Origin: Taibaiella chishuiensis
GTDB lineage: Bacteria > Bacteroidota > Bacteroidia > Chitinophagales > Chitinophagaceae
Direction of reading: 5' to 3'
Assembly: GCF_003014535.1 (NCBI RefSeq)
Contig: NZ_PYGD01000006.1
Coordinates: forward strand, 186,001 to 250,000
DNA length: 64,000 bases
The notes below the pieces were generated by a model. The model was not told the DNA's origin. It did not search any database and saw only the letters and a program-made list of their open reading frames with translations. Below are positions 1 through 64,000 of this stretch, piece after piece. Every line of letters starts with the position of its first letter. Positions within the stretch are counted from its first letter, which is position 1. A program made the position numbers and the translations under genes.

Positions 1-245
1 ATCTTATAGCGGTCGTAGCGGTCGGCGGCGATACCGCCGAATACCGAAAAGAGGAAAGAAGGAAACTGTTCGGCAAACAGCGTAAGCCCGAGCATGAAAG
101 CGGAATGCGTTTGTGTATAAATCACCCAAACCACCGCGGTACGCTGCATCCAGGTACCGAATTGCGATACCGACCTGCCTATAAAGTAGAAGGTATAGTT
201 ATTACTCCGGAAAGCCCTGAAGGTACTGATGTCGGTGATACGCAT
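1..245 (-). CDS. MFS transporter, N-terminal fragment (cut by window edge)
   Basis: Reading the minus strand from the ATG at 245 gives 81 residues with no stop before the window edge. The start MRITDISTFRAFRSNNYTFY is followed by hydrophobic segments around residues 28-48 and 56-75. Between them, FIGRSVSQFGTWMQRTAVVW is typical of the EntS/MFS_3 exporter family, and the loop GGIAADRYDRYK matches the MFS motif A region after TM2. It is probably an inner-membrane drug or siderophore exporter. The adjacent TetR gene on the same strand and a perfect 15-bp-arm inverted repeat just upstream of this start suggest TetR control. Only the N-terminus is visible, so the substrate cannot be inferred. Confidence 0.85.
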   Translation of the reverse strand, partial: MRITDISTFRAFRSNNYTFYFIGRSVSQFGTWMQRTAVVWVIYTQTHSAFMLGLTLFAEQFPSFLFSVFGGIAADRYDRYK

Positions 246-270
246 AAAATAAAAAGAAAACAATTTTTAC

Positions 271-301
271 GATTTGACATTTTTAGTAAAAATGTCAAAT
301 C
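271..301. promoter_or_regulatory. TetR-type operator in front of the MFS gene
   Basis: A perfect inverted repeat with 15-base arms (GATTTGACATTTTTA, one central base, then its complement) lies 26 bases upstream of the MFS start. Its core TGACA-N13-TGTCA recurs with identical spacing upstream of the TetR gene at 987-1009. The length and symmetry fit a TetR-family dimer site. Assignment to the neighbouring regulator is inferred. Confidence 0.75.
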
Positions 302-322
302 AGGAACAAAAAAAACGGGGCG

Positions 323-940
323 CTAGCCCGCCTGCTCCAACCAGCACATAGCCATACCGGTAAGTGTATCTACAGCGGGTTGCAACCTGGTAAAGCTATC
401 CTCCTGCAGCAACTCGCGGCGGATACCGCGGATACCGCTGAGCAGGATAAAGATCAGCATCTCCTGTTCTTTGGGTTTAAGGCTGCGGATAGCGCCGGCC
501 GATACGGCAGCAACCAGGGCGGCTTTCAACAAAGCGCCTTCGGCACGCATCAGTCGTTTATGTATACTGCTGATGATCTGCGCATGACGCGAGATCTCGT
601 CGGCGTTCATACCCGCTTCGATCGCGGTGAAGAAAGGTCTCCGGTCTTCGGATGTCTTTACCTTGGTCAGGCAGAAGGCACGTAGTTTTTCCTTCAGCGT
701 ACGGGCTTTATCCATCGCAGCTTTGATCTCAGCCGTGACTTCTTCGATCAGCATAGCCATCACCGCTTCGAAAATATCGTCGCGGTTCTTAAAATAGTAG
801 TAGAGGGTGCTCCTGCTTTTGCCGATCGCCCGGGATACATCATCCATAGTCACCTTCTTCAGGCCGTGCTTCTGGTACAATTGAAGCGCAGCCCGGAGGA
901 TCTGGTCGCGGAGTATATCTTCTTGCTCGATCGTGGACAT
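323..940 (-). CDS. TetR/AcrR family transcriptional regulator
   Basis: 205 residues, the usual TetR length. The N-terminal helix-turn-helix spans roughly residues 31-60 (TMDDVSRAIGKSRSTLYYYF then KNRDDIF), a textbook TetR_N signature. The rest is a helical ligand-binding domain of unknown ligand. The ATG at 940 is preceded by a -7 box TATCTTTG (961-968) and a -33 TTTG (990-993) on the minus strand, which supports this start. A TGACA-N13-TGTCA dyad at 987-1009 covers the -33 element, so the gene is probably autorepressed. The same dyad stands before the downstream MFS gene 78 bases away, so TetR and exporter look like a typical repressor/efflux pair. Confidence 0.93.
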   Translation of the reverse strand: MSTIEQEDILRDQILRAALQLYQKHGLKKVTMDDVSRAIGKSRSTLYYYFKNRDDIFEAVMAMLIEEVTAEIKAAMDKARTLKEKLRAFCLTKVKTSEDRRPFFTAIEAGMNADEISRHAQIISSIHKRLMRAEGALLKAALVAAVSAGAIRSLKPKEQEMLIFILLSGIRGIRRELLQEDSFTRLQPAVDTLTGMAMCWLEQAG

Positions 941-960
941 ACCGGAAATGATTAAGGCAA

Positions 961-993
961 CAAAGATACAGACATTTTCAATAATTTGACAAA
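961..993 (-). promoter_or_regulatory. Bacteroidetes-type promoter of the TetR gene
   Basis: On the minus strand, TTTG (990-993), 21 bases, then TATCTTTG (961-968) matches the primary-sigma consensus of Bacteroidetes (TTTG-N19/21-TAnnTTTG). It lies 21 bases upstream of the TetR ATG and is overlapped by the operator at 987-1009. Confidence 0.75.
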
Positions 994-1009
994 AAACTAA
1001 ATTTTGTCA
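987..1009. promoter_or_regulatory. Second TetR-type operator (autoregulation)
   Basis: TGACA-N13-TGTCA with symmetric A/T-rich flanks. It has the same half-sites and spacer length as the 271-301 dyad and overlaps the -33 element of the TetR promoter. Two copies of this arrangement flanking one regulator gene support specific binding by that regulator. Confidence 0.72.
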
Positions 1010-1047
1010 GTATGTTAATATTGAATGCATGCCAGTGCCTGCCCGGA

Positions 1048-1968
1048 TCAGTAAAACCCTTGCCTGAAGGCCAGCGGCGACTGTTGGGTTTTACTTTTAA
1101 ACAGCTTGCTGAAGGATGCTGCATGCCCGAAACCCAGTTCATAGGCGATTTCGTTTATGGACAGACCGGTAGTCGATAGCTTTTCCTTCGCCTTTTCAAT
1201 GAGCTTGTCGTGTATATGCTGCTGGGTACTGCGTCCGGTCAACGTTTTCAACAGGCTGCCGAGGTAGCTGGCAGAGAGATGCAGGTTTTGCGCCACGTAC
1301 TGAACATCCGGCAAGCCTTCGCTGGCCAGGTCATCGCGGTCGAAGTAAGCAGTAAGCAAGGCTTCGAGGCGATCGAGCACTTCGTGGTTAGCAACCTGCC
1401 GGGTAAGGAACTGTCGTTGATAAAACCGTTCGGCATAATGCAACAGGGTTTCGATATGGGCAATAATGATCTGTTGGCTGAACTTATCGAGGTTACCGCT
1501 GTACTCCTGCTGTATATGTCCTACCAGCTGGTCAAGGGTTGCTTCTTCCTTTTCGGAGAGGAACAGGGCTTCGTTGACCGCATAGTCAAAATACGCGTAT
1601 TTCTTTATATTTTTTGCCAGCGCCGTATTGCGGAAGAAATCCGGGTGGATCAGCAGGATCCACCCGGTATGCTCCGGCCTTGCCTCTTTTCCGTGTTCGA
1701 TGCGGAATACCTGGCCCGGCGCCATAAAGAATAAAATACCGTTGTCGAAGTCATAGTCCTGCTGTCCGTACCGTATCTTGGCGCTGGTCGTCCGCTTCAT
1801 AGAAATGGAATAGAAGTGCATTACCCAGCTATCATAAGCATTCCGGGCCTCCGGTTGTATCAACCGGTAATCCACCACGCTGATCAGGGGATGTCCGGGC
1901 CCGGGAATACCGCGCAACCGGTGAAAGTCACGGATTGTTCTGATCGGTACAGGCGGCTGTTGTTTCAT
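1048..1968 (-). CDS. AraC family transcriptional regulator
   Basis: 306 residues. The N-terminal two thirds resembles an AraC-type cupin sensor region. The C-terminal ~90 residues carry the double HTH: first helix region around VAQNLHLSASYLGSLLKTLT, second around INEIAYELGFGHAASFSKLF, ending SPLAFRQGFY as usual for the family. The ATG at 1968 lies 12 bases after the stop of the upstream NmrA-like gene on the same strand, so the two are probably co-transcribed and the regulator may control that oxidoreductase. The effector is unknown. Confidence 0.92.
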   Translation of the reverse strand: MKQQPPVPIRTIRDFHRLRGIPGPGHPLISVVDYRLIQPEARNAYDSWVMHFYSISMKRTTSAKIRYGQQDYDFDNGILFFMAPGQVFRIEHGKEARPEHTGWILLIHPDFFRNTALAKNIKKYAYFDYAVNEALFLSEKEEATLDQLVGHIQQEYSGNLDKFSQQIIIAHIETLLHYAERFYQRQFLTRQVANHEVLDRLEALLTAYFDRDDLASEGLPDVQYVAQNLHLSASYLGSLLKTLTGRSTQQHIHDKLIEKAKEKLSTTGLSINEIAYELGFGHAASFSKLFKSKTQQSPLAFRQGFY

Positions 1969-1980
1969 AGCTAAAATTAC

Positions 1981-2865
1981 TTATTTACTGCGAAATGCAC
2001 GGGCGAATACCGGCGCATAGGCATCCAGGCTTATACTACCGGTAACAGCGACCTGTTGATCGTAATCTTCCCGGAGCTTGCCGGTATGTAAAGCCAGGCC
2101 CAGCTCCACGAGGTTTTCGGCTGCGTTCTGCGGCATACCATGAGCGATCAGCCCGGCCAGGACCTGCTCCGGGGTCAGCGTTTGCCATTCCAGTTCCGGC
2201 ATACCGATCGCCTGCCCCAGCACCGCAGCTACTTCGTTGCAGGTACGGTCGTCGCTGGCTACATAACGTACCCGCTCCGTGCGCTCCGGAGTTTGCATTG
2301 CTTCCGCTATGGCCGAAGCAATGTCTTCGGGGTCCACCATCGTAAGCCGGTCGCTACCGCCATAAACGGCGCCGATAAAACCTGCGGTCCGGATCATGGG
2401 AATAAAGTGCAACAGGTTATAATAAAAAAATGTAGGGCGGATATGCGTCAGTTCGATACCTGGAATAGCATTCAGCTCCTGCTCTACCGCATAGGACCCG
2501 GATATAAAACCGGTACCGGAAGGCAGGTGGGCGCCATAACTGCTGAGATGAACCACCCGCTTTACGCCTGCCTGTTGTATGGCCTGTGCATAAATGCGGC
2601 CGAGACTTTGATAGTAAGCAACCTGGTCGGCCTGCCCGAAGTCGGGCGGTATCATACAATAAACAGCGTCCGCGCCGGCGAAAGCGGTAGTTACGAAATG
2701 GGAATCGGTTAGCGAACCAATGGCGGCAAGCGCCCCCAGCGCTTCAATCTCTTCCCGTTTTTCCTGCCGGCTGCTGATCACGGTTACCCTGTGTCCCTTT
2801 GCTGCCAATTGCTGCGTAAGCGGCCTGCCGATATGGCCCAATGAGCCGGTGAGTACAATTTTCAT
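1981..2865 (-). CDS. NmrA-like / atypical SDR NAD(P)-binding oxidoreductase
   Basis: 294 residues from the ATG at 2865, chosen because the Rossmann strand MKIVLTGSLGHIGRPLTQQL starts directly there; a GTG/ATG extension further upstream would add 13 unlikely residues. The glycine motif TGxxGxxGxP at residues 6-14 and a second strand VTVISSR mark an NAD(P)H-binding fold of the NmrA/QOR2 group. Proteins of this group act as quinone or aldehyde reductases or as redox sensors, but no specific substrate can be read here. First gene of a likely operon with the AraC regulator downstream. Confidence 0.88.
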   Translation of the reverse strand: MKIVLTGSLGHIGRPLTQQLAAKGHRVTVISSRQEKREEIEALGALAAIGSLTDSHFVTTAFAGADAVYCMIPPDFGQADQVAYYQSLGRIYAQAIQQAGVKRVVHLSSYGAHLPSGTGFISGSYAVEQELNAIPGIELTHIRPTFFYYNLLHFIPMIRTAGFIGAVYGGSDRLTMVDPEDIASAIAEAMQTPERTERVRYVASDDRTCNEVAAVLGQAIGMPELEWQTLTPEQVLAGLIAHGMPQNAAENLVELGLALHTGKLREDYDQQVAVTGSISLDAYAPVFARAFRSK

Positions 2866-2992
2866 GTTGTTGTTTTTATAACGCAAAGGTCTGCATCCTG
2901 ACAACCACGGATTTAGCCATACCGGCTTTTGTTATAGTCAAAACCTGGTAAAATACAAGGTCAAAAGACCTGCGCCTATACCCGCGGCAACT

Positions 2993-3000
2993 TATCTTTG
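2993..3000 (+). promoter_or_regulatory. -7 box of the RibD-type gene
   Basis: TATCTTTG, an exact TAnnTTTG match, 69 bases before the ATG at 3070. No convincing -33 TTG is seen at the usual distance. Confidence 0.5.
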
Positions 3001-3069
3001 CGATCCCGGCTGTTCCCGGCGCCGGGGCACGGCGCCGTTTTTAATGCTACCCAAAAACAAAAAACAATA

Positions 3070-3612
3070 ATGAAAAAAGTAATCCTGGACCTGGCGATAA
3101 CGCTCGATGGTTTTATTGAAGGCCCCAATGGGGAAGTAGATTGGTGTATTATGGATGATGATATGGACTTTACCGGTTTTCTCGACGGTATCGACACCAT
3201 CTTCTACGGCAGGGTAAGTTATGATGCCTGGGGTAATTACCAACCCGGCACTGCCGTAACGCCTGCGGAAGAAGCCTTATGGAAAGCGGTGCACAGTAAA
3301 AAGAAATTTGTGTTTTCGGGCCAGGAGCGCCAGGACGAACGCGCTACTTTTATCCATAGTGATCTGCAGGGCCATGTGGCGGCGATCAAAAATGAAAGTG
3401 GCGGCGATATATGGCTCTATGGCGGCGCCAGCCTGGTCAAGAGTTTTATACAGGCAGGACTGGTAGACCAGTACCGGCTATCGGTGCACCCGGTGGCACT
3501 GGGCGCCGGCAAACCGTTGTTTGAGGATAGCAAAGAACGATTGTCCTTAAAACTGGTCAGTACCCGTACTTTCCGTTCGGGTGTGGTACAGTTGATCTAT
3601 GAACCGGCCTGA
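3070..3612 (+). CDS. RibD C-terminal-domain (dihydrofolate-reductase-like) protein
   Basis: 180 residues from the ATG at 3070, where the protein begins MKKVILDLAITLDGFIEGPN, the standard start of stand-alone RibD_C proteins. Further family features are DTIFYGRVSYDAW (NADPH-pocket region), the GGDIWLYGGASLVKSFIQAG glycine-rich loop, and the C-terminal HPVALGAGKPLF. Such proteins share the fold of the reductase half of RibD and DHFR. They are presumed NADPH-dependent reductases with unknown substrate and do not replace RibD in riboflavin synthesis. It is a monocistronic gene followed by a strong hairpin at 3628-3660. Confidence 0.92.
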   Translation: MKKVILDLAITLDGFIEGPNGEVDWCIMDDDMDFTGFLDGIDTIFYGRVSYDAWGNYQPGTAVTPAEEALWKAVHSKKKFVFSGQERQDERATFIHSDLQGHVAAIKNESGGDIWLYGGASLVKSFIQAGLVDQYRLSVHPVALGAGKPLFEDSKERLSLKLVSTRTFRSGVVQLIYEPA

Positions 3613-3627
3613 CCCTAAAACTATGCA

Positions 3628-3663
3628 CCTGCTTCCTGCCGTATACCGGCAGGAAGCAGGTTT
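3628..3663 (+). terminator. Hairpin terminator after the RibD-type gene
   Basis: A 14-base perfect stem (CCTGCTTCCTGCCG at 3628-3641, complement at 3647-3660) with a 5-base loop, followed by TTTG. It lies 16 bases after the stop codon. Confidence 0.7.
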
Positions 3664-3849
3664 GCCTTTCTTACCCCGAACCTGCTATTACCGGGGCTCA
3701 GCCCCCGGTACCCCACCCCTTTACTTAAAATATACCCGCCCAGAAAAGCCGGGTACCCAACGCATAAGCGAAGATCTCCGGTCTTTCCTGCTGACTAATC
3801 TTCATCAACCCACACCGGCGCCCTATGCCGGTATGAAAACAATTGTACT

Positions 3850-5436
3850 ATGCGTTCCAGTTTCCTGTTATTATGCCTGGCAGGCCTGTGCCTGCGTGCC
3901 CAGGGCCAATCCCTGCTACCCGATCCCCAGTTTGGCAATGCCGGTGTGGTAGTTACCGCCGAGGCCGATAAAACGAGTGTAATTCATGATATCCTGCTCC
4001 AGCCCGATGGCAAAATCATTGCCGCAGGCATGGTTTATGATAACGATGGCGAAATGAATCATCATACCTACCTGGTACGCTACCTGGCCAACGGCGCTAT
4101 CGACCCCGGCTTCGGGATTAACGGGAAAGTACGGACCGAAGTAGGATCGCTTGATATCGCCTATGCGCTGGCCCTGCAACCCGACGGCAAGATCGTTGTA
4201 GCCGGCAACGAAACCGTAATTACGGCTATAGATTCCACTTCCGCAACCATTACCAGCAAGCCTTTTATACTCCGTTATACCAGCAATGGCACCCTGGATG
4301 CGACATTCGGCTCCAGCGGCGTTCATCATTTAGGTATCCTGGTCAATTACCCCGAAAAATACCTGAGTGCGATCGCTACGCGGCCGGATGGTACCATTAT
4401 AGCCGGCGGCGGCCTGCTTCACAACGGCCTGCGTGAGATGTTTGCGCTGTCGCTCAATGCCAATGGCAGTTACAACAATAGTTTCGGTAACAACAGTCTT
4501 GCCCGCGTGGTTATAGAACCCGGTAAGGATGCAACGTTGAATGCCATGGCCTTACAACCCGATGGCAAACTGGTCATCGCCGGCTGCTCCGGAGCTTCGA
4601 GTCTCACAGAACCGCCTAACACCAAGGCCGCACTTGCCCGTTTACTGGTCAATGGCACGCCCGACGCGGCATTCGGAACGGCAGGCAAGGTAGTGACCGC
4701 CATTTCGACCACAGCCATGCCTTATGATGTGATCAGCAGCCTGAGCATCCGGGATGGTAAAATTATTGCCGCGGGCGCTTCCGATAAGCACCTGGCCCTG
4801 ATTCGTTATCAACAGAACGGTGCGCCCGATCCCGCTTTCGGCATCAATGGTATTGTAACCGATGCCAACCGGGAGCCCGCCACGAACCTGGTCATCGATC
4901 AAAACGGCAAACTAGTTACTTCCGGCATCAAAGCCTACCAGCAACCTTACACGACGGATATCGTACTGGCGCGTCACCTGGTGAACGGGGCGCCCGATCT
5001 TACTTTCGGCAATGCCGGAACCCTGAACATTAACCGCTCCGACCGGGACAATGCCAATAAGCTGATTGCCCAACCGGATCATAAGATCGTACTCGGCGGA
5101 CATACCATAGATGCGGCTACCCAGAACGGCAGTTTTACTTTATTCCGCTTTATGCCCGAAGGCGGCAACACAGGCATCGGCGGTACGGGTAGCCCGGTCG
5201 AGCAGATCAGCATCTTCCCCAACCCGGCAAAAGACGCCGTAATGGTACAACTGGGACAGGCCAACGATCGTACACAGCTCAGGCTCATCAATATCCTCGG
5301 ACAGGTTTGTTATGAAGCCTACAGCCGGCAAGCGCGCACCAGGATTCCCCTGCAGGGCCTGGCACAGGGCACCTACCTGTTACAAGCCACCATAGGCAGC
5401 GATTCCAAAACATTTAAACTGGATATTGTACGCTAA
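3850..5436 (+). CDS. Secreted delta-60 repeat protein with T9SS sorting domain
   Basis: 528 residues. Signal peptide at residues 1-19 (MRSSFLLLCLAGLCLRAQG). Residues ~23-430 hold about seven delta-60 repeats, each with an LQPDGKIIAAG-like strand followed by an RYLANGAIDPGFGINGKV-like segment; these form a beta-propeller-like fold. The last ~85 residues are a type IX secretion sorting domain beginning ISIFPNPAKDAVMV and ending in the basic KTFKLDIVR. The protein is expected to cross the outer membrane by T9SS and be surface-attached or released. No enzymatic motif is seen, so the function is unknown. It stands alone between two hairpins. Confidence 0.9.
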   Translation: MRSSFLLLCLAGLCLRAQGQSLLPDPQFGNAGVVVTAEADKTSVIHDILLQPDGKIIAAGMVYDNDGEMNHHTYLVRYLANGAIDPGFGINGKVRTEVGSLDIAYALALQPDGKIVVAGNETVITAIDSTSATITSKPFILRYTSNGTLDATFGSSGVHHLGILVNYPEKYLSAIATRPDGTIIAGGGLLHNGLREMFALSLNANGSYNNSFGNNSLARVVIEPGKDATLNAMALQPDGKLVIAGCSGASSLTEPPNTKAALARLLVNGTPDAAFGTAGKVVTAISTTAMPYDVISSLSIRDGKIIAAGASDKHLALIRYQQNGAPDPAFGINGIVTDANREPATNLVIDQNGKLVTSGIKAYQQPYTTDIVLARHLVNGAPDLTFGNAGTLNINRSDRDNANKLIAQPDHKIVLGGHTIDAATQNGSFTLFRFMPEGGNTGIGGTGSPVEQISIFPNPAKDAVMVQLGQANDRTQLRLINILGQVCYEAYSRQARTRIPLQGLAQGTYLLQATIGSDSKTFKLDIVR

Positions 5437-5468
5437 CCCAACCCATCTTAGCCCCTATATCATACCTA

Positions 5469-5503
5469 CCTATAAAAGCCGTGCTGTGCACGGCTTTTAT
5501 AGG
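5469..5503. terminator. 16-bp perfect stem hairpin terminator
   Basis: CCTATAAAAGCCGTGC, 3-base loop TGT, then its exact complement. It lies 33 bases after the stop of the delta-60 gene. There is no long T tract, but A/T-rich arms flank a G/C core, as usual in this phylum. Confidence 0.75.
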
Positions 5504-5869
5504 TTATAACAGGAGCATAACCGGTCTAAGGGCTAACAGCACCGCTTCGCGTCAGGCGGCATTAACAGGGGATTAAAAATCGGGCCTGAAGATGTGTTCC
5601 TATGTTATTTATCCAAGGGGAAATAAACAGAGCGCGCTTAAGGTATCCCTGATAGATAAATATACCACAATACCAGGCCTTGGCGGGCGAATGAGATCGT
5701 CGGGAATTTTGGATGTCCCTGCAGGGTCTCCTGCAAAGGGACCCTGCGGAAGGCAGGCAACAACAGCAGGGCCATCCACCGCTTCCTGTAACCGGTAGAT
5801 GGCCCTGCTAAAAAAAGAGGACATAAAAGCGATCCGGGGCTTACCTTTATGGTTCATTAAGCGATCGAC
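5504..5869. other. Intergenic region without a gene
   Basis: About 365 bases. It contains two imperfect inverted repeats: CAGGGTC/GACCCTG around 5726-5756, and GCAGGGCCATC/GATGGCCCTGC with a 21-base loop at about 5766-5810. The second is followed by a run of A. No credible coding frame is seen; short open frames here lack family features and signals. It presumably carries the promoter of the Crp-type gene at 5870. Confidence 0.5.
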
Positions 5870-6457
5870 ATGATCCCCGAAGAAAAGAAAAAATTGTATG
5901 ATTTCGTACGCGGCCTGTACCCACTGCAGGACGAGGAGGTTGATGCCTTTTGCAGTTCCTGGCAGGCCATGACTGTAAAAAGAAAAACAGTACTTACCGT
6001 GGCCGGCACCACGGAAAAAAATATCTACTTTGTGCTCGAGGGCGTGCAACGCGCTTTCTTCCTCGATGATAACAATAAAGAAGCCACGATCGTATTTACC
6101 TACCCGCATTCGTTCAGTGGTGTAGCCGATAGCTTTCTTACGCAAACGCCATCGCCTTATTTTCTTGAAACGCTTACTGCCAGCAGGCTGCTCTACAGCA
6201 GCTATGACAAAATATTTGCAGCAGCGGAGCAACACATCGGTATACATAAGATGCTTTTGCATGCTACGGCACATGCGTTGAAAGGCGCGCTGCACCGGCA
6301 TATCGAGCTGCAATGTTATACCAGCGAAGAAAAGTTCAGGACGCTGATGGCCAGGAGCCCGCACCTGCTGCACCTTGTACCGCACAAGTATATTGCCTCC
6401 TATCTCGGTATCGATGCCACGAACTTCAGCAAGCTTTTAAGTACCGTAAAGATCTGA
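5870..6457 (+). CDS. Crp/Fnr family transcriptional regulator
   Basis: 195 residues. The cyclic-nucleotide-binding-like beta-roll covers residues ~20-115 (KRKTVLTVAGTTEKNIYFVL then EGVQRAFF). A C-terminal HTH (KYIASYLGIDATNFSKLLST) ends almost at the C-terminus, so the DNA-binding wing is short. This is the common Bacteroidetes architecture in which the nucleotide-contact residues are not conserved; no Arg-rich phosphate-binding cassette is visible, so the ligand is unknown. It is followed after 77 bases by a DinB-family gene in the same direction, a pairing that suggests local regulation. Confidence 0.9.
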   Translation: MIPEEKKKLYDFVRGLYPLQDEEVDAFCSSWQAMTVKRKTVLTVAGTTEKNIYFVLEGVQRAFFLDDNNKEATIVFTYPHSFSGVADSFLTQTPSPYFLETLTASRLLYSSYDKIFAAAEQHIGIHKMLLHATAHALKGALHRHIELQCYTSEEKFRTLMARSPHLLHLVPHKYIASYLGIDATNFSKLLSTVKI

Positions 6458-6534
6458 GCCGGGAAATCTTGGTAAATACCAAGAACCGGCCGGGTGTCGA
6501 TCCCGACCTTTGTCTTGTAAAAAAACAAAGCGAA

Positions 6535-7116
6535 ATGAAAACCTTCAATGCCAATACACTGATCGATCGCCTGCAAGGTGATATACGCAATATGCTGCTT
6601 GCAGTCAGCCAACTGCAGCAACAGCCGGCGGCTGTACTCGAAACCCCGCCGGCACCGGGCGGCTGGAGCATAGCCCAGGTTATGGAGCATCTCAATATCT
6701 ATTGCCGTTACTACATAACAACCATAGAGCAGGCGCTGCACCTGAATAATACCAGCCCCGAAACACGCTTTAAACCCGGCTGGCTGGGCAATTATTTTAC
6801 CGGGCTGATGCAGCCGGTAGCCGGGCAAACCATCAAGAAAAAAATGAAGGCGCCCAAGTCTGCTATACCGGCGGCACAACCCGATGCACGCCAGATGCTG
6901 GAGGAATTTACTGCGCACCAACATCACCTGCTGCAATTACTACAGATCGCACGCTCCGCAAACATCGGCCGGATCAGGATCCCCACCTCGATCAGCAAAT
7001 GGATAAGACTTAAGCTCGGCGATACGTTCCGTTTCCTGATTGCACACCAGGAGCGTCATTTCGTACAGATAGAACGCGTACTCAGGCAATCGAAGACAGC
7101 GGTGAATAGAGCTTAA
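6535..7116 (+). CDS. DinB family protein
   Basis: 193 residues from the ATG at 6535; in-frame upstream sequence overlaps the Crp gene and is not family-like. The four-helix DinB/YfiT fold is indicated by GGWSIAQVMEHLNIYCRYYI (first metal-ligand histidine) and the C-terminal FLIAHQERHFVQIERVL, which supplies two further histidines in an HxxxH arrangement. Members bind a divalent metal and often act as thiol-dependent transferases; the substrate is not readable. A weak -7 box GACCTTTG (6505-6512) precedes it. Confidence 0.88.
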   Translation: MKTFNANTLIDRLQGDIRNMLLAVSQLQQQPAAVLETPPAPGGWSIAQVMEHLNIYCRYYITTIEQALHLNNTSPETRFKPGWLGNYFTGLMQPVAGQTIKKKMKAPKSAIPAAQPDARQMLEEFTAHQHHLLQLLQIARSANIGRIRIPTSISKWIRLKLGDTFRFLIAHQERHFVQIERVLRQSKTAVNRA

Positions 7117-7387
7117 GTTGGGCTATCCGTGTTATTTTTTTGATTAAAATACGAAACAAAAAACACCTGTATTATTTGCGCCTGCCGGGACAAAAAAAAA
7201 AATGAAATAATTTTAAGTGCAACGAACAAACACGGGAAACAAAGGTCTGAAAAGGGTTTCAGCCCTTTCTATTTTTTGAAATGATCTATAGAATTTCAAA
7301 AATATACAGCAAAAGTCAAAACAGCGACCAACCTTTTTTTGCTTGCCCGGGTCTTACCTTACATCTAAACTAGATTCCCGAAAAAAT

Positions 7388-8257
7388 ATGAAAAGAAATC
7401 TCCTCTTCTTGAGCCTGCTGGGCTCGGGCCTGGCTATGCATGCCCAATCACTGACCGCTGTAAACAACCTCAGGTTATACGAGCATCACAGCTCCACGAT
7501 CAATAACGGCGCACCTTTCGGCTCCAATGCCAATGGATCGAAATCAGGGTATGACTTCGTAAACCGTGCGTACTTCGGCAGTTTCAATGCGGCAACCTTC
7601 GGCGCCTATACCAATGGCGAACAGGCAAACATCGATATGGTGGAGCACAACAGCAGGTTTGGTAACAACGGCAAATTCGGCATTACTTCCGGTGTAAGCA
7701 GTATCTGGAATGGCGATATCAAAGGCAACAACACGACGGTATGGATGGAAGCCCCGGCCAGCTTTAATTACAACAATGCCAATAACGTAAGCCAGATCGT
7801 TACGGCATTCAACCCTGCGACAGCCTCCAAGAGCATTGCAGAGATCAAAGAGAATACCGTCTACCTGGCACGTATACGCAACACCAATCTCTATGTAGCC
7901 ATGCGTGCGTATAACGTACACAATGTAACCGGGTCGGCAGCTATACAGGATGTCTATTTCGACTTCGATTACAAATACGCAACCTATGCACCAACCGGGC
8001 TGGAAGATAAAACGCTGGCTTCGGCACTGACCTTAAGCCCCAACCCTGCAACAGATCATATTACCCTGAAAAATACAACACAGCAGCCGCTTATAGCAAA
8101 AATGGTATCCGCTTACGGCCAGGTGATCCGCACCGTATCCGTATCGGGCAACCAGGACCTGGTGATGGATATAAACAGCATCAGCAGCGGTATCTATTTC
8201 GTTATTTGTTCGTTTGAAGACGGTCGTAGTTATACCCATAAGTTCATCAAACAATAA
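7388..8257 (+). CDS. Secreted protein of unknown function with T9SS sorting domain
   Basis: 289 residues from the ATG at 7388. Signal peptide MKRNLLFLSLLGSGLAMHAQ, cleaved around residue 20. The middle (~25-205) is rich in Asn, Gly and aromatic residues and shows no family I recognise; it is predicted beta-rich. The last ~80 residues form a type IX sorting domain (LTLSPNPATDHITL to SYTHKFIKQ). Upstream 7117-7387 is A/T-rich with poly-A runs and no gene. No catalytic motif was found. Confidence 0.85.
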   Translation: MKRNLLFLSLLGSGLAMHAQSLTAVNNLRLYEHHSSTINNGAPFGSNANGSKSGYDFVNRAYFGSFNAATFGAYTNGEQANIDMVEHNSRFGNNGKFGITSGVSSIWNGDIKGNNTTVWMEAPASFNYNNANNVSQIVTAFNPATASKSIAEIKENTVYLARIRNTNLYVAMRAYNVHNVTGSAAIQDVYFDFDYKYATYAPTGLEDKTLASALTLSPNPATDHITLKNTTQQPLIAKMVSAYGQVIRTVSVSGNQDLVMDINSISSGIYFVICSFEDGRSYTHKFIKQ

Positions 8258-8283
8258 AGAGTTCTACTGGAATAGAATGCCTG

Positions 8284-8312
8284 AAAAAAACCCCTGCAGT
8301 TCACTGCAGGGG
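8284..8312 (-). terminator. Intrinsic terminator for the VOC gene (minus strand)
   Basis: CCCCTGCAGT, 2-base loop, then its complement (8291-8312). On the minus strand the hairpin is followed by a run of seven T (8284-8290). It lies 29 bases after the VOC stop at 8342 and also sits between two convergent genes. Confidence 0.85.
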
Positions 8313-8341
8313 TTCAGGTATTAAAGTAAGGATAGGAAAGC

Positions 8342-9184
8342 TTAAGCCTGCTCCAGGTCGGCAATTACGAGTTTTTTCATTTTCAACAGCACCGGCATGA
8401 CACGCTGCGCCCGTTCAGGATCCTTAAGCAAAGTCGTCAGTGCTTTCGGTATGATCTGCCAGCTGACGCCATAACGGTCTACCAGCCAGCCACAGGCTAC
8501 TTCGCGACCACCATTATGGGTCAGTTCATCCCAGTACTGGTCGATCTGTGCCTGGTTATCGCATTCCACCACCATGGAGATCGCATCGTTAAAACCAAAC
8601 TTATGATCTAAACCGCTATCCATGGCCATCATCGTGTAATGATCGATATCAAACTGGGCATGCTTTACATAGTCGAGCGGTTCGCCTTCCCCTTCGCTAT
8701 AGTGAAGGATACCTTCTACCGATGATCCCGGGAATACACTGGTATAATAATGTACCGCCTCCGTGGCTTTGCCGGCGAGGGCCCCGGTAAACATCATCGT
8801 CGGACAGATCTTCTGTGTCTTATCCTCTTCCGTTGCGGTGAACAACTGCCAGGACACCCCGTATTTATCCTGGAGCCATCCGTACTTACTGCTCCAGGGG
8901 TAACTGTCGAGTCCCATCAATACCTGGGCGCCTTCGCTCAGCTTATTCCAGCTATGTTCGGTTTCTTCGGCCGTAGCCGCCACTACCATCAGCGATATGG
9001 AGGGATTGGGCAACGCTGTGGGCCCGTCATTCAGGAGCATCAGCTTTTGCCCGTGCACCTCGAGTTGGATTACGATAGGAGAAGTCTGCAATACGCGGGC
9101 CGATGCAAACGCGTCCTGGTAAAACGCTGAAGCCTCAGCAATCCTGCCTTTCAGCGTGAGGCAGGGATAAATAGCATTATTCAT
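8342..9184 (-). CDS. Two-domain VOC (PhnB-like) protein
   Basis: 280 residues from the ATG at 9184 (MNNAIYPCLTLKGRIAEASA). Two PhnB-type VOC domains are seen: residues ~3-120 ending DKYGVSWQLFT, and ~130-265 starting MMFTGALAGKATEAVHYYTS and ending VDRYGVSWQIIPKAL. The repeated YGVSWQ motif is the signature of the 3-demethylubiquinone-methyltransferase-like VOC group. Such proteins are metal- or small-molecule-binding and often described as drug-binding; no reaction can be assigned. It lies 35 bases downstream of the GyrI-like gene on the same strand, so co-transcription is likely. Confidence 0.9.
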   Translation of the reverse strand: MNNAIYPCLTLKGRIAEASAFYQDAFASARVLQTSPIVIQLEVHGQKLMLLNDGPTALPNPSISLMVVAATAEETEHSWNKLSEGAQVLMGLDSYPWSSKYGWLQDKYGVSWQLFTATEEDKTQKICPTMMFTGALAGKATEAVHYYTSVFPGSSVEGILHYSEGEGEPLDYVKHAQFDIDHYTMMAMDSGLDHKFGFNDAISMVVECDNQAQIDQYWDELTHNGGREVACGWLVDRYGVSWQIIPKALTTLLKDPERAQRVMPVLLKMKKLVIADLEQA

Positions 9185-9219
9185 GGTCGTATATTTTATA
9201 GTGGACGAAAAAAAACGGA

Positions 9220-9642
9220 TTAAATATGTGCTGTTGCTTCCTGCATCCTGACCATACAACGGCATAAGCCGCCATCGAGGTACCATTCGATACAAAAGCC
9301 GGCAGGATCAATGCGTTCGTCTGCAATCAATTTGCGGATCGCAATACCGATCTGCTCCGGATGCTGGTTATAAAACGGCACATCGATATAAAGATAAGCC
9401 CCCGCTGTAATCTCTTTCACCTGCAAACCGCCTGTCGCCAGGTCTTCGCCGGCCACGGCCGTTGTTGCCGCCAGGTAAATGATCTGTCCGTCGTAAGGCC
9501 AGGAGAGCCCGAAATAATTGCGTTGTTTATGAACAGGCAGCAAACGGTGTAAGCGTTCATGCGCCTGTTGAATGCCCTCCGGGAACGTATCGGCGGCAAG
9601 GCCATAGGTAAGCATAGATTCCGGTAGCTGCAGGATTTGCAT
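9220..9642 (-). CDS. GyrI-like effector-binding domain protein
   Basis: 140 residues from the ATG at 9642, supported by a -7 box TATGTTTG 19 bases upstream. The central part (FGLSWPYDGQIIYLAATTAV then LQVKEITAGAYLYIDVPFYN) resembles the effector-binding domain of AraC/MerR activators and SbmC/GyrI. In that fold, a beta strand with a G-x-Y-x pattern is followed by a helix that binds small molecules. There is no DNA-binding domain. It probably binds a hydrophobic ligand. The call rests on pattern only. Confidence 0.6.
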   Translation of the reverse strand: MQILQLPESMLTYGLAADTFPEGIQQAHERLHRLLPVHKQRNYFGLSWPYDGQIIYLAATTAVAGEDLATGGLQVKEITAGAYLYIDVPFYNQHPEQIGIAIRKLIADERIDPAGFCIEWYLDGGLCRCMVRMQEATAHI

Positions 9643-9660
9643 AGGTACGGTTTTGTAGTA

Positions 9661-9668
9661 CAAACATA
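9661..9668 (-). promoter_or_regulatory. -7 box of the GyrI-like/VOC pair
   Basis: TATGTTTG on the minus strand, an exact TAnnTTTG match, 19 bases before the ATG at 9642. It decides the start of the GyrI-like gene. Confidence 0.6.
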
Positions 9669-9805
9669 CAAAGCCTGTATGGCGTTTTCCGGGGTTGAAA
9701 GTGACACAAAAGGGGTAATTCGCGACAAATAGCTGCAAATTGTTATTGCATAGGCCTTTCGAAAGACAAACCTTTTAATTTTACTGCAAACTTTCACGAA
9801 TCTTT

Positions 9806-10153
9806 ATGGTAAAACGTATTGTAGCGAATATCGCGGTAACAGACCCTGCCGCTGCGCGCACGTTCTATGAAACGATACTGGGCCTGGATATGCTTATGGA
9901 TCATGGCTGGATCGTTACCTATGGCAGCGACACCCGGATGCCGCTACAGGTAAGCTTTGCAACCGAAGGCGGTTCGGGTACGCCCGTGCCCGACCTCTCT
10001 ATCGAAGTAGCAGACGTGGCCCTTGTGCTGGAACAGATGCAGGCAGCGGGGTTCACGGCGGTATATGGCCCTGTTACAGAACCCTGGGGTGTATACCGTT
10101 TTTATGTGCGCGATCCTTTTGGCAAACTGGTCAACATACTGCAACATGTGTAG
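9806..10153 (+). CDS. VOC family (glyoxalase/bleomycin-resistance) protein
   Basis: 115 residues, a single VOC domain. ANIAVTDPAAARTFYETILG is the typical first beta-alpha unit and VYRFYVRDPFGKLVNILQHV the last one. It belongs to the small glyoxalase/dioxygenase-fold group. The usual metal ligands are not unambiguous (an Asp or Glu stands where a His is common), so an enzymatic role is uncertain. It is monocistronic and convergent with the HD gene. Confidence 0.88.
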   Translation: MVKRIVANIAVTDPAAARTFYETILGLDMLMDHGWIVTYGSDTRMPLQVSFATEGGSGTPVPDLSIEVADVALVLEQMQAAGFTAVYGPVTEPWGVYRFYVRDPFGKLVNILQHV

Positions 10154-10182
10154 ACGGCAGATGCAGCACAGCTCCTGATAAG

Positions 10183-10216
10183 AAAGGGCCGGCATCACGA
10201 CTGTGCCGGCCCTTTT
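10183..10216. terminator. Bidirectional terminator between VOC and HD genes
   Basis: AAAGGGCCGGCA (10183-10194), 9-base loop, TGCCGGCCCTTT (10204-10215). It lies between convergent stop codons. Confidence 0.82.
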
Positions 10217-10231
10217 ACCCCTGGCGAACGC

Positions 10232-10882
10232 TTATTCGCTCCAGGGCGAATGCAGGATACAATCGCAAAAATTTTTCCGCTGAAAGCCGGGGATCATATA
10301 AGCGCAAACATCCGCTTTGATATTGCCGAAAGTCGTTTCCGTCTTATGTTCGAAACCGGAGAAGAAGGTTGGGATGATCTTCTTTTTGAAATCGTTGCGG
10401 GGAAAGGCCGCGAGAATCGTTTCGCGTTGCTGCGCAGTGAGGTGTTCGTAACCTTCGCCCATTACATCCAGGCCCACACCGGAGTACAATAAAGCCACCT
10501 CGGCTTCTTTATGTTCGGCAATACCGATGGTCGTATGTAAGGCAATGGCGTCCCAGACAAGCTGTACAGCGCCGGTAGGTATGCCATGTCCCTGCAGGAA
10601 GGCCCTGGCCGCATTGGCGCCATCCACCTCGAAGCGTTTATCGGGACTGCTGTACCTGCGGGTCAACCCGAGGTCGTGAAAAACGGCGCTGATGTAAAGC
10701 AGCTCCGGGTCGTAATCCAGCCCGCCACGCCGGCCATTAAGCGCGCCAAACAGGAATACACGCATCGAATGGTTATAAATAAACGGGGTGCCATGTTCCA
10801 GCAACAGTTCGGTTGCTTCGGTCGCCAGTTTGCTGTCCGGTATGCGGATGCCGGCAATTTCTTTGTTGGGTAATACAGACAT
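10232..10882 (-). CDS. HD domain-containing hydrolase
   Basis: 216 residues. The metal-binding set is visible: H38 (YNHSMRVFLFG), H69-D70 (AVFHDLGLT), and a later Asp in VWDAIALHTTIG. The arrangement resembles the small HD proteins related to cyanamide hydratase, which lack a second catalytic domain. The physiological substrate is unknown. A -7 box TAATTTTG 22 bases upstream suggests its own promoter, although the AraC gene 68 bases upstream on the same strand may also read into it. Confidence 0.88.
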   Translation of the reverse strand: MSVLPNKEIAGIRIPDSKLATEATELLLEHGTPFIYNHSMRVFLFGALNGRRGGLDYDPELLYISAVFHDLGLTRRYSSPDKRFEVDGANAARAFLQGHGIPTGAVQLVWDAIALHTTIGIAEHKEAEVALLYSGVGLDVMGEGYEHLTAQQRETILAAFPRNDFKKKIIPTFFSGFEHKTETTFGNIKADVCAYMIPGFQRKNFCDCILHSPWSE

Positions 10883-10904
10883 AAAATTATTGTTTTTATA
10901 CCTG

Positions 10905-10912
10905 CAAAATTA
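10905..10912 (-). promoter_or_regulatory. -7 box of the HD gene
   Basis: TAATTTTG on the minus strand, an exact TAnnTTTG match 22 bases upstream of the HD start at 10882. Confidence 0.55.
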
Positions 10913-10950
10913 CCCGCGTACCTTTCGCCCCAATGGTCAGAACCGGCAGA

Positions 10951-11793
10951 TTACCTGTCGGTATTGACGAAGCGGTTGCGGAAGTCAAGCGGTGCACAAC
11001 CAGTTTCCTTGCGGAAGAAATGACTGAACTGTTCGGGTGTGCTGAAGTTCATTTCATAGGCGATCTCCTTGACAGGTAAGGTGCTGAACTGCAAAGCCCG
11101 TTTGGCCTCCGCCACCAATTGACCATTGATGATCTCTTTAGCACCTTTGCCGGCATATTTGCGGCAGCAATCCGATAAGCTACGGGCCGTGATATGGAGC
11201 TGGCGCGCATAAGAAGCCACATCGTGGAGTGATTTATATTGTATGCTGACCAGTTCGGTAAACCGGTGATAACACTGCCGCGAAAACGCATCGAAACCGG
11301 GCAGTTCTTTCCTGCTTACATGAGCCAGTTTGATCATGAGGATCTTCAGGTAAGCGGCCAGTGCATCAAGCTTGTTGGGATAAGCAGGGAGCAGGTATTC
11401 GTGGTACAAGGCTGTAACCAGGGTATGTAATTGTTCGTAATCGGGAGACGTCAACACCTGGTACTGGTTATCGGCCGCATTATTGAACAGTACCGCCTTG
11501 CAGTTATTGGCGCTGGCCGGGCTGCGCTCCCAGAAACAATCGCCAAAGCTAAGCGTAAAGCCATGCAACCTGGTATCTGCCGCGCAATGCACTACCTGTC
11601 CCCGGGCGATTAGGAATAGCGTATGGTCATCGACCGGGTACGACCGTTCGTCTATGACCAGGGCGCCGCTGCCCTGCGCCACCAGCAGGATACGATGATA
11701 ATACAGCCGTTCGGCAACAGGTGAGGTAGCCGCCGCCTGTAATTCCATTACGCAAAACGATTCTTTTATTTCCGGTTCCGGGATAATGTCCAT
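10951..11793 (-). CDS. AraC family transcriptional regulator
   Basis: 280 residues. The N-terminal cupin region includes ILLVAQGSGALVIDERSYPV and TLFLIARGQVVHC. The C-terminal AraC double HTH includes HDVASYARQLHITARSLSDC, then VKEIAYEMNFSTPEQFSHFF, ending APLDFRNRF. It is divergent from the DUF2461 gene (142 bases between starts) and lies upstream of the HD hydrolase, which it may regulate. The inducer is unknown. Confidence 0.92.
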   Translation of the reverse strand: MDIIPEPEIKESFCVMELQAAATSPVAERLYYHRILLVAQGSGALVIDERSYPVDDHTLFLIARGQVVHCAADTRLHGFTLSFGDCFWERSPASANNCKAVLFNNAADNQYQVLTSPDYEQLHTLVTALYHEYLLPAYPNKLDALAAYLKILMIKLAHVSRKELPGFDAFSRQCYHRFTELVSIQYKSLHDVASYARQLHITARSLSDCCRKYAGKGAKEIINGQLVAEAKRALQFSTLPVKEIAYEMNFSTPEQFSHFFRKETGCAPLDFRNRFVNTDR

Positions 11794-11813
11794 AACGATT
11801 GACAGATCAGCGG

Positions 11814-11821
11814 CAAAACTA
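11814..11821 (-). promoter_or_regulatory. -7 box of the AraC gene
   Basis: TAGTTTTG on the minus strand, matching TAnnTTTG, 20 bases before the start at 11793. Confidence 0.5.
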
Positions 11822-11901
11822 AGCTTTAGCCTGCGGACAAGACATCGTTAAAATTGATGGCGCTACGATAAAGGCGGGCAGACAGGATACACAACAAGCC
11901 T

Positions 11902-11909
11902 TATCTTTG
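11902..11909 (+). promoter_or_regulatory. -7 box of the DUF2461 gene
   Basis: TATCTTTG, an exact TAnnTTTG match, 25 bases before the ATG at 11935. Confidence 0.6.
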
Positions 11910-11934
11910 CTGCTCGTCGAAAAAAGCAACTATC

Positions 11935-12627
11935 ATGCCCCTTGCTCCCCCTGCCCTTCCCGCTTCTGTCCTGGACTTCCTGGTCACTCTCGGGGAAAAC
12001 AACTACCGCGAATGGTTTAACAACAACAAAGACCGTTTCCTGGAAGAACAGGCCCATGTGGAAGCCTGGGCCGATGCGCTGCTCGGGGCCCTTAACCGGC
12101 ACGACCAGATCGAAACACCTACGGGCAAACAGGGTATGCAACGTATCTACCGGGATACCCGTTTTTCGAAAGACAAAACACCGTATAAAACCAACTGGGC
12201 CGGCGGTTTCCGGCGCGCTACCAAATACCGGAGGGGCGGGTACTATTATCATATACAACCCGGCAAAACCTATGTTGCAGGCGGCTTCTGGGCGCCTAAT
12301 GCCCCCGACCTCAAACGCATACGCGAAGAGATCAGCTATGATCCCGCAGCGCTGCGCGCCATCATCGGCAACAATTCTTTTAAAAAGATATTCGGCCAAA
12401 TGGAGGGCGAACAGCTCAAGACCGCGCCAAAAGGCTTCGACCCGGCTGATGAAGCTATCGACCTGCTCCGCTATAAACAATTCCTGCTCATCCGTCATTT
12501 CCCCGACGAAGCTGTGCTGGCGCCGGATTTCGTGACCGAAGTGGATCGGACCTTCCGGCATATGCGGCCCTTTCTCGACTATATGAGCCAGGTGCTTACC
12601 ACCGATGCCAACGGGCTGCAGCTTTAA
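11935..12627 (+). CDS. DUF2461 (TIGR02453) family protein
   Basis: 230 residues, the normal family size. Family landmarks in order: LGENNYREWFNNNKDRFLEE, then RIYRDTRFSKDKTPYKTNWA, GGYYYHIQPGKTYVAGGFW, and LIRHFPDEAVLAPDF. DUF2461 proteins are widespread and cytosolic with no established biochemical function. The gene is monocistronic with a clear -7 box and is followed by a terminator shared with the large convergent gene. Confidence 0.93.
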   Translation: MPLAPPALPASVLDFLVTLGENNYREWFNNNKDRFLEEQAHVEAWADALLGALNRHDQIETPTGKQGMQRIYRDTRFSKDKTPYKTNWAGGFRRATKYRRGGYYYHIQPGKTYVAGGFWAPNAPDLKRIREEISYDPAALRAIIGNNSFKKIFGQMEGEQLKTAPKGFDPADEAIDLLRYKQFLLIRHFPDEAVLAPDFVTEVDRTFRHMRPFLDYMSQVLTTDANGLQL

Positions 12628-12751
12628 ATACTCCGCTGCGGTTCCTGTGTGCTGTTAATACGTGTTTCCACGTATTAAAACCCGTATATCACTACAGCCC
12701 GCCTGATCTATAGCGGGTTTCAATACCAGGTTTAACCCTATTGTCTCAAAG

Positions 12752-12790
12752 CAAACAGCATCGTTCCGTAACGGGGAACGATGCTGTTTG
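12752..12790. terminator. Bidirectional terminator, 16-bp perfect stem
   Basis: CAAACAGCATCGTTCC (12752-12767), 7-base loop, exact complement (12775-12790). It stands between the convergent DUF2461 gene and the large secreted-protein gene. Confidence 0.82.
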
Positions 12791-12808
12791 TTTATGTTGT
12801 ACCTTACT

Positions 12809-15800
12809 TTACTTCAGGATTTCAAATTTCCGGCTAAGCTGTCCTTTACCGGTAACAATATGGATAAAATAAACGCCCGGCGCAAGCGATGCAACAGGGA
12901 TATGTTGCGTGTTACCGGTCATCCTGCCGGTCAGCAGCGTAACGCCCAAGGTATTAACGATACGATAGGCTACAGGTTGCCAGGCTGCGTTTCTATGCGC
13001 TACCGTAATCCGCGTTGTAGCAGGGTTAGGGTAAAGTAATAAACCCGCGCCCTCTTCCCGGCCGGCAATACCGGTACCCTGCCCGTCAAATACATCTACA
13101 GTCCTTGATTGCAGCAGGCTATCGTTACAATCTCCCGCCAGTTTTACGCTTACGGTATAGATACCGTTGCGGGTATAACGGTGCTGTACCTGCGGCCCAT
13201 CGGCCCGCGGGCTGCCATCGCCAAAATCCCAGGTATAAGTCGTGATGAACTTTGGATTATTGATATTGAAGGTATAGGTGGCGGTATCGCCGTATATCGC
13301 ATTGATCATTCCGGATGGATTGGCTTTCACGATAATGTGGATGGTATCGCTTTGCTTACAGGAATAATGATCGGTAACCAGGACGCTGTACATACCTGTG
13401 GTATTGACATTCAGGGTCTGGCTGGTAACACCGGTGTTCCAGAGGAAGCCGGCCCCGGGATTGCCCGCATCAAGTAACAGGGTATTACCCCGGCAGAAAG
13501 CCGTATCCCTACCCAGGTTGACTACAGGCAAGGGCCGCATAGTCACATCGGTGCTACTGTTGATCACACAACCGGTAGTGCTTTTTATGGCTACTGACTT
13601 TATACCGCCGGTCGTTACCTCGATCGTTTGCGTGGTTGCAGCGCCCGGCGACCAAAGATAGCTGCTGCCCGTATTGCCGGCATCGAGCGTTGCCGTTGAG
13701 CCCTGGCAGAGATCCAGGGTAGCCGGCAGGTTGTTTTGCGGTACCACACCTGCCGTTATTTTAAGTGTGTCCGTGTTTTTGCAACTATTCATCGTTACCG
13801 TTACTGAATAATTGCCGGGGGTACTTGCCGTAATGGATTGAGTAGAGGCTCCTGTACTCCAGGCATAACCAGCGCCGGGATTACCGGCGTTCAGCGTATA
13901 GGTAATGCCTGGGCAAATCGTGGTATCGTTGCCGATATTAACGACGGGTACAGGTCTTACGGTAGCCACCACGGCCTGCCGTGGCGTGCTCTCGCAGGTA
14001 CCGGAAGCTGCGGCGATATAATAAGTAGTCGTTGTTGTAAGAGAAGGAGTAGTAAATACATTACCGGTAAATAAGGCCGTTCCGCCGGTCAGCGCGGCAT
14101 ACCATTTGATACCGCCCCCTGCAGATGCAGTAGCACTCAATACCACTGTGCCCGGTCCGCAATTAAAGCTGTCCCTTTGGGAAGTAATAACAGGCGGCAC
14201 GCAGGCTGTGGTAAAATTGGTTACGGCCGACCATGCGCTGGTATCGCCGGGTCCACATGCGGCACGTACATAATAACTATAAGCAGTGGCAGGCGTAAGC
14301 GGCGGATTAAGGGTATAAGGCTTGCTGGGCGTAAATATAGATGTGCCCGCCGTATTTACATTAAAACCGGCCGGACCGTATTTGATCTGCCATTGGGGTG
14401 GTGTTCCGGTTTGTGTCCAGTTAAGCGATGCCGTGGTAGCCGTAACTGCCGTTGCGGTGGGCGCGGTGGGCACGGCACAAAGTACCGGAGTTGAAGTGGT
14501 GTAGGTAATACGAACGTCCGAGAGCTTATATAAGGTTCCGTTTGGCGTAGCTAAACTTGTTTCTGCAGGATCTGTTCCATCCTGGTTTCTTGCCGCCGAC
14601 CTGTTGGCTATACTCGAGTTACCAGCAATACCCTGAGCACTACCGCTACCACCATAATCCGATTTAACCATGATCATTAAATTATCGGCTGTATAACTGA
14701 AAGGTGTGGTTAGGGTGATCATCTTCCAGCCCACGGTATTGTCCTGTGTGGTATTCCCGTCGAACAGAGTGCTTAAGCCCCCGGTATAGGTCGTCGAATT
14801 CCAGGCAACCCCGGGAGCCGCGGGAACCGTGGTAGCCGTAGTAGTACGCATCCATACTTTAGTGGGCTTGGTCCTTGAAGCGGCAGTATTGTTTTTATAA
14901 TACTCGATAGCTGTAATATTTCCGTATGCACCGATTTCCGACTGCAGGTACAATTCGGCATTTCGCTGATAACCGTAAAGATGAACCAATGTGCAATAGG
15001 TAGTGGTGCCTCCGGTAGTCGTCCCTATCGTTACCACAGGGTCTATCGTAACAGGGAATACACGACCGGAAGCCTGCAGCCAGGCCGCTCCGATACTGCT
15101 GCTTACTTCAATTCCCCCTTGTACAAAAGTTACCTGGTAGCTCCCCCTGTAGACATGTTTATTGATCAACAACTGTTGTTGCGCCGAGCGCTTTTCGGCA
15201 GGCAGACCTATAATATCGAATACCTCTTCCCTGGTAATACCATGGTCAAAAACGATGATATCACCAAAGTTGATTTGTTCCGGGTTGCCGGGAACAAGAA
15301 TAGAAAAACTGTTGGTTTCGAAATTACTATGATGGACCTGACCGGTACTGCTTATTACCTGCCAGCCGCTTTTCAGCGGTATAAATTGAGAGAACGCAAC
15401 CTGCCCGTTTGCAGAAAGGCCAGCGATATCAGGGCTGAGGGCATGAATAATCGTATTGTTCTCTACACCGCCGTTTACTACTACAAATTCTTCGGTAATA
15501 TTGGGATAGATGCCCGGATAAGTAAGATTACTGCCGTCAGCAGCAACAACGGCGGCCTGCGCATGCGGAACATATTCCCGCAGCGTATTCGCATCCTTAT
15601 AAGTATGCTTCGGATTTTTCCACCATTCAAAGGATAGTTGGGCTCCCGCCTGCAATTTCACAGGCGCTACCCCGGCAGTTCCCGGGAAAAAACTTTTAAC
15701 CTCATTGGTCAGGTTTACATAGCGGTAAGGATTATTGAGGGCAGGGTTGGAAGTAATAGCCATGTCTATATCCTGCCAGGCGCCAAGGGCATCCTGGTAA

Positions 15801-16087
15801 TGAATCCCCCCCGGCATAACCTGGGCAGTAGCCGTGCCATTACCGTTGGAAAAATGTTTTGTAGTCCGGCTTCGCTTTTCGAGTATCTCCTGCGCCGGCG
15901 TATAACCGCCGAAAATACCTGCTTTTCCCCACCGTTGATCGAGCCTGGACCGGTTACCGCAAACAGGCGTTGATGCAGTACCGGCCTCCTTTAAGTTGCC
16001 TGGGACCTGTGCAGGAGCAGTAAGCGAAAAAAAAGTAGTAGCAAACAGGAGCAATAGCATTTGCTTCGTGATGTAGTTTTCTGACAT
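12809..16087 (-). CDS. Large secreted multidomain protein with T9SS sorting domain
   Basis: 1092 residues. Signal peptide around residues 1-26 (ending SLTAPAQ). Residues ~30-360 form an unrecognised beta-rich region. Residues ~360-530 look like a jelly-roll-type module. A fibronectin type III domain follows (~545-630: APTATAVTATTASLNWTQTG). Then come an Ig-like domain (~635-710) and three tandem ~75-residue Ig-like repeats of the form VNIGNDTTICPGITYTLNAG. After these is a PKD domain (TYTWDFGDGSPRADGPQVQH), and finally a type IX sorting domain (LLLYPNPATTRITV to FEILK). It is probably a cell-surface adhesin or matrix protein; no catalytic motif is seen. A -7 box TACATTTG (16267-16274) implies a ~180-base leader. 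Confidence 0.88.
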   Translation of the reverse strand: MSENYITKQMLLLLFATTFFSLTAPAQVPGNLKEAGTASTPVCGNRSRLDQRWGKAGIFGGYTPAQEILEKRSRTTKHFSNGNGTATAQVMPGGIHYQDALGAWQDIDMAITSNPALNNPYRYVNLTNEVKSFFPGTAGVAPVKLQAGAQLSFEWWKNPKHTYKDANTLREYVPHAQAAVVAADGSNLTYPGIYPNITEEFVVVNGGVENNTIIHALSPDIAGLSANGQVAFSQFIPLKSGWQVISSTGQVHHSNFETNSFSILVPGNPEQINFGDIIVFDHGITREEVFDIIGLPAEKRSAQQQLLINKHVYRGSYQVTFVQGGIEVSSSIGAAWLQASGRVFPVTIDPVVTIGTTTGGTTTYCTLVHLYGYQRNAELYLQSEIGAYGNITAIEYYKNNTAASRTKPTKVWMRTTTATTVPAAPGVAWNSTTYTGGLSTLFDGNTTQDNTVGWKMITLTTPFSYTADNLMIMVKSDYGGSGSAQGIAGNSSIANRSAARNQDGTDPAETSLATPNGTLYKLSDVRITYTTSTPVLCAVPTAPTATAVTATTASLNWTQTGTPPQWQIKYGPAGFNVNTAGTSIFTPSKPYTLNPPLTPATAYSYYVRAACGPGDTSAWSAVTNFTTACVPPVITSQRDSFNCGPGTVVLSATASAGGGIKWYAALTGGTALFTGNVFTTPSLTTTTTYYIAAASGTCESTPRQAVVATVRPVPVVNIGNDTTICPGITYTLNAGNPGAGYAWSTGASTQSITASTPGNYSVTVTMNSCKNTDTLKITAGVVPQNNLPATLDLCQGSTATLDAGNTGSSYLWSPGAATTQTIEVTTGGIKSVAIKSTTGCVINSSTDVTMRPLPVVNLGRDTAFCRGNTLLLDAGNPGAGFLWNTGVTSQTLNVNTTGMYSVLVTDHYSCKQSDTIHIIVKANPSGMINAIYGDTATYTFNINNPKFITTYTWDFGDGSPRADGPQVQHRYTRNGIYTVSVKLAGDCNDSLLQSRTVDVFDGQGTGIAGREEGAGLLLYPNPATTRITVAHRNAAWQPVAYRIVNTLGVTLLTGRMTGNTQHIPVASLAPGVYFIHIVTGKGQLSRKFEILK

Positions 16088-16266
16088 AAGATCGACCTTT
16101 TAGAAGAAGAGACGCGTGTAAGCCATCGCGCTTAAAATGGTTGCCCGGATGTGCTTACCCAGGCTAAACTTAATGCCATTTATTGGTCGTTCCTAGTAGC
16201 TTTACACTAATTAACGCTTATATGTATTTAATAAAAAAAATAATTGTATTAATTAACTAAAACAAA

Positions 16267-16274
16267 CAAATGTA
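16267..16274 (-). promoter_or_regulatory. Possible -7 box for the large secreted-protein gene
   Basis: TACATTTG on the minus strand in an A/T-rich stretch. The match to TAnnTTTG is exact, but it lies 180 bases from the start, so the call is tentative. Confidence 0.35.
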
Positions 16275-16353
16275 TATTGCTCCTGTTTTAAATCATGCCC
16301 CTTAAAGCGGATCATGACGCCCGGCAACAGCATTCCAGATTCATCAAAACATT

Positions 16354-16397
16354 AAAAAACCGGAGCATCACCCTGTTGCGCAGGGTAATACTCCGGT
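16354..16397 (-). terminator. Intrinsic terminator of the heavy-metal efflux operon
   Basis: On the minus strand: ACCGGAG-TAT-TACCCTG, short loop, CAGGGTGATGCTCCGGT followed by six T. It lies 21 bases after the CusB-type stop. Two mismatches interrupt the stem. Confidence 0.82.
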
Positions 16398-16417
16398 CGG
16401 TTCAATGCCGGCTTGTA

Positions 16418-17551
16418 TTAGTCTTCCGATTTATTCTTCAGCATGGTGAGCAGCACATAGGCATTATGCGTAACTAACTCATTGCCGGGTACCGCCGCTT
16501 GTAAGGCGGTAAATCCTGCCGCGCTGGCGCCCGTAGCCACGGGCACCAGGGTAAAGGATTTGCGGTCGTTTGTCGTAAACACATACCGCTTACCCTGCCA
16601 GCTTACAAGCCCCCCATCAGGAACGGCGCTTACCACCTGATCGTTCAGTTCGATCTCGCCACTTACGAAATTACCCGCAAGCAGGCCGGCGACCGGCTTT
16701 TCCAGATGACAATGTACGGCCACTGCCCGGTCGTCGTCGAGGTTATGCGCTACATAGGCCACCCGGGTGCGGAACTTCTGGTCGGGCTTGTTGTTTAAGG
16801 CACAGGTCACTACCTGCCCGGGTTTGAGGTTCTGGGCATCGTTCTCAAAAACGCGTAAGTTGATATGCAGCTCCGAAGGATCGATCAGCTCAAACAGGAC
16901 ATCGGTAGGCGCTACATATTTACCCTGGTTAACATTAACCTTGCTGATATACCCCGAAACTGGTGCATAAACAGCTACCGTACGCGACAACGTGCCTTCG
17001 CTGAGTTTATCGGGATTGATACCGATAAGCCTTAACTTTTCGCCCAGGGCTTTAAGCAGGACCTTCTGGCTTTCATAAGTAGCAGTGGCCTGCTGCAGCG
17101 TACGCTGGCTGTTCGATTCGGTCTGACTGAGCAGTTGCTGCCGCTCGAAGTCGGCCCGGTCGAAGTTGAGTTTCGATTTAGCCGTAAGATAATCCTGTTG
17201 CAACTGTACAAAGCCCTGGTCTTCGATTGTAGCCATTACCTGGCCCTTGCGCAATTGCATACCGGGCAACAGGTTGATGCTGCGTATATAACCGCCCATC
17301 GGGAAACTAATGGTATGCATATTGGCCGGTGGTACATCCACAACACCGTTTACCCTTAAGGTTGCGGAAATGGTGCGTTGTTCGGGCTGCCCTACCTGTA
17401 ATGCGGCGTTCCGGTACTGTTCGGGACTTAGCGTAATGGTATTGTCTTCTGCCGGTTTTGTCTTTACCGCCGCAGCCTGCTTTTGAGGCTCTCCCTTGCA
17501 GGATGCCAGGAGCGCCAGTACAGGCAGTATATAAAAAAGTTTGTGGGTCAT
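16418..17551 (-). CDS. CusB/CzcB-type RND efflux periplasmic adaptor lipoprotein
   Basis: 377 residues. Lipoprotein signal: MTHKLFYILPVLALLASCKG, with the lipobox LASC and Cys at 18. An N-terminal barrel/lipoyl half is followed by a coiled-coil hairpin (~120-175, DYLTAKSKLNFDRADFERQQ), the second lipoyl half (VYAPVSGYISKVNVNQGKYV) and beta-barrel and membrane-proximal domains. This is a membrane-fusion protein that bridges the RND pump and the outer-membrane channel. It is the last gene of the operon, 10 bases after the CusA-TolC stop. No extended Met-rich N-terminus as in E. coli CusB is visible. Confidence 0.92.
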   Translation of the reverse strand: MTHKLFYILPVLALLASCKGEPQKQAAAVKTKPAEDNTITLSPEQYRNAALQVGQPEQRTISATLRVNGVVDVPPANMHTISFPMGGYIRSINLLPGMQLRKGQVMATIEDQGFVQLQQDYLTAKSKLNFDRADFERQQLLSQTESNSQRTLQQATATYESQKVLLKALGEKLRLIGINPDKLSEGTLSRTVAVYAPVSGYISKVNVNQGKYVAPTDVLFELIDPSELHINLRVFENDAQNLKPGQVVTCALNNKPDQKFRTRVAYVAHNLDDDRAVAVHCHLEKPVAGLLAGNFVSGEIELNDQVVSAVPDGGLVSWQGKRYVFTTNDRKSFTLVPVATGASAAGFTALQAAVPGNELVTHNAYVLLTMLKNKSED

Positions 17552-17561
17552 GATCTTTGTT

Positions 17562-20500
17562 TTAATTCGTTCCTTTTAAACGTTCGATTTCGAATGTGGC
17601 TTCATTGAGTTGCTGTACCGCATCATAGTATTGCGCCTGTATACCGAATGCCTGGTTGACCAGGATCACCCAGTCCAGGTAATTAATCTCACCGGCATCG
17701 AGCCGGTTACCGGCCGTGGCAATGATCATCTGCGCATTGGCCAATAAGACCTGCCTGCTGGCCTGTACCCGGCCCACCTGATAGCGGTAACGTGCAAGGG
17801 CCGCGCCCAGCTCGGCGCCCAGCCGGCTGCGGGTATCTTCCAGTTCCTGCTCCCGGAACCGCAGGTTGGTTTTGGCAGCCTTAATCCTTGCGGCGCCAGC
17901 CCCCCAGAACAGGGGAATACCAATGCCCAGGCTTACCGACTGGAAGCGGTCGGCCGGTGCATAGAACACATCGGACCTGTCGGGCAAGGTTTGCCAGCCT
18001 CTTAAGGACATATTGGCGTAACCAAGTGTCAGCGCCGGCAACAGCTTTTGCTTTTCGAGGCGGTAGGCTGTTTCGCTTTGCAAGCGGCCGGCCTGCTGCA
18101 GTTGCAGTTGCGGACTGCCCGATACCGTGCTGTCCGGCAGGAAGGCGCTATTATAATAAACGATACTATCTGCGGCAGGAACCAGCACCGAATCCGTACC
18201 GGTAAGATAGGCCAGCTTTAGCCTGCAGGCCTCCTCCTCTGCCAGCAATTCCTGCAGCTGCAGGTAGATCTGCATGCGCTGACTGGTAGCCGTACCGGAT
18301 TCCAGGCGATCGGCATCGCCTGCCTTAAAACGGTTAAGCGCCTTATCGGCGAAACGGATATAAATACTATCGGCATGCTGCAATACCTGCTTCCGTTCCT
18401 CCAGTAACAATAACTGGTAAAAAACGCGCTTCAACTCCGTACGAAGCTCACCGGCCTGGTTCAGCGTTTGTTTACCGGCATAGACTTCATTGGCCCGCAA
18501 CAGTTTCTTTTGCTGCATATACACCGTTGGAAACTGGAACGACTGGCTAATGGCAAACCGGGTATCTTTAGCTGCGCTGTTCAACTGGCCATACTCTGCG
18601 GCGACCAGCATTTTATCCGGGTCGAATGCCGTACGGGATAATTGCTGCTGATGCGTTTCGGCGAGCCGGTAGGCCTTCAGCGACAGGTTATGCTGTTGTT
18701 GTAAAGTAATGGCCTGCTGCAGCGTTACCCGCTGTTGCGCATAACCCGCTGTACCCAGCGTACCCAGCAAAACCAGTAACACAGCTACTTTGCGCGGCTT
18801 ACGAAAAAAACCGAAGCCCCTTTCGAAGAGGATATAAAACACAGGCAATACAAACAATGTGAGTAAGGTAGATACGATCAACCCGCCGATCACCACGGTG
18901 GCAAGTGGCTTTTGTACCGCGCCACCCGCACCGGTGCTCACCGCCATGGGTATAAAACCCAGCGATGGCACGAGGGCCGTCATCAACACCGCACGCAGCT
19001 TGGATTTGGTGGCATGGATCACGATACGGTCTTCGTCGGTCCAGCCCATTTTTTTAAGCCGGTTAAATTCGGTAACCAGCAGGATACCATTCAGCACCGC
19101 CACGCCGAACAGGGCAATAAACCCTACACCGGCAGAAATACTAAAGGGCAGATCGCGCAGCCAGAGCGCCAGGATACCGCCAATAGCGGATAAGGGGATA
19201 GCCGTATAGATCAACAATCCCTGCTTGACCGAATTAAAAGCGAAATACAATAAGAGGAAGATCATGAGCAGGGCCACAGGCACCACAATGCTCAACCGCT
19301 CTTTGGCCGCATTCATATTTTCGAACGAACCGCCGTAGACCAGTTTGTAATCTGCCGGCAGCTTGAGTTGTTGCTGTACCTTTTGCTGCAGCTCCGTTAC
19401 GATCGACTGTACATCGCGGCCACTTACGTTAAAGCCGATTACGATACGACGGCGCGTGTTTTCGCGCTGGATCTGGTTTACGCCTTCCACCTCTTCGATC
19501 TGCGCCACTTCCGACACCGGTATCTGTACTCCACCCGGCGCGGGGATCAGCAGGTTGCGCACGTCTTCCAGGTTCTGCCGCGCATCGTTATCCAGTCTTA
19601 CCACCAGGTCGAAGCGCTTCTCGCCTTCAAATACCTGGCCGGCAGCCTGGCCCGCAAAACCCGCATTTACCGCGCGGTTCACGTCCTGCACATTCAGGCC
19701 ATAGCGGGCCATGGCATCGCGGTCGTAGCGGATAACCACCTGCGGCATACCGGTAACGGTTTCTTCATAGATATTGATCGCACCGGGCACGGTCTGGATA
19801 ATGCCGTTGAGCCGGTGGGCATAAGCGGCAAGCGAGTCCAGGTTTTCGCCGAATATCTTACAGACCACATCCTGCCGGGCGCCGGTCATCAGTTCGTTAA
19901 ACCGCATCTGTACCGGGAACTGGAAACCCACGGTGATGCCCGGTACGGCATTAAGGGCTTTGGTCATTTTCTCCGACAGTTCGGGGAAAGAACGGGCCGA
20001 TGTCCATTCGTTCTTGGGTTTCAGGATCACCATCATATCGCCGGCTTCAAAAGGCATAGGATCGGTGGGGATCTCGGCGCTGCCGATCTTGGTCACAACC
20101 TTGGTTACCTCGGGAAACTGCTGCAACAGGATGGCCGATGCCTGCTGCGTATATTTGATCGTATTGTTGAGGTTGCTGCCGGTAAGCAGGCGGGTCTCTA
20201 CCGCGAAGTCGCCCTCTTCGATCTGGGGGATAAACTCGCCGCCCAGGCTGCCCAGCAACAGGATCGCCGCGGCAAGCAGTGAAAGCGTAACTGCTATGAT
20301 CGTTTTCGGGTAACGCATTACCTTTTTAAGCAGGGGCTGGTATTTACGCTCCAGCCATATACTCATCTTATCGGCCAGCGTAGGCTTGTGCCGCAGCTTC
20401 TTGTTCAGGAACAAGGCATTCATCATCGGCACATAGGTAATCGACAGCAGGAAAGCGCCCAGTATAGCAAAAGCAATGGTCCAGGCCATAGGCTTGAACA

Positions 20501-21926
20501 TTTTGCCTTCGATACCCTGCAGCGAAAGGATCGGGAAATAAACGATCAGGATAATGATCTGGCTGAATACAGCCGATTTGATCGTACCGGAAGTGGAATG
20601 CTCCACCTCTTTATCCATCTGTACCTGGTCGAGCCGCTCCGTACCCCTGAAATGATGGGAATGCGAAAAGCGGTGCAGGATGGCTTCTACGACGATTACC
20701 GAGCCATCGACAATAAGGCCGAAGTCAATTGCGCCAAGACTCATCAGGTTGCCGCCCACCCCAAACATATTCATCAGGATAATGGCAAAGAGCATGGATA
20801 AAGGGATTACCGAGGACACGATAAGCCCCGCCCGCAGGTTACCCAGGAAGAAGACCAGCACAAAAACCACGATGAGCGCGCCTTCGAGCAGGTTATGCTC
20901 TACTGTGCTGATCGCGTTGTCTACCATTTTGGTACGGTCGAGGAAAGGTTCGATCACGACACCTTCGGGTAAGGACTTCTGGATCTCGGCAATCTTCTCC
21001 TTGACCCGTTTGACCACCTGGGAGGCATTTTCACCTTTCAGCATCATGACCACCGCGCCGGCCACTTCGCCTTTATCGTTATAGGTCATAGCGCCGTAAC
21101 GGATAGCCGATCCATAACGCACCTCGGCCACATCACGCACCAGGAGCGGCATACCGTCCGGCAGGCGTTTTACCACGATCTTGCGGATATCGTCGAGGCT
21201 GCGGGTCAGGCCCTCGCTGCGGATGTACAATACCGTAGGGCCCTTTTCGATATAAGCGCCACCGGTATTTTCATTGTTACGCTCCAGCGCATCGAATACC
21301 TCGGCAATAGTGATACCGGCGGCTTTGAGCCGGCCCGGGGTTACGGCGATCTCGTATTGCTTGAGCCGGCCGCCGAAGCTGGAAACCTCGGCCACGCCCG
21401 GCGTACCCATTAACTGGCGGCGTACGGTCCAGTCCTGCAGGGTACGGAGCTGCATGGCATCGTAGCGGTCTTCATAACCGGGTTTGGGCCGTACTACATA
21501 TTGATAAATCTCACCCAGACCAGTGGATACAGGCGCCAGTTCGGGCGCACCGATACCCTGTGGCAGGTCGCGCGTTACCTGTTGCAGCCGTTCGTTGACC
21601 TGTTGCCGGGCCCAGTACAGGTCTGTTTCGTCAGTAAAAACAAGAGTCACCAGCGATAAGCCGAACCGGGAAAAACTCCGGATCTGTTTAAGGCCGGGAA
21701 TATTACTACAGGCCTGTTCGACCGGGAAACTAATGAGCCGTTCCACATCGGGAGCGCCCAGGGAGGGAGATACCGTAAGCACCTGTACCTGGTTATCGGT
21801 AATATCGGGTACGGCATCGATAGGCAGCCTGGTTACTTCGTAAGCGCCCCAGCAAACCAGGGCAAGTACGAACAGGCCGACGACCAGCTTATTCCTTACG
21901 GAAAAGCTGATAATCTTGTTCAGCAT
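17562..21926 (-). CDS. CusA/CzcA-type heavy-metal RND pump fused to a TolC-like outer membrane protein
   Basis: 1454 residues from the ATG at 21926 (MLNKIISFSVRNKLVVGLFV); the longer frame to 21995 adds an unlikely tail. Residues ~1-1040 are a complete HME-type RND pump. They include VTRLPIDAVPDITDNQVQVL at the N-terminus, TM4 DFGLIVDGSVIVVEAILH typical of metal-exporting RND proteins, the porter segment VQMRFNELMTGARQDVVCKI, and the second TM bundle. Residues ~1044-1065 look like a signal peptide (KVAVLLVLLGTLGTAGYAQQ). Residues ~1066-1454 are an outer-membrane-efflux (TolC) domain. It expels cations such as Cu, Co, Zn or Cd; the exact metal is not readable. It sits between the His-rich gene and the adaptor in one operon. 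Confidence 0.93.
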   Translation of the reverse strand: MLNKIISFSVRNKLVVGLFVLALVCWGAYEVTRLPIDAVPDITDNQVQVLTVSPSLGAPDVERLISFPVEQACSNIPGLKQIRSFSRFGLSLVTLVFTDETDLYWARQQVNERLQQVTRDLPQGIGAPELAPVSTGLGEIYQYVVRPKPGYEDRYDAMQLRTLQDWTVRRQLMGTPGVAEVSSFGGRLKQYEIAVTPGRLKAAGITIAEVFDALERNNENTGGAYIEKGPTVLYIRSEGLTRSLDDIRKIVVKRLPDGMPLLVRDVAEVRYGSAIRYGAMTYNDKGEVAGAVVMMLKGENASQVVKRVKEKIAEIQKSLPEGVVIEPFLDRTKMVDNAISTVEHNLLEGALIVVFVLVFFLGNLRAGLIVSSVIPLSMLFAIILMNMFGVGGNLMSLGAIDFGLIVDGSVIVVEAILHRFSHSHHFRGTERLDQVQMDKEVEHSTSGTIKSAVFSQIIILIVYFPILSLQGIEGKMFKPMAWTIAFAILGAFLLSITYVPMMNALFLNKKLRHKPTLADKMSIWLERKYQPLLKKVMRYPKTIIAVTLSLLAAAILLLGSLGGEFIPQIEEGDFAVETRLLTGSNLNNTIKYTQQASAILLQQFPEVTKVVTKIGSAEIPTDPMPFEAGDMMVILKPKNEWTSARSFPELSEKMTKALNAVPGITVGFQFPVQMRFNELMTGARQDVVCKIFGENLDSLAAYAHRLNGIIQTVPGAINIYEETVTGMPQVVIRYDRDAMARYGLNVQDVNRAVNAGFAGQAAGQVFEGEKRFDLVVRLDNDARQNLEDVRNLLIPAPGGVQIPVSEVAQIEEVEGVNQIQRENTRRRIVIGFNVSGRDVQSIVTELQQKVQQQLKLPADYKLVYGGSFENMNAAKERLSIVVPVALLMIFLLLYFAFNSVKQGLLIYTAIPLSAIGGILALWLRDLPFSISAGVGFIALFGVAVLNGILLVTEFNRLKKMGWTDEDRIVIHATKSKLRAVLMTALVPSLGFIPMAVSTGAGGAVQKPLATVVIGGLIVSTLLTLFVLPVFYILFERGFGFFRKPRKVAVLLVLLGTLGTAGYAQQRVTLQQAITLQQQHNLSLKAYRLAETHQQQLSRTAFDPDKMLVAAEYGQLNSAAKDTRFAISQSFQFPTVYMQQKKLLRANEVYAGKQTLNQAGELRTELKRVFYQLLLLEERKQVLQHADSIYIRFADKALNRFKAGDADRLESGTATSQRMQIYLQLQELLAEEEACRLKLAYLTGTDSVLVPAADSIVYYNSAFLPDSTVSGSPQLQLQQAGRLQSETAYRLEKQKLLPALTLGYANMSLRGWQTLPDRSDVFYAPADRFQSVSLGIGIPLFWGAGAARIKAAKTNLRFREQELEDTRSRLGAELGAALARYRYQVGRVQASRQVLLANAQMIIATAGNRLDAGEINYLDWVILVNQAFGIQAQYYDAVQQLNEATFEIERLKGTN

Positions 21927-22022
21927 AAAAATAAGTTTAGAAATACACAAATAGCAGGATACCTGCGGCAGGAGCCGCGGGTAAGCAGGTATCATTAACC
22001 TGCCGCCGGTAAGGATACCGGG

Positions 22023-22409
22023 TTAAGCTACAGGGTACAGTCTGGGGGGACGCAACAAGTCGTGCGGACTGGCTTCGGGCAGGTAACAATGCCGGGGCCA
22101 CCCATAAACGATGCTGTAATATAAAACAGGCGGCAATAAAAGCGCCGGTGCTACAGGAGGATAAACGTCGAAATGTACATGATGCGCCACGTGTTTGAAA
22201 GGAAGCTGGTTGTCCTGTTCCTCGTCGTGGTCGGGCAGATCCTTGCCCCAGTAATGCATCCGAAGGAAACCGATCAGCGATATACTGTTGTCGCGTTGCT
22301 GGTGTTCGTGGAAATGCCGGAAAAGAAAATTGATCTTACACAACTGGCCGAACGAAGTATTCCCTACTACCATAACCACTAACAGGATGTAGAGTAATAC
22401 TTTTTTCAT
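22023..22409 (-). CDS. Small exported His-rich protein of the heavy-metal efflux operon
   Basis: 128 residues. A signal peptide occupies residues 1-22 (MKKVLLYILLVVMVVGNTSF). The mature part contains many histidines and acidic residues: FRHFHEHQQRDNS, LRMHYWGKDLPDHDEEQDNQ, and KHVAHHVHFDVYPP. This is a plausible periplasmic metal-binding surface. Similar short proteins with an HFxEHxxxxNxxSxxxFLxMHY pattern stand in front of CusA-type pumps in other Bacteroidetes (from memory). The TAATTTTG -7 box lies only 6 bases from the ATG. It is the first gene of the operon. No defined family name; function is inferred only from composition and context. Confidence 0.8.
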   Translation of the reverse strand: MKKVLLYILLVVMVVGNTSFGQLCKINFLFRHFHEHQQRDNSISLIGFLRMHYWGKDLPDHDEEQDNQLPFKHVAHHVHFDVYPPVAPALLLPPVLYYSIVYGWPRHCYLPEASPHDLLRPPRLYPVA

Positions 22410-22414
22410 GGGCG

Positions 22415-22422
22415 CAAAATTA
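22415..22422 (-). promoter_or_regulatory. -7 box of the heavy-metal efflux operon
   Basis: TAATTTTG on the minus strand, matching TAnnTTTG, 6 bases from the His-rich gene start at 22409. It implies a very short or absent leader. Confidence 0.5.
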
Positions 22423-22475
22423 AGTCATATCCTTTAAAGAAGCGCCAGGTGCACGCAACATAAAAATAAAAATTG

Positions 22476-22580
22476 TGTAGCCGGCTCGTTAGCAAGCGCA
22501 GCCAGGGCGGCCATCCTAAAAACTTAACATAAGCCCGTATTATGGCTTCGTGCTGCAAGCCGCCCTGGGAGCCGGTTACA
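22476..22580. repeat. Long interrupted inverted repeat in the gap between the two efflux loci
   Basis: The outer arms TGTAGCCGGCTC (22476-22487) and GAGCCGGTTACA (22569-22580) pair over 12 bases with one G-T. The inner arms CCAGGGCGGC (22502-22511) and GCCGCCCTGG (22559-22568) pair over 10 bases. The right arms are contiguous, whereas the left arms are separated by 14 bases. A smaller AAGCC/GGCTT hairpin lies in the centre. The rest of the 22410-22797 gap shows no gene. It could fold as an RNA or be a remnant of a small mobile repeat. Confidence 0.6.
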
Positions 22581-22780
22581 AGCCGGGGTATCCAAGCTGA
22601 CGTTGGGTAAAGCGCTAACATCCACTACATGATTATTGCAAAATTTCCAATTCCGCCATCATGGGCATGCCGGCGCAAACGCAAGCCAGCAAAGGCATAT
22701 AAACAGATAAGCATATACATGATCTAAGCCCGGCTGCGGGATTAACAATTGCTTTATGTGCGCCGTGATACAAGTTTACC

Positions 22781-22788
22781 TAGCTTTG
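22781..22788 (+). promoter_or_regulatory. -7 box upstream of the small secreted-protein gene
   Basis: TAGCTTTG, an exact TAnnTTTG match, 9 bases before the ATG at 22798. It supports that start and argues against the upstream in-frame ATG at 22756. Confidence 0.6.
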
Positions 22789-22797
22789 GCGCCGGAA

Positions 22798-23238
22798 ATG
22801 AAACTGCTGATCAGGTTTTTACTGCTGTTGAGCCTTTCGCTGGTAAGCGAACATAGCGTATTTGCGGATTCGCAGCCTGTCCGTGTCCCCCAACCTATCC
22901 CCGTTCTTAAAGGGATAACCGCACCTGCCAGCGAGCTGCAGCAACACGATGCCGTTAATGCAGAAACCCTGAAAGCGCAGAAAAAGACGCATCGTAAAAA
23001 TAACCGTAAACTGGTCCTCATCGATGATGAAGACGATGAAACAGTAAGTTTAAAAAAATATAAAAACGGCAAACCTGCTCCCTTCCTCCCTGCAGGTCAT
23101 CTTATTGCCACAGCCTTCTACCAACTGTCCTCCGGTCTTCCTGGTCTACCGGATGATAACTCCCTGCTACCCGACCAGGATCGCTTTTCCGCGCCCTGCA
23201 ACAGGCTTTATGTCCTGTTCCGGGTATTCCGGATCTGA
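22798..23238 (+). CDS. Small exported protein of unknown function
   Basis: 146 residues from the ATG at 22798, chosen because a signal peptide (MKLLIRFLLLLSLSLVSEHS to VFA) starts there and a -7 box lies just upstream. The mature part has a basic patch (KAQKKTHRKNNRKLVLIDDE) followed by an acidic run DDEDDE, then a Pro-rich segment and an aromatic C-terminus. I do not recognise a family. It precedes the AcrA/AcrB/TolC operon by 153 bases in the same direction and may be expressed with it. Coding status is likely but not certain. Confidence 0.6.
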   Translation: MKLLIRFLLLLSLSLVSEHSVFADSQPVRVPQPIPVLKGITAPASELQQHDAVNAETLKAQKKTHRKNNRKLVLIDDEDDETVSLKKYKNGKPAPFLPAGHLIATAFYQLSSGLPGLPDDNSLLPDQDRFSAPCNRLYVLFRVFRI

Positions 23239-23391
23239 TCCCGTTTACAGGCAGGCCGTCCTGCATTTTTTTATTACGCAACGCTACACGCAGCCTGTAT
23301 TCGCTAATGCAGCCTGATGCAGCGCCGGGACCCCTGTGTGCATCCTCCAAAAAAAATTCCCCAAGAAACATACGGTTAAACAATAAACAAC

Positions 23392-24468
23392 ATGAACAAA
23401 AAGCTCATGCTTATGGGCCTGTGTGCCCTCGTTGGCTATACAAGCTGCAAAACTTCTGAAAAAGAAAAAGAAGTGGAGACCAAACTTTTAGCGACCAGCC
23501 CTTTGCAGGTGGATACCGCGATCTACACCGATTATGTATGCCAGATCCGCTCGATCCGGCATATCGAACTCAGGGCCCAGGAACGGGGTTACCTCGAGAA
23601 GAGTTATGTAGACGAAGGACAGTTTGTACGAAAGGGCCAGTTGCTGTTCCAGATCATGCCGCAGCTCTACGGCGCCGAAATGGAGAAGGCTGCTGCCGAA
23701 GTTAATTTTGCAGAAATCGAATACCAGAATACCAAGAAACTTGCAGACAGCAATATCGTGGCGCCTAACGAGCTGGCGATGTCAAAAGCCAAACTCAACA
23801 AGGCCAAAGCCGAGCTGTCGCTGAATAAAGTACACCTGCAGTTTACCGAGATCAGGGCGCCGTTCGACGGCATTATCGATCGCTTGCAGGTAAGACCCGG
23901 CAGCCTGGTGGATGAAGGCGCCCTGCTGACCACCCTGGCCGACAACAGTCATATGTGGGTTTACTTCAACGTACCTGAAGCCGAATACCTCGACTACAGT
24001 ACTAAAGAAGCCCGCGATACGCCCAAGGTAAGCCTGCAGATGGCCAACCACCAGATGTTCCCTTATCCCGGTGTTGTCGAAACCATAGAAGCCGACTTCG
24101 ATAATGAAACCGGCAATATCCCCTTCCGTGCCACCTTCCCCAATCCCAAAGGCCTGCTGCGCCATGGTGAAACAGGCACTATCAAAATGCTGGTACCGCT
24201 TAAAGGCGCCGTTATCATCCCGCAGAAAGCCACCTTCGAGATACTCGATAAAAAATACGTGTTCGTGATCAACAAGGACAACCAGGTTAAAACAAGAGAG
24301 ATCACCGTTGGCGCAGAAATGGAAAACCTCTACGCGGTTAAAGGCCTGGCCCCCACGGATAAGATCCTGCTGGAAGGCCTGCGCAAAGTAAAAGAGAATG
24401 ATAAGATCAAGTATGATTTCCGCGAGCCCCGCACAGTGATGTCGCAGCTAAACCTGCATGCAGAATAA
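23392..24468 (+). CDS. AcrA-type RND efflux periplasmic adaptor lipoprotein
   Basis: 358 residues. The N-terminal lipoprotein signal ends in GYTSC (Cys ~19). A lipoyl half with ELRAQERGYLEKSYVDEGQF is followed by an alpha-hairpin (~95-150, MEKAAAEVNFAEIEYQNTKK), the second lipoyl half (FTEIRAPFDGIIDRLQVRPG), a beta-barrel (FPNPKGLLRHGETGTIKM) and a membrane-proximal domain. It is a periplasmic adaptor for the HAE1-type pump encoded 22 bases downstream. The operon is AcrA-AcrB-TolC and is closed by the terminator at 29208-29238. Confidence 0.94.
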   Translation: MNKKLMLMGLCALVGYTSCKTSEKEKEVETKLLATSPLQVDTAIYTDYVCQIRSIRHIELRAQERGYLEKSYVDEGQFVRKGQLLFQIMPQLYGAEMEKAAAEVNFAEIEYQNTKKLADSNIVAPNELAMSKAKLNKAKAELSLNKVHLQFTEIRAPFDGIIDRLQVRPGSLVDEGALLTTLADNSHMWVYFNVPEAEYLDYSTKEARDTPKVSLQMANHQMFPYPGVVETIEADFDNETGNIPFRATFPNPKGLLRHGETGTIKMLVPLKGAVIIPQKATFEILDKKYVFVINKDNQVKTREITVGAEMENLYAVKGLAPTDKILLEGLRKVKENDKIKYDFREPRTVMSQLNLHAE

Positions 24469-24490
24469 TTCAAGCCAAAAAAACAAGACC

Positions 24491-27400
24491 ATGTTTAATA
24501 AATTCATTCAAAGGCCGGTGCTTGCAATTGTGATGTCTGTTGTCATCATCTTTATGGGCATCCTGGCCATCAATACCCTACCGGTATCACAGTTTCCTTC
24601 TATTGCCCCGCCTATGGTGGTGGTAAACGTAGCCTACCCCGGCGCCTCCGCCGACGTACTCGTTAACTCGGTGCTGATCCCCATGGAGAAAGCCATTAAC
24701 GGTGCACCGGGCATGAAATATATGACCTCCGACGCGACCAGCGCCGGTGAAGCGACCATCCAGGTGGTGTTCGATCTCGATGTAGATCCCAACCAAGCGG
24801 TGGTTAACGTAAAAAACCGCATCGAACAGGTCACCAACAGGCTACCCGAACTGGTACAACGCGAAGGGCTCGTGGTGAGTTATACCTCGCCCAACATGCT
24901 GATGTATGTAAACCTTTACAGTAAAGATCCCAAAGCCAACGAAAACTTCCTGTACAACTTTGCCGGTGTAAACCTCATTCCTGAGCTGAGCAGGCTTAAG
25001 GGCGTAGGTAGCGCCAAGATCCTGGGCAGCCGCCAGTATGCGATGCGTATCTGGCTGAAACCCGACCGTATGCGGGCTTACAACGTATCTACCGAAGAAG
25101 TCATGAGCGCATTGGCCGAACAAAGCATTATCGGTTCGCCGGGCCGCCTCGGACAAAGCTCCGGTAAACACTCCCAGGCGCTCGAGTATGTACTGACCTA
25201 TCCCGGCCGCTATAATAAACCGGAACAATATAAGGATGTGATCGTAAAGGCCAATGCCAACGGCGAACTGCTGTACCTGAAAGACATTGCCGACATTGAA
25301 CTGGGCAGCGAGTTCTACGATATCTATTCCAATATGGATGGCCACCCTTCGGCAGCGATCACACTTAAACAGACTTACGGCAGTAATGCCAGCGATGTAA
25401 TCAAAGAGGTAAAAGCCAAACTCGAAGAGATTAAAGCCAGCTCCTTCCCGCCGGGCATGGACTACCAGATCAGCTACGACGTATCGCACTTCCTCGACGC
25501 CTCTATCGAAAAGGTAGTGCATACCCTGGCCGAAGCCTTTATCCTGGTGGCCATCGTGGTATTCCTCTTCCTCGGCGACTGGCGCTCTACCCTCATCCCT
25601 ACCCTCGCGGTACCGGTATCGCTGATCGGCGCCTTTATCTTTATGAAGCTGCTGGGCCTTACCATTAACCTGATCACACTGTTTGCCCTCGTACTCGCTA
25701 TCGGTATCGTGGTAGATAACGCCATCGTGGTGGTGGAAGCGGTACACAGTAAAATGGCCGAAGAGCACCTGACCCCGTACAAGGCCGTGAAAAAAGTATT
25801 ACAGGAGATCAGCGGCGCCATTATCGCCATTACCATGCTGATGACCGCGGTGTTTATACCGGTGGCCTTTATGAGTGGCCCCGTAGGTATCTTCTACCGC
25901 CAATTCTCCATCACTATGGCAACCTCGATCGTGATCTCCGGTGTGGTAGCCCTTACGCTTACCCCGGTGCTCTGCGCCATGCTGCTGAAAAACACCCATG
26001 GCCAGCCCCGTCGGAAAACACCGATTAACCGCCTGCTGGACGCCTTCAACAACTGGTTCGAACGGCTTACCGGACGTTACGCCAATTTCCTGGGACTCAT
26101 CGTAAACCGCCGGGTGGTTACCTTCGGCCTGCTGATCGCTTTCTGCGGCGGCATATGGATTACGGGCAACAGCCTGCCTTCGGGCTTTATACCCAACGAA
26201 GACCAGGGCCAGATCTATGCGATCATACAAACACCTCCGGGCTCGACCCTGGAACGTACCAACGACGTATCGCACCAGCTGCAGCATATTGCAGAACATG
26301 TGGAAGGCGTACAATCGGTATCGGCATTGGCGGGTTATGAAGTACTGACCGAAGGCCGTGGTTCCAACGCCGGCACCTGCCTTATTAATCTTAAAGACTG
26401 GTCGGACCGGAAACACTCGGCCAAAGAGATTATCGAAGAGCTGGAACAACAAGCCAAAGCGATACCCGGCGCCACCATCGAATTTTTCGAACCACCGGCG
26501 GTACCGGGTTATGGCGCTGCGGGCGGCTTCTCGCTGCGCCTGCTCGACAAGACCAACTCGGGCGATTACGAAGCCTTCGGCAAGGTGAATGACGAATTTA
26601 TGGCAGCCCTCAAAAAACGGAAAGAGCTGACGGGGCTGTTTACCTTCTTCGCCGCCAACTACCCGCAATACGAAATCGAGATCGACAATAAAGCAGCCAT
26701 GCAGAAAGGCGTATCGATCGGTACGGCCATGAACAACCTGTCGATCCTGATCGGTAGTACCTATGAACAGGGCTTTATCCGTTTCGGCAACTTCTTTAAG
26801 GTATATGTACAGGCCGCTCCCGAATACAGGGCCCTGCCCGACGACCTGCTGAAGTTGTATGTAAAGAATAACCGTGATGAGATGGTACCCTATTCGGCCT
26901 TTATGAAGATCAAAAAGAAACAGGGCCTCAACGAGATCACCCGCTTCAACATGTATACCGCCTCGGCGATCAACGGCGCCCCGGCTATCGGTTACAGTAG
27001 CGGCGAGGCCATCAAGGTGATCCAGGAAGTAGCCAAGAGCACCCTGCCCAGGGGCTATGGTATCGACTGGCTGGGTCTTTCGAAAGATGAGGCCGAACGC
27101 GGTAATGAAGCACTGTACATCTTCCTGATCGTACTGGCCTTCGTATACTTCGTACTGGCTGCGCAATACGAGAGCTTTATTATCCCGCTTGCCGTAATCC
27201 TTTCTTTACCGGTAGGGGTATTCGGTGCGTTTATGCTGCTCAAGATGATGGGGCTATCGAACGATATCTACGCCCAGGTAGGCCTTGTAATGCTTGTGGG
27301 GTTACTGGGTAAGAATGCGGTACTGATCGTGGAGTTTGCCGTGCAGAAACACCAGCAGGGCTCCACCATATTGGAAGCCGCCATCGAAGGCGCTAAAATC

Positions 27401-27745
27401 CGTTTCCGCCCGATCCTGATGACCTCCTTCGCCTTTATCGCGGGCCTTATTCCCCTGCTCTTCGCAACGGGTCCGGGCGCGCTGGGCAACCGTACCATCG
27501 GCGCCTCATCGGCAGGTGGTATGTTGCTGGGTACCTTGTTCGGCGTTATCGTCGTACCGGGACTGTACTACATCTTTGCCAACCTGGCAGAAGGCCGGCA
27601 GCTGATCCGCGACGAGGATGAAGTGCCGCTGACCGAAGACCTGACGGGCAATAAAATGAAAAAGAAAAAAAGGAAACTGAAACTGTTCAAAAGCAGGAAA
27701 GAGGCCGACGACCAGGCTCCTGAAAAAAATGATAACCATGAGTAA
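24491..27745 (+). CDS. AcrB-type (HAE1) multidrug RND efflux pump
   Basis: 1084 residues from the ATG at 24491 (MFNKFIQRPVLAIVMSVVII). Typical HAE1 features are N-terminal LPVSQFPSIAPPMVVVNVAY, TM4 LAIGIVVDNAIVVVEAVHSK with the proton-relay Asp, and a second TM bundle ending in LVGLLGKNAVLIVEFAVQ. Compared with E. coli AcrB the TM4 pair Asp-Asp is Asp-Asn here, which is common outside Proteobacteria. A lysine-rich cytosolic tail (KMKKKKRKLKLFKSRK) follows the last helix. It exports hydrophobic drugs or detergents by proton antiport. Its stop overlaps the start of the TolC gene. Confidence 0.95.
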   Translation: MFNKFIQRPVLAIVMSVVIIFMGILAINTLPVSQFPSIAPPMVVVNVAYPGASADVLVNSVLIPMEKAINGAPGMKYMTSDATSAGEATIQVVFDLDVDPNQAVVNVKNRIEQVTNRLPELVQREGLVVSYTSPNMLMYVNLYSKDPKANENFLYNFAGVNLIPELSRLKGVGSAKILGSRQYAMRIWLKPDRMRAYNVSTEEVMSALAEQSIIGSPGRLGQSSGKHSQALEYVLTYPGRYNKPEQYKDVIVKANANGELLYLKDIADIELGSEFYDIYSNMDGHPSAAITLKQTYGSNASDVIKEVKAKLEEIKASSFPPGMDYQISYDVSHFLDASIEKVVHTLAEAFILVAIVVFLFLGDWRSTLIPTLAVPVSLIGAFIFMKLLGLTINLITLFALVLAIGIVVDNAIVVVEAVHSKMAEEHLTPYKAVKKVLQEISGAIIAITMLMTAVFIPVAFMSGPVGIFYRQFSITMATSIVISGVVALTLTPVLCAMLLKNTHGQPRRKTPINRLLDAFNNWFERLTGRYANFLGLIVNRRVVTFGLLIAFCGGIWITGNSLPSGFIPNEDQGQIYAIIQTPPGSTLERTNDVSHQLQHIAEHVEGVQSVSALAGYEVLTEGRGSNAGTCLINLKDWSDRKHSAKEIIEELEQQAKAIPGATIEFFEPPAVPGYGAAGGFSLRLLDKTNSGDYEAFGKVNDEFMAALKKRKELTGLFTFFAANYPQYEIEIDNKAAMQKGVSIGTAMNNLSILIGSTYEQGFIRFGNFFKVYVQAAPEYRALPDDLLKLYVKNNRDEMVPYSAFMKIKKKQGLNEITRFNMYTASAINGAPAIGYSSGEAIKVIQEVAKSTLPRGYGIDWLGLSKDEAERGNEALYIFLIVLAFVYFVLAAQYESFIIPLAVILSLPVGVFGAFMLLKMMGLSNDIYAQVGLVMLVGLLGKNAVLIVEFAVQKHQQGSTILEAAIEGAKIRFRPILMTSFAFIAGLIPLLFATGPGALGNRTIGASSAGGMLLGTLFGVIVVPGLYYIFANLAEGRQLIRDEDEVPLTEDLTGNKMKKKKRKLKLFKSRKEADDQAPEKNDNHE

Positions 27746-29183
27746 TAACCGCATCAGTATTTATAAGTATTGCAGCATCGCTTGCCTGTCGCTGGTTTAC
27801 GGCGCATGCGGCATACCGAAACTGGCCGAAAAGACCGAGCAGAAAAACGTACCGGCAGTATATGCAGGCGATACGGCAACCGATAGCATCAACACCGCAA
27901 AGCTAAGCTGGAAGGCTTTTTTCACCGATCCTTACCTGGAGGCGCTTATCGACACAGCACTGGTTCGCAACCAGGAACTGAACATTACGCTGCAGGAAAT
28001 CGAGATCAGCCGCAACGAGATCAGGGCCAGGAAGGGCGAATACCTGCCCTTTGTAGGACTGAAAGCCGGCGCGGGCTTAGAGAAAGTAGGCCGTTATACC
28101 AGCCAGGGTGCGGGCGATGCCTCCACCGAGATTACACCGGGCAGAGAAGTCCCGGAGGCCCTGCCTGATTATAGGATCGCATTGCAGGCCAGTTGGGAGA
28201 TCGATATCTGGAAAAAACTGCGTAATGCCAAAAAGGCCGCAGTATCGCGTTACCTGGCTACCGTAGAAGGCAGGAACTTCCTGCTTACCAACCTGATCGC
28301 CGAAGTAGCCAACAGCTATTATGAACTGCTGGCACTGGATAACCAGCTGGCGATCGTGAAGCAGAATATCGACATCCAGAACAATGCCTTAAGGATCGTA
28401 AAACTGCAAAAAGAAGCCACGCGGGTTACCGAACTGGCTGTACGGCGTTTCGAAGCCCAGGTACTGAATACCCAAAGCCTGCAATATGGTATCCGGCAGA
28501 AGATTACCGAGACCGAGAACCGGATCAATTTCCTGCTGGGGCGCTACCCGCAACCCATAGCAAGGAGTACGCAGGAGATGGAAACCCTGGTGCCTACGGT
28601 CATACAGCCCGGTATGCCGGCACAGCTTATGGCCAACCGGCCCGATATCCGGCAGGCAGAGCAGGAACTGGCCGCTGCCAGGCTGGATGTAAAAGTGGCC
28701 AAAGCACGCTTCTATCCCTCGCTGGGCATTTCAGCGTCTATCGGCTACCAGGCCTTCGATCCTTCTTACCTGATCAAGACACCGCAATCGCTGCTGTATT
28801 CGATAGCAGGCGACCTGGTGGCGCCCTTGATCAACCGTAATGCGATTAAGGCGACGTATTATACCGCCAATGCCAAACAGGTACAGGCCGTATTCAATTA
28901 CGAACGTACGGTGTTGAATGCCTATATCGAGGTGGCCAACCGCTTGTCGCGGATCGGTAATATAAAACAGAGCTATGACCTGAAAGCGCAGCAGGTAAAG
29001 GCTTTACTGCAATCAGTAGACATATCGAACACCTTGTTTAAATCGGCACAGGCCGACTATATGGAAGTACTGATGACCCAGCGCGATGCCTTGGAATCAA
29101 GGTTCGAACTGATCGAAAGCAAGAAACAGCAGATGAATGCCCTGGTGGATATCTACCAGGCCCTTGGCGGCGGTTGGCAATAA
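27729..29183 (+). CDS. TolC/NodT-type outer membrane efflux lipoprotein
   Basis: 484 residues from the ATG at 27729; a second ATG at 27738 would overlap the pump stop by 8 bases and is equally plausible. The N-terminus has an export signal ending SLVYGACG, with a possible lipidated Cys, as in NodT-family channels. Two OEP repeats follow: the first contains WEIDIWKKLRNAKKAAVSRY and the second ANRPDIRQAEQELAAARLDV with RFYPSLGISASIGYQAF. It forms the outer-membrane duct for the preceding AcrAB-type genes. Confidence 0.93.
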   Translation: MITMSNNRISIYKYCSIACLSLVYGACGIPKLAEKTEQKNVPAVYAGDTATDSINTAKLSWKAFFTDPYLEALIDTALVRNQELNITLQEIEISRNEIRARKGEYLPFVGLKAGAGLEKVGRYTSQGAGDASTEITPGREVPEALPDYRIALQASWEIDIWKKLRNAKKAAVSRYLATVEGRNFLLTNLIAEVANSYYELLALDNQLAIVKQNIDIQNNALRIVKLQKEATRVTELAVRRFEAQVLNTQSLQYGIRQKITETENRINFLLGRYPQPIARSTQEMETLVPTVIQPGMPAQLMANRPDIRQAEQELAAARLDVKVAKARFYPSLGISASIGYQAFDPSYLIKTPQSLLYSIAGDLVAPLINRNAIKATYYTANAKQVQAVFNYERTVLNAYIEVANRLSRIGNIKQSYDLKAQQVKALLQSVDISNTLFKSAQADYMEVLMTQRDALESRFELIESKKQQMNALVDIYQALGGGWQ

Positions 29184-29207
29184 CCACACCCGTTTCCAAA
29201 AAAATCA

Positions 29208-29238
29208 GAGCGGCAGCCTTGGGCTGCCGCTCCTTTTT
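29208..29238 (+). terminator. Intrinsic terminator of the AcrAB-TolC operon
   Basis: GAGCGGCAGCC, loop TTG, GGCTGCCGCTC, then CTTTTTT. A perfect 11-bp G/C stem with a T tract, 24 bases after the TolC stop. Confidence 0.92.
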
Positions 29239-29263
29239 TATCCCGTATGGGCCGGACAACAGG

Positions 29264-30169
29264 TCAGGCTTGTTTCTTCTGCGATAAGATCCATTCCCGT
29301 ACCGGGGCCGCCGCGGGTTGCCAGCCCAGGAGCTGCCGGGCCTGCAATGCCCGTACACGGCTATTGGAGCCCAGGGCAAAACGTGCCCAATCGCCCAGTT
29401 CGGCAAGGGCATCGCCCGCAGGCCAGGAGCGGGTCGCACCGCCAAAACCCAGGGCTTCGCTGACATAACCCGCCAGTTCTTTATACGACGCTTCGCCGTT
29501 TTCGGCAAAGAAGTAAGACCCGGTGGGCGCTTGTTCCAATGCCAGTTGGTACAGGGTTACCAGGTCGGCGATATGTACATTGGACCAGCGATTAAGGCCT
29601 TCGCCCATATAGATGCCTATACCTGCCTCCTGCGACTTGCGAAAGACGACCGGCAACTGATCGCTGGACACATCGAGGCCCAGGCTTTGTCCATATACCA
29701 TCGAAGGCACGATCACCACAGTACGGATCCCCCTTTCCCTGCCGGCATGGAGTACCCGTTCATTAAGGGCAACGCGGGCCCTGCGGATGTCCATCGGGGT
29801 AAACGGAGTGGTCTCGTCGTAGATAAACGGGCTTTCCGTTGCGCCCAGCGCATCATCGCCAACAACACTGGATCCGGAGGTATGTATAAAAGTTTTGCCG
29901 GTTCCTTCAAGCGCCTGTAACATCACCGCGACGGCCTGCTCGTGGTCTGCATCTGCCGTATGGATCACCGCATCGCTTTGGGCCGCATATTGCGCCAGCA
30001 ATGCTACGTCGTCCAGGGTACCCACTACGGGCATTATGCCCAGAGCCTGCACAGCTGCGGCTTTTTCCGGGTTGCGGACCAAGCCGTAAACGGCATGCCC
30101 CTTGTTCTTTAAATGAACGGCAACAGAACTACCGATGTATCCTGTTGCGCCTGTTAAAAAGATATTCAT
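29264..30169 (-). CDS. NAD(P)-dependent epimerase/dehydratase-like SDR
   Basis: 301 residues. Glycine motif TGATGYIGSS at residues 6-15, second strand YGLVRNPEK, and the Ser region FIHTSGSSVVGD. The downstream YxxxK pair of classical extended SDRs is not seen; the region reads PMDIRRARVALNERVLHAGR. The C-terminal part (IYMGEGLNRWSNVHIADLVT) is typical of the atypical extended SDR subgroup that includes YwnB-like and NmrA-like reductases. The substrate is unknown. It is monocistronic and convergent with the efflux operon terminator. Confidence 0.88.
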   Translation of the reverse strand: MNIFLTGATGYIGSSVAVHLKNKGHAVYGLVRNPEKAAAVQALGIMPVVGTLDDVALLAQYAAQSDAVIHTADADHEQAVAVMLQALEGTGKTFIHTSGSSVVGDDALGATESPFIYDETTPFTPMDIRRARVALNERVLHAGRERGIRTVVIVPSMVYGQSLGLDVSSDQLPVVFRKSQEAGIGIYMGEGLNRWSNVHIADLVTLYQLALEQAPTGSYFFAENGEASYKELAGYVSEALGFGGATRSWPAGDALAELGDWARFALGSNSRVRALQARQLLGWQPAAAPVREWILSQKKQA

Positions 30170-30429
30170 GCGTATGTATTTTAATCCGGCAAAATTCCAG
30201 TAGTTTCATCTATTATTAAAATAACCTGGATTATACCATTCAATTATAATTATTATAAACACAACTAAAGGTCCTCTTCAAATGGACGTTATTTTTTGCA
30301 CTATTTTACATAAATTATAGTTATTTCGCAGTGTTAATAAATGCTATCGTTTTATCTTGTATGCCGATAGCAATGGTACAAGGCGCACATGCCTGATGGC
30401 TGATTTTACTGATTATTATTCTCTACATT

Positions 30430-32676
30430 ATGTCAAAATCTACAATGCTGGCTACATTGGCGCTGGTCCTGCTGGGACCTGCTGCAACACAAGCCGCGGA
30501 TAACTACTGGAGCCGTTTCGAAGGGAAAGAGGCCCCTTCCCGTTCCCCGATGACCGTTAAGCCGAAAGATTATCGGGTTTTCGCACTCGACCAGGCGCGC
30601 ATGCAAAGCTTCCTGAACAGCCTGCCGGCCAACGATCAGCAGGCCCGTGCCCTAACCTTGCCCACGCCGGGCAATGGCTTCCGTACCTTCAGGGTATGGG
30701 AAACACCCGTTATGGAGCCCGAATTGGCCCGTCAATTCCCCGAAATCCGCACCTATACCGCAGTTGCCGAGGATGATCCGAATGTAACCGCAAAAATAGA
30801 CTATACCCTGTACGGCTTCCGCGCCATGGTTTACGACGGCAGCCAATCCTTCTTTATCGATCCCTACAGCAGGGATGCTGACGGTTTTTACCTCGCCTTT
30901 TATACCGATAAAATAACCCAGTCGTTCCAGGGCAACTGCGGGCTCAATACCGACCTGCCCGCCCCGGATAACGGCGCACGCACAACGGTAAACGAAGGCA
31001 ATGATTTCCAGAACCTGAAAAAGACCAATGGCAGCCAACGCCGTACTTTCCGCCTTGCCCTCTCCTGCACCGGCGAATATGCGATATCCGTAACCGGCGT
31101 CGCTACGCCTACGGTAACGCAAACCATGAACATCATCGTGAGCACGGTTAACCGTATGAACGGGGTGTATGAACGCGAGGTATCCGAAAGCTTTAAACTG
31201 GTTGCCAATAACCAGAACATCGTTTACGTAAACCCTGCTACTGATCCGTTCAGTACGGCAGAAGCCAACAGTAACCAATCGCTGCTTAACCGCGGCGGTA
31301 ATATCGATACCGTAATCGGTGTACAGAACTACGATATCGGGCATACACTCAGCACTGTAGGCGGCGGTATCGCCCAGCTCAATACCTTATGCGCAGCCAG
31401 CAACAAAGGCTTTTCGGCCAGCGGTTCCGGCGGCCCCGACGATATCATCGCCATTACCCACGAGCTTGCCCACCAGCACTCTGCCAAACATACCTTCCAG
31501 TCCAAAGGCGGCCAATGCGGCGGCCAGCAAAGCGAGCAGGATGGCTACGAACCCGGTGGCGGCGGTACCCTGATGGCCTATGCCAATGTATGTACCGGCG
31601 ATGTGGTACAGGAAGGACAAAGCCTGTACTGGCATGTAAACAGCCTGAGGCAGATTACCACCTATGTAGCCACGATCCCGACCTGCGGCAGTACCGTAAC
31701 CGGCAATGCCCCGGTAACCGTACCGGCTGTCAGCAGCACGCCGCTGTTTATCCCGAAAGAAACCCCTATAGAACTGACCGCACCGCTGGCAACTATAGCA
31801 GGCACCGCGCAGATCACCTATTGCTGGGAACAATATGATATCGGCAATGCCGGTGGTAAGGAAGCCGAAAACGGCGATGCCACAGAAGGCCCGTCCTTAA
31901 GGTCTTTCTACCCCGATACCAGCCGTTCCCTTTCCCACCCGCCGGTAAGCACCATCATCAACAATATGTATGAAGAGCCCGGTGAACGCCTGCCCAAAAA
32001 GGTACGCGACCTTAATTTCAAATTAACGGTAAGAAGCCTGAACCAGGGTTGGGGTACCTTTAATACGACCGATAACAGCCTGGTGTTAAAAGTAGATGCC
32101 AATGCCAGCAAATTCAGGGTTACTTCGCAAGCCGACCCCGAAACCTGGGAACCCGGTCAAACCAAGACCATCCGTTGGGATGTAGGCGGTACAGACGGCG
32201 ATTCCGTACGCTGCAAATGGGTAAACATCTACCTTTCCCGCGATAACGGAAAAAGCTTCCCCTACCTGCTGGTAGCCAATGCGCCCAATAACGGCAGCTA
32301 TAATGTGACCGTACCGAATGTATATGCCGAGCAAGCCAGGGTTAAAGTAAAAGGATCGGGCAATGTGTTCTTCGATGTCAACAAAGGCGTGATTAAGCTC
32401 AACGGCGATCCGACGGGTATTAAAGACCAGGACAATGAAGATATTGCTGCAGTATACCCCAACCCGGCTACCCGCCAGGTATTTGTCCGCACCAAAACAC
32501 CAAACGCTACATTCAGGGTGGTGCTGTTCAATATACTCGGACAGCAAATCAGTAAAGGTGACTACAAAGGTGAGTTTACGCTCGATGTGGCCCATCTGCC
32601 AAGAGGCGCTTATTTCCTGAGCCTGACAGACAACAATACTGCAAAACAATCGGTTAAAAAGATCGTGCTGCAATAA
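30430..32676 (+). CDS. Secreted reprolysin-type (M12B-like) zinc metalloprotease with T9SS sorting domain
   Basis: 748 residues. Signal peptide MSKSTMLATLALVLLGPAAT to QAA. A propeptide-like region (~25-190) is followed by the protease domain (~205-425). The zinc site HELAHQHSAKH spans residues 344-354, a HExxHxxSxxH variant in which the metzincin Gly is Ser, and the Met-turn follows at GGTLMAYANVC. A beta-rich region ends with DPETWEPGQTKTIRWDVGGT, an Ig-like module. The last ~80 residues are a type IX sorting domain (AAVYPNPATRQVFV to KIVLQ). It is an extracellular peptidase. The preceding 30170-30429 gap is A/T-rich and holds no gene. Confidence 0.9.
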   Translation: MSKSTMLATLALVLLGPAATQAADNYWSRFEGKEAPSRSPMTVKPKDYRVFALDQARMQSFLNSLPANDQQARALTLPTPGNGFRTFRVWETPVMEPELARQFPEIRTYTAVAEDDPNVTAKIDYTLYGFRAMVYDGSQSFFIDPYSRDADGFYLAFYTDKITQSFQGNCGLNTDLPAPDNGARTTVNEGNDFQNLKKTNGSQRRTFRLALSCTGEYAISVTGVATPTVTQTMNIIVSTVNRMNGVYEREVSESFKLVANNQNIVYVNPATDPFSTAEANSNQSLLNRGGNIDTVIGVQNYDIGHTLSTVGGGIAQLNTLCAASNKGFSASGSGGPDDIIAITHELAHQHSAKHTFQSKGGQCGGQQSEQDGYEPGGGGTLMAYANVCTGDVVQEGQSLYWHVNSLRQITTYVATIPTCGSTVTGNAPVTVPAVSSTPLFIPKETPIELTAPLATIAGTAQITYCWEQYDIGNAGGKEAENGDATEGPSLRSFYPDTSRSLSHPPVSTIINNMYEEPGERLPKKVRDLNFKLTVRSLNQGWGTFNTTDNSLVLKVDANASKFRVTSQADPETWEPGQTKTIRWDVGGTDGDSVRCKWVNIYLSRDNGKSFPYLLVANAPNNGSYNVTVPNVYAEQARVKVKGSGNVFFDVNKGVIKLNGDPTGIKDQDNEDIAAVYPNPATRQVFVRTKTPNATFRVVLFNILGQQISKGDYKGEFTLDVAHLPRGAYFLSLTDNNTAKQSVKKIVLQ

Positions 32677-32740
32677 ATGGTATCCTTTTGATACCAGTCA
32701 GGATACAGTCTTATATAGTATACTGCAAGGTATAACCAAC

Positions 32741-32785
32741 AATCCGGGCCAATCCCAGTTAAAGGGGATGGCCCGGATTTTTTTA
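32741..32785 (+). terminator. Intrinsic terminator of the metalloprotease gene
   Basis: ATCCGGGCC-ATCCC, 7-base loop, GGGGATGGCCCGGAT followed by a run of T (32777-32784). It lies 65 bases after the stop. Confidence 0.88.
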
Positions 32786-32865
32786 GGTCCGGGTACTATC
32801 GATAGCGCGCCTTTGGGAGAACCCGGGCCGCCCAACTAAAGCTTACCAGGGCAATATACGCCAGC

Positions 32866-33213
32866 TTATCCCCGGGTATTTGCCCCGAATTGCGCTATGG
32901 CCCAGTCCTGCAGGGCCTGCGTAACCGGTTTGAGCGATAGCCCTTTTTCCGTGAGCGAATATTCCACCGTAGGCGGTACCGTCGCATAAGCCTGCCGTTT
33001 TACGATACCCTTGCTTTCGAGCTGCTTCAGCTCCTGGACCAGCATGCGGGTATTGATCCCGGTTATACTGCGTTCGAGTTCTTTAAAACGAAGCGTCCCG
33101 CTCATCAGCGTATTGATAATGGACATGGTCCATTTACCGGAAATAAGGTCCATCGTTTCCCGAAAAGGACAGGGCGCAACTTTTTTGATTTCTTTTTTTG
33201 TTTGTAAGGCCAT
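32866..33213 (-). CDS. HxlR family transcriptional regulator
   Basis: 115 residues from the ATG at 33213. The winged-helix core is recognisable: CPFRETMDLISGKWTMSIIN, then GTLRFKELERSITGINTRML, and the wing VPPTVEYSLTEKGLSLKPV. The conserved Cys near the N-terminus (CPF) is the redox- or electrophile-sensing position in YodB/HypR-type members. It is divergent from the DUF6194 gene, 106 bases between starts, with its -7 box TATATTTG in the shared gap, so it may regulate that neighbour. Confidence 0.93.
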   Translation of the reverse strand: MALQTKKEIKKVAPCPFRETMDLISGKWTMSIINTLMSGTLRFKELERSITGINTRMLVQELKQLESKGIVKRQAYATVPPTVEYSLTEKGLSLKPVTQALQDWAIAQFGANTRG

Positions 33214-33268
33214 GAGGATCAACAATGCTTTACTTCCTGTTATTATTTACCAAAAAGATAACTACTTG

Positions 33269-33276
33269 CAAATATA
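33269..33276 (-). promoter_or_regulatory. -7 box of the HxlR gene
   Basis: TATATTTG on the minus strand, an exact TAnnTTTG match, 55 bases before the start at 33213. Confidence 0.55.
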
Positions 33277-33319
33277 AACCAGGGGTCAGACATTTGCGGT
33301 CTAACCAATACCACCCCAT

Positions 33320-33751
33320 ATGTCTATAATTGCTATCGAACAATACATAACCACCAGGCTGCCGGGCGCTACCCGGCTTGAAAGCGCCGGTTATATCTTT
33401 TATTTCTACGGGCAGGAGCAGATGATGCCCTTTTTGACCCTGGCCACAGCCGACCAGGAGGGCGACCGGGACTCGAACCTCGACCGGGAAGGCGTATACC
33501 GGGTAAATATAGGATTGCCCAAAGAACAGTACCAGGGCTTGTTGCCGCATACCGGCGCCGCGCCCGACTATACCGCGCTGAACGTATGGATGCCTCATCC
33601 ACACTATGCCAAACAATATTATGTATGCATTCTCAACCCCGAAGGCGACAACCTATCCCGGAGCTTCGGGCTGATCGATGCGGCCTACAACCTGGCCCAA
33701 AAGCGTTACGAAAAGAAACACGGGGGCTCCGGAAGCATACCCGGAATTTGA
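33320..33751 (+). CDS. DUF6194 family protein
   Basis: 143 residues. The pattern SAGYIFYFYGQEQMMPFLTL, then DRDSNLDREGVYRVNIGLPK, and ALNVWMPHPHYAKQYYVCIL matches the small DUF6194 family, whose members have no known function. It is cytosolic with no signal peptide. Divergent from the HxlR regulator and followed by a strong terminator. Confidence 0.8.
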   Translation: MSIIAIEQYITTRLPGATRLESAGYIFYFYGQEQMMPFLTLATADQEGDRDSNLDREGVYRVNIGLPKEQYQGLLPHTGAAPDYTALNVWMPHPHYAKQYYVCILNPEGDNLSRSFGLIDAAYNLAQKRYEKKHGGSGSIPGI

Positions 33752-33786
33752 TCCGCTTCATTGCGATCCGGGGTATTAGGCCCATG

Positions 33787-33822
33787 CAGCAACGCCATCC
33801 CGGATAAGGGATGGCGTTGCTG
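33787..33822. terminator. Bidirectional terminator, 15-bp perfect stem
   Basis: CAGCAACGCCATCCC, 6-base loop, exact complement. It lies between the convergent DUF6194 and serine hydrolase genes. Confidence 0.82.
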
Positions 33823-33862
33823 GTTAATCCTATCCAGGATTAAAGGCAATACTTTATGATCA

Positions 33863-35329
33863 CTAGTTCGTCTTTTCCAGCGTACCTACCTGTGTACCGC
33901 AATCCTGTTCGAAGCGTAAGGCGCTTACTTTACCCGTTTCGTCCTTAGTGAAATACAAACGGAAATGATCGGGCTTCTGCTGGATCGTATAGGCGCCGTC
34001 GGTTAAGCGGTAAATCCTCAATCGCGGGCCGGAGCCGGAAGGTTGAAGGTAAAGCCCCTTCGGATCCGCTCCCACTACAGCTACCGTACCCGGAGCACGG
34101 CCATAACTGCCCATAAGCGTTTGCTCTTCCGTAGCCACAGCCGGGTGGAGGTGCAGGGTTTGCATGGCAGGCCATTGATAAGTATTGGCTATGCTGCGGA
34201 TCACATCCAGGGCCAGGGTAATCCCATCGTCGGAATTGGTCATTACGATGGCGCCCTGCCCTTCTAAGGTACCGAACAACAAAGCGGTATAACCCGCATT
34301 ATTACCCGAATGCCAAAAGGCCGATACGTCTTTATATCCTTTCAGGTGCATGCCCAGGCCGGTAGTATTGATCTGCGGCCGCAGCATCTCCCGCAACAGG
34401 CTGCTATCGGGAAGTATAGTTGATTGTCCCTTGCGGCCTTTCTGGATCTCCAGCACCAGCAGGGCCAGGTCATAAGATGTAGTCCAGAAGCCGGCTGCAG
34501 CCATTTCGGGATATACTTTATATTTCAGTTTTTTATCGACCTTCCCCTTTTCATCATGTCCGCGGGCCATATTGTTATTACCCTGTACGTCGGGGCAACA
34601 CGCGTAAGTACTGTGTCTCATGTGCAGGGGACTGAACAAAGTAGTGGTTACATATTGCTCAAAGCTTTGCCCGCTAAGGTCTTCGATAAGCTGCTGTACC
34701 ACCAGGTAGCCGCCGCCTGAGTAACGCTCCGTTTTGCCCGGCTTTGTTTTTACGATCAGTTTCTTTTTTATATTGGCCGGGCGTTCGCCGTTAAGCATTG
34801 GTATCAGGCCCGGCAACGGTTGCTGCGGGTCATAACCTTCGAAGCCATAGTCATCGTCGAAACCAGCGGTATGCGACAACAGGTGGCGCAGGGTTACCTC
34901 CTGCTCCATACCTTTTGAGGCGGGTATTTTCCAGCTTTTCAATTTCTGGTTTACCGGTTCATCCAGGCCTATGCGTCCTTCTTTTATGAGTTGTAACGCG
35001 GCCAGCGCCGTTACCACTTTACCAATCGAGGCACATTGAAACAAGGTGGCCGTATCGACCAGGGAGCCGGGCTCCGAAACATCTTTAAGACCATAACCCC
35101 GGGTCCAGGTTATGCGCCCATTGTCGATCACTGTTACGCTGGCTCCATTTACCTTAAGTTCCTTCATCCGCTGGGGAATGGTGTAGGTAACATAATCCAT
35201 ATTGGGTTCGGCAAATATGCCCGCGCGTAGTGATTCTTCTGCGTTTTTTTGTGATGATGCAGGGTCTTGCTGGGCAAAGGTTTGCCAGCTGCCCGCCAGG
35301 GCAAGGAGAGATAAAAATAAAGAACGCAT
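33863..35329 (-). CDS. Exported serine hydrolase (class C beta-lactamase/DD-peptidase fold)
   Basis: 488 residues. Signal peptide MRSLFLSLLALAGSWQTFAQ. Beta-lactamase_2 domain: nucleophile motif SxxK at S101-K104 (CASIGK), second motif YSGGGY at 203-208 in place of Tyr-x-Asn as in many serine hydrolases of this group, and third motif HSGNNAGY. A C-terminal ~100-residue lipocalin-like domain follows (TLMGSYGRAPGTVAVVGADP). It is probably a periplasmic esterase or D-amino-acid peptidase rather than a resistance enzyme. Monocistronic. Confidence 0.9.
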   Translation of the reverse strand: MRSLFLSLLALAGSWQTFAQQDPASSQKNAEESLRAGIFAEPNMDYVTYTIPQRMKELKVNGASVTVIDNGRITWTRGYGLKDVSEPGSLVDTATLFQCASIGKVVTALAALQLIKEGRIGLDEPVNQKLKSWKIPASKGMEQEVTLRHLLSHTAGFDDDYGFEGYDPQQPLPGLIPMLNGERPANIKKKLIVKTKPGKTERYSGGGYLVVQQLIEDLSGQSFEQYVTTTLFSPLHMRHSTYACCPDVQGNNNMARGHDEKGKVDKKLKYKVYPEMAAAGFWTTSYDLALLVLEIQKGRKGQSTILPDSSLLREMLRPQINTTGLGMHLKGYKDVSAFWHSGNNAGYTALLFGTLEGQGAIVMTNSDDGITLALDVIRSIANTYQWPAMQTLHLHPAVATEEQTLMGSYGRAPGTVAVVGADPKGLYLQPSGSGPRLRIYRLTDGAYTIQQKPDHFRLYFTKDETGKVSALRFEQDCGTQVGTLEKTN

Positions 35330-35449
35330 GCTTGGTTTGATGGTTTTTAGGGGATTAGCAATATACTGTTTATTTTCATGCCAGATTGCTTCTGCTCTTA
35401 ACGTTAGGTTTGTTCTTTTAGTATCCGGTCGCCCTGTTTTTCACAGATA

Positions 35450-36709
35450 ATGATTAGATTTGGTTTACCTGTCCGCAACCTCCCTATGCCCGCAAACGAC
35501 CGATACGTGCCTGTTATACACCGGCAAGCCATTTATTACCGGGTCCTCACATGGCTAACCGGGATATTGCTGTGGTATTGCCCGCTACTGCCGGCATACG
35601 CCCAAACGGTATTGCGCCTGGAGCATATCGACCGGATCAGCTACCAGCCCGGCTCCGGGACACTTTCGTTTTATGAGCAGCAAGACACCTTATACCGCCA
35701 GGTATTCCCCGTGTTGGGCAACGTGATCGAAAACGGCAGTACACTGCCCCGCAAAACCGGCGCCTGGCAATGGTCACAGGACCTTTTCCACCCTGGCGAC
35801 AGTATCGTCGACATCAACCAACTGGAAGCGGTCAGCGCAGCTGCGCTCTTCCGGCACCTGCAATACCGGTACCGGGTAACCGAAACCCGTAACGGGGATA
35901 CCGCATACAGCATCCTGGGCCTGTTCAACCCGGGCAAGGCGCTGATACAAGACATCTACTACGATAAGAGCCGGCGCAACGACAGCAATGTAGTTGTGCC
36001 GGAATACGACTTTTACGTAAAAGACTTTGTGCTGCTACAGTTGCGTGCAGACCGGCATATCGTGCTGTACCAACGGGACGAAGGTTTCCTGCTGCCGCTG
36101 CACAGTGGTCTGTATATCTTCCTCAAAGATCATGCCTTTCATCGATTACCGGTGGAGCGGCTAAAGGCCGATGTTGCCTGGAAGAAAGAGGAAGAGCAGG
36201 TAAAACAAGTGGTACGCAACAACAACCTTCCTAACAATAACTATTTTGTTGAACATACCGATGACAACCGCGAAGTGCTTACCGACGATTTTGGTATCCG
36301 GTTATTACCGGGCACTTACGACCGTATAGAACGCACCCGGTATTTCCTGCTCGCCTCACGGGATCAGAAAACCACGGCCTGCAATATATTCCTGGAACCG
36401 CTGGCCCGGGAAGATACGGTACGCGCGCATAACCGGCAAAAGCATAGTTACGTATACACCGGGACCGACCTTGCCTGCAAGGAGCTGTTGCCCCCGGTTA
36501 TGGATAGCATCAGCCGTTTCGACAACCAGGGTTACCTGAAGCTGCTGATCTGCCGCGATGGACTTAAAGGCATCTACCCGGTACATACCGAACCGGCATA
36601 CCGCTACCTGGGCAAACCCACATCCGGTTTCGTACGGTTCCAACTAAAAAACGGGATAAAGGGCTGGCTTAACCTGCAACTTAAGGAAGAACTTACCGAC
36701 CAGGATTGA
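35450..36709 (+). CDS. Exported protein of unknown function
   Basis: 419 residues from the ATG at 35450; the internal ATG at 35486 gives a shorter lead. A hydrophobic segment (VLTWLTGILLWYCPLLPAYA) ending in AYA-Q acts as an export signal. The mature part is rich in charged and aromatic residues, and the last ~60 residues (GYLKLLICRDGLKGIYPVHT to RFQLKNGIKGWLNL) have a pattern reminiscent of WG-type beta repeats. No family is recognised and no catalytic motif is seen. It is transcribed away from the serine hydrolase. Confidence 0.7.
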   Translation: MIRFGLPVRNLPMPANDRYVPVIHRQAIYYRVLTWLTGILLWYCPLLPAYAQTVLRLEHIDRISYQPGSGTLSFYEQQDTLYRQVFPVLGNVIENGSTLPRKTGAWQWSQDLFHPGDSIVDINQLEAVSAAALFRHLQYRYRVTETRNGDTAYSILGLFNPGKALIQDIYYDKSRRNDSNVVVPEYDFYVKDFVLLQLRADRHIVLYQRDEGFLLPLHSGLYIFLKDHAFHRLPVERLKADVAWKKEEEQVKQVVRNNNLPNNNYFVEHTDDNREVLTDDFGIRLLPGTYDRIERTRYFLLASRDQKTTACNIFLEPLAREDTVRAHNRQKHSYVYTGTDLACKELLPPVMDSISRFDNQGYLKLLICRDGLKGIYPVHTEPAYRYLGKPTSGFVRFQLKNGIKGWLNLQLKEELTDQD

Positions 36710-36818
36710 CAACAGGCCCAAGGCAGGCGATAAACATAACAACCCGGAGTACAGATTACGACTAAGGTAAAAAGAAGGGCCATCCGCCTTTTACAACAGG
36801 ATAAAAACAATACAGGCC

Positions 36819-37532
36819 TTAGCGCCTCGCAGCCAACAGTTGCCGTATTGCGGCCAGGTGACAAAATAACACTACGGGTACTACGAATACCGGCAACCAG
36901 CTAAAGGGGAAATACAGGATAGCGATATTGGGCTGATCGAAGGCCAGGCGTTGTATGGGGGAAGGAGCAGCCAGTACCGCGCTCACGACAATATTGATCA
37001 GCAAAACAAGACCAGCAAGGTTCCAGGCCAGCAGCAGCCGCCGGTCAGGGCTTTTGCGGCGATGCACATAATAAGCGATCAAGGGGGGCGGAGATACCCG
37101 CCAGGATATCAAAATTATGTCCGGCGAAGGTCATAAGGCCCGGTACACAGCGATATACATACAAGCCATACAATACCAGTTCTACCGGGATCCGCACCAC
37201 ATGGATCCAGCTAAGCCTGTATAAAGGCAGCGCATCTATAAACCGCCGTCCGCGCGGCAATATAAACAGCAGTGCGATAACCAGTAAGGCAGGCAGAACT
37301 CCCATCCATAAAATAGCAGGGGGAAAGGAACGTGTATCGTCTACATACCGGCCCGATAACGTTAAGGCGGCCTGAAAGCCTAGCCAGGCTATACCTACGG
37401 CAAGCACGAGGCCGGGTTTACTGCGGCTACCGGCGGGGATAACATGTCGCCATGCCTGCATCAACAGGAACAAGGTAAGCAATACGTCAATGCGAAAATA
37501 AGCGGCAGGAAAAAAGGTAAGTGTTCGATCAT
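36819..37532 (-). pseudogene. Frameshifted integral membrane protein gene
   Basis: Three minus-strand frames join into one ~237-residue polytopic protein. The start MIEHLPFFLPLIFA reads from the ATG at 37532. The middle VLLTLFLLMQAWRHVIP begins in another frame near 37490, so one base seems missing. It continues to FAGHNFDILAGIS, then a run of six C (37083-37088 on this strand) shifts the frame. The third frame continues LIAYYVHRRKSPDRRLLLAW to the stop at 36819. Removing one C at the run restores APLIAYYV. The pattern FDQPNIAILYFPFSWLPVFV is that of an uncharacterised Bacteroidetes membrane family (recalled). Two breaks favour a true pseudogene, but sequencing error at homopolymers cannot be excluded. 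Confidence 0.72.
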
Positions 37533-37656
37533 ATTTTTATACACAAGGAACCGGTGCAATGAAAAGCCCTGTAAAGCGTACAGCCATTATTAACCTGTGG
37601 TGCATTACCCCCGGGTGCATATGCCGCATCATCCCGCGGATCAATGGCTATGTAAA

Positions 37657-37681
37657 GCAGCCACCAGGGCCTGGTGGCTGC
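37657..37681. terminator. Hairpin after the SRPBCC gene
   Basis: GCAGCCACCAGG pairs with CCTGGTGGCTGC around a tight centre. It lies 22 bases after the SRPBCC stop on the minus strand, without a strong T tract. Confidence 0.6.
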
Positions 37682-37702
37682 GGGTTAAAGGTTTTTTAAA
37701 AA

Positions 37703-38152
37703 CTAAGCATCCGGGATTACGGGCTCTACCAGCTTTGCAAGTTTTTCGAGCGACTCCTGCCAGCCCAGGTAACACATCTCCGCTGGAATAACGGCAGGAA
37801 TACCTTCCTGTGTAATTTTAATATCGGTACCAACCGATGTCTTACGCAGCCAAACGGATGTGATCATTTCGCCCGGCAGGTTAGGATCGTCGAACTTATC
37901 GGTGTATTTCAGGAATTCGCCGGGTTTGACTTCCAGGTATGTGCCGCCAAAAGAATGGCTGTTACCGGTACTGAAGTTCTGGAACGACATACGGAAAGTA
38001 CCTTGCTGTTTTACATCCATTTCATGAACCGTGCACAGGAAACCATAAGGCGGCAGCCAGGAGGCAATGGCCAGGGCATCGGTAAAGGCCCGGTATACTT
38101 TGTCGGGCGAGGCTTTGAGTACGCGGTGTAAGGAAACGCTATTGTCTGACAT
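37703..38152 (-). CDS. SRPBCC (AHSA1-like) domain protein
   Basis: 149 residues. The N-terminal VSLHRVLKASPDKVYRAFTD and ALAIASWLPPYGFLCTVHEM, plus FGGTYLEVKPGEFLKYTDKF and the C-terminal helix YLGWQESLEKLAKLVEP, are typical of the AHSA1/START-like ligand-binding fold. No chaperone-specific features are seen, so the ligand is unknown. A -7-like box CATCTTTG at 38264-38271 would give a ~105-base leader. Confidence 0.92.
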   Translation of the reverse strand: MSDNSVSLHRVLKASPDKVYRAFTDALAIASWLPPYGFLCTVHEMDVKQQGTFRMSFQNFSTGNSHSFGGTYLEVKPGEFLKYTDKFDDPNLPGEMITSVWLRKTSVGTDIKITQEGIPAVIPAEMCYLGWQESLEKLAKLVEPVIPDA

Positions 38153-38413
38153 CTTATTAATATTTAGGGTTCCTACTCTTATGGCTTTTCGGTTTCGCCC
38201 GTTTTTGACATGGTCGCTGCTCCATCTTTTGCCGCTCGCTTTACCGGTAAGCGATCAACAGTACAAAGATGATGGTAATATCCGACTCCGGCAGCGGCTG
38301 TATACGACAAACTAGCGGGTTATTTGCGACCCCGTAAAAGGGCACCAGGACTTGCGATAACGATAACGCCCTGCAATCCGTACTTTTACAGCAATATTCT
38401 TAAATATACCCGG

Positions 38414-39262
38414 ATGAAGAGACCGGCAATCCTGCTCCACAAAGACGAACTGGGCCCTGTAGGCCTCGACCTGCAACCCATTTCCAGCCTGAATACCATG
38501 CAACATATCCCGCACCGGGACGACCATTATATGTTCGTGCTCCTGCAGGCCGGCAGCTTCGCATGGGAAGTGGACTTCAACAGGATTGTTTTACGCCAGC
38601 CTTCGGTATGCTTTATCGCGCCGGGCCAGGTACACCATTACCTCGACTTTAAACGGGCCAAAGGCTGGTTCGTATTTATAGACAGCCCCCTGATCTCCAG
38701 CCAATGCAGGAATATCCTCGACAGTTGCTTACATATATGCCAATCGGCCGGCATCGATAAGGGCGATACCCTCTTTACCCTGGTACCTGCGCTGGACGAA
38801 GTGCTGAACGGACCTGCACTCGCCCTGAAGAAAAGCCTGGCCGGCTCGCTGTCGGACACCCTGGCCGCACTGGTAGCTTCGAAGCTGGTACAGGCGCAGC
38901 ATACCACCAACCTGGTAGGCGGGCAGAAGTACCATACTTTCGTACATTTCAAACAGATGATCAATACCCGCTACCGCGAAATGAAGCAGGTAAAGGCGTA
39001 TGCGGCGGCCCTGCATATAACGCCTTTGTACCTGAACGAAGTGGTAAAAGAAATAACCGGTTTCCCGGCCAGTTACTGGATCCACCAGGAAGTATTGCTG
39101 GAAGCGAAACGTATGCTTTGTTATACCGCCATGGATGTAAAACAGATCGCCTATGACCTGGGTTACGAGGATCATGCTTACTTTTCGCGCTTCTTTAAAA
39201 GGCATGCCGGGATGACGGCATTGGCCTTCCGCGACACGAAACCATTATTTGTCCAATCATAG
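38414..39262 (+). CDS. AraC family transcriptional regulator
   Basis: 282 residues from the ATG at 38414. The cupin-like N-terminus (HIPHRDDHYMFVLLQAGSFA, with SVCFIAPGQVHHYLDF) is followed by an AraC HTH domain (KAYAAALHITPLYLNEVVKE, then VKQIAYDLGYEDHAYFSRFF), ending in the usual TALAFRD. It stands 79 bases upstream of an MFS/siderophore-interacting gene pair in the same direction and probably controls it. Confidence 0.93.
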   Translation: MKRPAILLHKDELGPVGLDLQPISSLNTMQHIPHRDDHYMFVLLQAGSFAWEVDFNRIVLRQPSVCFIAPGQVHHYLDFKRAKGWFVFIDSPLISSQCRNILDSCLHICQSAGIDKGDTLFTLVPALDEVLNGPALALKKSLAGSLSDTLAALVASKLVQAQHTTNLVGGQKYHTFVHFKQMINTRYREMKQVKAYAAALHITPLYLNEVVKEITGFPASYWIHQEVLLEAKRMLCYTAMDVKQIAYDLGYEDHAYFSRFFKRHAGMTALAFRDTKPLFVQS

Positions 39263-39299
39263 CCCTGAGATAGCCATCTGCCGGGCCCTCTACCCTTTC

Positions 39300-39307
39300 T
39301 AATTTTG
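39300..39307 (+). promoter_or_regulatory. -7 box of the MFS/SIP operon
   Basis: TAATTTTG, an exact TAnnTTTG match, 34 bases before the MFS start. Confidence 0.55.
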
Positions 39308-39341
39308 TATCCGTAAAATTTATTCTTCAATACGATACAAA

Positions 39342-40541
39342 ATGTCTGAAAAAAACCAAGCTATCCCCGGAATCCCTGAAAAGAGTTTTGCCGGGACCAT
39401 TACCCCCGTTATCCTGTCTGTATTTTCCGTATACCTGACCGTGGGTATGACCCTGGGCACCCTGCCCGCTTATGTAAAAAATGAACTGCAATGCAGCGCC
39501 CTGGTGGTGGGCATCGTAGCCGGCCTGCAGTCGCTGGCCACCCTCTTAACCCGCGCTTATGCCGGCAAACTGACCGATACCAAAGGCGCCAAAACCAGCA
39601 AGCATGCCGGCCTGGCCCTGATCCTGCTTTCCGGCCTCATCTATATAGGTGCATCGATGATCGACACTTATATACTACCAGCCCTGTGCCTGATTATACT
39701 GGCCCGTATCGTGCATGGCATATCCGAAAGCCTGGCCGTTACCGGCGCACTCACCTGGGGCATAGGCCTCGTAGGCCCGCAAAAGTCGGGCAAGGTGATG
39801 ACCTGGAACGGGATTGCCATGTATGCCGGCATAGCCGTGGGCGCACCGCTTGCGATCACCATGAAAAGCACACTGGGCATCAGTTATGTGTTTGCCACGA
39901 TTATCCTGCTCCCGGTGCTCAGCTGGGTGGTTACTTACCGGCTGGCCAATTTGCCCGTCGATACGGGTCACGTACGGACACCCTTCTACAAGGTGATTGG
40001 CCTGATCGCGCCCCAGGGCCTGGGCCTGGCATTCGCTTCCATTGGCTTTGCCTGTATCTCTTCCTTTATCGCATTGCTGTTCAGCCAGCAGCATTGGGGC
40101 AACCCATCTATGGCCTTTATGACCTTCGGTGCATTTTATATCCTCACCCGGGTATTCTTTTCGTCCCTCCCCGACCGTTTTGGCGGTTACCGGGTAGCCC
40201 TGGTTTCGCTGGCTGTGGAGGTGGCAGGACAACTGCTGATCTTTACGGCATCCTCACCGGCCGTTGTGATCCTGGGCTGCAGCCTTACCGGCATTGGCTT
40301 CTCGCTGATCTTCCCAGCGCTGGGCGTACTGGCGATTAAAAAGGTAGCGCCGCAAATGCGGGGTACTGCGCTGGGCGCTTATGCCGCCTTCTTCGACCTA
40401 GCCTTAGGCCTGGCAGGGCCCGCAGCGGGCATCATAGCGGGTTGGTACAGTTACCAGGCAGTATATGTATTCGGCGCAGTGAGCGGGCTGTTAGCCGCCT
40501 TTATTTTATTCCTGAACAGCAAAAAAACAAGTCAGTCATGA
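39342..40541 (+). CDS. MFS transporter
   Basis: 399 residues with about twelve hydrophobic segments. The loop TRAYAGKLTDTKGAKTSKHA after TM2 carries the MFS signature, and the C-terminal half has FFSSLPDRFGGYRVALVSL as the symmetric motif. It resembles the YfcJ/YhhS-like sugar/drug exporter group. The stop overlaps the start of the siderophore-interacting gene by 4 bases (ATGA). This coupling suggests export or import of an iron chelator, but the substrate is inferred only from the neighbour. Confidence 0.92.
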   Translation: MSEKNQAIPGIPEKSFAGTITPVILSVFSVYLTVGMTLGTLPAYVKNELQCSALVVGIVAGLQSLATLLTRAYAGKLTDTKGAKTSKHAGLALILLSGLIYIGASMIDTYILPALCLIILARIVHGISESLAVTGALTWGIGLVGPQKSGKVMTWNGIAMYAGIAVGAPLAITMKSTLGISYVFATIILLPVLSWVVTYRLANLPVDTGHVRTPFYKVIGLIAPQGLGLAFASIGFACISSFIALLFSQQHWGNPSMAFMTFGAFYILTRVFFSSLPDRFGGYRVALVSLAVEVAGQLLIFTASSPAVVILGCSLTGIGFSLIFPALGVLAIKKVAPQMRGTALGAYAAFFDLALGLAGPAAGIIAGWYSYQAVYVFGAVSGLLAAFILFLNSKKTSQS

Positions 40542-41350
40542 ACCCCATAAAAAAACAAGCCGAACGTTCGGTATTCACGGTTAAAGAAAAGATAAGCCTG
40601 AGCCCGCATTACACGCGGATCGTATGCCATATGTCCGACGAACAGGTATTATTGTTCAGCAGGGCCCGTGCCGGGGCCAACAATAAGATCTACCTGCCGC
40701 CACCCGGCATAACAACCGTAATCTTCCCGGGCGAGCCCGTACCCGAAGGCCTTTTGCCCGCGGTACAACGCACCTACACCACACGGCGCATAGACCCGGA
40801 CCGGCAGGAGCTGTGGGTCGACTTTGTAGCCCACGGCGATACCGGTCCTGCCTCGTACTGGGCACACCGCGCCGGGCCGGGCAGCCAATTGGGTCTTGCC
40901 ATGAAAATACCGGGCAGGCCACTGTTCCCGGAAGCAACCAATTACCTGTTTGTGGGTGATGCCACGGCGCTACCCGTTATCGCCACTATGCTGGAGCAGG
41001 TAGCGCCAACTGCACAGGTGACGACGCTGATAGAAGTACCCGGTAAAGCGGATGAATTGCCACTCCATACGAGCGCCAGCCTGCAGGCCCTCTGGTTCCA
41101 TAATGAACAACTGGGGCCCGGCAGCCTGCTCGCAGACGCTGTGCCAGAAATAACACTGCCGGCAGATACGTTTGTGTTTGTCGCTGCAGAGTATCATACC
41201 GCGAAAAGGTTACGGCACTATTTCAAAGAGGAATTGAGCTGGCCAACGGCTAACTATTCAATTGTTTCTTACTGGAAGCAGGGCGAATCGGAAGACCAGT
41301 CGGAGATGCAGCGCCGGGAGACGACTCCGGTAAAGCCAGCTAACCAATGA
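40538..41350 (+). CDS. Siderophore-interacting protein (FAD-dependent ferric reductase family)
   Basis: 270 residues from the ATG at 40538. FAD-binding domain: QRTYTTRRIDPDRQELWVDF, corresponding to the RxYTxR motif, then HGDTGPASYWAHRAGPGSQL. The NAD-binding lobe begins YLFVGDATALPVIATMLEQV and ends SYWKQGESED. Members reduce Fe(III)-siderophores in the cytosol. It is translationally coupled to the MFS gene. The last seven or so codons and the stop TGA lie in a copy of the hairpin repeat at 41349-41376 and its upstream flank, so the natural C-terminus was probably altered by the repeat. Confidence 0.9.
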   Translation: MNPIKKQAERSVFTVKEKISLSPHYTRIVCHMSDEQVLLFSRARAGANNKIYLPPPGITTVIFPGEPVPEGLLPAVQRTYTTRRIDPDRQELWVDFVAHGDTGPASYWAHRAGPGSQLGLAMKIPGRPLFPEATNYLFVGDATALPVIATMLEQVAPTAQVTTLIEVPGKADELPLHTSASLQALWFHNEQLGPGSLLADAVPEITLPADTFVFVAAEYHTAKRLRHYFKEELSWPTANYSIVSYWKQGESEDQSEMQRRETTPVKPANQ

Positions 41351-41480
41351 GATCCTTCGCTGCGCTCAGGATGACGACTCCCTTTGATGAGATGCTGCGC
41401 TCAGGATGACAACCGATTCTTCAACAGCTCAAAATTCAAAACTCAAAATTCAAAATTATCCCGCTGCGCTCAGGATGACG
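41349..41480. repeat. Cluster of three hairpin-repeat copies after the SIP gene
   Basis: Copies of the core GAGATCCTTCGCTGCGCT..AGGATGACA lie at 41349-41376 (full), 41389-41411 (lacking five internal bases) and 41462-41480 (5' truncated). Between the last two is a short A/T tandem of CAAAATT/CAAAACT units around 41430-41457. The core folds as ATCCT..AGGAT with an internal 2x2 mismatch and an inner GC/GC pair. The same family forms the array at 51.67-52.01 kb. Confidence 0.85.
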
Positions 41481-41516
41481 CTCCCTTTTGGTACGCTTTC
41501 TCCCGGTTGCAACAAC

Positions 41517-41558
41517 AAAAAACGCGCATCCCCCTTGCTGCCGGGGACGCGCGCATTT
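41517..41558 (-). terminator. Intrinsic terminator of the beta-propeller-like gene
   Basis: On the minus strand: GCGCGCGTCCCC, loop, GGGGGATGCGCG then a run of T (41519-41524). It lies 18 bases after the stop at 41576. Confidence 0.82.
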
Positions 41559-41575
41559 TTACACCAAGTCTTTGT

Positions 41576-43681
41576 TTACCGGCTCCGGACGATCTTCTCC
41601 GTTTTCAGGATACGGCCCTCGCGGTCGGTAATACGCAGCAGGTATACGCCTGCTGCCAGTTGCGCCACGGGGATCCGCTTCGCCTGGTGAGCCTGCAATA
41701 ATACTTTGCCTGTTATATCCGTCAGTGTGAGGTTAACCGGCAGCGGTGCATTTATAAAAACCGCGTCCGATGCGGGATTGGGATATACCTCGATCGCGGC
41801 CGCGATAACGTTGATATCGTCGATACCGGTATAACCCGAAACCGTGTACACATCGGAGGTATCGGTACAGCCTTCTGCATTGGTCGCTACCAGGGCATAG
41901 GCGCCGTTGGCTGTAACCTGGTAACTGCTTGCCGTAGCTCCGGCTACGGCGCTGCCGTTTTTAAGCCATTGATAAGTCGTATATACCGCAGCAGCCTGCA
42001 AAGTATACTGGTTAGCGGTAATAGCCACCTGGAACGGTGTAATGGTCAGGTCGAGCGTAATGGTACTGTCGCAACCGGCCGCGTTGGGCAGGGTAACGGT
42101 GTAAATACCCGAATGATTGTAGGTAATGCCCCGGAAGCTATAACCGGTACAGGGTATACCCGCTTCAACAATTACCGACGAAGTGGTATCGGTGCATGCA
42201 TAACGGGCTACAAAAATATTTTCTTTACTGCCGGTAGTATACAGGTTGGTGACACCGGTACCGGGGTCAAAATCAGCGGTGTCTTTAAAATGTCCTGTGG
42301 TATAGACATTGCCCGAAACATCGCCGGTGATGGCCCTGCAGGAGCTGAAGCCATGCGCTGCCACCTGTTTAGCCCATTTAAAATTACCACCATTATCGAG
42401 TTTCACAAAAAAACCGTTGGCAACCGAATTGCTGGTCGTACTCATACTGGCCGTACCGACGCCCGGATCGAAGTCTACAGTACCTTTAAAAAATCCGCTC
42501 AACAGCAGGTTGTTATATGGATCTGCCTTAAGCCCGTACAACTCGGCAGAGGCGCCTGCATTGCCCGTGGTGCTTTTGGTCCAGAGGAAAGTACCCGAAG
42601 CATCGAGCTTGGCCAGGAAGATCTCTTCATCAGCTATGGAAGACAGGCTCATGGCAGGCGCTGTACTGAAGTCGATACCGGCCAGGTAAAGCCCCGCAAC
42701 GGAAATATGCTCCAGCTTATCGACCGTGATTTTAATACCGGCGGCAAAACTGAACATACCGCCGATCTGCCGTACCCATCCGAAGTTGCCGTTATTGTCG
42801 AGTTTGATCACACAGGCATCGAGAATGCCCTGTGGTTGTATATTGACCGTTGCCGAACCCGGATCGACATCGACCGGACCGTCGGAAATATTACCCATCA
42901 GGTAGAGGTTACCCGTAGCAGATACGGCCATACTGCCCGACAGGAAATTGCCGGTACCGGCCAGCTTTTTAGCCCAGACAAAATTGCCGGAGGCATCCAG
43001 TTTGGATACATAACCCGCTACACCGGTTGCAGTCATAGGAAAGGCGTTGGGCCCGGGATCGAAGTCTACAGTACCGGTAAAGGTGCCATAGGTATAGATA
43101 TTACCCGATTCGTCCAATACGATCTCCGAACCGCTTTCATCGCCGGGACCACTGTAGGATTTGGCCCATACATAATTACCTGAGGCATCCAGCTTACTGA
43201 TAAAAGCATCGCTCCACCCGCCGCCATAGGTAAGGTTGGCAACACCCGGCCCGGGATCAAAATCGGCCGTACCGGCATAGATCCCGGTAGTGTATACATT
43301 ACCCGTGACATCGACGGCTATGGATACGGCCTGGTTTACATCGGCGCTTGGGCTTGCTCCGCCCATATGCCTGGCCCACAACAACTGCCCCGCGGCGTCC
43401 TGCTTCATAACAAAAATGTCGGCCGCGCTGTTGGCCGTAAGCGGGTATACCGCCGGTCCCGGATCGAAGTCGGCCGTACCGCTAAAACGGCCACAGGTAT
43501 ATATATTGCCGGCTGCATCGGTAGCGATTGCGTTGCCGTTGTTGTTGCCGGCCCCGATACCGGCTCCGGATACCTGTTTGGCCCAGTCCAGGGCAATGTG
43601 TTGCGCCTGTAATGGTCCGCAACAGCCCGCGAGCAGCGTACCAACGCATAAGGTTCTTAAAAGGTAAAACTTCCTCTTCAT
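41576..43681 (-). CDS. Secreted SBBP-like beta-propeller protein with T9SS sorting domain
   Basis: 701 residues from the ATG at 43681 (the codon just before it is GTG). Signal peptide MKRKFYLLRTLCVGTLLAGC to QAQ. Residues ~30-490 contain seven ~60-residue repeats with an AVDVTGNVYTTGIYAGTADF-like strand followed by DPGP. Five repeats keep an exact FDPG, one has VDPG and one has FSTAP. A Cys-flanked Ig-like region follows (~500-610). The C-terminus is a type IX sorting domain (IEVYPNPASDAVFI to EKIVRSR). Probably a surface-exposed structural protein. The DFDPG repeats suggest calcium binding by acidic loops; this is only inferred. Confidence 0.88.
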   Translation of the reverse strand: MKRKFYLLRTLCVGTLLAGCCGPLQAQHIALDWAKQVSGAGIGAGNNNGNAIATDAAGNIYTCGRFSGTADFDPGPAVYPLTANSAADIFVMKQDAAGQLLWARHMGGASPSADVNQAVSIAVDVTGNVYTTGIYAGTADFDPGPGVANLTYGGGWSDAFISKLDASGNYVWAKSYSGPGDESGSEIVLDESGNIYTYGTFTGTVDFDPGPNAFPMTATGVAGYVSKLDASGNFVWAKKLAGTGNFLSGSMAVSATGNLYLMGNISDGPVDVDPGSATVNIQPQGILDACVIKLDNNGNFGWVRQIGGMFSFAAGIKITVDKLEHISVAGLYLAGIDFSTAPAMSLSSIADEEIFLAKLDASGTFLWTKSTTGNAGASAELYGLKADPYNNLLLSGFFKGTVDFDPGVGTASMSTTSNSVANGFFVKLDNGGNFKWAKQVAAHGFSSCRAITGDVSGNVYTTGHFKDTADFDPGTGVTNLYTTGSKENIFVARYACTDTTSSVIVEAGIPCTGYSFRGITYNHSGIYTVTLPNAAGCDSTITLDLTITPFQVAITANQYTLQAAAVYTTYQWLKNGSAVAGATASSYQVTANGAYALVATNAEGCTDTSDVYTVSGYTGIDDINVIAAAIEVYPNPASDAVFINAPLPVNLTLTDITGKVLLQAHQAKRIPVAQLAAGVYLLRITDREGRILKTEKIVRSR

Positions 43682-43954
43682 CACTGTAATATATTTAGGT
43701 TATTCAGGAATTGGTTTTCGCGCGACAAGCCCTGCCAGGCCATGTGTCGCGGAACAAATAAATACATCTTCGCAATAATTTTCTTAGCGGAAAACACAGA
43801 TAGATTTATCAAACAACTCTTAACCCCTCATAACCAAACATAAAAGATTTTACACAGGGCACTACAATAGCTCCCTGTGCGTTTGTATTTTGCCTGCGAT
43901 ACCTGCCTCCTGCTTTTCTCCTGTAAACCGGGATAAAGACTTTATTTTTACGCT

Positions 43955-44566
43955 ATGACAGCCCATAACATCGTAGATCAATACTTAACAGGACTAGAGG
44001 AACATCTTACCGAAGAGGACCAGCAGCAACTGGCCTATACCTCCGGCGCCGGCGCCGCGGCGTTACAACAATTGCAAGACCGGTTCCCGGCTTGCCCCGA
44101 ATCGTTATTATACCTGCTTTCGCGTATCAACGGCACTTACTGGCAACAATATGGCGAACACGAAGTATGCGTGCTGATGCTGGGTTCGGATGTATACGAA
44201 TACCCCTACTACCTGAAATCAGTAGCGCAGATACTGGAGGAAAAATCGTTTGACCGGAGTATCAACGAGGTTTATGGCGCTTATTTAGAAGAGATGCCCG
44301 AACTGATCGGCGCCGGTATTGACCCCGATATCAATATCAGGGAATGGTTATGTTTTTCGGATTGTATGAACAACGGCGGCACCTCGCAGTTGTTTATCGA
44401 CTTCAATCCCGGGCCGGGCGGCACAAAAGGCCAGGTGATCCGTTTCCTGCATGACCCGGATAGCTTCGCGGTGATTGCCGGCAGTTTCGACGAGTACCTG
44501 CAACAGCTGATGGAGCAGGAATATGCCTTTATTATCCCCGAAGAAGACGAAGAAGACGAGGAGTAA
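43955..44566 (+). CDS. SMI1/KNR4 family protein
   Basis: 203 residues. The fold signature is seen in AAALQQLQDRFPACPESLLY, LLSRINGTYWQQY, then LFIDFNPGPGGTKGQVIRFL and IAGSFDEYLQQLMEQEY. It ends in an acidic tail (EEDEEDEE). SMI1/KNR4 proteins are scaffold-like and often serve as immunity proteins next to polymorphic toxins; no toxin gene is visible nearby. Monocistronic and convergent with the seven-gene minus-strand run. Confidence 0.9.
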   Translation: MTAHNIVDQYLTGLEEHLTEEDQQQLAYTSGAGAAALQQLQDRFPACPESLLYLLSRINGTYWQQYGEHEVCVLMLGSDVYEYPYYLKSVAQILEEKSFDRSINEVYGAYLEEMPELIGAGIDPDINIREWLCFSDCMNNGGTSQLFIDFNPGPGGTKGQVIRFLHDPDSFAVIAGSFDEYLQQLMEQEYAFIIPEEDEEDEE

Positions 44567-44603
44567 AACATCGATAATGCAATATGCAGAACTTCCGGAA
44601 TGC

Positions 44604-45113
44604 TTACCCCGCCTGCTCCATATACTGTACCGCAGTCCAGCCTTCGGCTGTGATGCCCATGATTTCCGTAGCCAGGCCCAGGGCCTGGTAGGTATCGAAA
44701 AATGCCATACGTGCAATGGGATGATCCACCTCGCTGATCAAGGCATGCCCCTGCTCCCGCAAGGCAGCGGTAATTGCTGCAAACCCGCTTACCGGCAGGC
44801 GGAAAGCCATATGCTGCGTGCCCCCCAGCGGATAACGCTGCAGGTAATCGTGAAACATACTGCTGCCGGAAAGCGGTTGTATCAGCTCGATGAACATGCG
44901 CCCGTTATAGGCTTGTGTGGTCAGCCAGTCGCCGGGTACTACAGCGCCGTAATAGGTCATCGCCAGGTCTTCGGCACGGACATGCTCCGGCGGCGGAAAA
45001 GCGGGAACGCCCAGGGTCTGCCCGAGCAATTTGACAGCGGCTTCGATATCGGGAACCACCCAGCCGATCTGTGCCAGCTCCAGGCTCGCGGTAATGCTCT
45101 TGTTATGATCCAT
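44604..45113 (-). CDS. VOC family protein
   Basis: 169 residues. LELAQIGWVVPDIEAAVKLL is the first beta-alpha unit, FIELIQPLSGSSMFHDYLQR the central strand, and GGTQHMAFRLPVSGFAAITA the start of the second half. It resembles the glyoxalase_4/methylmalonyl-CoA epimerase-like group with Q11-G-W and H-M-A metal positions. The enzymatic role is unknown. A -7 box TAACTTTG (45136-45143) gives it its own promoter although it is the last gene of a same-strand run. Confidence 0.87.
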   Translation of the reverse strand: MDHNKSITASLELAQIGWVVPDIEAAVKLLGQTLGVPAFPPPEHVRAEDLAMTYYGAVVPGDWLTTQAYNGRMFIELIQPLSGSSMFHDYLQRYPLGGTQHMAFRLPVSGFAAITAALREQGHALISEVDHPIARMAFFDTYQALGLATEIMGITAEGWTAVQYMEQAG

Positions 45114-45135
45114 CGTTTGCTGTTTTAATACCCCA

Positions 45136-45143
45136 CAAAGTTA
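45136..45143 (-). promoter_or_regulatory. -7 box of the VOC gene
   Basis: TAACTTTG on the minus strand, an exact TAnnTTTG match, 23 bases upstream of 45113. Confidence 0.55.
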
Positions 45144-45254
45144 AAACAGGCGCCGACTAGGACATGGGGGCATTTACGTCCTGTTACAGGGTGTTTCGCG
45201 ACGAAATTTACCGCCGGAATTTACTGGCACTGATCATCTAAAGACAGAATGGGT

Positions 45255-46358
45255 TTATACGTCCTTTAACACCGGCCCCGGCCCATAACGCTCATTCGCT
45301 TCTTCGACCAATGCCCGCATCAATTCGGCAGCCTTCCTGTGTTTCAGCACCGGGGCCACCTGTCCGCCCCAGAATAATACTTTATCCCATTGTTGCTTTT
45401 CGACAGCGGCCTTCCGCAATGCCGCCATAAACCGGCTTTGTAAGGGGAACGGCATGAGCGAAGCCTCCCGGCTCTGTAACGCTTCAGCCATGTTGTTGCG
45501 GATGCCCCGGCCCAAGCGGCCCGTAAAGACCGGGGTAAGCATCGTATGGCGGGCCTGTTCCGAAAACAACATCTGCCGGTGTACCGGCAAGGCATTCGAC
45601 TCTTCGCAGGCCAGGAAGGCCGTGCCGACCTGTACCGCATCGGCGCCCAGGGTCAATGCTGCAGCTATGCCCCGCCCGGTGGCAATACCACCTGCAGCGA
45701 TAAGCGGCAGCTTTACCCGCTCCCGGATCAGCTGGAGCAATACGAAAGTACCGGTAACCGAAGCCGCTGCCGGTTGCTGGAAAGAGGGCCGGTGGCCACC
45801 GGCTTCAAACCCTGAGGCAACGATCATATCCGTACCCGAGGCCTCGAGCGCTATAGCCTCGTCAGGGGTTGTTGCCGCACCGATGGTTATAATGCCCCTG
45901 CTCCGGCATTGTTCCAGCACATCGGGGGGAAGCGTGCCGAATACATAACTGAACACTTTAGGCCGTATATCCAGCACTACCTGTACCTGGTTGGCAAAGC
46001 GGCTATGAAAGGGTTCCGGCTTGCCGGGCAGGTCTATGCCGGCTTCCTCGAAATAGGGCCGGAACAGGTTAGCGGCCTGTTCGTAGGCTTCATCGGTTAT
46101 GGTTCCGTCCTCGCCGGCTATGTCGGTATCCGAAACCCATAGGTTAAGGTTGTAAGGCCTGGCGGTAACTGCCTTTATCTGTTGATCAATGGCTATGATC
46201 TCCTGCGGCGTGTGCGTATAAGCGCCGTAACCGCCCAGTCCGCCTGCATTGGATACGGCGGCCACCAGGGCCGGCGACGAAAGGTTGCCCCCGAAAGGGC
46301 CCTGCAATACCGGGTAGTCGATGCCCAGCAATTTACTGACGTTTGTCTGATGCCACAT
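45255..46358 (-). CDS. Nitronate monooxygenase (NPD-like FMN enzyme)
   Basis: 367 residues. FMN-binding TIM barrel: YPVLQGPFGGNLSSPALVAA, then FGTLPPDVLEQCRSRGIITI, VASGFEAGGHRPSFQQPAAA with the GGH phosphate/catalytic region, and LIAAGGIATGRGIAAALTLG then ADAVQVGTAFLACEES. Members oxidise alkyl nitronates such as propionate-3-nitronate. It starts 12 bases after the NTF2-like stop, so it is in an operon with the SDR/tautomerase genes. Confidence 0.93.
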   Translation of the reverse strand: MWHQTNVSKLLGIDYPVLQGPFGGNLSSPALVAAVSNAGGLGGYGAYTHTPQEIIAIDQQIKAVTARPYNLNLWVSDTDIAGEDGTITDEAYEQAANLFRPYFEEAGIDLPGKPEPFHSRFANQVQVVLDIRPKVFSYVFGTLPPDVLEQCRSRGIITIGAATTPDEAIALEASGTDMIVASGFEAGGHRPSFQQPAAASVTGTFVLLQLIRERVKLPLIAAGGIATGRGIAAALTLGADAVQVGTAFLACEESNALPVHRQMLFSEQARHTMLTPVFTGRLGRGIRNNMAEALQSREASLMPFPLQSRFMAALRKAAVEKQQWDKVLFWGGQVAPVLKHRKAAELMRALVEEANERYGPGPVLKDV

Positions 46359-46370
46359 GGTTATCGGTTT

Positions 46371-46820
46371 TTATCGGTTGGTATCGCTCATCATCTTGTT
46401 GAAAAGCAGCCATCTTCCCGCTAATTTATGAAAGGAAAGGAACTCATGGTAATGAAAGTCATACATCTTTACCCTGACCTCCGCAACGGCAATCGAGTTC
46501 ACAACGCGGATATCCAGGATACAGCCTTCCACGGTTTGACCCAGTGCCTCGGGGCTTTGCCGCCCAGCAACGGCATCCAGGTATTCGTCCAGCGTTTTGG
46601 CATAGGGCATGCCTTTTACATCGCCGAAGAGCAGGGCGCCCGGGTGATAGATCTTGCGCAGCTGCAGGGTATCGCCATGGTAGATGCCTTTAAAATACTC
46701 ATTTTCCAATATCCCTGTAATTGTCAGGGTATCATTTGTAGTTTCCATATTCGTTTTGATTTGTGCCCCCGAGCTGTACCAACCGGTAGCTGACAAGGCA
46801 AGAAACAATAAAATTTTCAT
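46371..46820 (-). CDS. NTF2-like (putative lumazine-binding type) protein
   Basis: 149 residues from the ATG at 46820. The first ~19 residues look like a signal peptide (MKILLFLALSATGWYSSGAQ), so it may be exported. The NTF2-like/DUF4440-related core contains LENEYFKGIYHGDTLQLRKI, HPGALLFGDVKGMPYAKTLD and YHEFLSFHKLAGRWLLFNKM. Such proteins are ligand-binding or enzyme-like with no fixed function. It starts 4 bases after the SDR stop and precedes the nitronate monooxygenase. Confidence 0.85.
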   Translation of the reverse strand: MKILLFLALSATGWYSSGAQIKTNMETTNDTLTITGILENEYFKGIYHGDTLQLRKIYHPGALLFGDVKGMPYAKTLDEYLDAVAGRQSPEALGQTVEGCILDIRVVNSIAVAEVRVKMYDFHYHEFLSFHKLAGRWLLFNKMMSDTNR

Positions 46821-46824
46821 AGTA

Positions 46825-47559
46825 TCAGCTGAGGTTATGGCCCGCGCCCATACCGCCGTCAACGTTGATGATCGCACCGTTGATGAAATTACTTTTGGCT
46901 ACTGTATACACCATTTCCGCTATATCCTCCACCTCACCTACCCGTTTTACCAGGTGCAGTGCGGCCATATGATCGCTCTCTTCACCGTGCATCGGTGTAC
47001 GGATCACACCCGGCGCTACGGTATTGACCCGGATATTGCTGCAGCCGAACTCCGCGGCAAGCTGCACCGTTAAAGCATGTAGGGCGCCTTTGCTGGCAAT
47101 AGGCGCGGCAGCCGGCATACCGCCCAGACCGCGGTTAACCAGTGGTGTACCGATATTGATCACTACACCCTGCCCCTGGTGGAGCATTTGCGGGATAAAG
47201 GCCTGTGTCGTGAAGAAAGCGCCTTTAAGATTGGTATCGAGGAAACGGTCGAGGTAAGCCTCATCGACTTCCAGGAAAGGGCGGGTTTCGAATATACCGG
47301 CATTGTTGACCAGTACATCGGCCGAACCGAACCGCTGCAGGGCTGTGGTCAACAGGTTACGGCCTGTTTCCGGGTCGGCGACATTGCCCGGAACCGCTGC
47401 CAGGGCTGGCCCTGCACCGAGCTCGCGGTAGGCTTGCTCCAGTTTTACCGAATTGGCAGAATTGATCACCACCTGGTCGCCGCGATCAAGAAAGTAGGAC
47501 GCTATGGCTTTGCCGATACCGGAGGAAGCGCCGGTCACTATAATGGTTTGCTTTTTCAT
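46825..47559 (-). CDS. SDR family oxidoreductase lacking the classical catalytic tyrosine
   Basis: 244 residues. Cofactor motif TGASSGIGKA (9-18), NNAGI, and C-terminal INVDGGMGAG are those of a classical SDR. In the active site the usual Tyr-x-x-x-Lys is replaced: the segment reads APIASKGALHALTVQL, with Pro where Tyr stands. The Ser position upstream also differs (INIGTPLVNRGLGG). A subgroup with xASKGA and no Tyr is known to me from similar Bacteroidetes and Proteobacteria proteins, so this may be a conserved, non-classical SDR. It sits 4 bases from the tautomerase stop. Confidence 0.88.
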   Translation of the reverse strand: MKKQTIIVTGASSGIGKAIASYFLDRGDQVVINSANSVKLEQAYRELGAGPALAAVPGNVADPETGRNLLTTALQRFGSADVLVNNAGIFETRPFLEVDEAYLDRFLDTNLKGAFFTTQAFIPQMLHQGQGVVINIGTPLVNRGLGGMPAAAPIASKGALHALTVQLAAEFGCSNIRVNTVAPGVIRTPMHGEESDHMAALHLVKRVGEVEDIAEMVYTVAKSNFINGAIINVDGGMGAGHNLS

Positions 47560-47563
47560 AAGT

Positions 47564-47782
47564 TTATTTTTTATTGGCGGTTATACCTCGTTCCCGTAAT
47601 ACGGATACCTGTTCTCCTGCATATCCCCAGTTGTCCAGTTCTATTTCCTGGATCGCGATATGGGTCAGTTGCGGATCTTTGTGAAGTACTTCCTCTATGA
47701 GATCGGTTATACCTTTGATCAGGCGTTGTTTTTGTTCCCGGGTAACGCCTTCCCGGGTCAGCTCTATTTTTACGAACGGCAT
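47564..47782 (-). CDS. 4-oxalocrotonate tautomerase family protein
   Basis: 72 residues. Pro2 directly follows the initiator Met (MPFVKIELTREGVTREQKQR) and becomes the catalytic N-terminal Pro after Met removal. The helix LIKGITDLIEEVLHKDPQLT and THIAIQEIELDNWGYAG match the tautomerase fold. It probably acts on a keto-enol substrate. It lies between YceI (23 bases) and SDR (4 bases) in an operon. Confidence 0.92.
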   Translation of the reverse strand: MPFVKIELTREGVTREQKQRLIKGITDLIEEVLHKDPQLTHIAIQEIELDNWGYAGEQVSVLRERGITANKK

Positions 47783-47805
47783 GATTGTCTTTTTTGTGCA
47801 AAGGC

Positions 47806-48327
47806 CTATGCAAGGGCTTTTGCGGTGAAGGTTACGTTTAAATCGAAATCGTTGTAGATAAGGGTATCGCCGAGATTTTTGAAGAAATTGCCGGAACGGA
47901 ACCGGATACCATAACGCGTACGGTCTACCACGATCTTACCGCTAGCGGTGAGGGTATCCTCGTGTAGCGCCAGGGCTGCGCTGAAGCTTACCGGGTGGGT
48001 AATGCCCTTAATAGTCAGATCGCCCGTAATGTAGTCCTGGTCTACGGCGGTGATGCGGAAAAAAGCCTCGGGGTACTGTTCGGTAGCAAAGAAGTCACCG
48101 GATGCCAGGTGGCCGGCAAATTGGGCATTGGTGGCGGGATCGGTAACATCGAGGATGCGGATCGAGGCCATATCGATTGTAAAACTGCCACCGCTAAGCC
48201 TTCCGTTTTCGAGCAGCAACTGGCCCTCCTTCAGGTTAATGGTTCCGTTATGTACGCCGGTTACTTTGCGGCCTTCCCAGTCGATCCTGCTTTGTGTGTT
48301 GTCGACCTTAAACTGTTGTGTTTTCAT
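47806..48327 (-). CDS. YceI family protein (lipocalin-like)
   Basis: 173 residues. Typical pattern: FKVDNTQSRIDWEGRKVTGV, GTINLKEGQLLLENGRLSGG, SFTIDMASIRILDVTD, then HLASGDFFATEQYPEAFFRI and GDLTIKGITHPVSF. YceI proteins bind isoprenoid or amphiphilic ligands. There is no signal peptide, so it is cytosolic, unlike E. coli YceI. It is the first gene after a CRP-type operator (48381-48396) that adjoins the upstream Crp gene. Confidence 0.93.
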   Translation of the reverse strand: MKTQQFKVDNTQSRIDWEGRKVTGVHNGTINLKEGQLLLENGRLSGGSFTIDMASIRILDVTDPATNAQFAGHLASGDFFATEQYPEAFFRITAVDQDYITGDLTIKGITHPVSFSAALALHEDTLTASGKIVVDRTRYGIRFRSGNFFKNLGDTLIYNDFDLNVTFTAKALA

Positions 48328-48350
48328 TACGCTGTGTTTTAATTACGACA

Positions 48351-48358
48351 CAAAGTAA
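48351..48358 (-). promoter_or_regulatory. -7-like box of the YceI operon
   Basis: TTACTTTG on the minus strand, a one-base deviation from TAnnTTTG, 23 bases upstream of the YceI start. It is placed 30.5 bases from the centre of the operator at 48381-48396. Confidence 0.5.
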
Positions 48359-48380
48359 CGATGGCTTTACAGCCCGGTTG

Positions 48381-48396
48381 TGTGACCTGGATCACT
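48381..48396. promoter_or_regulatory. CRP-type operator upstream of the YceI operon
   Basis: TGTGA-CCTGGA-TCACT closely matches the E. coli CRP half-site TGTGA-N6-TCACA. It lies 3 bases past the Crp-family stop (48400) and 53 bases before the YceI start, at about -42 from the expected transcription start, the class II activator position. Confidence 0.65.
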
Positions 48397-48399
48397 TTC

Positions 48400-48978
48400 T
48401 TAACGGGTATGGTAAAGCCGGCTCAGGGTTTCGCGCGAAACGCCCAGGTAGGCGGCGATCAGGTGCTTGGGTACCAGGCTATACAGTTCGGGGTACAGTT
48501 GCAGCAGCTCTTCATAACGGGTACGGGCATCGTTATTCATCAGGGATAATAAGCGCTTTTGCGCCGCTACATACCCCCTGTTGGTACGCCAGCGAAAGAA
48601 ATGTTCGACCTGGTGTATTTCCCTGCACAACTTCTCGCGGTCAGCATTGGACAAACTGAGCAAGGTAGCATCGGTAATACAGTCCACATTAATAGTAGCC
48701 TTTGTTTGCGTATACAGGGCGTTATAGTCGGAGGTCCACCAGGTGGGCATCGCAAACTGGAGGATATGCATTTTAACTTCGTCGTTGATATAAAAAGCTT
48801 TAAGACAACCGGAAAGCACGAAATATTCATGCTCCACCTTATCGCCTTCCCGGATCACCACTTGTCCCTTTTTAAAAGAGAGCGGCTTAAAATGTGACGC
48901 CAGGTAACTCAACTCTTCCTCAGTCAGGGAGGCGGTCTTGGAAATATGCTCTTTTAAAACAACGGCTGCTGCTTCCAT
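48400..48978 (-). CDS. Crp/Fnr family transcriptional regulator
   Basis: 192 residues. The beta-roll (KGQVVIREGDKVEHEYFVLS then GCLKAFYI) lies at ~35-110. The C-terminal HTH reads LVPKHLIAAYLGVSRETLSR. The nucleotide-binding Arg/Glu cassette is not conserved. It is encoded directly upstream of the YceI-tautomerase-SDR-NTF2-NMO genes on the same strand and the adjacent CRP-like operator suggests it activates them. Confidence 0.92.
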   Translation of the reverse strand: MEAAAVVLKEHISKTASLTEEELSYLASHFKPLSFKKGQVVIREGDKVEHEYFVLSGCLKAFYINDEVKMHILQFAMPTWWTSDYNALYTQTKATINVDCITDATLLSLSNADREKLCREIHQVEHFFRWRTNRGYVAAQKRLLSLMNNDARTRYEELLQLYPELYSLVPKHLIAAYLGVSRETLSRLYHTR

Positions 48979-49057
48979 GCGTTAAAATTAAGGCATATTT
49001 ACAGATAAAGCGGGCCCGCCGGGTTAAACAAGCCTGGTTTACCGTTGTTATCATGAT

Positions 49058-49396
49058 ATGAAAGCAATAAAAATACCGGTAGTGATCAACGGCGAACCAC
49101 ATACCGTAATCGCCCGTTATTTCGAAACTTCGGAATACGGCGCTATGACCGAGCTGAAAACGGAAGGCCATTTGCTATGCCTGGACAAAGACCTGCAGCC
49201 CTTTATGGGGTTCTGCGACAGCCTCGCCTGCGGAGCATTACCGCTTCGTCCCCCATCTTCGTGTATGCATACACGCCATAATCAACTGTTCCGGTCGCCG
49301 CAGATCTTTCAAAAGCAGGACAACAATCATAAAGATCATTGTCCAAAGTCAGCGAATGCCGGGCAAAACGTTTCTAATTTTGCCCCGTCTTTTTAA
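49058..49396 (+). CDS. Short hypothetical protein, possibly C-terminally altered
   Basis: 112 residues. The first ~55 residues look like a real protein: MKAIKIPVVINGEPHTVIAR, EYGAMTELKTEGHLLCLDKD. After that the composition changes to a low-complexity Ser/Pro/His tail. The tail also contains the TAATTTTG -7 box of the next gene (49375-49382) and the dyad at 49317-49330, which is unusual inside a functional gene. I therefore suspect a frameshift or truncation in the second half. No family recognised. Confidence 0.45.
   Translation: MKAIKIPVVINGEPHTVIARYFETSEYGAMTELKTEGHLLCLDKDLQPFMGFCDSLACGALPLRPPSSCMHTRHNQLFRSPQIFQKQDNNHKDHCPKSANAGQNVSNFAPSF
49317..49330. promoter_or_regulatory. ATGAY-N4-RTCAT dyad upstream of the UspA gene
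   Basis: AGGAC-AACA-ATCAT matches 9 of 10 specified positions. Its centre (49323.5) lies exactly 51.5 bases upstream of the -7 box edge at 49375, the same distance as at 52.1 and 58.1 kb. Confidence 0.6.
49375..49382 (+). promoter_or_regulatory. -7 box of the UspA gene
   Basis: TAATTTTG, an exact TAnnTTTG match, 36 bases before the ATG at 49419. Confidence 0.6.
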
Positions 49397-49418
49397 CGCA
49401 TGACCACAACATACCCTT

Positions 49419-50243
49419 ATGAAAACGATTATCGTTCCTACCGATTTTTCCGCCGCTGCTACAGATGCAGCGCATTATGCCATCGCAGTAGCGCAGCAGG
49501 TACAGGCCCGGATCGTGCTGCTGCACGTATTGCCGCTGCCCCTTATCGTACCGGAAGTGCCGCTGCCGCCCGATAGCTACGAACTGGCACTGACCGATGC
49601 CGGTCATACCCTGAAGGAACTTAAAGAAGAACTGGAAAACCGGGGCAACAACCAGGTACCCATTACCTGTAAGACCGTAACCGGCAGCTTCGTCGAAGAG
49701 ATCCGGAAATGCAATAACGAGCCCGATGTCTTTGCCATGATCATGGGCACGAGCGGGGCCGGCGCCGCAGAAGCCTTTTTCCTGGGCAGTTTCAGCCTTA
49801 CCGCAGCCGAAAACCTGGAACATCCCGTTATCGTGGTGCCGCCCGGTTACAGCTACAAAGGCATTCATAAAATAGGCCTGGCCTGCGATATGATTAATGT
49901 TGCAGAAACGGTACCCTTCGGCAGCATCAGGGCGCTGTTCGATCACTTCGATGCCCGGCTCGAAATTCTGTATGTAAGCGGACCCGGTGAACGTATGTAC
50001 CCGCAGGTACTGACCGAATCTAAATTTATCCAGAACAACCTGGCCGCATTACGGCCCGAGATCAGGATCACTACGAACGATAATATACGGGAAGGATTAA
50101 TGCATTTTGTACAACAGCAACAACTGGACCTGCTGCTACTGCTGCCCAAGGAACGTAATTTTGTAGAAAGCCTCTTTCACCGGAGCGTTACGAAAAAAAT
50201 GGTACTGCATCCCGAAGTACCGGTAATGATCCTGCATGCATAA
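49419..50243 (+). CDS. Tandem universal stress protein (UspA family)
   Basis: 274 residues with two Usp folds: ~1-145 (MKTIIVPTDFSAAATDAAHY with the MGTSGAG-type loop around VFAMIMGTSGAGAAEAFF), and ~150-274 (ILYVSGPGERM, ending KMVLHPEVPVMILHA). The first domain keeps a Gly-rich nucleotide loop; the second is degenerate. Usp proteins respond to starvation, hypoxia and redox stress. The promoter dyad at 49317-49330 links it to AdhP and the other nearby stress genes. Confidence 0.92.
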   Translation: MKTIIVPTDFSAAATDAAHYAIAVAQQVQARIVLLHVLPLPLIVPEVPLPPDSYELALTDAGHTLKELKEELENRGNNQVPITCKTVTGSFVEEIRKCNNEPDVFAMIMGTSGAGAAEAFFLGSFSLTAAENLEHPVIVVPPGYSYKGIHKIGLACDMINVAETVPFGSIRALFDHFDARLEILYVSGPGERMYPQVLTESKFIQNNLAALRPEIRITTNDNIREGLMHFVQQQQLDLLLLLPKERNFVESLFHRSVTKKMVLHPEVPVMILHA

Positions 50244-50349
50244 CAAGCATACCGGGTAAGGAGCAACCGGTACTGCAACAGGATTATGCTTGCGTTTTCC
50301 GAAGCAGGCCTTAATTTTACGTACCGATCAACACAATCCATTTACAACT

Positions 50350-51648
50350 ATGAAGCACATCCCCTATCAACAGGCAGAACAAGCCCTGCAACTCGTAAAA
50401 AGCGGCGACAGGGTATTTATACATGGCAGCGCAGCTACCCCCAGGGTACTGTTCAATAAACTGCTGGACAGGGCCGGCGAGCTTACCGACGTCGAACTGA
50501 CCAGTATCAGCACCTATGGCGATATCGACTGGAACCGCCCCGAAGTGCTGAACAGCTTTTCGCTGAACTCCCTGTTTGTATCGGGCAATGTACGGGAATG
50601 GGCCAATGGCAGTCATGGCAATTACGTACCCGTGTTCCTGAGCGAAATACCGGGGCTCTTCCGGGAGGGCATCCTGCCGCTGGATGTGGCGATCGTACAT
50701 GTATCGCCGCCGGATCAGCATGGCTATTGTACCCTGGGCACCTCGGTAGATGCTGCACTAAGCGCTGTCAGGAATGCGCCGATCGTGATCGCACAGGTAA
50801 ACCCGCGTATGCCGCGTGTGCTGGGAGACGGCATTATCCACTATTCGCAGTTTACAGCCATGGTCGAGGTCGATAGCCCGCTGCCGGAAGTAGACTACAG
50901 TACCGGCGCCGATGCCGTGGCCGAGCGAATTGGCACCCATGTGGCCGGACTTATCGAAGATGGTTCCACCCTGCAAATGGGTATAGGCAGTATACCCGAT
51001 GCGGTATTAAAACAACTTACCGGGCACAGGAGCCTGGGCATACATACCGAGATGTTCTCCGATGGCCTGGTACCGCTGGTACAAAAAGGCGTTGTTACCA
51101 ATGAATTTAAAAAAGTAAGACCCGGGAAGATCGTCAGCAGCTTTATCCTGGGTACACAGAAGGTGTATGACTTCGTACACGACAACCCTTATGTAAGCTG
51201 TATGGATGTGGCTTTTGTCAACGACAGCGATATTATCCGCAGGAATCCAAAGGTAATTGCGATCAACAGCGCGATCGAGATCGACCTTACCGGGCAGATT
51301 TGCGCCGATTCGATCGGCATTTATCAATATTCGGGCATCGGCGGGCAGATGGACTTTATGCGGGGCGCTTCGCTGTCGGAAGGTGGTAAACCGATTATCG
51401 CCATGCCTTCTACCACGAAGAAAGGCATATCCCGTATCGTCCCTTTCCTGAAACAAGGCGCCGGGGTGGTTACCACCAGGGGGCATGTGCATTATGTGGT
51501 TACTGAATATGGTGTGGTCAACCTGTATGGCCGTAATATGGACCAACGGGCGCGGCTGCTGATCAGCATTGCCCATCCCGATCATCGCGAGGCCCTGGAA
51601 CAGGCGTACCACGAGCGTTTCGGGAAATTGTACCGGGAGGTGCGGTAA
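50350..51648 (+). CDS. Acetyl-CoA hydrolase/transferase (4-hydroxybutyrate/acetate CoA-transferase type)
   Basis: 432 residues from the ATG at 50350. N-terminal domain: LLDRAGELTDVELTSISTYG; IVHVSPPDQHGYCTLGTSVD. C-terminal domain: TLQMGIGSIPDAVLKQL, the catalytic Glu234 in LGIHTEMFSDGLV, and SGIGGQMDFMRGAS. Members move CoA between acetate and other acyl groups, for example in fermentation. A weak -7 box (TAATTTTA, 50312-50319) precedes it. It may also be read from the UspA promoter. No terminator follows before the repeat array. Confidence 0.92.
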   Translation: MKHIPYQQAEQALQLVKSGDRVFIHGSAATPRVLFNKLLDRAGELTDVELTSISTYGDIDWNRPEVLNSFSLNSLFVSGNVREWANGSHGNYVPVFLSEIPGLFREGILPLDVAIVHVSPPDQHGYCTLGTSVDAALSAVRNAPIVIAQVNPRMPRVLGDGIIHYSQFTAMVEVDSPLPEVDYSTGADAVAERIGTHVAGLIEDGSTLQMGIGSIPDAVLKQLTGHRSLGIHTEMFSDGLVPLVQKGVVTNEFKKVRPGKIVSSFILGTQKVYDFVHDNPYVSCMDVAFVNDSDIIRRNPKVIAINSAIEIDLTGQICADSIGIYQYSGIGGQMDFMRGASLSEGGKPIIAMPSTTKKGISRIVPFLKQGAGVVTTRGHVHYVVTEYGVVNLYGRNMDQRARLLISIAHPDHREALEQAYHERFGKLYREVR

Positions 51649-51672
51649 CGCCGATAAAGCCGGCTTACCGAT

Positions 51673-52008
51673 GAGATCCTTCGCTGCGCTCAGGATGACA
51701 ACGAGCCCTTAGGTGCTTGTGCTTGACATGCCTGGTGAAGCCGGCTAGGGGATGAGATCCTTCGCTATGCTCAGGATGACAATCGTCCTCTTGATGATTG
51801 ACACGCTGGTAAAGCCGGCTTACTGATGAGATCCTTCGCTGCGCTCAGGATGACAATCGTCCTCTTGATACTTATTACTTGATACCTGATACTAAAAAAT
51901 GAGATCCTCCGCTGCGCTCAGGATGACAATGAACCCTTGGGTACTTGTGCTTGGCACGTTGGTAAAGCCAGCTAGGGGATGAGATCCTTCGCTGCGCTCA
52001 GGATGACA
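51673..52008. repeat. Array of five hairpin repeats with ~77-bp period
   Basis: Cores of 28 bases start at 51673, 51754, 51828, 51901 and 51981 (periods 81, 74, 73, 80). Each is GAGATCC-TTCGCTGCGCTC-AGGATGACA with single-base variants. Four units are preceded by a TGGTAAAGCCGGCT-like flank, so the repeat unit is larger than the core. The core forms a hairpin with a 2x2 internal mismatch. This is a REP/BIME-like intergenic element family. Confidence 0.88.
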
Positions 52009-52047
52009 ACAACCCTTTAATTATCTAATATCTCATACCTAACATCT

Positions 52048-52089
52048 CAATACCCAATACCCAATACCCAATACCCAATACCCAATACC
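52048..52089. repeat. Heptamer tandem repeat (CAATACC)6
   Basis: Six perfect copies of CAATACC. The array is non-coding, lies 90 bases upstream of the coiled-coil gene and is likely to vary in copy number. Confidence 0.92.
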
Positions 52090-52100
52090 GCCTGCCAATA

Positions 52101-52114
52101 ATGATCCCTGTCAT
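52101..52114. promoter_or_regulatory. ATGAY-N4-RTCAT dyad upstream of the coiled-coil gene
   Basis: ATGAT-CCCT-GTCAT matches the consensus at all 10 specified positions; centre 52107.5, exactly 51.5 bases upstream of the -7 box edge at 52159. Confidence 0.7.
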
Positions 52115-52158
52115 AGCTGCCCATGACCGGCGTTATTGTTGCCGCGGCCAACAACAGC

Positions 52159-52166
52159 TACTTTTG
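52159..52166 (+). promoter_or_regulatory. -7 box of the coiled-coil gene
   Basis: TACTTTTG, an exact TAnnTTTG match, 14 bases before the ATG at 52180. Confidence 0.6.
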
Positions 52167-52179
52167 AAGATTACGCAAC

Positions 52180-52560
52180 ATGAAACAAGAACTCCTACCG
52201 GGCAGCGGCGCTTACACAGCGGAAAGCAAAAAATGGCTGGCAACCCTTCATGAGCTGAAGACGGAGAATATCCGTTTGAAGGATCAGCTTTCACTAAGGA
52301 TCAGCGGCCCTGTAAGCCCTGAATTTATAGACCTGGCAGAACGCTTCCAACAACACTTCGTCGAAAAGGACCAGGTTATAGACCTGTTGCGGCATGAGAT
52401 CAATACCCTGATCCCCAGGCTCGCCGCACCGGCACAGGCCGGAGACGCGCTGTTGCAACAATGCAGGATACTGGAAAGGGACATGGAACGGCTGCTCCAC
52501 GAATTTCAGCAGATGCAACGCGCTTTTGCAGCACTGCATCCGGCCGATGGCCGCGCCTGA
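52180..52560 (+). CDS. Coiled-coil protein of unknown function
   Basis: 126 residues, mainly helical with heptad-like spacing: HELKTENIRLKDQLSL, then FIDLAERFQQHFVEKDQVID and RLLHEFQQMQRAFAALH. It has no signal peptide and no known domain. Its stop lies 5 bases from the stop of the convergent REC-CRP gene. The promoter has a perfect ATGAY-N4-RTCAT dyad, so it is expected to be expressed with the UspA and AdhP genes. Confidence 0.8.
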   Translation: MKQELLPGSGAYTAESKKWLATLHELKTENIRLKDQLSLRISGPVSPEFIDLAERFQQHFVEKDQVIDLLRHEINTLIPRLAAPAQAGDALLQQCRILERDMERLLHEFQQMQRAFAALHPADGRA

Positions 52561-52565
52561 GCGCA

Positions 52566-53624
52566 TTAGTTGAACATCTGTTCCAGCCGGGTATAGTCCA
52601 GGATCCTGATCTTACCCCCTTCCAGGCTAACCAGGTTTTCCTCTTTCAACTCCCCCAACATCCGGATCAGCGACTCTTTAGCCACACCCGCAATGGCAGC
52701 CAGGTTCTCGCGCGACAGGTCGATCTGGAAAGCCGGATCGTTTTTAGCATTGTACTTTTTGTATAAGGTAACCAGGGTATCGGCTACTTTCTTACGCAAG
52801 GAATTATAAGCAATGGCCAGCAACTGCTCCTCCCGGTCGTCGACATTACGGGCCAGTATGCCGATAAACTTTCTCATCACCGAAGGATTACTCCCCAGCA
52901 GCTCCTCGAACTCGGTACGGGGTATGATGGCCAGTTCCGTATCCTCTAGCGCTTCGGCGGTATCGCGGTAGATACTTCCTTCCAACAAAGGAAGATAACC
53001 GATAAAGTCGCCTTCGTTAAACAGCCCTACAATCAGCTCCTTGCCGTCATCATTCCGTTTAAACGTCTTTACCTTGCCCTTTTGCACATAAAACAGGCGC
53101 GAGGGATGGTTGCCTTCGGTATAGATAACCTGTTTCTTTTTATAACGGTTGATGCTCCGGCCTTCTTTCAGCGCCTCCAGTTCATCCTTTCCCGAAGCAA
53201 TACTCATCAGTTCGCTTACGCCCTGCGCGTTGCCTGGGAATTGCTGTTTCAGTTGTTCCGCCTTCTTCAGGCGCACTTCTATGGCATGCAGCAATTCGGT
53301 ACCGTCGAACGGTTTGGTAATATAGTCGTCGGCGCCCATCTCCATACCCCTCCGTATCTCGCTGCGCTCCGACCGGGCGGTAAGAAAAATAAAAGGTTTC
53401 GTTTGCAGATCGTTATGCTTCTGTACCATATGCAATACGCCATAACCATCCAGTACAGGCATCATGATATCGCACAGGATCAGGTCCGGCTTTTCCCGGA
53501 TGGCCCGGGCCACGCCATCTTTACCATTTTCCGCAGTAAACACGAGGTAACCTGCCAGGTCAAGGATCTCCGCCATATTCTCCCTGATCTCTGCATTATC
53601 TTCAATCAGTAATATCTTTTTCAT
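52566..53624 (-). CDS. Response regulator with receiver and CRP-type DNA-binding domains
   Basis: 352 residues. Receiver domain 1-120: acidic pocket E8-D9, phospho-acceptor D52 (LILCDIMMPVLDG), T82 and K104 (YITKPFDGTE). A cNMP-type beta-roll (~150-260, KKKQVIYTEGNHPSRLFYVQ) and a Crp HTH (~300-340, SRENLAAIAGVAKESLIRML) follow. The sugar-phosphate cassette is incomplete, so phosphorylation rather than cAMP is the likely input. The start overlaps the end of the kinase gene by 23 bases, giving a two-component pair. It is the likely regulator that binds the ATGAY-N4-RTCAT dyads at neighbouring promoters. Confidence 0.93.
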   Translation of the reverse strand: MKKILLIEDNAEIRENMAEILDLAGYLVFTAENGKDGVARAIREKPDLILCDIMMPVLDGYGVLHMVQKHNDLQTKPFIFLTARSERSEIRRGMEMGADDYITKPFDGTELLHAIEVRLKKAEQLKQQFPGNAQGVSELMSIASGKDELEALKEGRSINRYKKKQVIYTEGNHPSRLFYVQKGKVKTFKRNDDGKELIVGLFNEGDFIGYLPLLEGSIYRDTAEALEDTELAIIPRTEFEELLGSNPSVMRKFIGILARNVDDREEQLLAIAYNSLRKKVADTLVTLYKKYNAKNDPAFQIDLSRENLAAIAGVAKESLIRMLGELKEENLVSLEGGKIRILDYTRLEQMFN

Positions 53625-55224
53625 ATATACCAGTCGGTTCTTTTAAGGTAAAAATAAGCTCAAAGCGGGTACCGGCGCCCAGGCTGCTGGTACAGGTAAT
53701 GGTACCGTTCATCAGTTCGGCATACTTGCTTACGATATGCAAGCCCAGGCCCGTGCCCTGGATATGGGTTACGTTGGAACCGCGGAAGAAACGTTCGAAC
53801 AGGTGTTGCTGGTCTTCTTCCGAGATGCCCATACCCTTATCCGTAACGGTCAGTATAAAATATTGGCCGGTATGCCGGCTGTGCAATCCGATCACCGCGT
53901 TTTCGGGTGAGAACTTTATAGCATTGGAGAGCAGGTTCATCACGATATGCTTCATCAGTGAAGGATCCAGCTCGACCATATGACCGCCTTCGCAAACATA
54001 ATCTATATGCTGCCCGCTTTTCAGCAAGCCGCTCAGTTCGCCTGCAATCTGCTGCAGGTGCTGCTGCATATCGAAAGTGCTGTAGCGCACCTGGATCCTG
54101 CCCTCTTCAATCCTACCCACAGACAGGAAATCATTCAGGATATCGGTAAGGGTATTAACTGCCGAAACAATGCGCTGCACGTGCTTTTCCCGTTTCGGGT
54201 GCTCTTCTTTGGTTTCGTATTTGGAAACCAGGTAAGCCGAAGACAATACGGTACTGAGCGGCGTGCGGAACTCGTGCGAGGCCATGGATACGAAGCGGGA
54301 CTTCAGCTCGCTGAGCTCTTTCTCCTTCTCCAAAGCCAGCCGCAGGTCGGTTTCCGCTTTTTTACGTTCAGATATATCCATGGCAATACCCAGGTAGCCT
54401 TCGATCTCGTCCTGCGCATTACGCATAGCCGTAAAGGTTTGCGATACCGGTATACGGCGTTCGTCCCTGCGGATATAAACCAGCTCCCTTTCGTTGGGCT
54501 GGCCCGTCCTGGCTTTCTCTACCAGGTCGGCAAGACCGGTATCCGACTCCGCCAGGAACAAGGAAGGGCGCTCCTTACCGATCACCTCGGCTGCAGCGTA
54601 CCCCAGTTGCATTTCTGCCGCGGGGTTAAACATCTTGATTATCCCTTCACTGTCCGTAACATAGATAATAGCCTCTGCATGATCCCAGATATTATTGAGA
54701 AAGATATTGATGCGGTTCAGTTCCGCATCCTTGGCTTCGGTCTGCGCGATAACGGCAGCCAGCTGACTAACCGTGCTGGTAAGGGTTTCCGTACGTTCCC
54801 CGATCTTTTTTTCCAGTTCTTCGTTCAACTGCTGCAGGGCCAGTTCCGCCTCTTTACGTTTGGATATATCACTCAGGAAAGCGATCACATATTTACCCTG
54901 TTCGGTTTCATAATTGCCCAGGCTTACTTCAACAGGGAACTCGCTCCCATCCTTCCGCACAGCATACAGGTCCATACCCATGCCCATAGGCCTGGTTTTG
55001 GGATGCTCCTTATACAAGGCCACATGATGTACATGCCGCTGGTGGAAGCGTTGCGGGATCAGCAGCTCGATACCCTGGCCGAGCAATTCTGCTTCGGTAT
55101 AACCAAACTGTTTCAGCAGGAAAGGATTGACCAGCACGATATGACTCTGTTCGTCCGCTACCATGATACCCATAGAAGCGTTATTGAACAATGCGTCGAA
55201 CCCGATCCCGGTAACTTTATTCAT
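53602..55224 (-). CDS. Cytosolic PAS-PAS sensor histidine kinase
   Basis: 540 residues, no membrane segment. PAS1 (~5-125) includes LIPQRFHQRHVHHVALYKEH and RKDGSEFPVEVSLGNYE. A coiled linker is followed by PAS2 (~175-290, IYVTDSEGIIKMFNPAAEMQ) and HisKA with the H-box FVSMASHEFRTPLSTV (H317). The HATPase_c domain has the N-box MKHIVMNLLSNAIKFSPE and G-boxes (DKGMGISEEDQ, GTGLGLHIVSK). H64 of PAS1 aligns with the proximal heme histidine of FixL; this hints at, but does not prove, heme binding. It is coupled to the receiver-CRP gene. A TATATTTG -7 box lies 19 bases upstream. Confidence 0.93.
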   Translation of the reverse strand: MNKVTGIGFDALFNNASMGIMVADEQSHIVLVNPFLLKQFGYTEAELLGQGIELLIPQRFHQRHVHHVALYKEHPKTRPMGMGMDLYAVRKDGSEFPVEVSLGNYETEQGKYVIAFLSDISKRKEAELALQQLNEELEKKIGERTETLTSTVSQLAAVIAQTEAKDAELNRINIFLNNIWDHAEAIIYVTDSEGIIKMFNPAAEMQLGYAAAEVIGKERPSLFLAESDTGLADLVEKARTGQPNERELVYIRRDERRIPVSQTFTAMRNAQDEIEGYLGIAMDISERKKAETDLRLALEKEKELSELKSRFVSMASHEFRTPLSTVLSSAYLVSKYETKEEHPKREKHVQRIVSAVNTLTDILNDFLSVGRIEEGRIQVRYSTFDMQQHLQQIAGELSGLLKSGQHIDYVCEGGHMVELDPSLMKHIVMNLLSNAIKFSPENAVIGLHSRHTGQYFILTVTDKGMGISEEDQQHLFERFFRGSNVTHIQGTGLGLHIVSKYAELMNGTITCTSSLGAGTRFELIFTLKEPTGIYEKDITD

Positions 55225-55242
55225 GACAGGAATTTAATGCCG

Positions 55243-55250
55243 CAAATATA
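55243..55250 (-). promoter_or_regulatory. -7 box of the kinase/response-regulator operon
   Basis: TATATTTG on the minus strand, an exact TAnnTTTG match, 19 bases before the kinase ATG. No ATGAY-N4-RTCAT dyad is found at the expected positions here, so this operon seems not to be autoregulated by that motif. Confidence 0.6.
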
Positions 55251-55342
55251 CCAATAACCCCGCTCCTATCCCGGTCTGCACCGGAAAATAACGCGTTACG
55301 GGGCCTTGCTGCACAGAAAGTTAAGCTTAGTAAACGTTACCG

Positions 55343-55356
55343 ATGATATAAATCAT
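55343..55356. promoter_or_regulatory. ATGAY-N4-RTCAT dyad upstream of the 55410 operon
   Basis: ATGAT-ATAA-ATCAT, a full consensus match and also an FNR-like TGAT-N4-ATCA site. Its centre (55349.5) is 29.5 bases from the -7 box edge at 55379. This is 22 bases closer than at the other promoters and corresponds to about -43, the class II position. Confidence 0.7.
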
Positions 55357-55378
55357 TGCAGGAGCGGAAGCGGGGTAC

Positions 55379-55386
55379 GAACTTTG
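55379..55386 (+). promoter_or_regulatory. -7-like box of the 55410 operon
   Basis: GAACTTTG, one base off TAnnTTTG, 23 bases before the ATG at 55410. Confidence 0.5.
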
Positions 55387-55409
55387 TACCCGATCTAAAT
55401 AATCATGTT

Positions 55410-55838
55410 ATGGAACTGCATATCATTGAAGACGATCTTATCTGCAATATACAGCTGGCCTTCCGGGAACATTATCCCTGCCTGGACCTGTGGTTTTATA
55501 AAAACCCTTACCAGACGGGCATTACGCCCCTACAGCCGGAAAAGCTGGATCAACAACTGCCCATCGCCGAGATCACCATGTTTCATAACGGCGGTTATAT
55601 CGATATCAGCCCGGACCGTTGCCTGGCCGGTGTGGAAGCCGATTTTTTTCATAAGTTCGGCCTCTGCGTACGGGTAATGCGTCTGAGCGGCGAACCGCCT
55701 TCGTCCTTGAACGGTAGCCATAACCCCAGCCTGCAACAACTGAATGATAGCGGCTTTAACAAGGCATCATCTTTAACACCGTATAACTCCGGAACGGCCC
55801 CCCGGCGGAATATCCCCTCTTCCTCATCCAATATCTGA
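55410..55838 (+). CDS. Conserved hypothetical protein of the stress cluster
   Basis: 142 residues from the ATG at 55410. The pattern MELHIIEDDLICNIQLAFRE, LDLWFYKNPYQTGITPL, GGYIDISPDRCLAGVEADFF, FGLCVRVMRLSG and the tail SLQQLNDSGFNKAS recalls a Bacteroidetes family of small alpha/beta proteins, where the usual form is a FGL-x-VQVFRKSG strand and a TLxQQNxxG tail (recalled from memory, no name). The function is unknown. It stands 4 bases from the Hsp20-like gene and is controlled by the dyad at 55343-55356. Confidence 0.75.
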   Translation: MELHIIEDDLICNIQLAFREHYPCLDLWFYKNPYQTGITPLQPEKLDQQLPIAEITMFHNGGYIDISPDRCLAGVEADFFHKFGLCVRVMRLSGEPPSSLNGSHNPSLQQLNDSGFNKASSLTPYNSGTAPRRNIPSSSSNI

Positions 55839-55842
55839 CCCT

Positions 55843-56208
55843 ATGTCATTCGAAAAACCCTGCCGCATCTGCAACCACCTGCCCCTGGCAGCACCGGTAT
55901 CCCTGCCGGCCGTTACCGCCAACCTGAAAGAAGTAAACGACCGTTACGAGTTGCGGGTAATGATACCGCAGGCCGGGCGGCGCAGTTATTTCGTGATTAT
56001 TACCGGGGGTACCTTGTATGTTTACGAAGAAAATACAGCTACACCGGACCATAACTTATTGCTGGCCAGCCTAACGTTGCCTGCCAATGTGCTGCAGGCA
56101 AGGGTTATCGCCCTATACCGGCCTTACGGGCTAAAGATCCTGATGCCTATCGCCGCGCAGGACGGCGCCACCATCCAGGTGCCACTGATCAGGGGCGGCC
56201 TGGTGTAA
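55843..56208 (+). CDS. Divergent Hsp20 (alpha-crystallin)-like protein
   Basis: 121 residues. The central and C-terminal part has the small-heat-shock pattern: NLKEVNDRYELRVMIPQAGR (start of the crystallin strand), then GGTLYVYEENTA, FTRTF-like LASLTLPANVLQARVIALYR and GLKILMPI as the last strand. Unusually the N-terminus carries CRICNH (C7, C10, H12), a possible metal or redox site. Probably a holdase chaperone with an added thiol/metal motif. Co-transcribed with the 55410 gene. Confidence 0.7.
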   Translation: MSFEKPCRICNHLPLAAPVSLPAVTANLKEVNDRYELRVMIPQAGRRSYFVIITGGTLYVYEENTATPDHNLLLASLTLPANVLQARVIALYRPYGLKILMPIAAQDGATIQVPLIRGGLV

Positions 56209-56365
56209 AAAGCAGGTATTGTCTACATCACCCCAGCCACTGCATAAAATTGTCCCGGCGGGTAAAATACGGTAACTTTAGGTTGTGAATTTCCCGGGTC
56301 GCTGCAGGAGCAGCACCGGTGATGTGATATCCAACAGATCGTTTCCCCAAACCCCATACGCAGCA

Positions 56366-56677
56366 ATGAATGCTTTCGCCAATTTAATCAATAGTAAAGA
56401 ACCGGTACTCGTCGACTTTTTCGCTACCTGGTGCGGCCCCTGTAAAATGATGACCCCCATCCTGGAGCAGGTCAAGAAAAACCTGGGTGAAGCGATCAGG
56501 ATCGTAAAGGTAGATGTAGACCGCAATACGGCTGTGGCCCAGCAGTTCCAGGTACAAGGCGTGCCTACACTGATCCTGTTCCGGGAGGGCAAAGTACTCT
56601 GGCGGCAATCAGGCGTTGTACAAACCCAGCAACTCATCAGTATTATTAAACAATACGGTGCTCCCGTCAACCGCTAA
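56366..56677 (+). CDS. trxA: Thioredoxin
   Basis: 103 residues from the ATG at 56366. Active site WCGPC at residues 22-26 (VDFFATWCGPCKMMTPILEQ), cis-Pro in VQGVPTLILFREGKVLWRQS, as in cytosolic thioredoxins. It reduces protein disulfides and is itself reduced by thioredoxin reductase, which is not in this window. A -7-like TAACTTTA (56273-56280) precedes it. It is in a run with the 55410/Hsp20-like genes, separated by 157 bases. Confidence 0.93.
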   Translation: MNAFANLINSKEPVLVDFFATWCGPCKMMTPILEQVKKNLGEAIRIVKVDVDRNTAVAQQFQVQGVPTLILFREGKVLWRQSGVVQTQQLISIIKQYGAPVNR

Positions 56678-56718
56678 ACTATGTCTGCCGAAAGTCTCAT
56701 TTCTGGAAAAGATTCCTG

Positions 56719-56949
56719 TTGCGCTCCTTCCTGGTCGGATGCGGATTTTATATCCTCAGCGTATTGGTGCTGCTGCTTTTCCGCGGCCCCTTGCATATGC
56801 TGGCTGCCGATGTGTTCCACCTGGACGATGCCTCCTGGTGGAAGATCGTGCTGGCCTTCCTGATCGGGGCCAAGCTGATCCTGGTATTCCTGCTGCTTAC
56901 CCCCGCCCTGGCCTTGCATTGGTGCGGTAAAACAAAAGAGAACCGGTAA
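56719..56949 (+). CDS. Small membrane protein (DUF6868-like)
   Basis: 76 residues with two hydrophobic helices (GCGFYILSVLVLLLF and WKIVLAFLIGAKLILVFLLL). The alignment of LRSFLVGCGFYILSVLVLL and the second helix to DUF6868 patterns is from memory. The start is doubtful: the marked codon is TTG, and the upstream ATG at 56681 is in another frame that soon leaves the family pattern, so a short frameshift near the start is possible. Function unknown. Confidence 0.55.
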   Translation: MRSFLVGCGFYILSVLVLLLFRGPLHMLAADVFHLDDASWWKIVLAFLIGAKLILVFLLLTPALALHWCGKTKENR

Positions 56950-56964
56950 CCCTGTTCTCTTTTG
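56933..56964. terminator. Bidirectional terminator overlapping the end of the small membrane gene
   Basis: CAAAAGAGAAC, 10-base loop, GTTCTCTTTTG, between the small membrane protein gene and the convergent AdhP gene. The stem overlaps the last codons of the former. Confidence 0.82.
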
Positions 56965-56997
56965 CACATTAAAGACCTGGCAGTTCCTGGTAAACAA

Positions 56998-58032
56998 TCA
57001 GGGTGTCGCGATCTGCAGCACAATGCGTCCTGCTATCGTACCGCTTTTCATTTGCTCCAATACGGTATTGATATCTTCCAGCCGGGCTGTATGTACCGTT
57101 GGCTTTACCTTGCCCTCAACGGCAAAGGCTATCGCCTCCTGCATATCCTTACGCGTACCGACTATAGAACCGCGTATCGTGTACCGGTTGAGCACCGTAT
57201 CAAAAATGGGCAGGTCGAAGCTACCGGGCGGCAAGCCGTTCAACGAGATCACGCCTTTGCGGCGCAGCGCCGAAAGGCCCTGTGAAAAAGCAATTGGCGA
57301 TACCGCAGTCACCAATACACCATGCATACCCCCGGTTTCGCGTTTCAGGAAATCGCCCGGGTCCTGCCTGGCGGCATTCACCGTAAGATCGGCGCCCAGT
57401 CTCCGTGCCAGCTCCAGTTTATCGTCGGCTATATCGATAGCCGCCACGTGCAGGCCCATAGCCTTGGCATATTGCACCGCCAGGTGCCCCAGGCCCCCTA
57501 TGCCTGATACCGCCACCCATTCGCCGGGTTGGGCTTCGGTTTCCTTTAGTCCTTTATAGACCGTAACACCGGCGCAGGTGATCGGCGCCATTTCTTCAAA
57601 ATTGATACCGGCCGGGAAGCGGGCCACATAACGCGCATCGGCTACTACATATTCCGCATAACTCCCGTCCACGCTGTACCCCCCGTTTTGCTGCGCCTCG
57701 CAAAGCGTCTCCCAGCCGGTAATACAATATTCGCAACAACCACAGGCACTGAACAGCCAGGGCACACCTACGATATCGCCTTCTTTAACCGGGCCCGCGT
57801 TTTTGCCCAGGGCCACGACATACCCCACACCCTCGTGCCCTGGAATCAAAGGCAGGCGGGGTTTTACCGGCCAGTCGCCGTTACAGGCATGCAGATCGGT
57901 ATGACATACGCCGCTACTGATAAGCTTAACCAGGACCTGGTGCTCGCCCGGTTGTTTTACAGGAACCTCCTCGATTTGCAGGGGCGTTCCGAAAGCATGA
58001 AGCACTGCGGCTTTCATCGTTTTTGGTATCAT
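56998..58032 (-). CDS. adhP: Zinc-dependent alcohol dehydrogenase AdhP
   Basis: 344 residues; an internal ATG at 58017 is an alternative start. Catalytic zinc ligands: C43 (GVCHTDLHAC) and H66 (IPGHEGVGYVV) with the third Cys in ITCAGVTVYK. Structural zinc: C97, C100, C103, C111. The Rossmann motif VSGIGGLGHLAVQYA follows. It interconverts ethanol and acetaldehyde with NAD, useful under low oxygen. Upstream lies a dyad ATGAT-AGCT-GTCAG (58122-58135, 9 of 10) placed exactly as before the UspA and coiled-coil genes. Confidence 0.95.
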   Translation of the reverse strand: MIPKTMKAAVLHAFGTPLQIEEVPVKQPGEHQVLVKLISSGVCHTDLHACNGDWPVKPRLPLIPGHEGVGYVVALGKNAGPVKEGDIVGVPWLFSACGCCEYCITGWETLCEAQQNGGYSVDGSYAEYVVADARYVARFPAGINFEEMAPITCAGVTVYKGLKETEAQPGEWVAVSGIGGLGHLAVQYAKAMGLHVAAIDIADDKLELARRLGADLTVNAARQDPGDFLKRETGGMHGVLVTAVSPIAFSQGLSALRRKGVISLNGLPPGSFDLPIFDTVLNRYTIRGSIVGTRKDMQEAIAFAVEGKVKPTVHTARLEDINTVLEQMKSGTIAGRIVLQIATP

Positions 58033-58069
58033 CGGTTAATACTTTAAGGGTAGAAAAAAATACTACCGG

Positions 58070-58077
58070 CAAAGTAA
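58070..58077 (-). promoter_or_regulatory. -7-like box of adhP
   Basis: TTACTTTG on the minus strand, one base off TAnnTTTG, 37 bases before 58032. Its upstream edge (58077) is 51.5 bases from the centre of the dyad. Confidence 0.5.
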
Positions 58078-58121
58078 TACCATACGGCAGGCGCGGACAA
58101 TGATAACGGCCATCTGTGACA

Positions 58122-58135
58122 CTGACAGCTATCAT
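58122..58135. promoter_or_regulatory. ATGAY-N4-RTCAT dyad upstream of adhP
   Basis: On the transcribed (minus) strand it reads ATGAT-AGCT-GTCAG, 9 of 10 specified positions. It shares TGATnnCTGTCA with the site at 52101-52114 in the same orientation relative to transcription. Confidence 0.65.
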
Positions 58136-58237
58136 AAATAGTTAAACGCTATGAAGCGGGCGCCATGACGAAGCGGGAGTTATAAGGCAATGTACGGAAA
58201 GCAGGTGCAGCAAACGTTTACAGCATGCCGGACCGGC

Positions 58238-59023
58238 TCAGGTCTTGCGAAAATCGGTAGGCCGGGCATCGGTAAATTCGCGGAAAGCATCGCTGAATGC
58301 ACTGATGCTCAGATACCCTACTGCCGCTGCTATATCGCCGATGGGCCTGTGGGTCTTAACGATCAGTTCGATAGCCTTAATCATGCGGATGGTTTTAAGG
58401 AACTGCAGGAACGACATATGCAGGTTGGCCTGGAATAGCCGCGACATGGACCGTTCGCTGCGGTTAAAATGCCGGCTAATGCCTTTCAGGCTCAGCTTTT
58501 CGCCCATATTCCGTTCGAGGTAACGGATAATTTTTTGTACCTGCTCGTCATCTGTAATAGGTATGGCAATAGGTAAGGACCTGCTGTTCTGCTGCGGGAG
58601 TATATTTTTGAGCGCCACCAGGAATTCGAAATTGGTATCCCTTTCGGTGACGTGCCGGCCATCCCAGCGCTCGGTAAAATTGATCATCTGGATCAACAGT
58701 TCGCTGGCAGGATAGATGCCCAGGGTGGTATAAAAAGGATGGACAATATCGTCGTGGCTGTAAAAATAAAGCGAACGGAGTACCGTAGCCGAGTGACCGA
58801 TACGGAGCACATGCGTCATTCCCTGCGGGATCCAGAAATAATGCCGGGCCGGTACGACATAGGTATGCGTATCCACCGTAATGTAGGCGATACCCCCTTC
58901 TACATAACTAAGCTGTCCTTTGGTATGCTTGTGTTCAGGAATCAGTTTTTCCGATTTTTCATGCATCACGAAAACGGAATACCGTTTCTTATCTATTTCC
59001 GGCAATGCTGCGATTAAGCCCAT
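58238..59023 (-). CDS. AraC family transcriptional regulator
   Basis: 261 residues from the ATG at 59023; an upstream GTG at 59053 is possible. A cupin region (HTKGQLSYVEGGIAYITVDT, VPARHYFWIPQGMTHVLRIG) is followed by an AraC HTH (KGISRHFNRSERSMSRLFQA, then IGDIAAAVGYLSISAFSDAF), ending TDFRKT. It is divergent from the EmrAB-TolC-like operon (134 bases between starts) and likely controls it, as is common for such exporters. Confidence 0.92.
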   Translation of the reverse strand: MGLIAALPEIDKKRYSVFVMHEKSEKLIPEHKHTKGQLSYVEGGIAYITVDTHTYVVPARHYFWIPQGMTHVLRIGHSATVLRSLYFYSHDDIVHPFYTTLGIYPASELLIQMINFTERWDGRHVTERDTNFEFLVALKNILPQQNSRSLPIAIPITDDEQVQKIIRYLERNMGEKLSLKGISRHFNRSERSMSRLFQANLHMSFLQFLKTIRMIKAIELIVKTHRPIGDIAAAVGYLSISAFSDAFREFTDARPTDFRKT

Positions 59024-59136
59024 CTCTTCGTTTTTAAAACTGCAAAATAACACCCTGGTTTACCCGAAAATAAGCATTTGGCCGGAATGATGAAAATATT
59101 GTCCATTTCTCCTAAAATTCAGATGCTAAGCTGCAA

Positions 59137-59144
59137 TAATTTTG
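59137..59144 (+). promoter_or_regulatory. -7 box of the EmrAB-type operon
   Basis: TAATTTTG, an exact TAnnTTTG match, 13 bases before the ATG at 59158. Confidence 0.6.
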
Positions 59145-59157
59145 CGGTTCAGAATTT

Positions 59158-60492
59158 ATGAAAACAAAGAAAATGCCCGTCCTGTACGGTTTATGCTTCC
59201 TGGGCTGTACAGTTCATGTATACGGGCAACAGTACCCCCGGCAGGAAGACACCCTTACCCTCAGCCTGCCTGAAGCCTGGCAGAGAGCCGAAACCCATAG
59301 CCGGTTTATCGACATCAGCAAAAAGACCAGTGCCATCGCCGCCGAATCGGTAAAGGATGCGCGGATGGAGCGTTACCCGGAGCTGGGAATCAAAGGCAGT
59401 GTAGAAAAAGCGACCAATATCCCGGTGTATGAAAACGGTTTGTTTTCCCGCCCGGTGCAGCATGAGGTCATCCATACGCTGTACCGCGTCAGTACCGACT
59501 TCTACCTGGATCTTTACAACGGCAATAAGCTGAACCTGAAGATCGAAGCCGAGAAAGCCCTGCACCAGATCAGCAGGATCCGCGAAGAACAGGCTGTTTC
59601 GGATATCCGTTATAAAACCGCCGCGCGCTACCTCGAGCTCCAGAAAGCCCTGCTGTTCCGCAACCTGGTACGCGAAGACATCATCGACCAGGAAAAACAA
59701 CTCAAAGAGATCAGGGCTTTTCATAAAAACGGGACCGTACTGAAAAGCGACGTACTGCGGGTAGAACTGGAACTATCGCGCCGGAAAATGGCCCTGGTAA
59801 CGATAGAAAATGATATCCTGATCGCCACGCAAAAACTCAATATCCTGATCGGCGAACCGGATGAACGTATCCTTGTGCCGGCAGCCCTGGCCACGGGCGC
59901 CGACGAAGCTACGGGGTATGAACAATACCTTGCAACGGCCCTGCAGCATGCATTTGCATGGCATATCTCCGAACAGCAAACGGCGCTAAGCAGGATCAAC
60001 CTACGACAGGTAAAAGCCAATGTACGCCCCAGGCTGGGCATGTACGGCGAATTTTATTACGCCAACCCGCAGATCTTTCTTTACCCCTACAACCCTTACT
60101 GGTATTCGCTTGGCGTAGCCGGCCTGAAGGCCTCTTTCCCCCTTTCGGCACTCTATCATAACGTACATAAGGTAAGGGCGGCCAAACTGGAACTGGAAAG
60201 AGAAGAGACCCTGCATAAGGATACCGAAGATAAGATACGCCAGCAGGTAAAAGAAGCCTACCTCCGCTATAAAGAGGCCCTGGTACAGATACGCGTGGCC
60301 GAGGTAAATGTAGGCCAGGCCGAAGAGAACGCACGCATCATTAAAAATACCTACTTCAGCCAGGCTGCGCTGGTAACCGACCTGCTCGATGCCGATATCC
60401 AGGTATTGCAAACCCGCTTCGAGCTGGCCGCTGCACGCATTATGGCCCAAAACAAATATTACTTACTTCAAAACACAACCGGCGTTCTTTAA
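59158..60492 (+). CDS. TolC-type outer membrane efflux protein
   Basis: 444 residues. Signal peptide MKTKKMPVLYGLCFLGCTVH to GQQ. OEP repeats: LSLPEAWQRAETHSRFIDIS, ISRIREEQAVSDIRYKTAAR, then KLELEREETLHKDTEDKIRQ and VTDLLDADIQVLQTRFELAA. It is the first gene of a tripartite exporter with HlyD- and MFS-type partners, followed directly by the adaptor (6 bases). Confidence 0.92.
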   Translation: MKTKKMPVLYGLCFLGCTVHVYGQQYPRQEDTLTLSLPEAWQRAETHSRFIDISKKTSAIAAESVKDARMERYPELGIKGSVEKATNIPVYENGLFSRPVQHEVIHTLYRVSTDFYLDLYNGNKLNLKIEAEKALHQISRIREEQAVSDIRYKTAARYLELQKALLFRNLVREDIIDQEKQLKEIRAFHKNGTVLKSDVLRVELELSRRKMALVTIENDILIATQKLNILIGEPDERILVPAALATGADEATGYEQYLATALQHAFAWHISEQQTALSRINLRQVKANVRPRLGMYGEFYYANPQIFLYPYNPYWYSLGVAGLKASFPLSALYHNVHKVRAAKLELEREETLHKDTEDKIRQQVKEAYLRYKEALVQIRVAEVNVGQAEENARIIKNTYFSQAALVTDLLDADIQVLQTRFELAAARIMAQNKYYLLQNTTGVL

Positions 60493-60498
60493 AAAATC

Positions 60499-61563
60499 AT
60501 GAAAAAGAAACACACCGTTACAGACCGGCTGATCACGAAGATCACCGGCTGGATAGCAGGCCTCGTAGTAGTTGCCCTGGGTATATGGGGCATACATACC
60601 TTATGGGGTTATTATACCTGCGAACAGACCAATGATGCGCAGGTACAGGAATACGTCAACCCGGTAATTGCAAGGGCCGGCGGCTTTATCGTTGCCGTAA
60701 AATTCGAAGAGAACCAGTATGTAAAAAAAGGCGATACCCTGCTCATCATCGACAACCGGGAATACCTGTTGCAACAGGAACAGACCGAGGCCTCGATCCG
60801 GAAGGCACAGGCACAATTGGGCGTACTCGAAAGCAATATCCATACCCTGGAAAAAACCGCAGCCTCCTCGCAGGCGCAGATCCAGGCCTCGAAAGCTAAA
60901 GTATGGAAACAACAACTGGACTACAACCGTTACCAGCAGCTATTCGCCGAAGAGTCGGCCACGCAACAGCAACTGGAACATATGCAGGCCACACTCGATG
61001 TAGACAAAAGTGATTACCGCTCGGCACAGGATAACTATAATGCCGCCAGTTCGCGCACCTTGGATATCCGCGCGGAAAAAGCGGTGGTAGCAGCAGAGAT
61101 CCTGCGCCTGAAAGCCTTGCTGGACCGGCACAAACTGGATGTGAGTTATACCATAGTTACGGCGGCTTATGATGGCCGGATGGGCCGACGTACCATAGAG
61201 GCCGGGCAAATGATCGATGCAGGGGAAACACTCGCCTTTATCGTAAACAACGAAACCGACAAATGGGTAGTTGCGAATTATAAAGAAACACAGATCGCAC
61301 ATATGCGGATCGGCGATGCCGTAACCGTGGAGGCAGATGCCTATCCCGGCCACACGTTCAAAGGGCGGATCATATCGCTCTCCCCGGCCACCGGATCGAG
61401 CTTCTCGCTGCTGCCGCCGGACAATGCCACCGGCAACTATGTAAAGATCGTACAACGCCTGCCGGTACGGATCCGGATCGATGGTACGCGGCAGGAGACC
61501 GACCTGCTGAAGTCGGGTATGAATGTAAATGTTTATGTGCCCAAAAAGCAACATCATGGATAA
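60499..61563 (+). CDS. HlyD/EmrA-type secretion adaptor
   Basis: 354 residues. One N-terminal membrane anchor (~17-40, WIAGLVVVALGIWGIHTLWG). Lipoyl half (ITGGxxxKxVKFEENQYVKKGDTLLI-like: VKFEENQYVKKGDTLLIIDN), long coiled coil (~95-215), second lipoyl half (YDGRMGRRTIEAGQMIDAGE) and a beta-barrel domain (SFSLLPPDNATGNYVKIVQR, the EmrA signature). It links the MFS pump to TolC. The stop overlaps the pump start by 8 bases. Confidence 0.93.
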   Translation: MKKKHTVTDRLITKITGWIAGLVVVALGIWGIHTLWGYYTCEQTNDAQVQEYVNPVIARAGGFIVAVKFEENQYVKKGDTLLIIDNREYLLQQEQTEASIRKAQAQLGVLESNIHTLEKTAASSQAQIQASKAKVWKQQLDYNRYQQLFAEESATQQQLEHMQATLDVDKSDYRSAQDNYNAASSRTLDIRAEKAVVAAEILRLKALLDRHKLDVSYTIVTAAYDGRMGRRTIEAGQMIDAGETLAFIVNNETDKWVVANYKETQIAHMRIGDAVTVEADAYPGHTFKGRIISLSPATGSSFSLLPPDNATGNYVKIVQRLPVRIRIDGTRQETDLLKSGMNVNVYVPKKQHHG

Positions 61564-63145
61564 TGCCCTTCCTGTATTCCGGTCCTGGGCGCCCGAATGG
61601 CTGATCCGGGGTACCCTGTTCCTGCTGATCCTGCCCAGTATCGTGCTGTTCTTCCTGCCCCTGGCCAATATCAATGCTGCGGCGGGTTATTATGGCGGCG
61701 AGCCTGCCGATATCCAGTTTGCGGTAGCGCTTTTCTATGCGGGTTATGTGGGCTTTTACAGCCTGGAGCGCAGGTTTTTTGCTTACCTCGCCAGCCGCGA
61801 GTACTTTATCCTGTTTACCTTCCTGCAGCTGCTTACCAGTTTTACCTGTTATCATAGCCACGAACTGTATCTTCTTTTTCCCATACGGTTTATACAAGGT
61901 ATGTTATTTGCCTGCACGGTAAACCTGTCCCTGACCCTGATGTTTACCCGCCTGCGTAGCGAACGTGCGCGGGAGGTCAGCTTTTCCGTGTTCTTTGGCC
62001 TGCTGCTTTGCGCCATGCCTTTCAATAACCTGGTAACGGCCGACCTCATTGATGCCTATAACTTCAACGTGGTTTATAAAGCCGCACTGTTTGCCTACCT
62101 GCCCTGCCTGGTATTGTTGTTATCGGCTATGAATAATGTGCGGCTGAATGTACGTTTCCCCCTGTATCAATTAGACTGGGCCAGCTTTGTACTGTATAGC
62201 ATTATGCTTTGCCTGGTGGGTTATATCACCATATACGGGCAGGAGTACTACTGGCTGGAAGACCGGCGCATACGCTACAGCGCCCTATGCCTGGCAGGCC
62301 TGGCCCTACTCTGCCTGTTGCGCCAACGGGCTATGAAGCGACCCTATGTGGACCTGCGGGTATTCGGTTACCGGAATTTCAAGGTAGGTGTGCTGGTCCT
62401 GTTCGTGATGTATATCTGCCGTTTTGCTTCGGGTATCACCAATATTTTTTTTACCGGCGTACTGCGCTTCGATCCCATACACCTTTCCTATATCAACCTG
62501 TTTAACATCGCGGGATTGATTGCCGGGGTGCTGGTTGCCTGCGCTATGATCCTGCAGCAGAAAAGGATCCGGTATATCTGGCTGCCGGGATTTCTGTTGT
62601 TATTGCTTTTTCATGTGCGTATGTTCTTCCTGTTCGATATACAGGCCGATCCCTATCAATATTTCCTGCCGCTGTTTATACAGGGCTTTGGCGTGGGCCT
62701 GATTATGGTGCCTACGATCGTATATGCCATTGCTGCGGTACCCGTTAAACTGGGCGCCTCGGCAGCGGCCGTTTGCCTGGCCTTTCGTTATTTTGGCTTT
62801 TGCATAAGTATAGCCCTGATCAATTATTTTGAACTTTTTGAACGGAGCAGGCATTATAATGCATTCCAGGATCACCTGACCCGGGTAGATCCCGCGGTGC
62901 GGCAGTTCCTGCACCGGCAAACCCAGGTACTGACCGCCAAAGGCATGGCGCCGGGACGCGCCGCAAAAGCCGCGCATAAGTTACTGACGGGTAACCTGAA
63001 CGGGCAGGACCAGCTTCGTTTTGCCATGGACTATTACGAGCTTATAGGCGGGCTGATCGTAGTGACCCTCTTGCTGATCGCGCTGTTCCCTTACCTGAAC
63101 CGGACTACTGCTTACTTAAGATCAAGGAGATTGTCTCCGGCTTAA
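61556..63145 (+). CDS. EmrB-like MFS exporter
   Basis: 529 residues from the ATG at 61556, with about fourteen hydrophobic segments as in DHA2-type pumps. The sequence is more divergent than E. coli EmrB: the charged motif A is weak (FLQLLTSFTCYHSHELYLLF region), but the context (EmrA-type adaptor with the 8-base overlap, TolC-type partner, AraC regulator) makes export of hydrophobic compounds the best reading. Substrate unknown. Confidence 0.85.
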   Translation: MDNALPVFRSWAPEWLIRGTLFLLILPSIVLFFLPLANINAAAGYYGGEPADIQFAVALFYAGYVGFYSLERRFFAYLASREYFILFTFLQLLTSFTCYHSHELYLLFPIRFIQGMLFACTVNLSLTLMFTRLRSERAREVSFSVFFGLLLCAMPFNNLVTADLIDAYNFNVVYKAALFAYLPCLVLLLSAMNNVRLNVRFPLYQLDWASFVLYSIMLCLVGYITIYGQEYYWLEDRRIRYSALCLAGLALLCLLRQRAMKRPYVDLRVFGYRNFKVGVLVLFVMYICRFASGITNIFFTGVLRFDPIHLSYINLFNIAGLIAGVLVACAMILQQKRIRYIWLPGFLLLLLFHVRMFFLFDIQADPYQYFLPLFIQGFGVGLIMVPTIVYAIAAVPVKLGASAAAVCLAFRYFGFCISIALINYFELFERSRHYNAFQDHLTRVDPAVRQFLHRQTQVLTAKGMAPGRAAKAAHKLLTGNLNGQDQLRFAMDYYELIGGLIVVTLLLIALFPYLNRTTAYLRSRRLSPA

Positions 63146-63165
63146 TTTTCACCAAAATAGCATTT

Positions 63166-63531
63166 ATGCAACCACAGATCAAAATCAAACGCGTATACGA
63201 ACCGCCCCTGAAAAAAGATGGCTACCGGGTACTGATAGACCGGCTATGGCCCCGGGGCCTCGAAAAAGAAGCGGCCGCGCTCGACGAATGGGCCAAGGAC
63301 CTGGCCCCTACGGCTGCGCTCCGGAAATGGTTTGGCCACGACCCGGAATTATGGGCGCCGTTCCAAAGAAAATACAAGGCCGAATTGGCGAAAAATGCTG
63401 CTGTAGCCGATTTCCTGGAACAGCATCGCAACCGGAAACTGCTGACGCTGGTCTATGGCGCCAAAGACGAAGCGCATAACCATGCTATCGTGTTACAACA
63501 ATACCTGGAGCATTGGTATGCATCATCCTGA
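63166..63531 (+). CDS. DUF488 family protein
   Basis: 121 residues. Family pattern IKIKRVYEPPLKKDGYRVLI, DRLWPRGLEKEAAALDEWAK, DLAPTAALRKWFGHDPELWA, and LTLVYGAKDEAHNHAIVLQQ. DUF488 proteins are small, cytosolic and of unknown function, sometimes linked to redox or stress genes. Its end overlaps the ferredoxin start by 14 bases. Confidence 0.93.
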   Translation: MQPQIKIKRVYEPPLKKDGYRVLIDRLWPRGLEKEAAALDEWAKDLAPTAALRKWFGHDPELWAPFQRKYKAELAKNAAVADFLEQHRNRKLLTLVYGAKDEAHNHAIVLQQYLEHWYASS

Positions 63532-63796
63532 AACCACAACCGTCAACTTTACCCTGGTATACCGGGACCGGCATTACCCGGTGCAGGTTGACAGGCATGC
63601 CTGTACTTCGTTAATGGTGCTGATTGCCGACAGGCTGGGCATACCGGGCTTCGGCCTTTGCAGCGGTATGGGGAGTTGCGGCACCTGCCAGGTGACTCTT
63701 ATTGATGCCCGGGGACAGGCACAATACGCTATCCAATCCTGTGCCATGTCCATAAACGAAGCCCTGGCACAGTGCTACATTTTTATTACAGAATGA
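63518..63796 (+). CDS. [2Fe-2S] ferredoxin-like protein
   Basis: 92 residues from the ATG at 63518, overlapping DUF488 by 14 bases. Cluster ligands C48-x5-C54-x2-C57 (GLCSGMGSCGTCQV) and C75. The x5 spacing is that of adrenodoxin-type ferredoxins rather than the plant C-x4-C type. The N-terminal strand is VNFTLVYRDRHYPVQVDRHA. A small electron carrier; its partner is not identifiable here. Confidence 0.88.
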   Translation: MHHPETTTVNFTLVYRDRHYPVQVDRHACTSLMVLIADRLGIPGFGLCSGMGSCGTCQVTLIDARGQAQYAIQSCAMSINEALAQCYIFITE

Positions 63797-63803
63797 CCTT
63801 TTT

Positions 63804-64000
63804 ATGAGCCTGAAAAAATTATGTTTCCTTTTGCTTCTTATTACGGCAGCAGGTTGTGCCAAGAACAACAAAACCTTTACCCTAAAGACCATCCGACTGG
63901 ATGATTACCGGCACAACACGATACCTGCGCAAGGGCTTTACCTGAAAATATACGGTGACCCGGCAGCCGCAACCCTGGCGCAGACCGCATCTTATCCTTC
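63804..64000 (+). CDS. Lipoprotein, N-terminal fragment (cut by window edge)
   Basis: 65 complete codons from the ATG at 63804. Signal MSLKKLCFLLLLITAAGCAK with lipobox AAGC and lipidated Cys 18. The visible mature part (TFTLKTIRLDDYRHNTIPAQ, then LYLKIYGDP) suggests a beta-rich domain, but the family cannot be read from the fragment. Confidence 0.7.
   Translation, partial: MSLKKLCFLLLLITAAGCAKNNKTFTLKTIRLDDYRHNTIPAQGLYLKIYGDPAAATLAQTASYP

Follow-up and report, generated by a model that had tools for sequence, protein, structure and literature searches.

Tandem CRP/FNR-type promoters around a receiver-CRP response regulator and a PAS kinase in Taibaiella chishuiensis: a candidate low-oxygen regulon

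Results and discussion

Gene content of the locus

The window, i.e., the whole 64-kb stretch of Taibaiella chishuiensis DNA that was analyzed, contains a cluster of genes arranged around an operon for a PAS kinase and a receiver-CRP response regulator (RR-CRP):

49419 to 50243, plus strand: uspA-type gene (Usp, PF00582, E 1e-25, two matched stretches)
50350 to 51648, plus strand: acetyl-CoA hydrolase/CoA-transferase family gene (PF13336, PF02550)
52180 to 52560, plus strand: cc, a small coiled-coil-like gene
52566 to 53624, minus strand: RR-CRP (Response_reg, cNMP_binding and HTH_Crp_2)
53602 to 55224, minus strand: PAS-PAS histidine kinase, its first PAS domain (PAS1) like the heme sensors DosP and FixL
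55410 to 55838, plus strand: small protein without a Pfam match
55843 to 56208, plus strand: Hsp20-like small protein without a Pfam match of its own
56998 to 58032, minus strand: adhP, alcohol dehydrogenase (NCBIfam AdhP equivalog, 356 bits, cut-off 344)

The CoA-transferase family gene, which is possibly co-transcribed with uspA, scores below the cut-off of the butyryl-CoA:acetate CoA-transferase model. The Hsp20-like protein was so named because of its BLAST similarity to Hsp20-looking proteins encoded behind the same promoter type as described below, while relatives of cc occur in 19 of 40 RR-CRP neighbourhoods, mostly tail-to-tail with the regulator gene.

Tandem dyads and -7 boxes in the window

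The preliminary description of this locus reported a 14-base dyad, ATGAY-N4-RTCAT, at 49317-49330, 52101-52114, 55343-55356 and 58122-58135. All four dyads are present, with 9, 10, 10 and 9 matches, respectively, to the 10 specified positions, and the reported distances from dyad centre to -7 box (51.5, 51.5, 29.5 and 51.5 bases) are exact. The observation is in fact stronger than originally presented, as is evident from the complete set of promoter elements:

49318 to 49329, plus strand: uspA distal dyad, GGACAACAATCA, centre 51.5 before the box
49340 to 49351, plus strand: uspA proximal dyad, TGTCCAAAGTCA, centre 29.5 before the box
49375 to 49382, plus strand: uspA -7 box, TAATTTTG
52102 to 52113, plus strand: cc distal dyad, TGATCCCTGTCA
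52124 to 52135, plus strand: cc proximal dyad, TGACCGGCGTTA
52159 to 52166, plus strand: cc -7 box, TACTTTTG
55322 to 55333, plus strand: small-protein promoter, degenerate distal dyad, TAAGCTTAGTAA, 3 mismatches to TGAYNNNNRTCA
55344 to 55355, plus strand: small-protein promoter, proximal dyad, TGATATAAATCA
55379 to 55386, plus strand: small-protein promoter, -7 box, GAACTTTG, 1 mismatch to TAnnTTTG
58123 to 58134, minus strand: adhP distal dyad, TGATAGCTGTCA
58101 to 58112, minus strand: adhP proximal dyad, TGGCCGTTATCA
58070 to 58077, minus strand: adhP -7 box, TTACTTTG, 1 mismatch

The uspA, cc and adhP promoters carry a tandem pair of TGAY-N4-RTCA dyads (at most one mismatch per dyad) that lie 22 bp apart, with centres 51.5 and 29.5 bases before the -7 box. 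Because these three promoters possess the second dyad, the two distances represent two halves of one arrangement rather than alternatives; in the small-protein promoter the distal copy is degenerate and the proximal copy intact. The outer A and T of the 14-base dyad are mere preferences, and the firm motif is therefore TGAY-N4-RTCA: the base 5' of the distal dyad is A at a frequency of 0.39-0.52, C at 0.30-0.35 and T at 0.11-0.18, while the outer A on its 3' side reaches 0.09-0.11 (one of these base-frequency sets was restricted to promoters with up to four mismatches in the proximal dyad).

Three tandem promoters with a box occur in the real window, a number reached by none of 200 first-order Markov versions of it (mean 0.005, maximum 1), so that dyad, spacing and box together do exceed what shuffled sequence offers. 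With up to one mismatch, ATGAY-N4-RTCAT was found 13 times in the window, compared to a shuffle mean of 5.3, and one of 100 shuffles reached 13. In the genome at large the dyad alone is not enriched (20 places versus 22 for the reversed control) and was dropped as a genome-wide marker; the information resides in the combination of dyad, spacing and box.

Conservation of the promoter arrangement

Across the window and 40 related neighbourhoods, exact dyads peak at two offsets, i.e., 51.5 and 29.5 (27 and 17 matches, respectively), the next-best of 150 offsets having four. Allowing one mismatch, these offsets hold 49 and 39 matches versus 0-3 there for six control motifs, whose own maximum, 10, falls elsewhere (at offset 0, where they overlap the box). 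Among 48 promoters with an exact box and a distal dyad (up to one mismatch), 41 possess a proximal dyad (up to two mismatches) exactly 22 bp further on, versus at most 4 of the 48 at any of 21 other tested offsets. The promoters thus show both sites on the same helix face and at a fixed distance from the core promoter, as is characteristic of a two-dimer CRP/FNR-type promoter. The proposal that the two phases reflect CRP/FNR activation fits these positions, while its assignment of class I to three promoters and class II to one is replaced by the tandem arrangement, which is the rule.

In 147 family genomes, a scan for the distal dyad combined with spacing and box yielded 400 sites versus 29 for the control. 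These counts, taken without correction for phylogeny, track the presence of RR-CRP or of a standalone FNR-like protein. RR-CRP, scored as present at E <1e-90 in family genomes and at <1e-60 across the phylum set, occurs in 107 of the 147 genomes, 11 of which lack an exact distal site, while the 23 genomes with neither protein hold 9 sites (control 4), counting among them G078, which nevertheless has an RR-CRP-like gene piece at a contig edge. With a perfect box, the T. chishuiensis genome contains two exact distal and no exact proximal sites.

A profile built from 79 promoters of other genomes only ranked uspA, cc and adhP first, second and fourth of six matches in the 5.84 Mb T. chishuiensis genome, the scoring of which covered 150 of 796 first-look candidates; the uspA distal dyad was the top match, and that of adhP was also recovered. 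In the same 150 of 796 candidates, the profile (R1) missed the small-protein promoter and two cco sites, all with imperfect boxes; having found three of the four window promoters and no cco sites, it was not retained as a means of finding the whole regulon. Of 11 profile matches in the sister genome G001, 6 surround its RR-CRP, while the same-genus genome G101, which lacks RR-CRP, returned four scattered matches (best E 0.07) and no exact distal site. Some pattern matches in the T. chishuiensis genome (L093, L097, L098, L102 and L108) lie inside long ORFs and are probably due to chance.

Conservation upstream of orthologues, suggested earlier as a check, was found in part. The signal (dyad with up to two mismatches, box with up to one, at either spacing) is located directly upstream of cc in 11 of the 20 rows, one of which is the window, and absent from that position in nine. 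The adhP ortholog of L050 has no dyad directly upstream, but is the second of three consecutive genes that follow a tandem promoter at 13081. Furthermore, the small-protein relative in the sister genome is preceded by the same promoter type; the promoter, at 12989 of L046, has one distal, no proximal and one box mismatch.

The receiver-CRP regulator and its partner kinase

The receiver residues D9, D52 and K104 of RR-CRP are invariant in 20 of 20 rows, and position 82 is T in 17 and S in three. Relatives of the kinase gene are encoded in 34 of the 40 RR-CRP neighbourhoods, and the H-box His is present in 34 of 34 rows. With its acidic pocket, phospho-Asp and Lys, and an H-box kinase gene nearby, RR-CRP is, as judged from these residues, a predicted two-component response regulator. 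A scan of named genomes covered at least 80 loci, among which 13 (L272-L284) match RR-CRP over its full length.

The window sequence of the recognition helix, GVAKESLIR, and that of most relatives, GTA(T/K)ES.IR, are nearly equal to the GTATE(S/T).IR of most FNR-like proteins. RR-CRP proteins form a long-branched clade of their own, closest in the tree to other standalone Crps (midpoint root, bootstrap not settled); as they are not nested in the FNR-like clade, a direct origin as an FNR-like offshoot is unsupported. The stretch corresponding to the cAMP contacts reads GDFIGYLPLLEGSIYRDTAEALEDTE and, by eye, appears to have neither the Glu nor the Ser of the cAMP-contacting Gly-Glu and Arg-Ser of cAMP-CRP. 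RR-CRP differs from FixK, a separate CRP-type protein with a FixJ-induced gene, in that its CRP part is fused to a receiver, and this receiver occupies the N-terminus where FNR has its Cys cluster.

The best PDB matches of the window PAS1 are DosP (6.8e-14) and FixL (7.9e-12), and the window His aligns with the DosP His. The PAS domain of a multi-sensor kinase, its ligand unnamed (10jx), scores level with FixL (8e-12), while blue-light PAS is a far weaker match (6.2e-5). The putative heme-ligand His is present in 33 of 34 family rows (reduced from 36 by removal of two L079 kinase rows) and in 13 of 13 rows including named genomes, the window being counted in both sets. At the position of FixL Arg220, the window kinase has Met, so that it departs from FixL in the distal Arg; the 34-row set contains 22 Met and one Arg, while Arg is present in seven of the 13-row set, including Mucilaginibacter, Arcticibacter and Sphingobacterium. 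By homology and the proximal heme His, PAS1 is thus a predicted FixL-type domain, and its putative heme oxygen-sensor type revises the earlier reading of the kinase. The kinase PAS domains of Mucilaginibacter (1.6e-31) and Sphingobacterium (5.8e-30) are, at E about 1e-30, plainly FixL-like in sequence. In Mucilaginibacter, the kinase and RR-CRP genes are followed by a matching promoter and by dehydrogenase-like and HemN-like genes (named by reading).

Genes downstream of the promoters

A genome-wide sample of 89 promoters was assembled from 29 of 30 returned loci plus 60 places hand-picked, and hence non-random, from a longer listing; 64 of these possess a proximal dyad with up to two mismatches and, after removal of three without an ORF and two duplicates, 59 downstream ORFs, some of which end at a stretch edge, were scanned for protein families. 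Matches were to COX1/CcoN (11), FixO (9), Usp (6), pyridoxamine oxidase (3), FixS (2), HemN (2) and SQR (2), with CcoS also among the downstream genes, making cbb3 oxidase the commonest target in this sample. In the T. chishuiensis genome, an exact distal dyad with a one-mismatch box precedes ccoNO, and a second such site in this cluster precedes the gene ahead of the heavy-metal ATPase. The view that a shared fixed-phase dyad marks a regulon with usp, adhP and a chaperone-like gene around the kinase/RR-CRP operon is thus upheld and extends to relatives. Its designation as a stress/redox regulon is revised, since the genes found (cbb3 oxidase, HemN and CcoS) suggest respiration at low oxygen rather than general stress.

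Proposed regulatory circuit and alternative explanations

It is probable that a low-oxygen regulon is controlled, by means of two-dimer promoters, by a FixL-type kinase together with a fused 'FixJ-FixK' regulator. The TAnnTTTG box was mapped to -12 to -5 in Flavobacterium (PMC9723704). If it spans the same positions here, a CRP/FNR-type activator would bind as two dimers separated by 22 bp, i.e., two helical turns, with centres at about -41.5 (proximal) and -63.5 (distal). The most likely activator in T. chishuiensis would be RR-CRP, whose gene lies at the centre of the cluster. The adjacent kinase would most likely sense oxygen (or NO/redox) through its FixL/DosP-type PAS, presumably by heme, and alter phosphorylation of the receiver, which would set DNA binding by the CRP part, in a cascade like the rhizobial FixL-FixJ-FixK, except that a single fused protein would combine FixJ and FixK. 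The circuit would thereby switch on respiration at low oxygen (cbb3 oxidase, CcoI/CcoS and HemN), Usp and chaperone-like proteins and fermentation-type dehydrogenases.

That the four dyads arose by chance or represent a repeat element is extremely improbable: the window is rich in degenerate 14-mers and the dyad alone is unenriched in the genome, but this reading is refuted by the positional peaks at two offsets, the 400 versus 29 sites, the spacing in 41 of 48 promoters, the profile ranks and the Markov versions. A circuit as proposed that responds to another signal, i.e., NO, general redox, light or energy state, and controls a stress regulon is a real if doubtful possibility. The Met at the Arg220 position in the window kinase and in 22 of 34 rows is in its favor, PAS domains bind many ligands (the 10jx domain at 8e-12 scoring like FixL), and Usp, AdhP, chaperone-like and thioredoxin genes suit several stresses; yet the best PDB relatives are heme O2 sensors, blue-light PAS reaches only 6.2e-5, the presumed heme ligand is conserved (33 of 34 and 13 of 13 rows), and cbb3 oxidase, with CcoS and HemN, is the commonest target.

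We consider it quite unlikely that the tandem sites are those of a standalone Crp/Fnr protein, be it the Cys-bearing FNR-like protein or another Crp, with the RR-CRP gene merely nearby or regulating something else. With a cut-off of E <1e-60 for the FNR-like protein, 19 of the 147 genomes hold both regulators, 88 RR-CRP only, 17 the FNR-like protein only and 23 neither (Fisher p 0.004, phylogeny uncorrected); mutual exclusion is thus a mere tendency. Many of the standalone FNR-like relatives have C-x2-C-x8-C, some without the third Cys. Because sites occur in the 17 FNR-like-only genomes (24, control 3) and at the proximal spacing in 16 of 17 class-mates without a full RR-CRP (73 sites, control 4), another Crp/Fnr can use the code, and in T. 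chishuiensis itself the divergent region upstream of a standalone Crp (C2:609113) contains an exact distal site. Against this, no T. chishuiensis protein passes the threshold for an FNR-like protein (the closest at 37% identity, E 2.6e-42), 189 sites (control 15) occur in 61 RR-CRP genomes where the FNR-like query finds nothing better than E 1e-39, more distant Crps being possible there, and profile matches cluster around RR-CRP in the window and G001 and are weak and scattered in G101. Assignment to RR-CRP is not exclusive, since the same promoter code appears to serve other Crp/Fnr proteins as well. The evidence leans, with some reserve, towards RR-CRP and FNR-like proteins being interchangeable on a Bacteroidia two-dimer code (TGAY-N4-RTCA at -63.5 and -41.5) in FixL-type low-oxygen control, genomes keeping one, the other or both.

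Comparison with known systems

The fused RR-CRP system proposed here resembles FixL-FixJ-FixK (and hFixL-FxkR-FixK) in its heme-type PAS kinase, response regulator, CRP/FNR-type activator of cbb3 genes and dimeric TGA-N6-TCA-type box, and differs in combining receiver and CRP activator in one protein, in the Met where FixL has Arg220, and in promoters that as a rule hold two dimers and the Bacteroidia -7 box TAnnTTTG. Class I/II promoters of Escherichia coli CRP also combine a proximal centre at -41.5 with a distal site that faces the same side of the helix, whereas here the tandem is the rule, the distal centre would be at -63.5, and cAMP control is without support. The FNR/FixK box is given in PMC7888657 as TTGAT-N4-ATCAA; the FNR-like core noted earlier stands as far as TGAY-N4-RTCA, i.e., TGA-N6-TCA, is concerned, while the outer T...A is not a feature of the window-type dyads. 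The FNR/FnrL core regulon of alphaproteobacteria, as listed in PMC2908626, includes cbb3 oxidase, a heavy-metal ATPase, a cbb3 maturation protein, UspA, oxygen-independent coproporphyrinogen oxidase and OmpW, and thus overlaps with the present targets, the regulator gene likewise often lying beside them. Unlike FNR/FnrL, RR-CRP has a receiver in place of the Fe-S type Cys N-terminus. The DosR regulon includes Usp and Hsp20, and DosR has a NarL/LuxR-type HTH output domain, unlike the CRP output of RR-CRP. The DosR/DevR-type dormancy regulon of actinobacteria is, according to PMC5069765, also a hypoxia-type response-regulator regulon.

In the open-access literature, to which the search was confined, no description of a fused FixJ-FixK-type low-oxygen system was found. 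The searched part of PMC8510549 deals with MalR-type CRP/FNR proteins in Flavobacteriales and Saprospiraceae and does not contain the term 'receiver', that of PMC4558063 lacks the terms cNMP and Crp, and the system was found in neither. A Flavobacterium transcriptome shows strong up-regulation of cbb3 and heme-pathway genes on oxygen limitation, and its main text, the part searched, lacks the terms Crp, Fnr and response regulator (PMC9723704).

Control of high-affinity respiration in aerobic Bacteroidia seems little worked out, and the present analysis offers a candidate sensor, a candidate regulator and a promoter code precise enough for sequence-based prediction of targets. It also presents a natural case in which one-component FNR-like and two-component fused regulators appear to read the same promoter.

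Tandem dyads in the window

Re-examination of the window bore out the four dyads of the preliminary description, with their coordinates and spacings, and its single dyad is indeed present at each of the uspA, coiled-coil-like (cc), small-protein and adhP promoters, but it missed a second dyad before uspA, cc and adhP. A search of the T. chishuiensis genome for a composite pattern, i.e., two TGA-N6-TCA dyads 22 bp apart followed by the -7 box TAnnTTTG, located both dyads at these three promoters (at most one mismatch each to TGAY-N4-RTCA), while in the small-protein promoter the proximal dyad (centred 29.5 before the box) is perfect and the distal dyad (centred 51.5 before it) is degenerate. 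With at most two dyad mismatches summed and one in the box, three composites occur in the real window versus a mean of 0.005 in 200 Markov versions, which never reached three. The plain 14-mer ATGAY-N4-RTCAT proved unenriched genome-wide (20 versus 22 control places in the own genome); the signal resides in the spacing.

The cc promoter dyads are immediately preceded by six perfect tandem copies of the 7-bp unit CAATACC (52048-52089). The element GATGAGATCCTTCGCTGCGCTCAGGATGACAA has six copies in the window, with 0-2 mismatches each, five of which are spaced 73-81 bp apart in an array located between the CoA-transferase gene and the cc promoter:
51670, 51751, 51825, 51898 and 51978: array copies (span 51670-52009)
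41346-41377: sixth copy
A thioredoxin gene (56366-56677), located between the Hsp20-like gene and adhP, may be transcribed by read-through from the small-protein promoter.

Conservation around the receiver-CRP regulator

Within the family, 40 neighbourhoods of ~20 kb each (two shorter) were taken around relatives of the receiver-CRP response regulator (RR-CRP) and, together with the window, provided 595 TAnnTTTG boxes. Exact TGAY-N4-RTCA dyads start 57 bases upstream of the box (centre 51.5) 27 times and 35 bases upstream (centre 29.5) 17 times, the third-highest of 150 offsets reaching only 4; excluding the window, the two counts are 26 and 17. With one mismatch allowed, the real motif occurs 49 and 39 times at these offsets versus 0-3 for six control motifs, which reach as many as 10 at other offsets, with their maximum at offset 0. 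Among 48 promoters with an exact box and a distal dyad (at most one mismatch), a proximal dyad (at most two mismatches) lies exactly 22 bp further on in 41, and at each of 21 neighbouring offsets in at most 4. The peaks at both offsets in the 40 neighbourhoods uphold the expectation that dyad and phases are conserved in related genomes. Among 13 named RR-CRP loci, each of the two offsets has four exact dyads and every other offset at most one; the Usp-like gene adjoining RR-CRP in Aquimarina and Salinimicrobium has the proximal dyad alone.

A profile built from 79 tandem promoters, none from the own genome, was run on that genome and two others of the genus, with 150 first-look candidates scored per genome. 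Among the candidates scored in the own genome, six matched with E up to 10.

Highest-ranking profile matches in the own genome, among candidates scored
Rank 1: uspA promoter, E 3.9e-4
Rank 2: cc promoter, E 6.3e-3
Rank 3: place on contig 1 upstream of a small receiver-like protein, E 0.053
Rank 4: adhP promoter, E 0.089

The rank-3 place (G000:C1:289021-289067; L111/L386) has an exact proximal dyad and a one-mismatch box, with the small receiver-domain-like protein downstream. Six of 11 matches in the congener G001 fall within 21 kb around its RR-CRP, while the four in G101 are spread over four contigs (best E 0.07).

Relation to regulator content

Across 147 family genomes, 400 sites combine the exact distal dyad with the box, versus 29 for the reversed-pattern control.

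Exact distal sites by regulator content (raw genome counts, ignoring phylogeny; RR-CRP, E below 1e-90; FNR-like, E below 1e-60)
RR-CRP only: 88 genomes, 288 sites, control 19
RR-CRP and FNR-like: 19 genomes, 79 sites, control 3
FNR-like only: 17 genomes, 24 sites, control 3
Neither: 23 genomes, 9 sites, control 4

In 61 of the 88 RR-CRP-only genomes, no relative of the FNR-like query is better than E 1e-39, yet 189 sites are present (control 15); these genomes may carry more distant standalone Crps. G101, which has no RR-CRP, yielded zero exact distal dyad plus box sites in a whole-genome scan.

In a draw of 198 genomes of the phylum, searched for the exact proximal dyad plus box, members of the window's class (taken here as Bacteroidia on the basis of named relatives) with full RR-CRP had 194 sites in 29 of 32 genomes (control 7), those without it 73 sites in 16 of 17 (control 4), and other classes 58 sites in 149 genomes (control 7); the own genome holds no exact match to this dyad with a perfect box. 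As proximal sites also occur in genomes without full RR-CRP, the box code reaches beyond this regulator.

The regulator and its partner kinase

RR-CRP comprises a receiver, a cNMP-binding fold and a Crp HTH, and the acidic, phospho-acceptor and Lys positions of the receiver are invariant (20/20). Its recognition helix is GVAKESLIR in the window and GTA[TK]ES.IR in most relatives, nearly identical to the GTATE[ST].IR of most FNR-like standalone proteins, while several other Crps have ...REN or ...RET forms and Mucilaginibacter RR-CRP a divergent GMATETVSR. These helices fit, but do not prove, a DNA site shared by RR-CRP and FNR-like proteins. In a midpoint-rooted tree, RR-CRP falls in a clade of its own and outside the FNR-like one.

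The RR-CRP gene overlaps that of a PAS-PAS histidine kinase, whose PAS1 matches E. coli DosP (6.8e-14), FixL (7.9e-12) and a multi-sensor kinase PAS (8e-12), and a blue-light PAS much more weakly (6.2e-5). In alignment, the heme-ligand His position is conserved in 33/34 kinase rows and in 13/13 of a second set that includes named genomes; the FixL Arg220 position is Met in the window kinase and 22/34 rows, and Arg in 7/13 rows of the second set. Both His and Arg are present in the kinases adjoining RR-CRP in Mucilaginibacter (1.6e-31 against FixL), Sphingobacterium (5.8e-30) and Arcticibacter. The Mucilaginibacter order is kinase, RR-CRP, a matching promoter, then dehydrogenase-like and HemN-like genes (L278 7098 and 7118-9609), which on our reading look like D-lactate dehydrogenase and HemN; a gene read as a similar dehydrogenase occupies this place in Arcticibacter and Sphingobacterium (L279 7107; L284 7121).

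Downstream genes

The 59 ORFs behind genome-wide tandem promoters include COX1/cbb3 subunit I (11), FixO (9), Usp (6), pyridoxamine oxidase (3), FixS (CcoS), HemN, SQR and Crp-type regulators (2 each) and, among other single cases, a P-type ATPase, OmpW and pyruvate phosphate dikinase. The FNR core regulon tabulated for alphaproteobacteria in PMC2908626 shares members with this set. Recurrent clusters in RR-CRP neighbourhoods, named by reading of sequences apart from relatives of window genes, are the coiled-coil gene (24), Usp-type (9 and 7), Hsp20-like (9), CcoN-like (8) and baeRF1-like (7). Contig 8 of the own genome carries two further exact distal dyads, one before ccoNO and the other before the gene preceding a heavy-metal ATPase that we read as CcoI-like; both sites have one-mismatch boxes and weaker proximal dyads. 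The corresponding genes adjoin the RR-CRP operon in G001, and a single tandem promoter heads a baeRF1-like, adhP and cc run in the related genome G114. An exact distal dyad with a perfect -7 box (G000:C2:608940-609004, minus strand; L374) also lies upstream of a divergent standalone Crp/Fnr gene, and points away from it.

Proposed mechanism

If TAnnTTTG spans -12 to -5, as in PMC9723704, the proximal dyad is centred at -41.5 and the distal one at -63.5. Downstream, the proximal dyad's second half-site extends into the -33 region, which is rich in T (base frequencies T 0.85, T 0.52, G 0.43), as a class II activator would lead one to expect; PMC7366714 names a TTTG element at -33. Low oxygen (or NO) would alter the kinase, the RR-CRP receiver would become phosphorylated, and binding of the CRP part to the two dyads would then bring in polymerase. 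Such a circuit would work like FixL-FixJ-FixK/FNR, but by the features compared its activator belongs to neither FixK nor FNR. The promoter system is real and conserved, and the kinase and RR-CRP are a strong candidate for its circuit.
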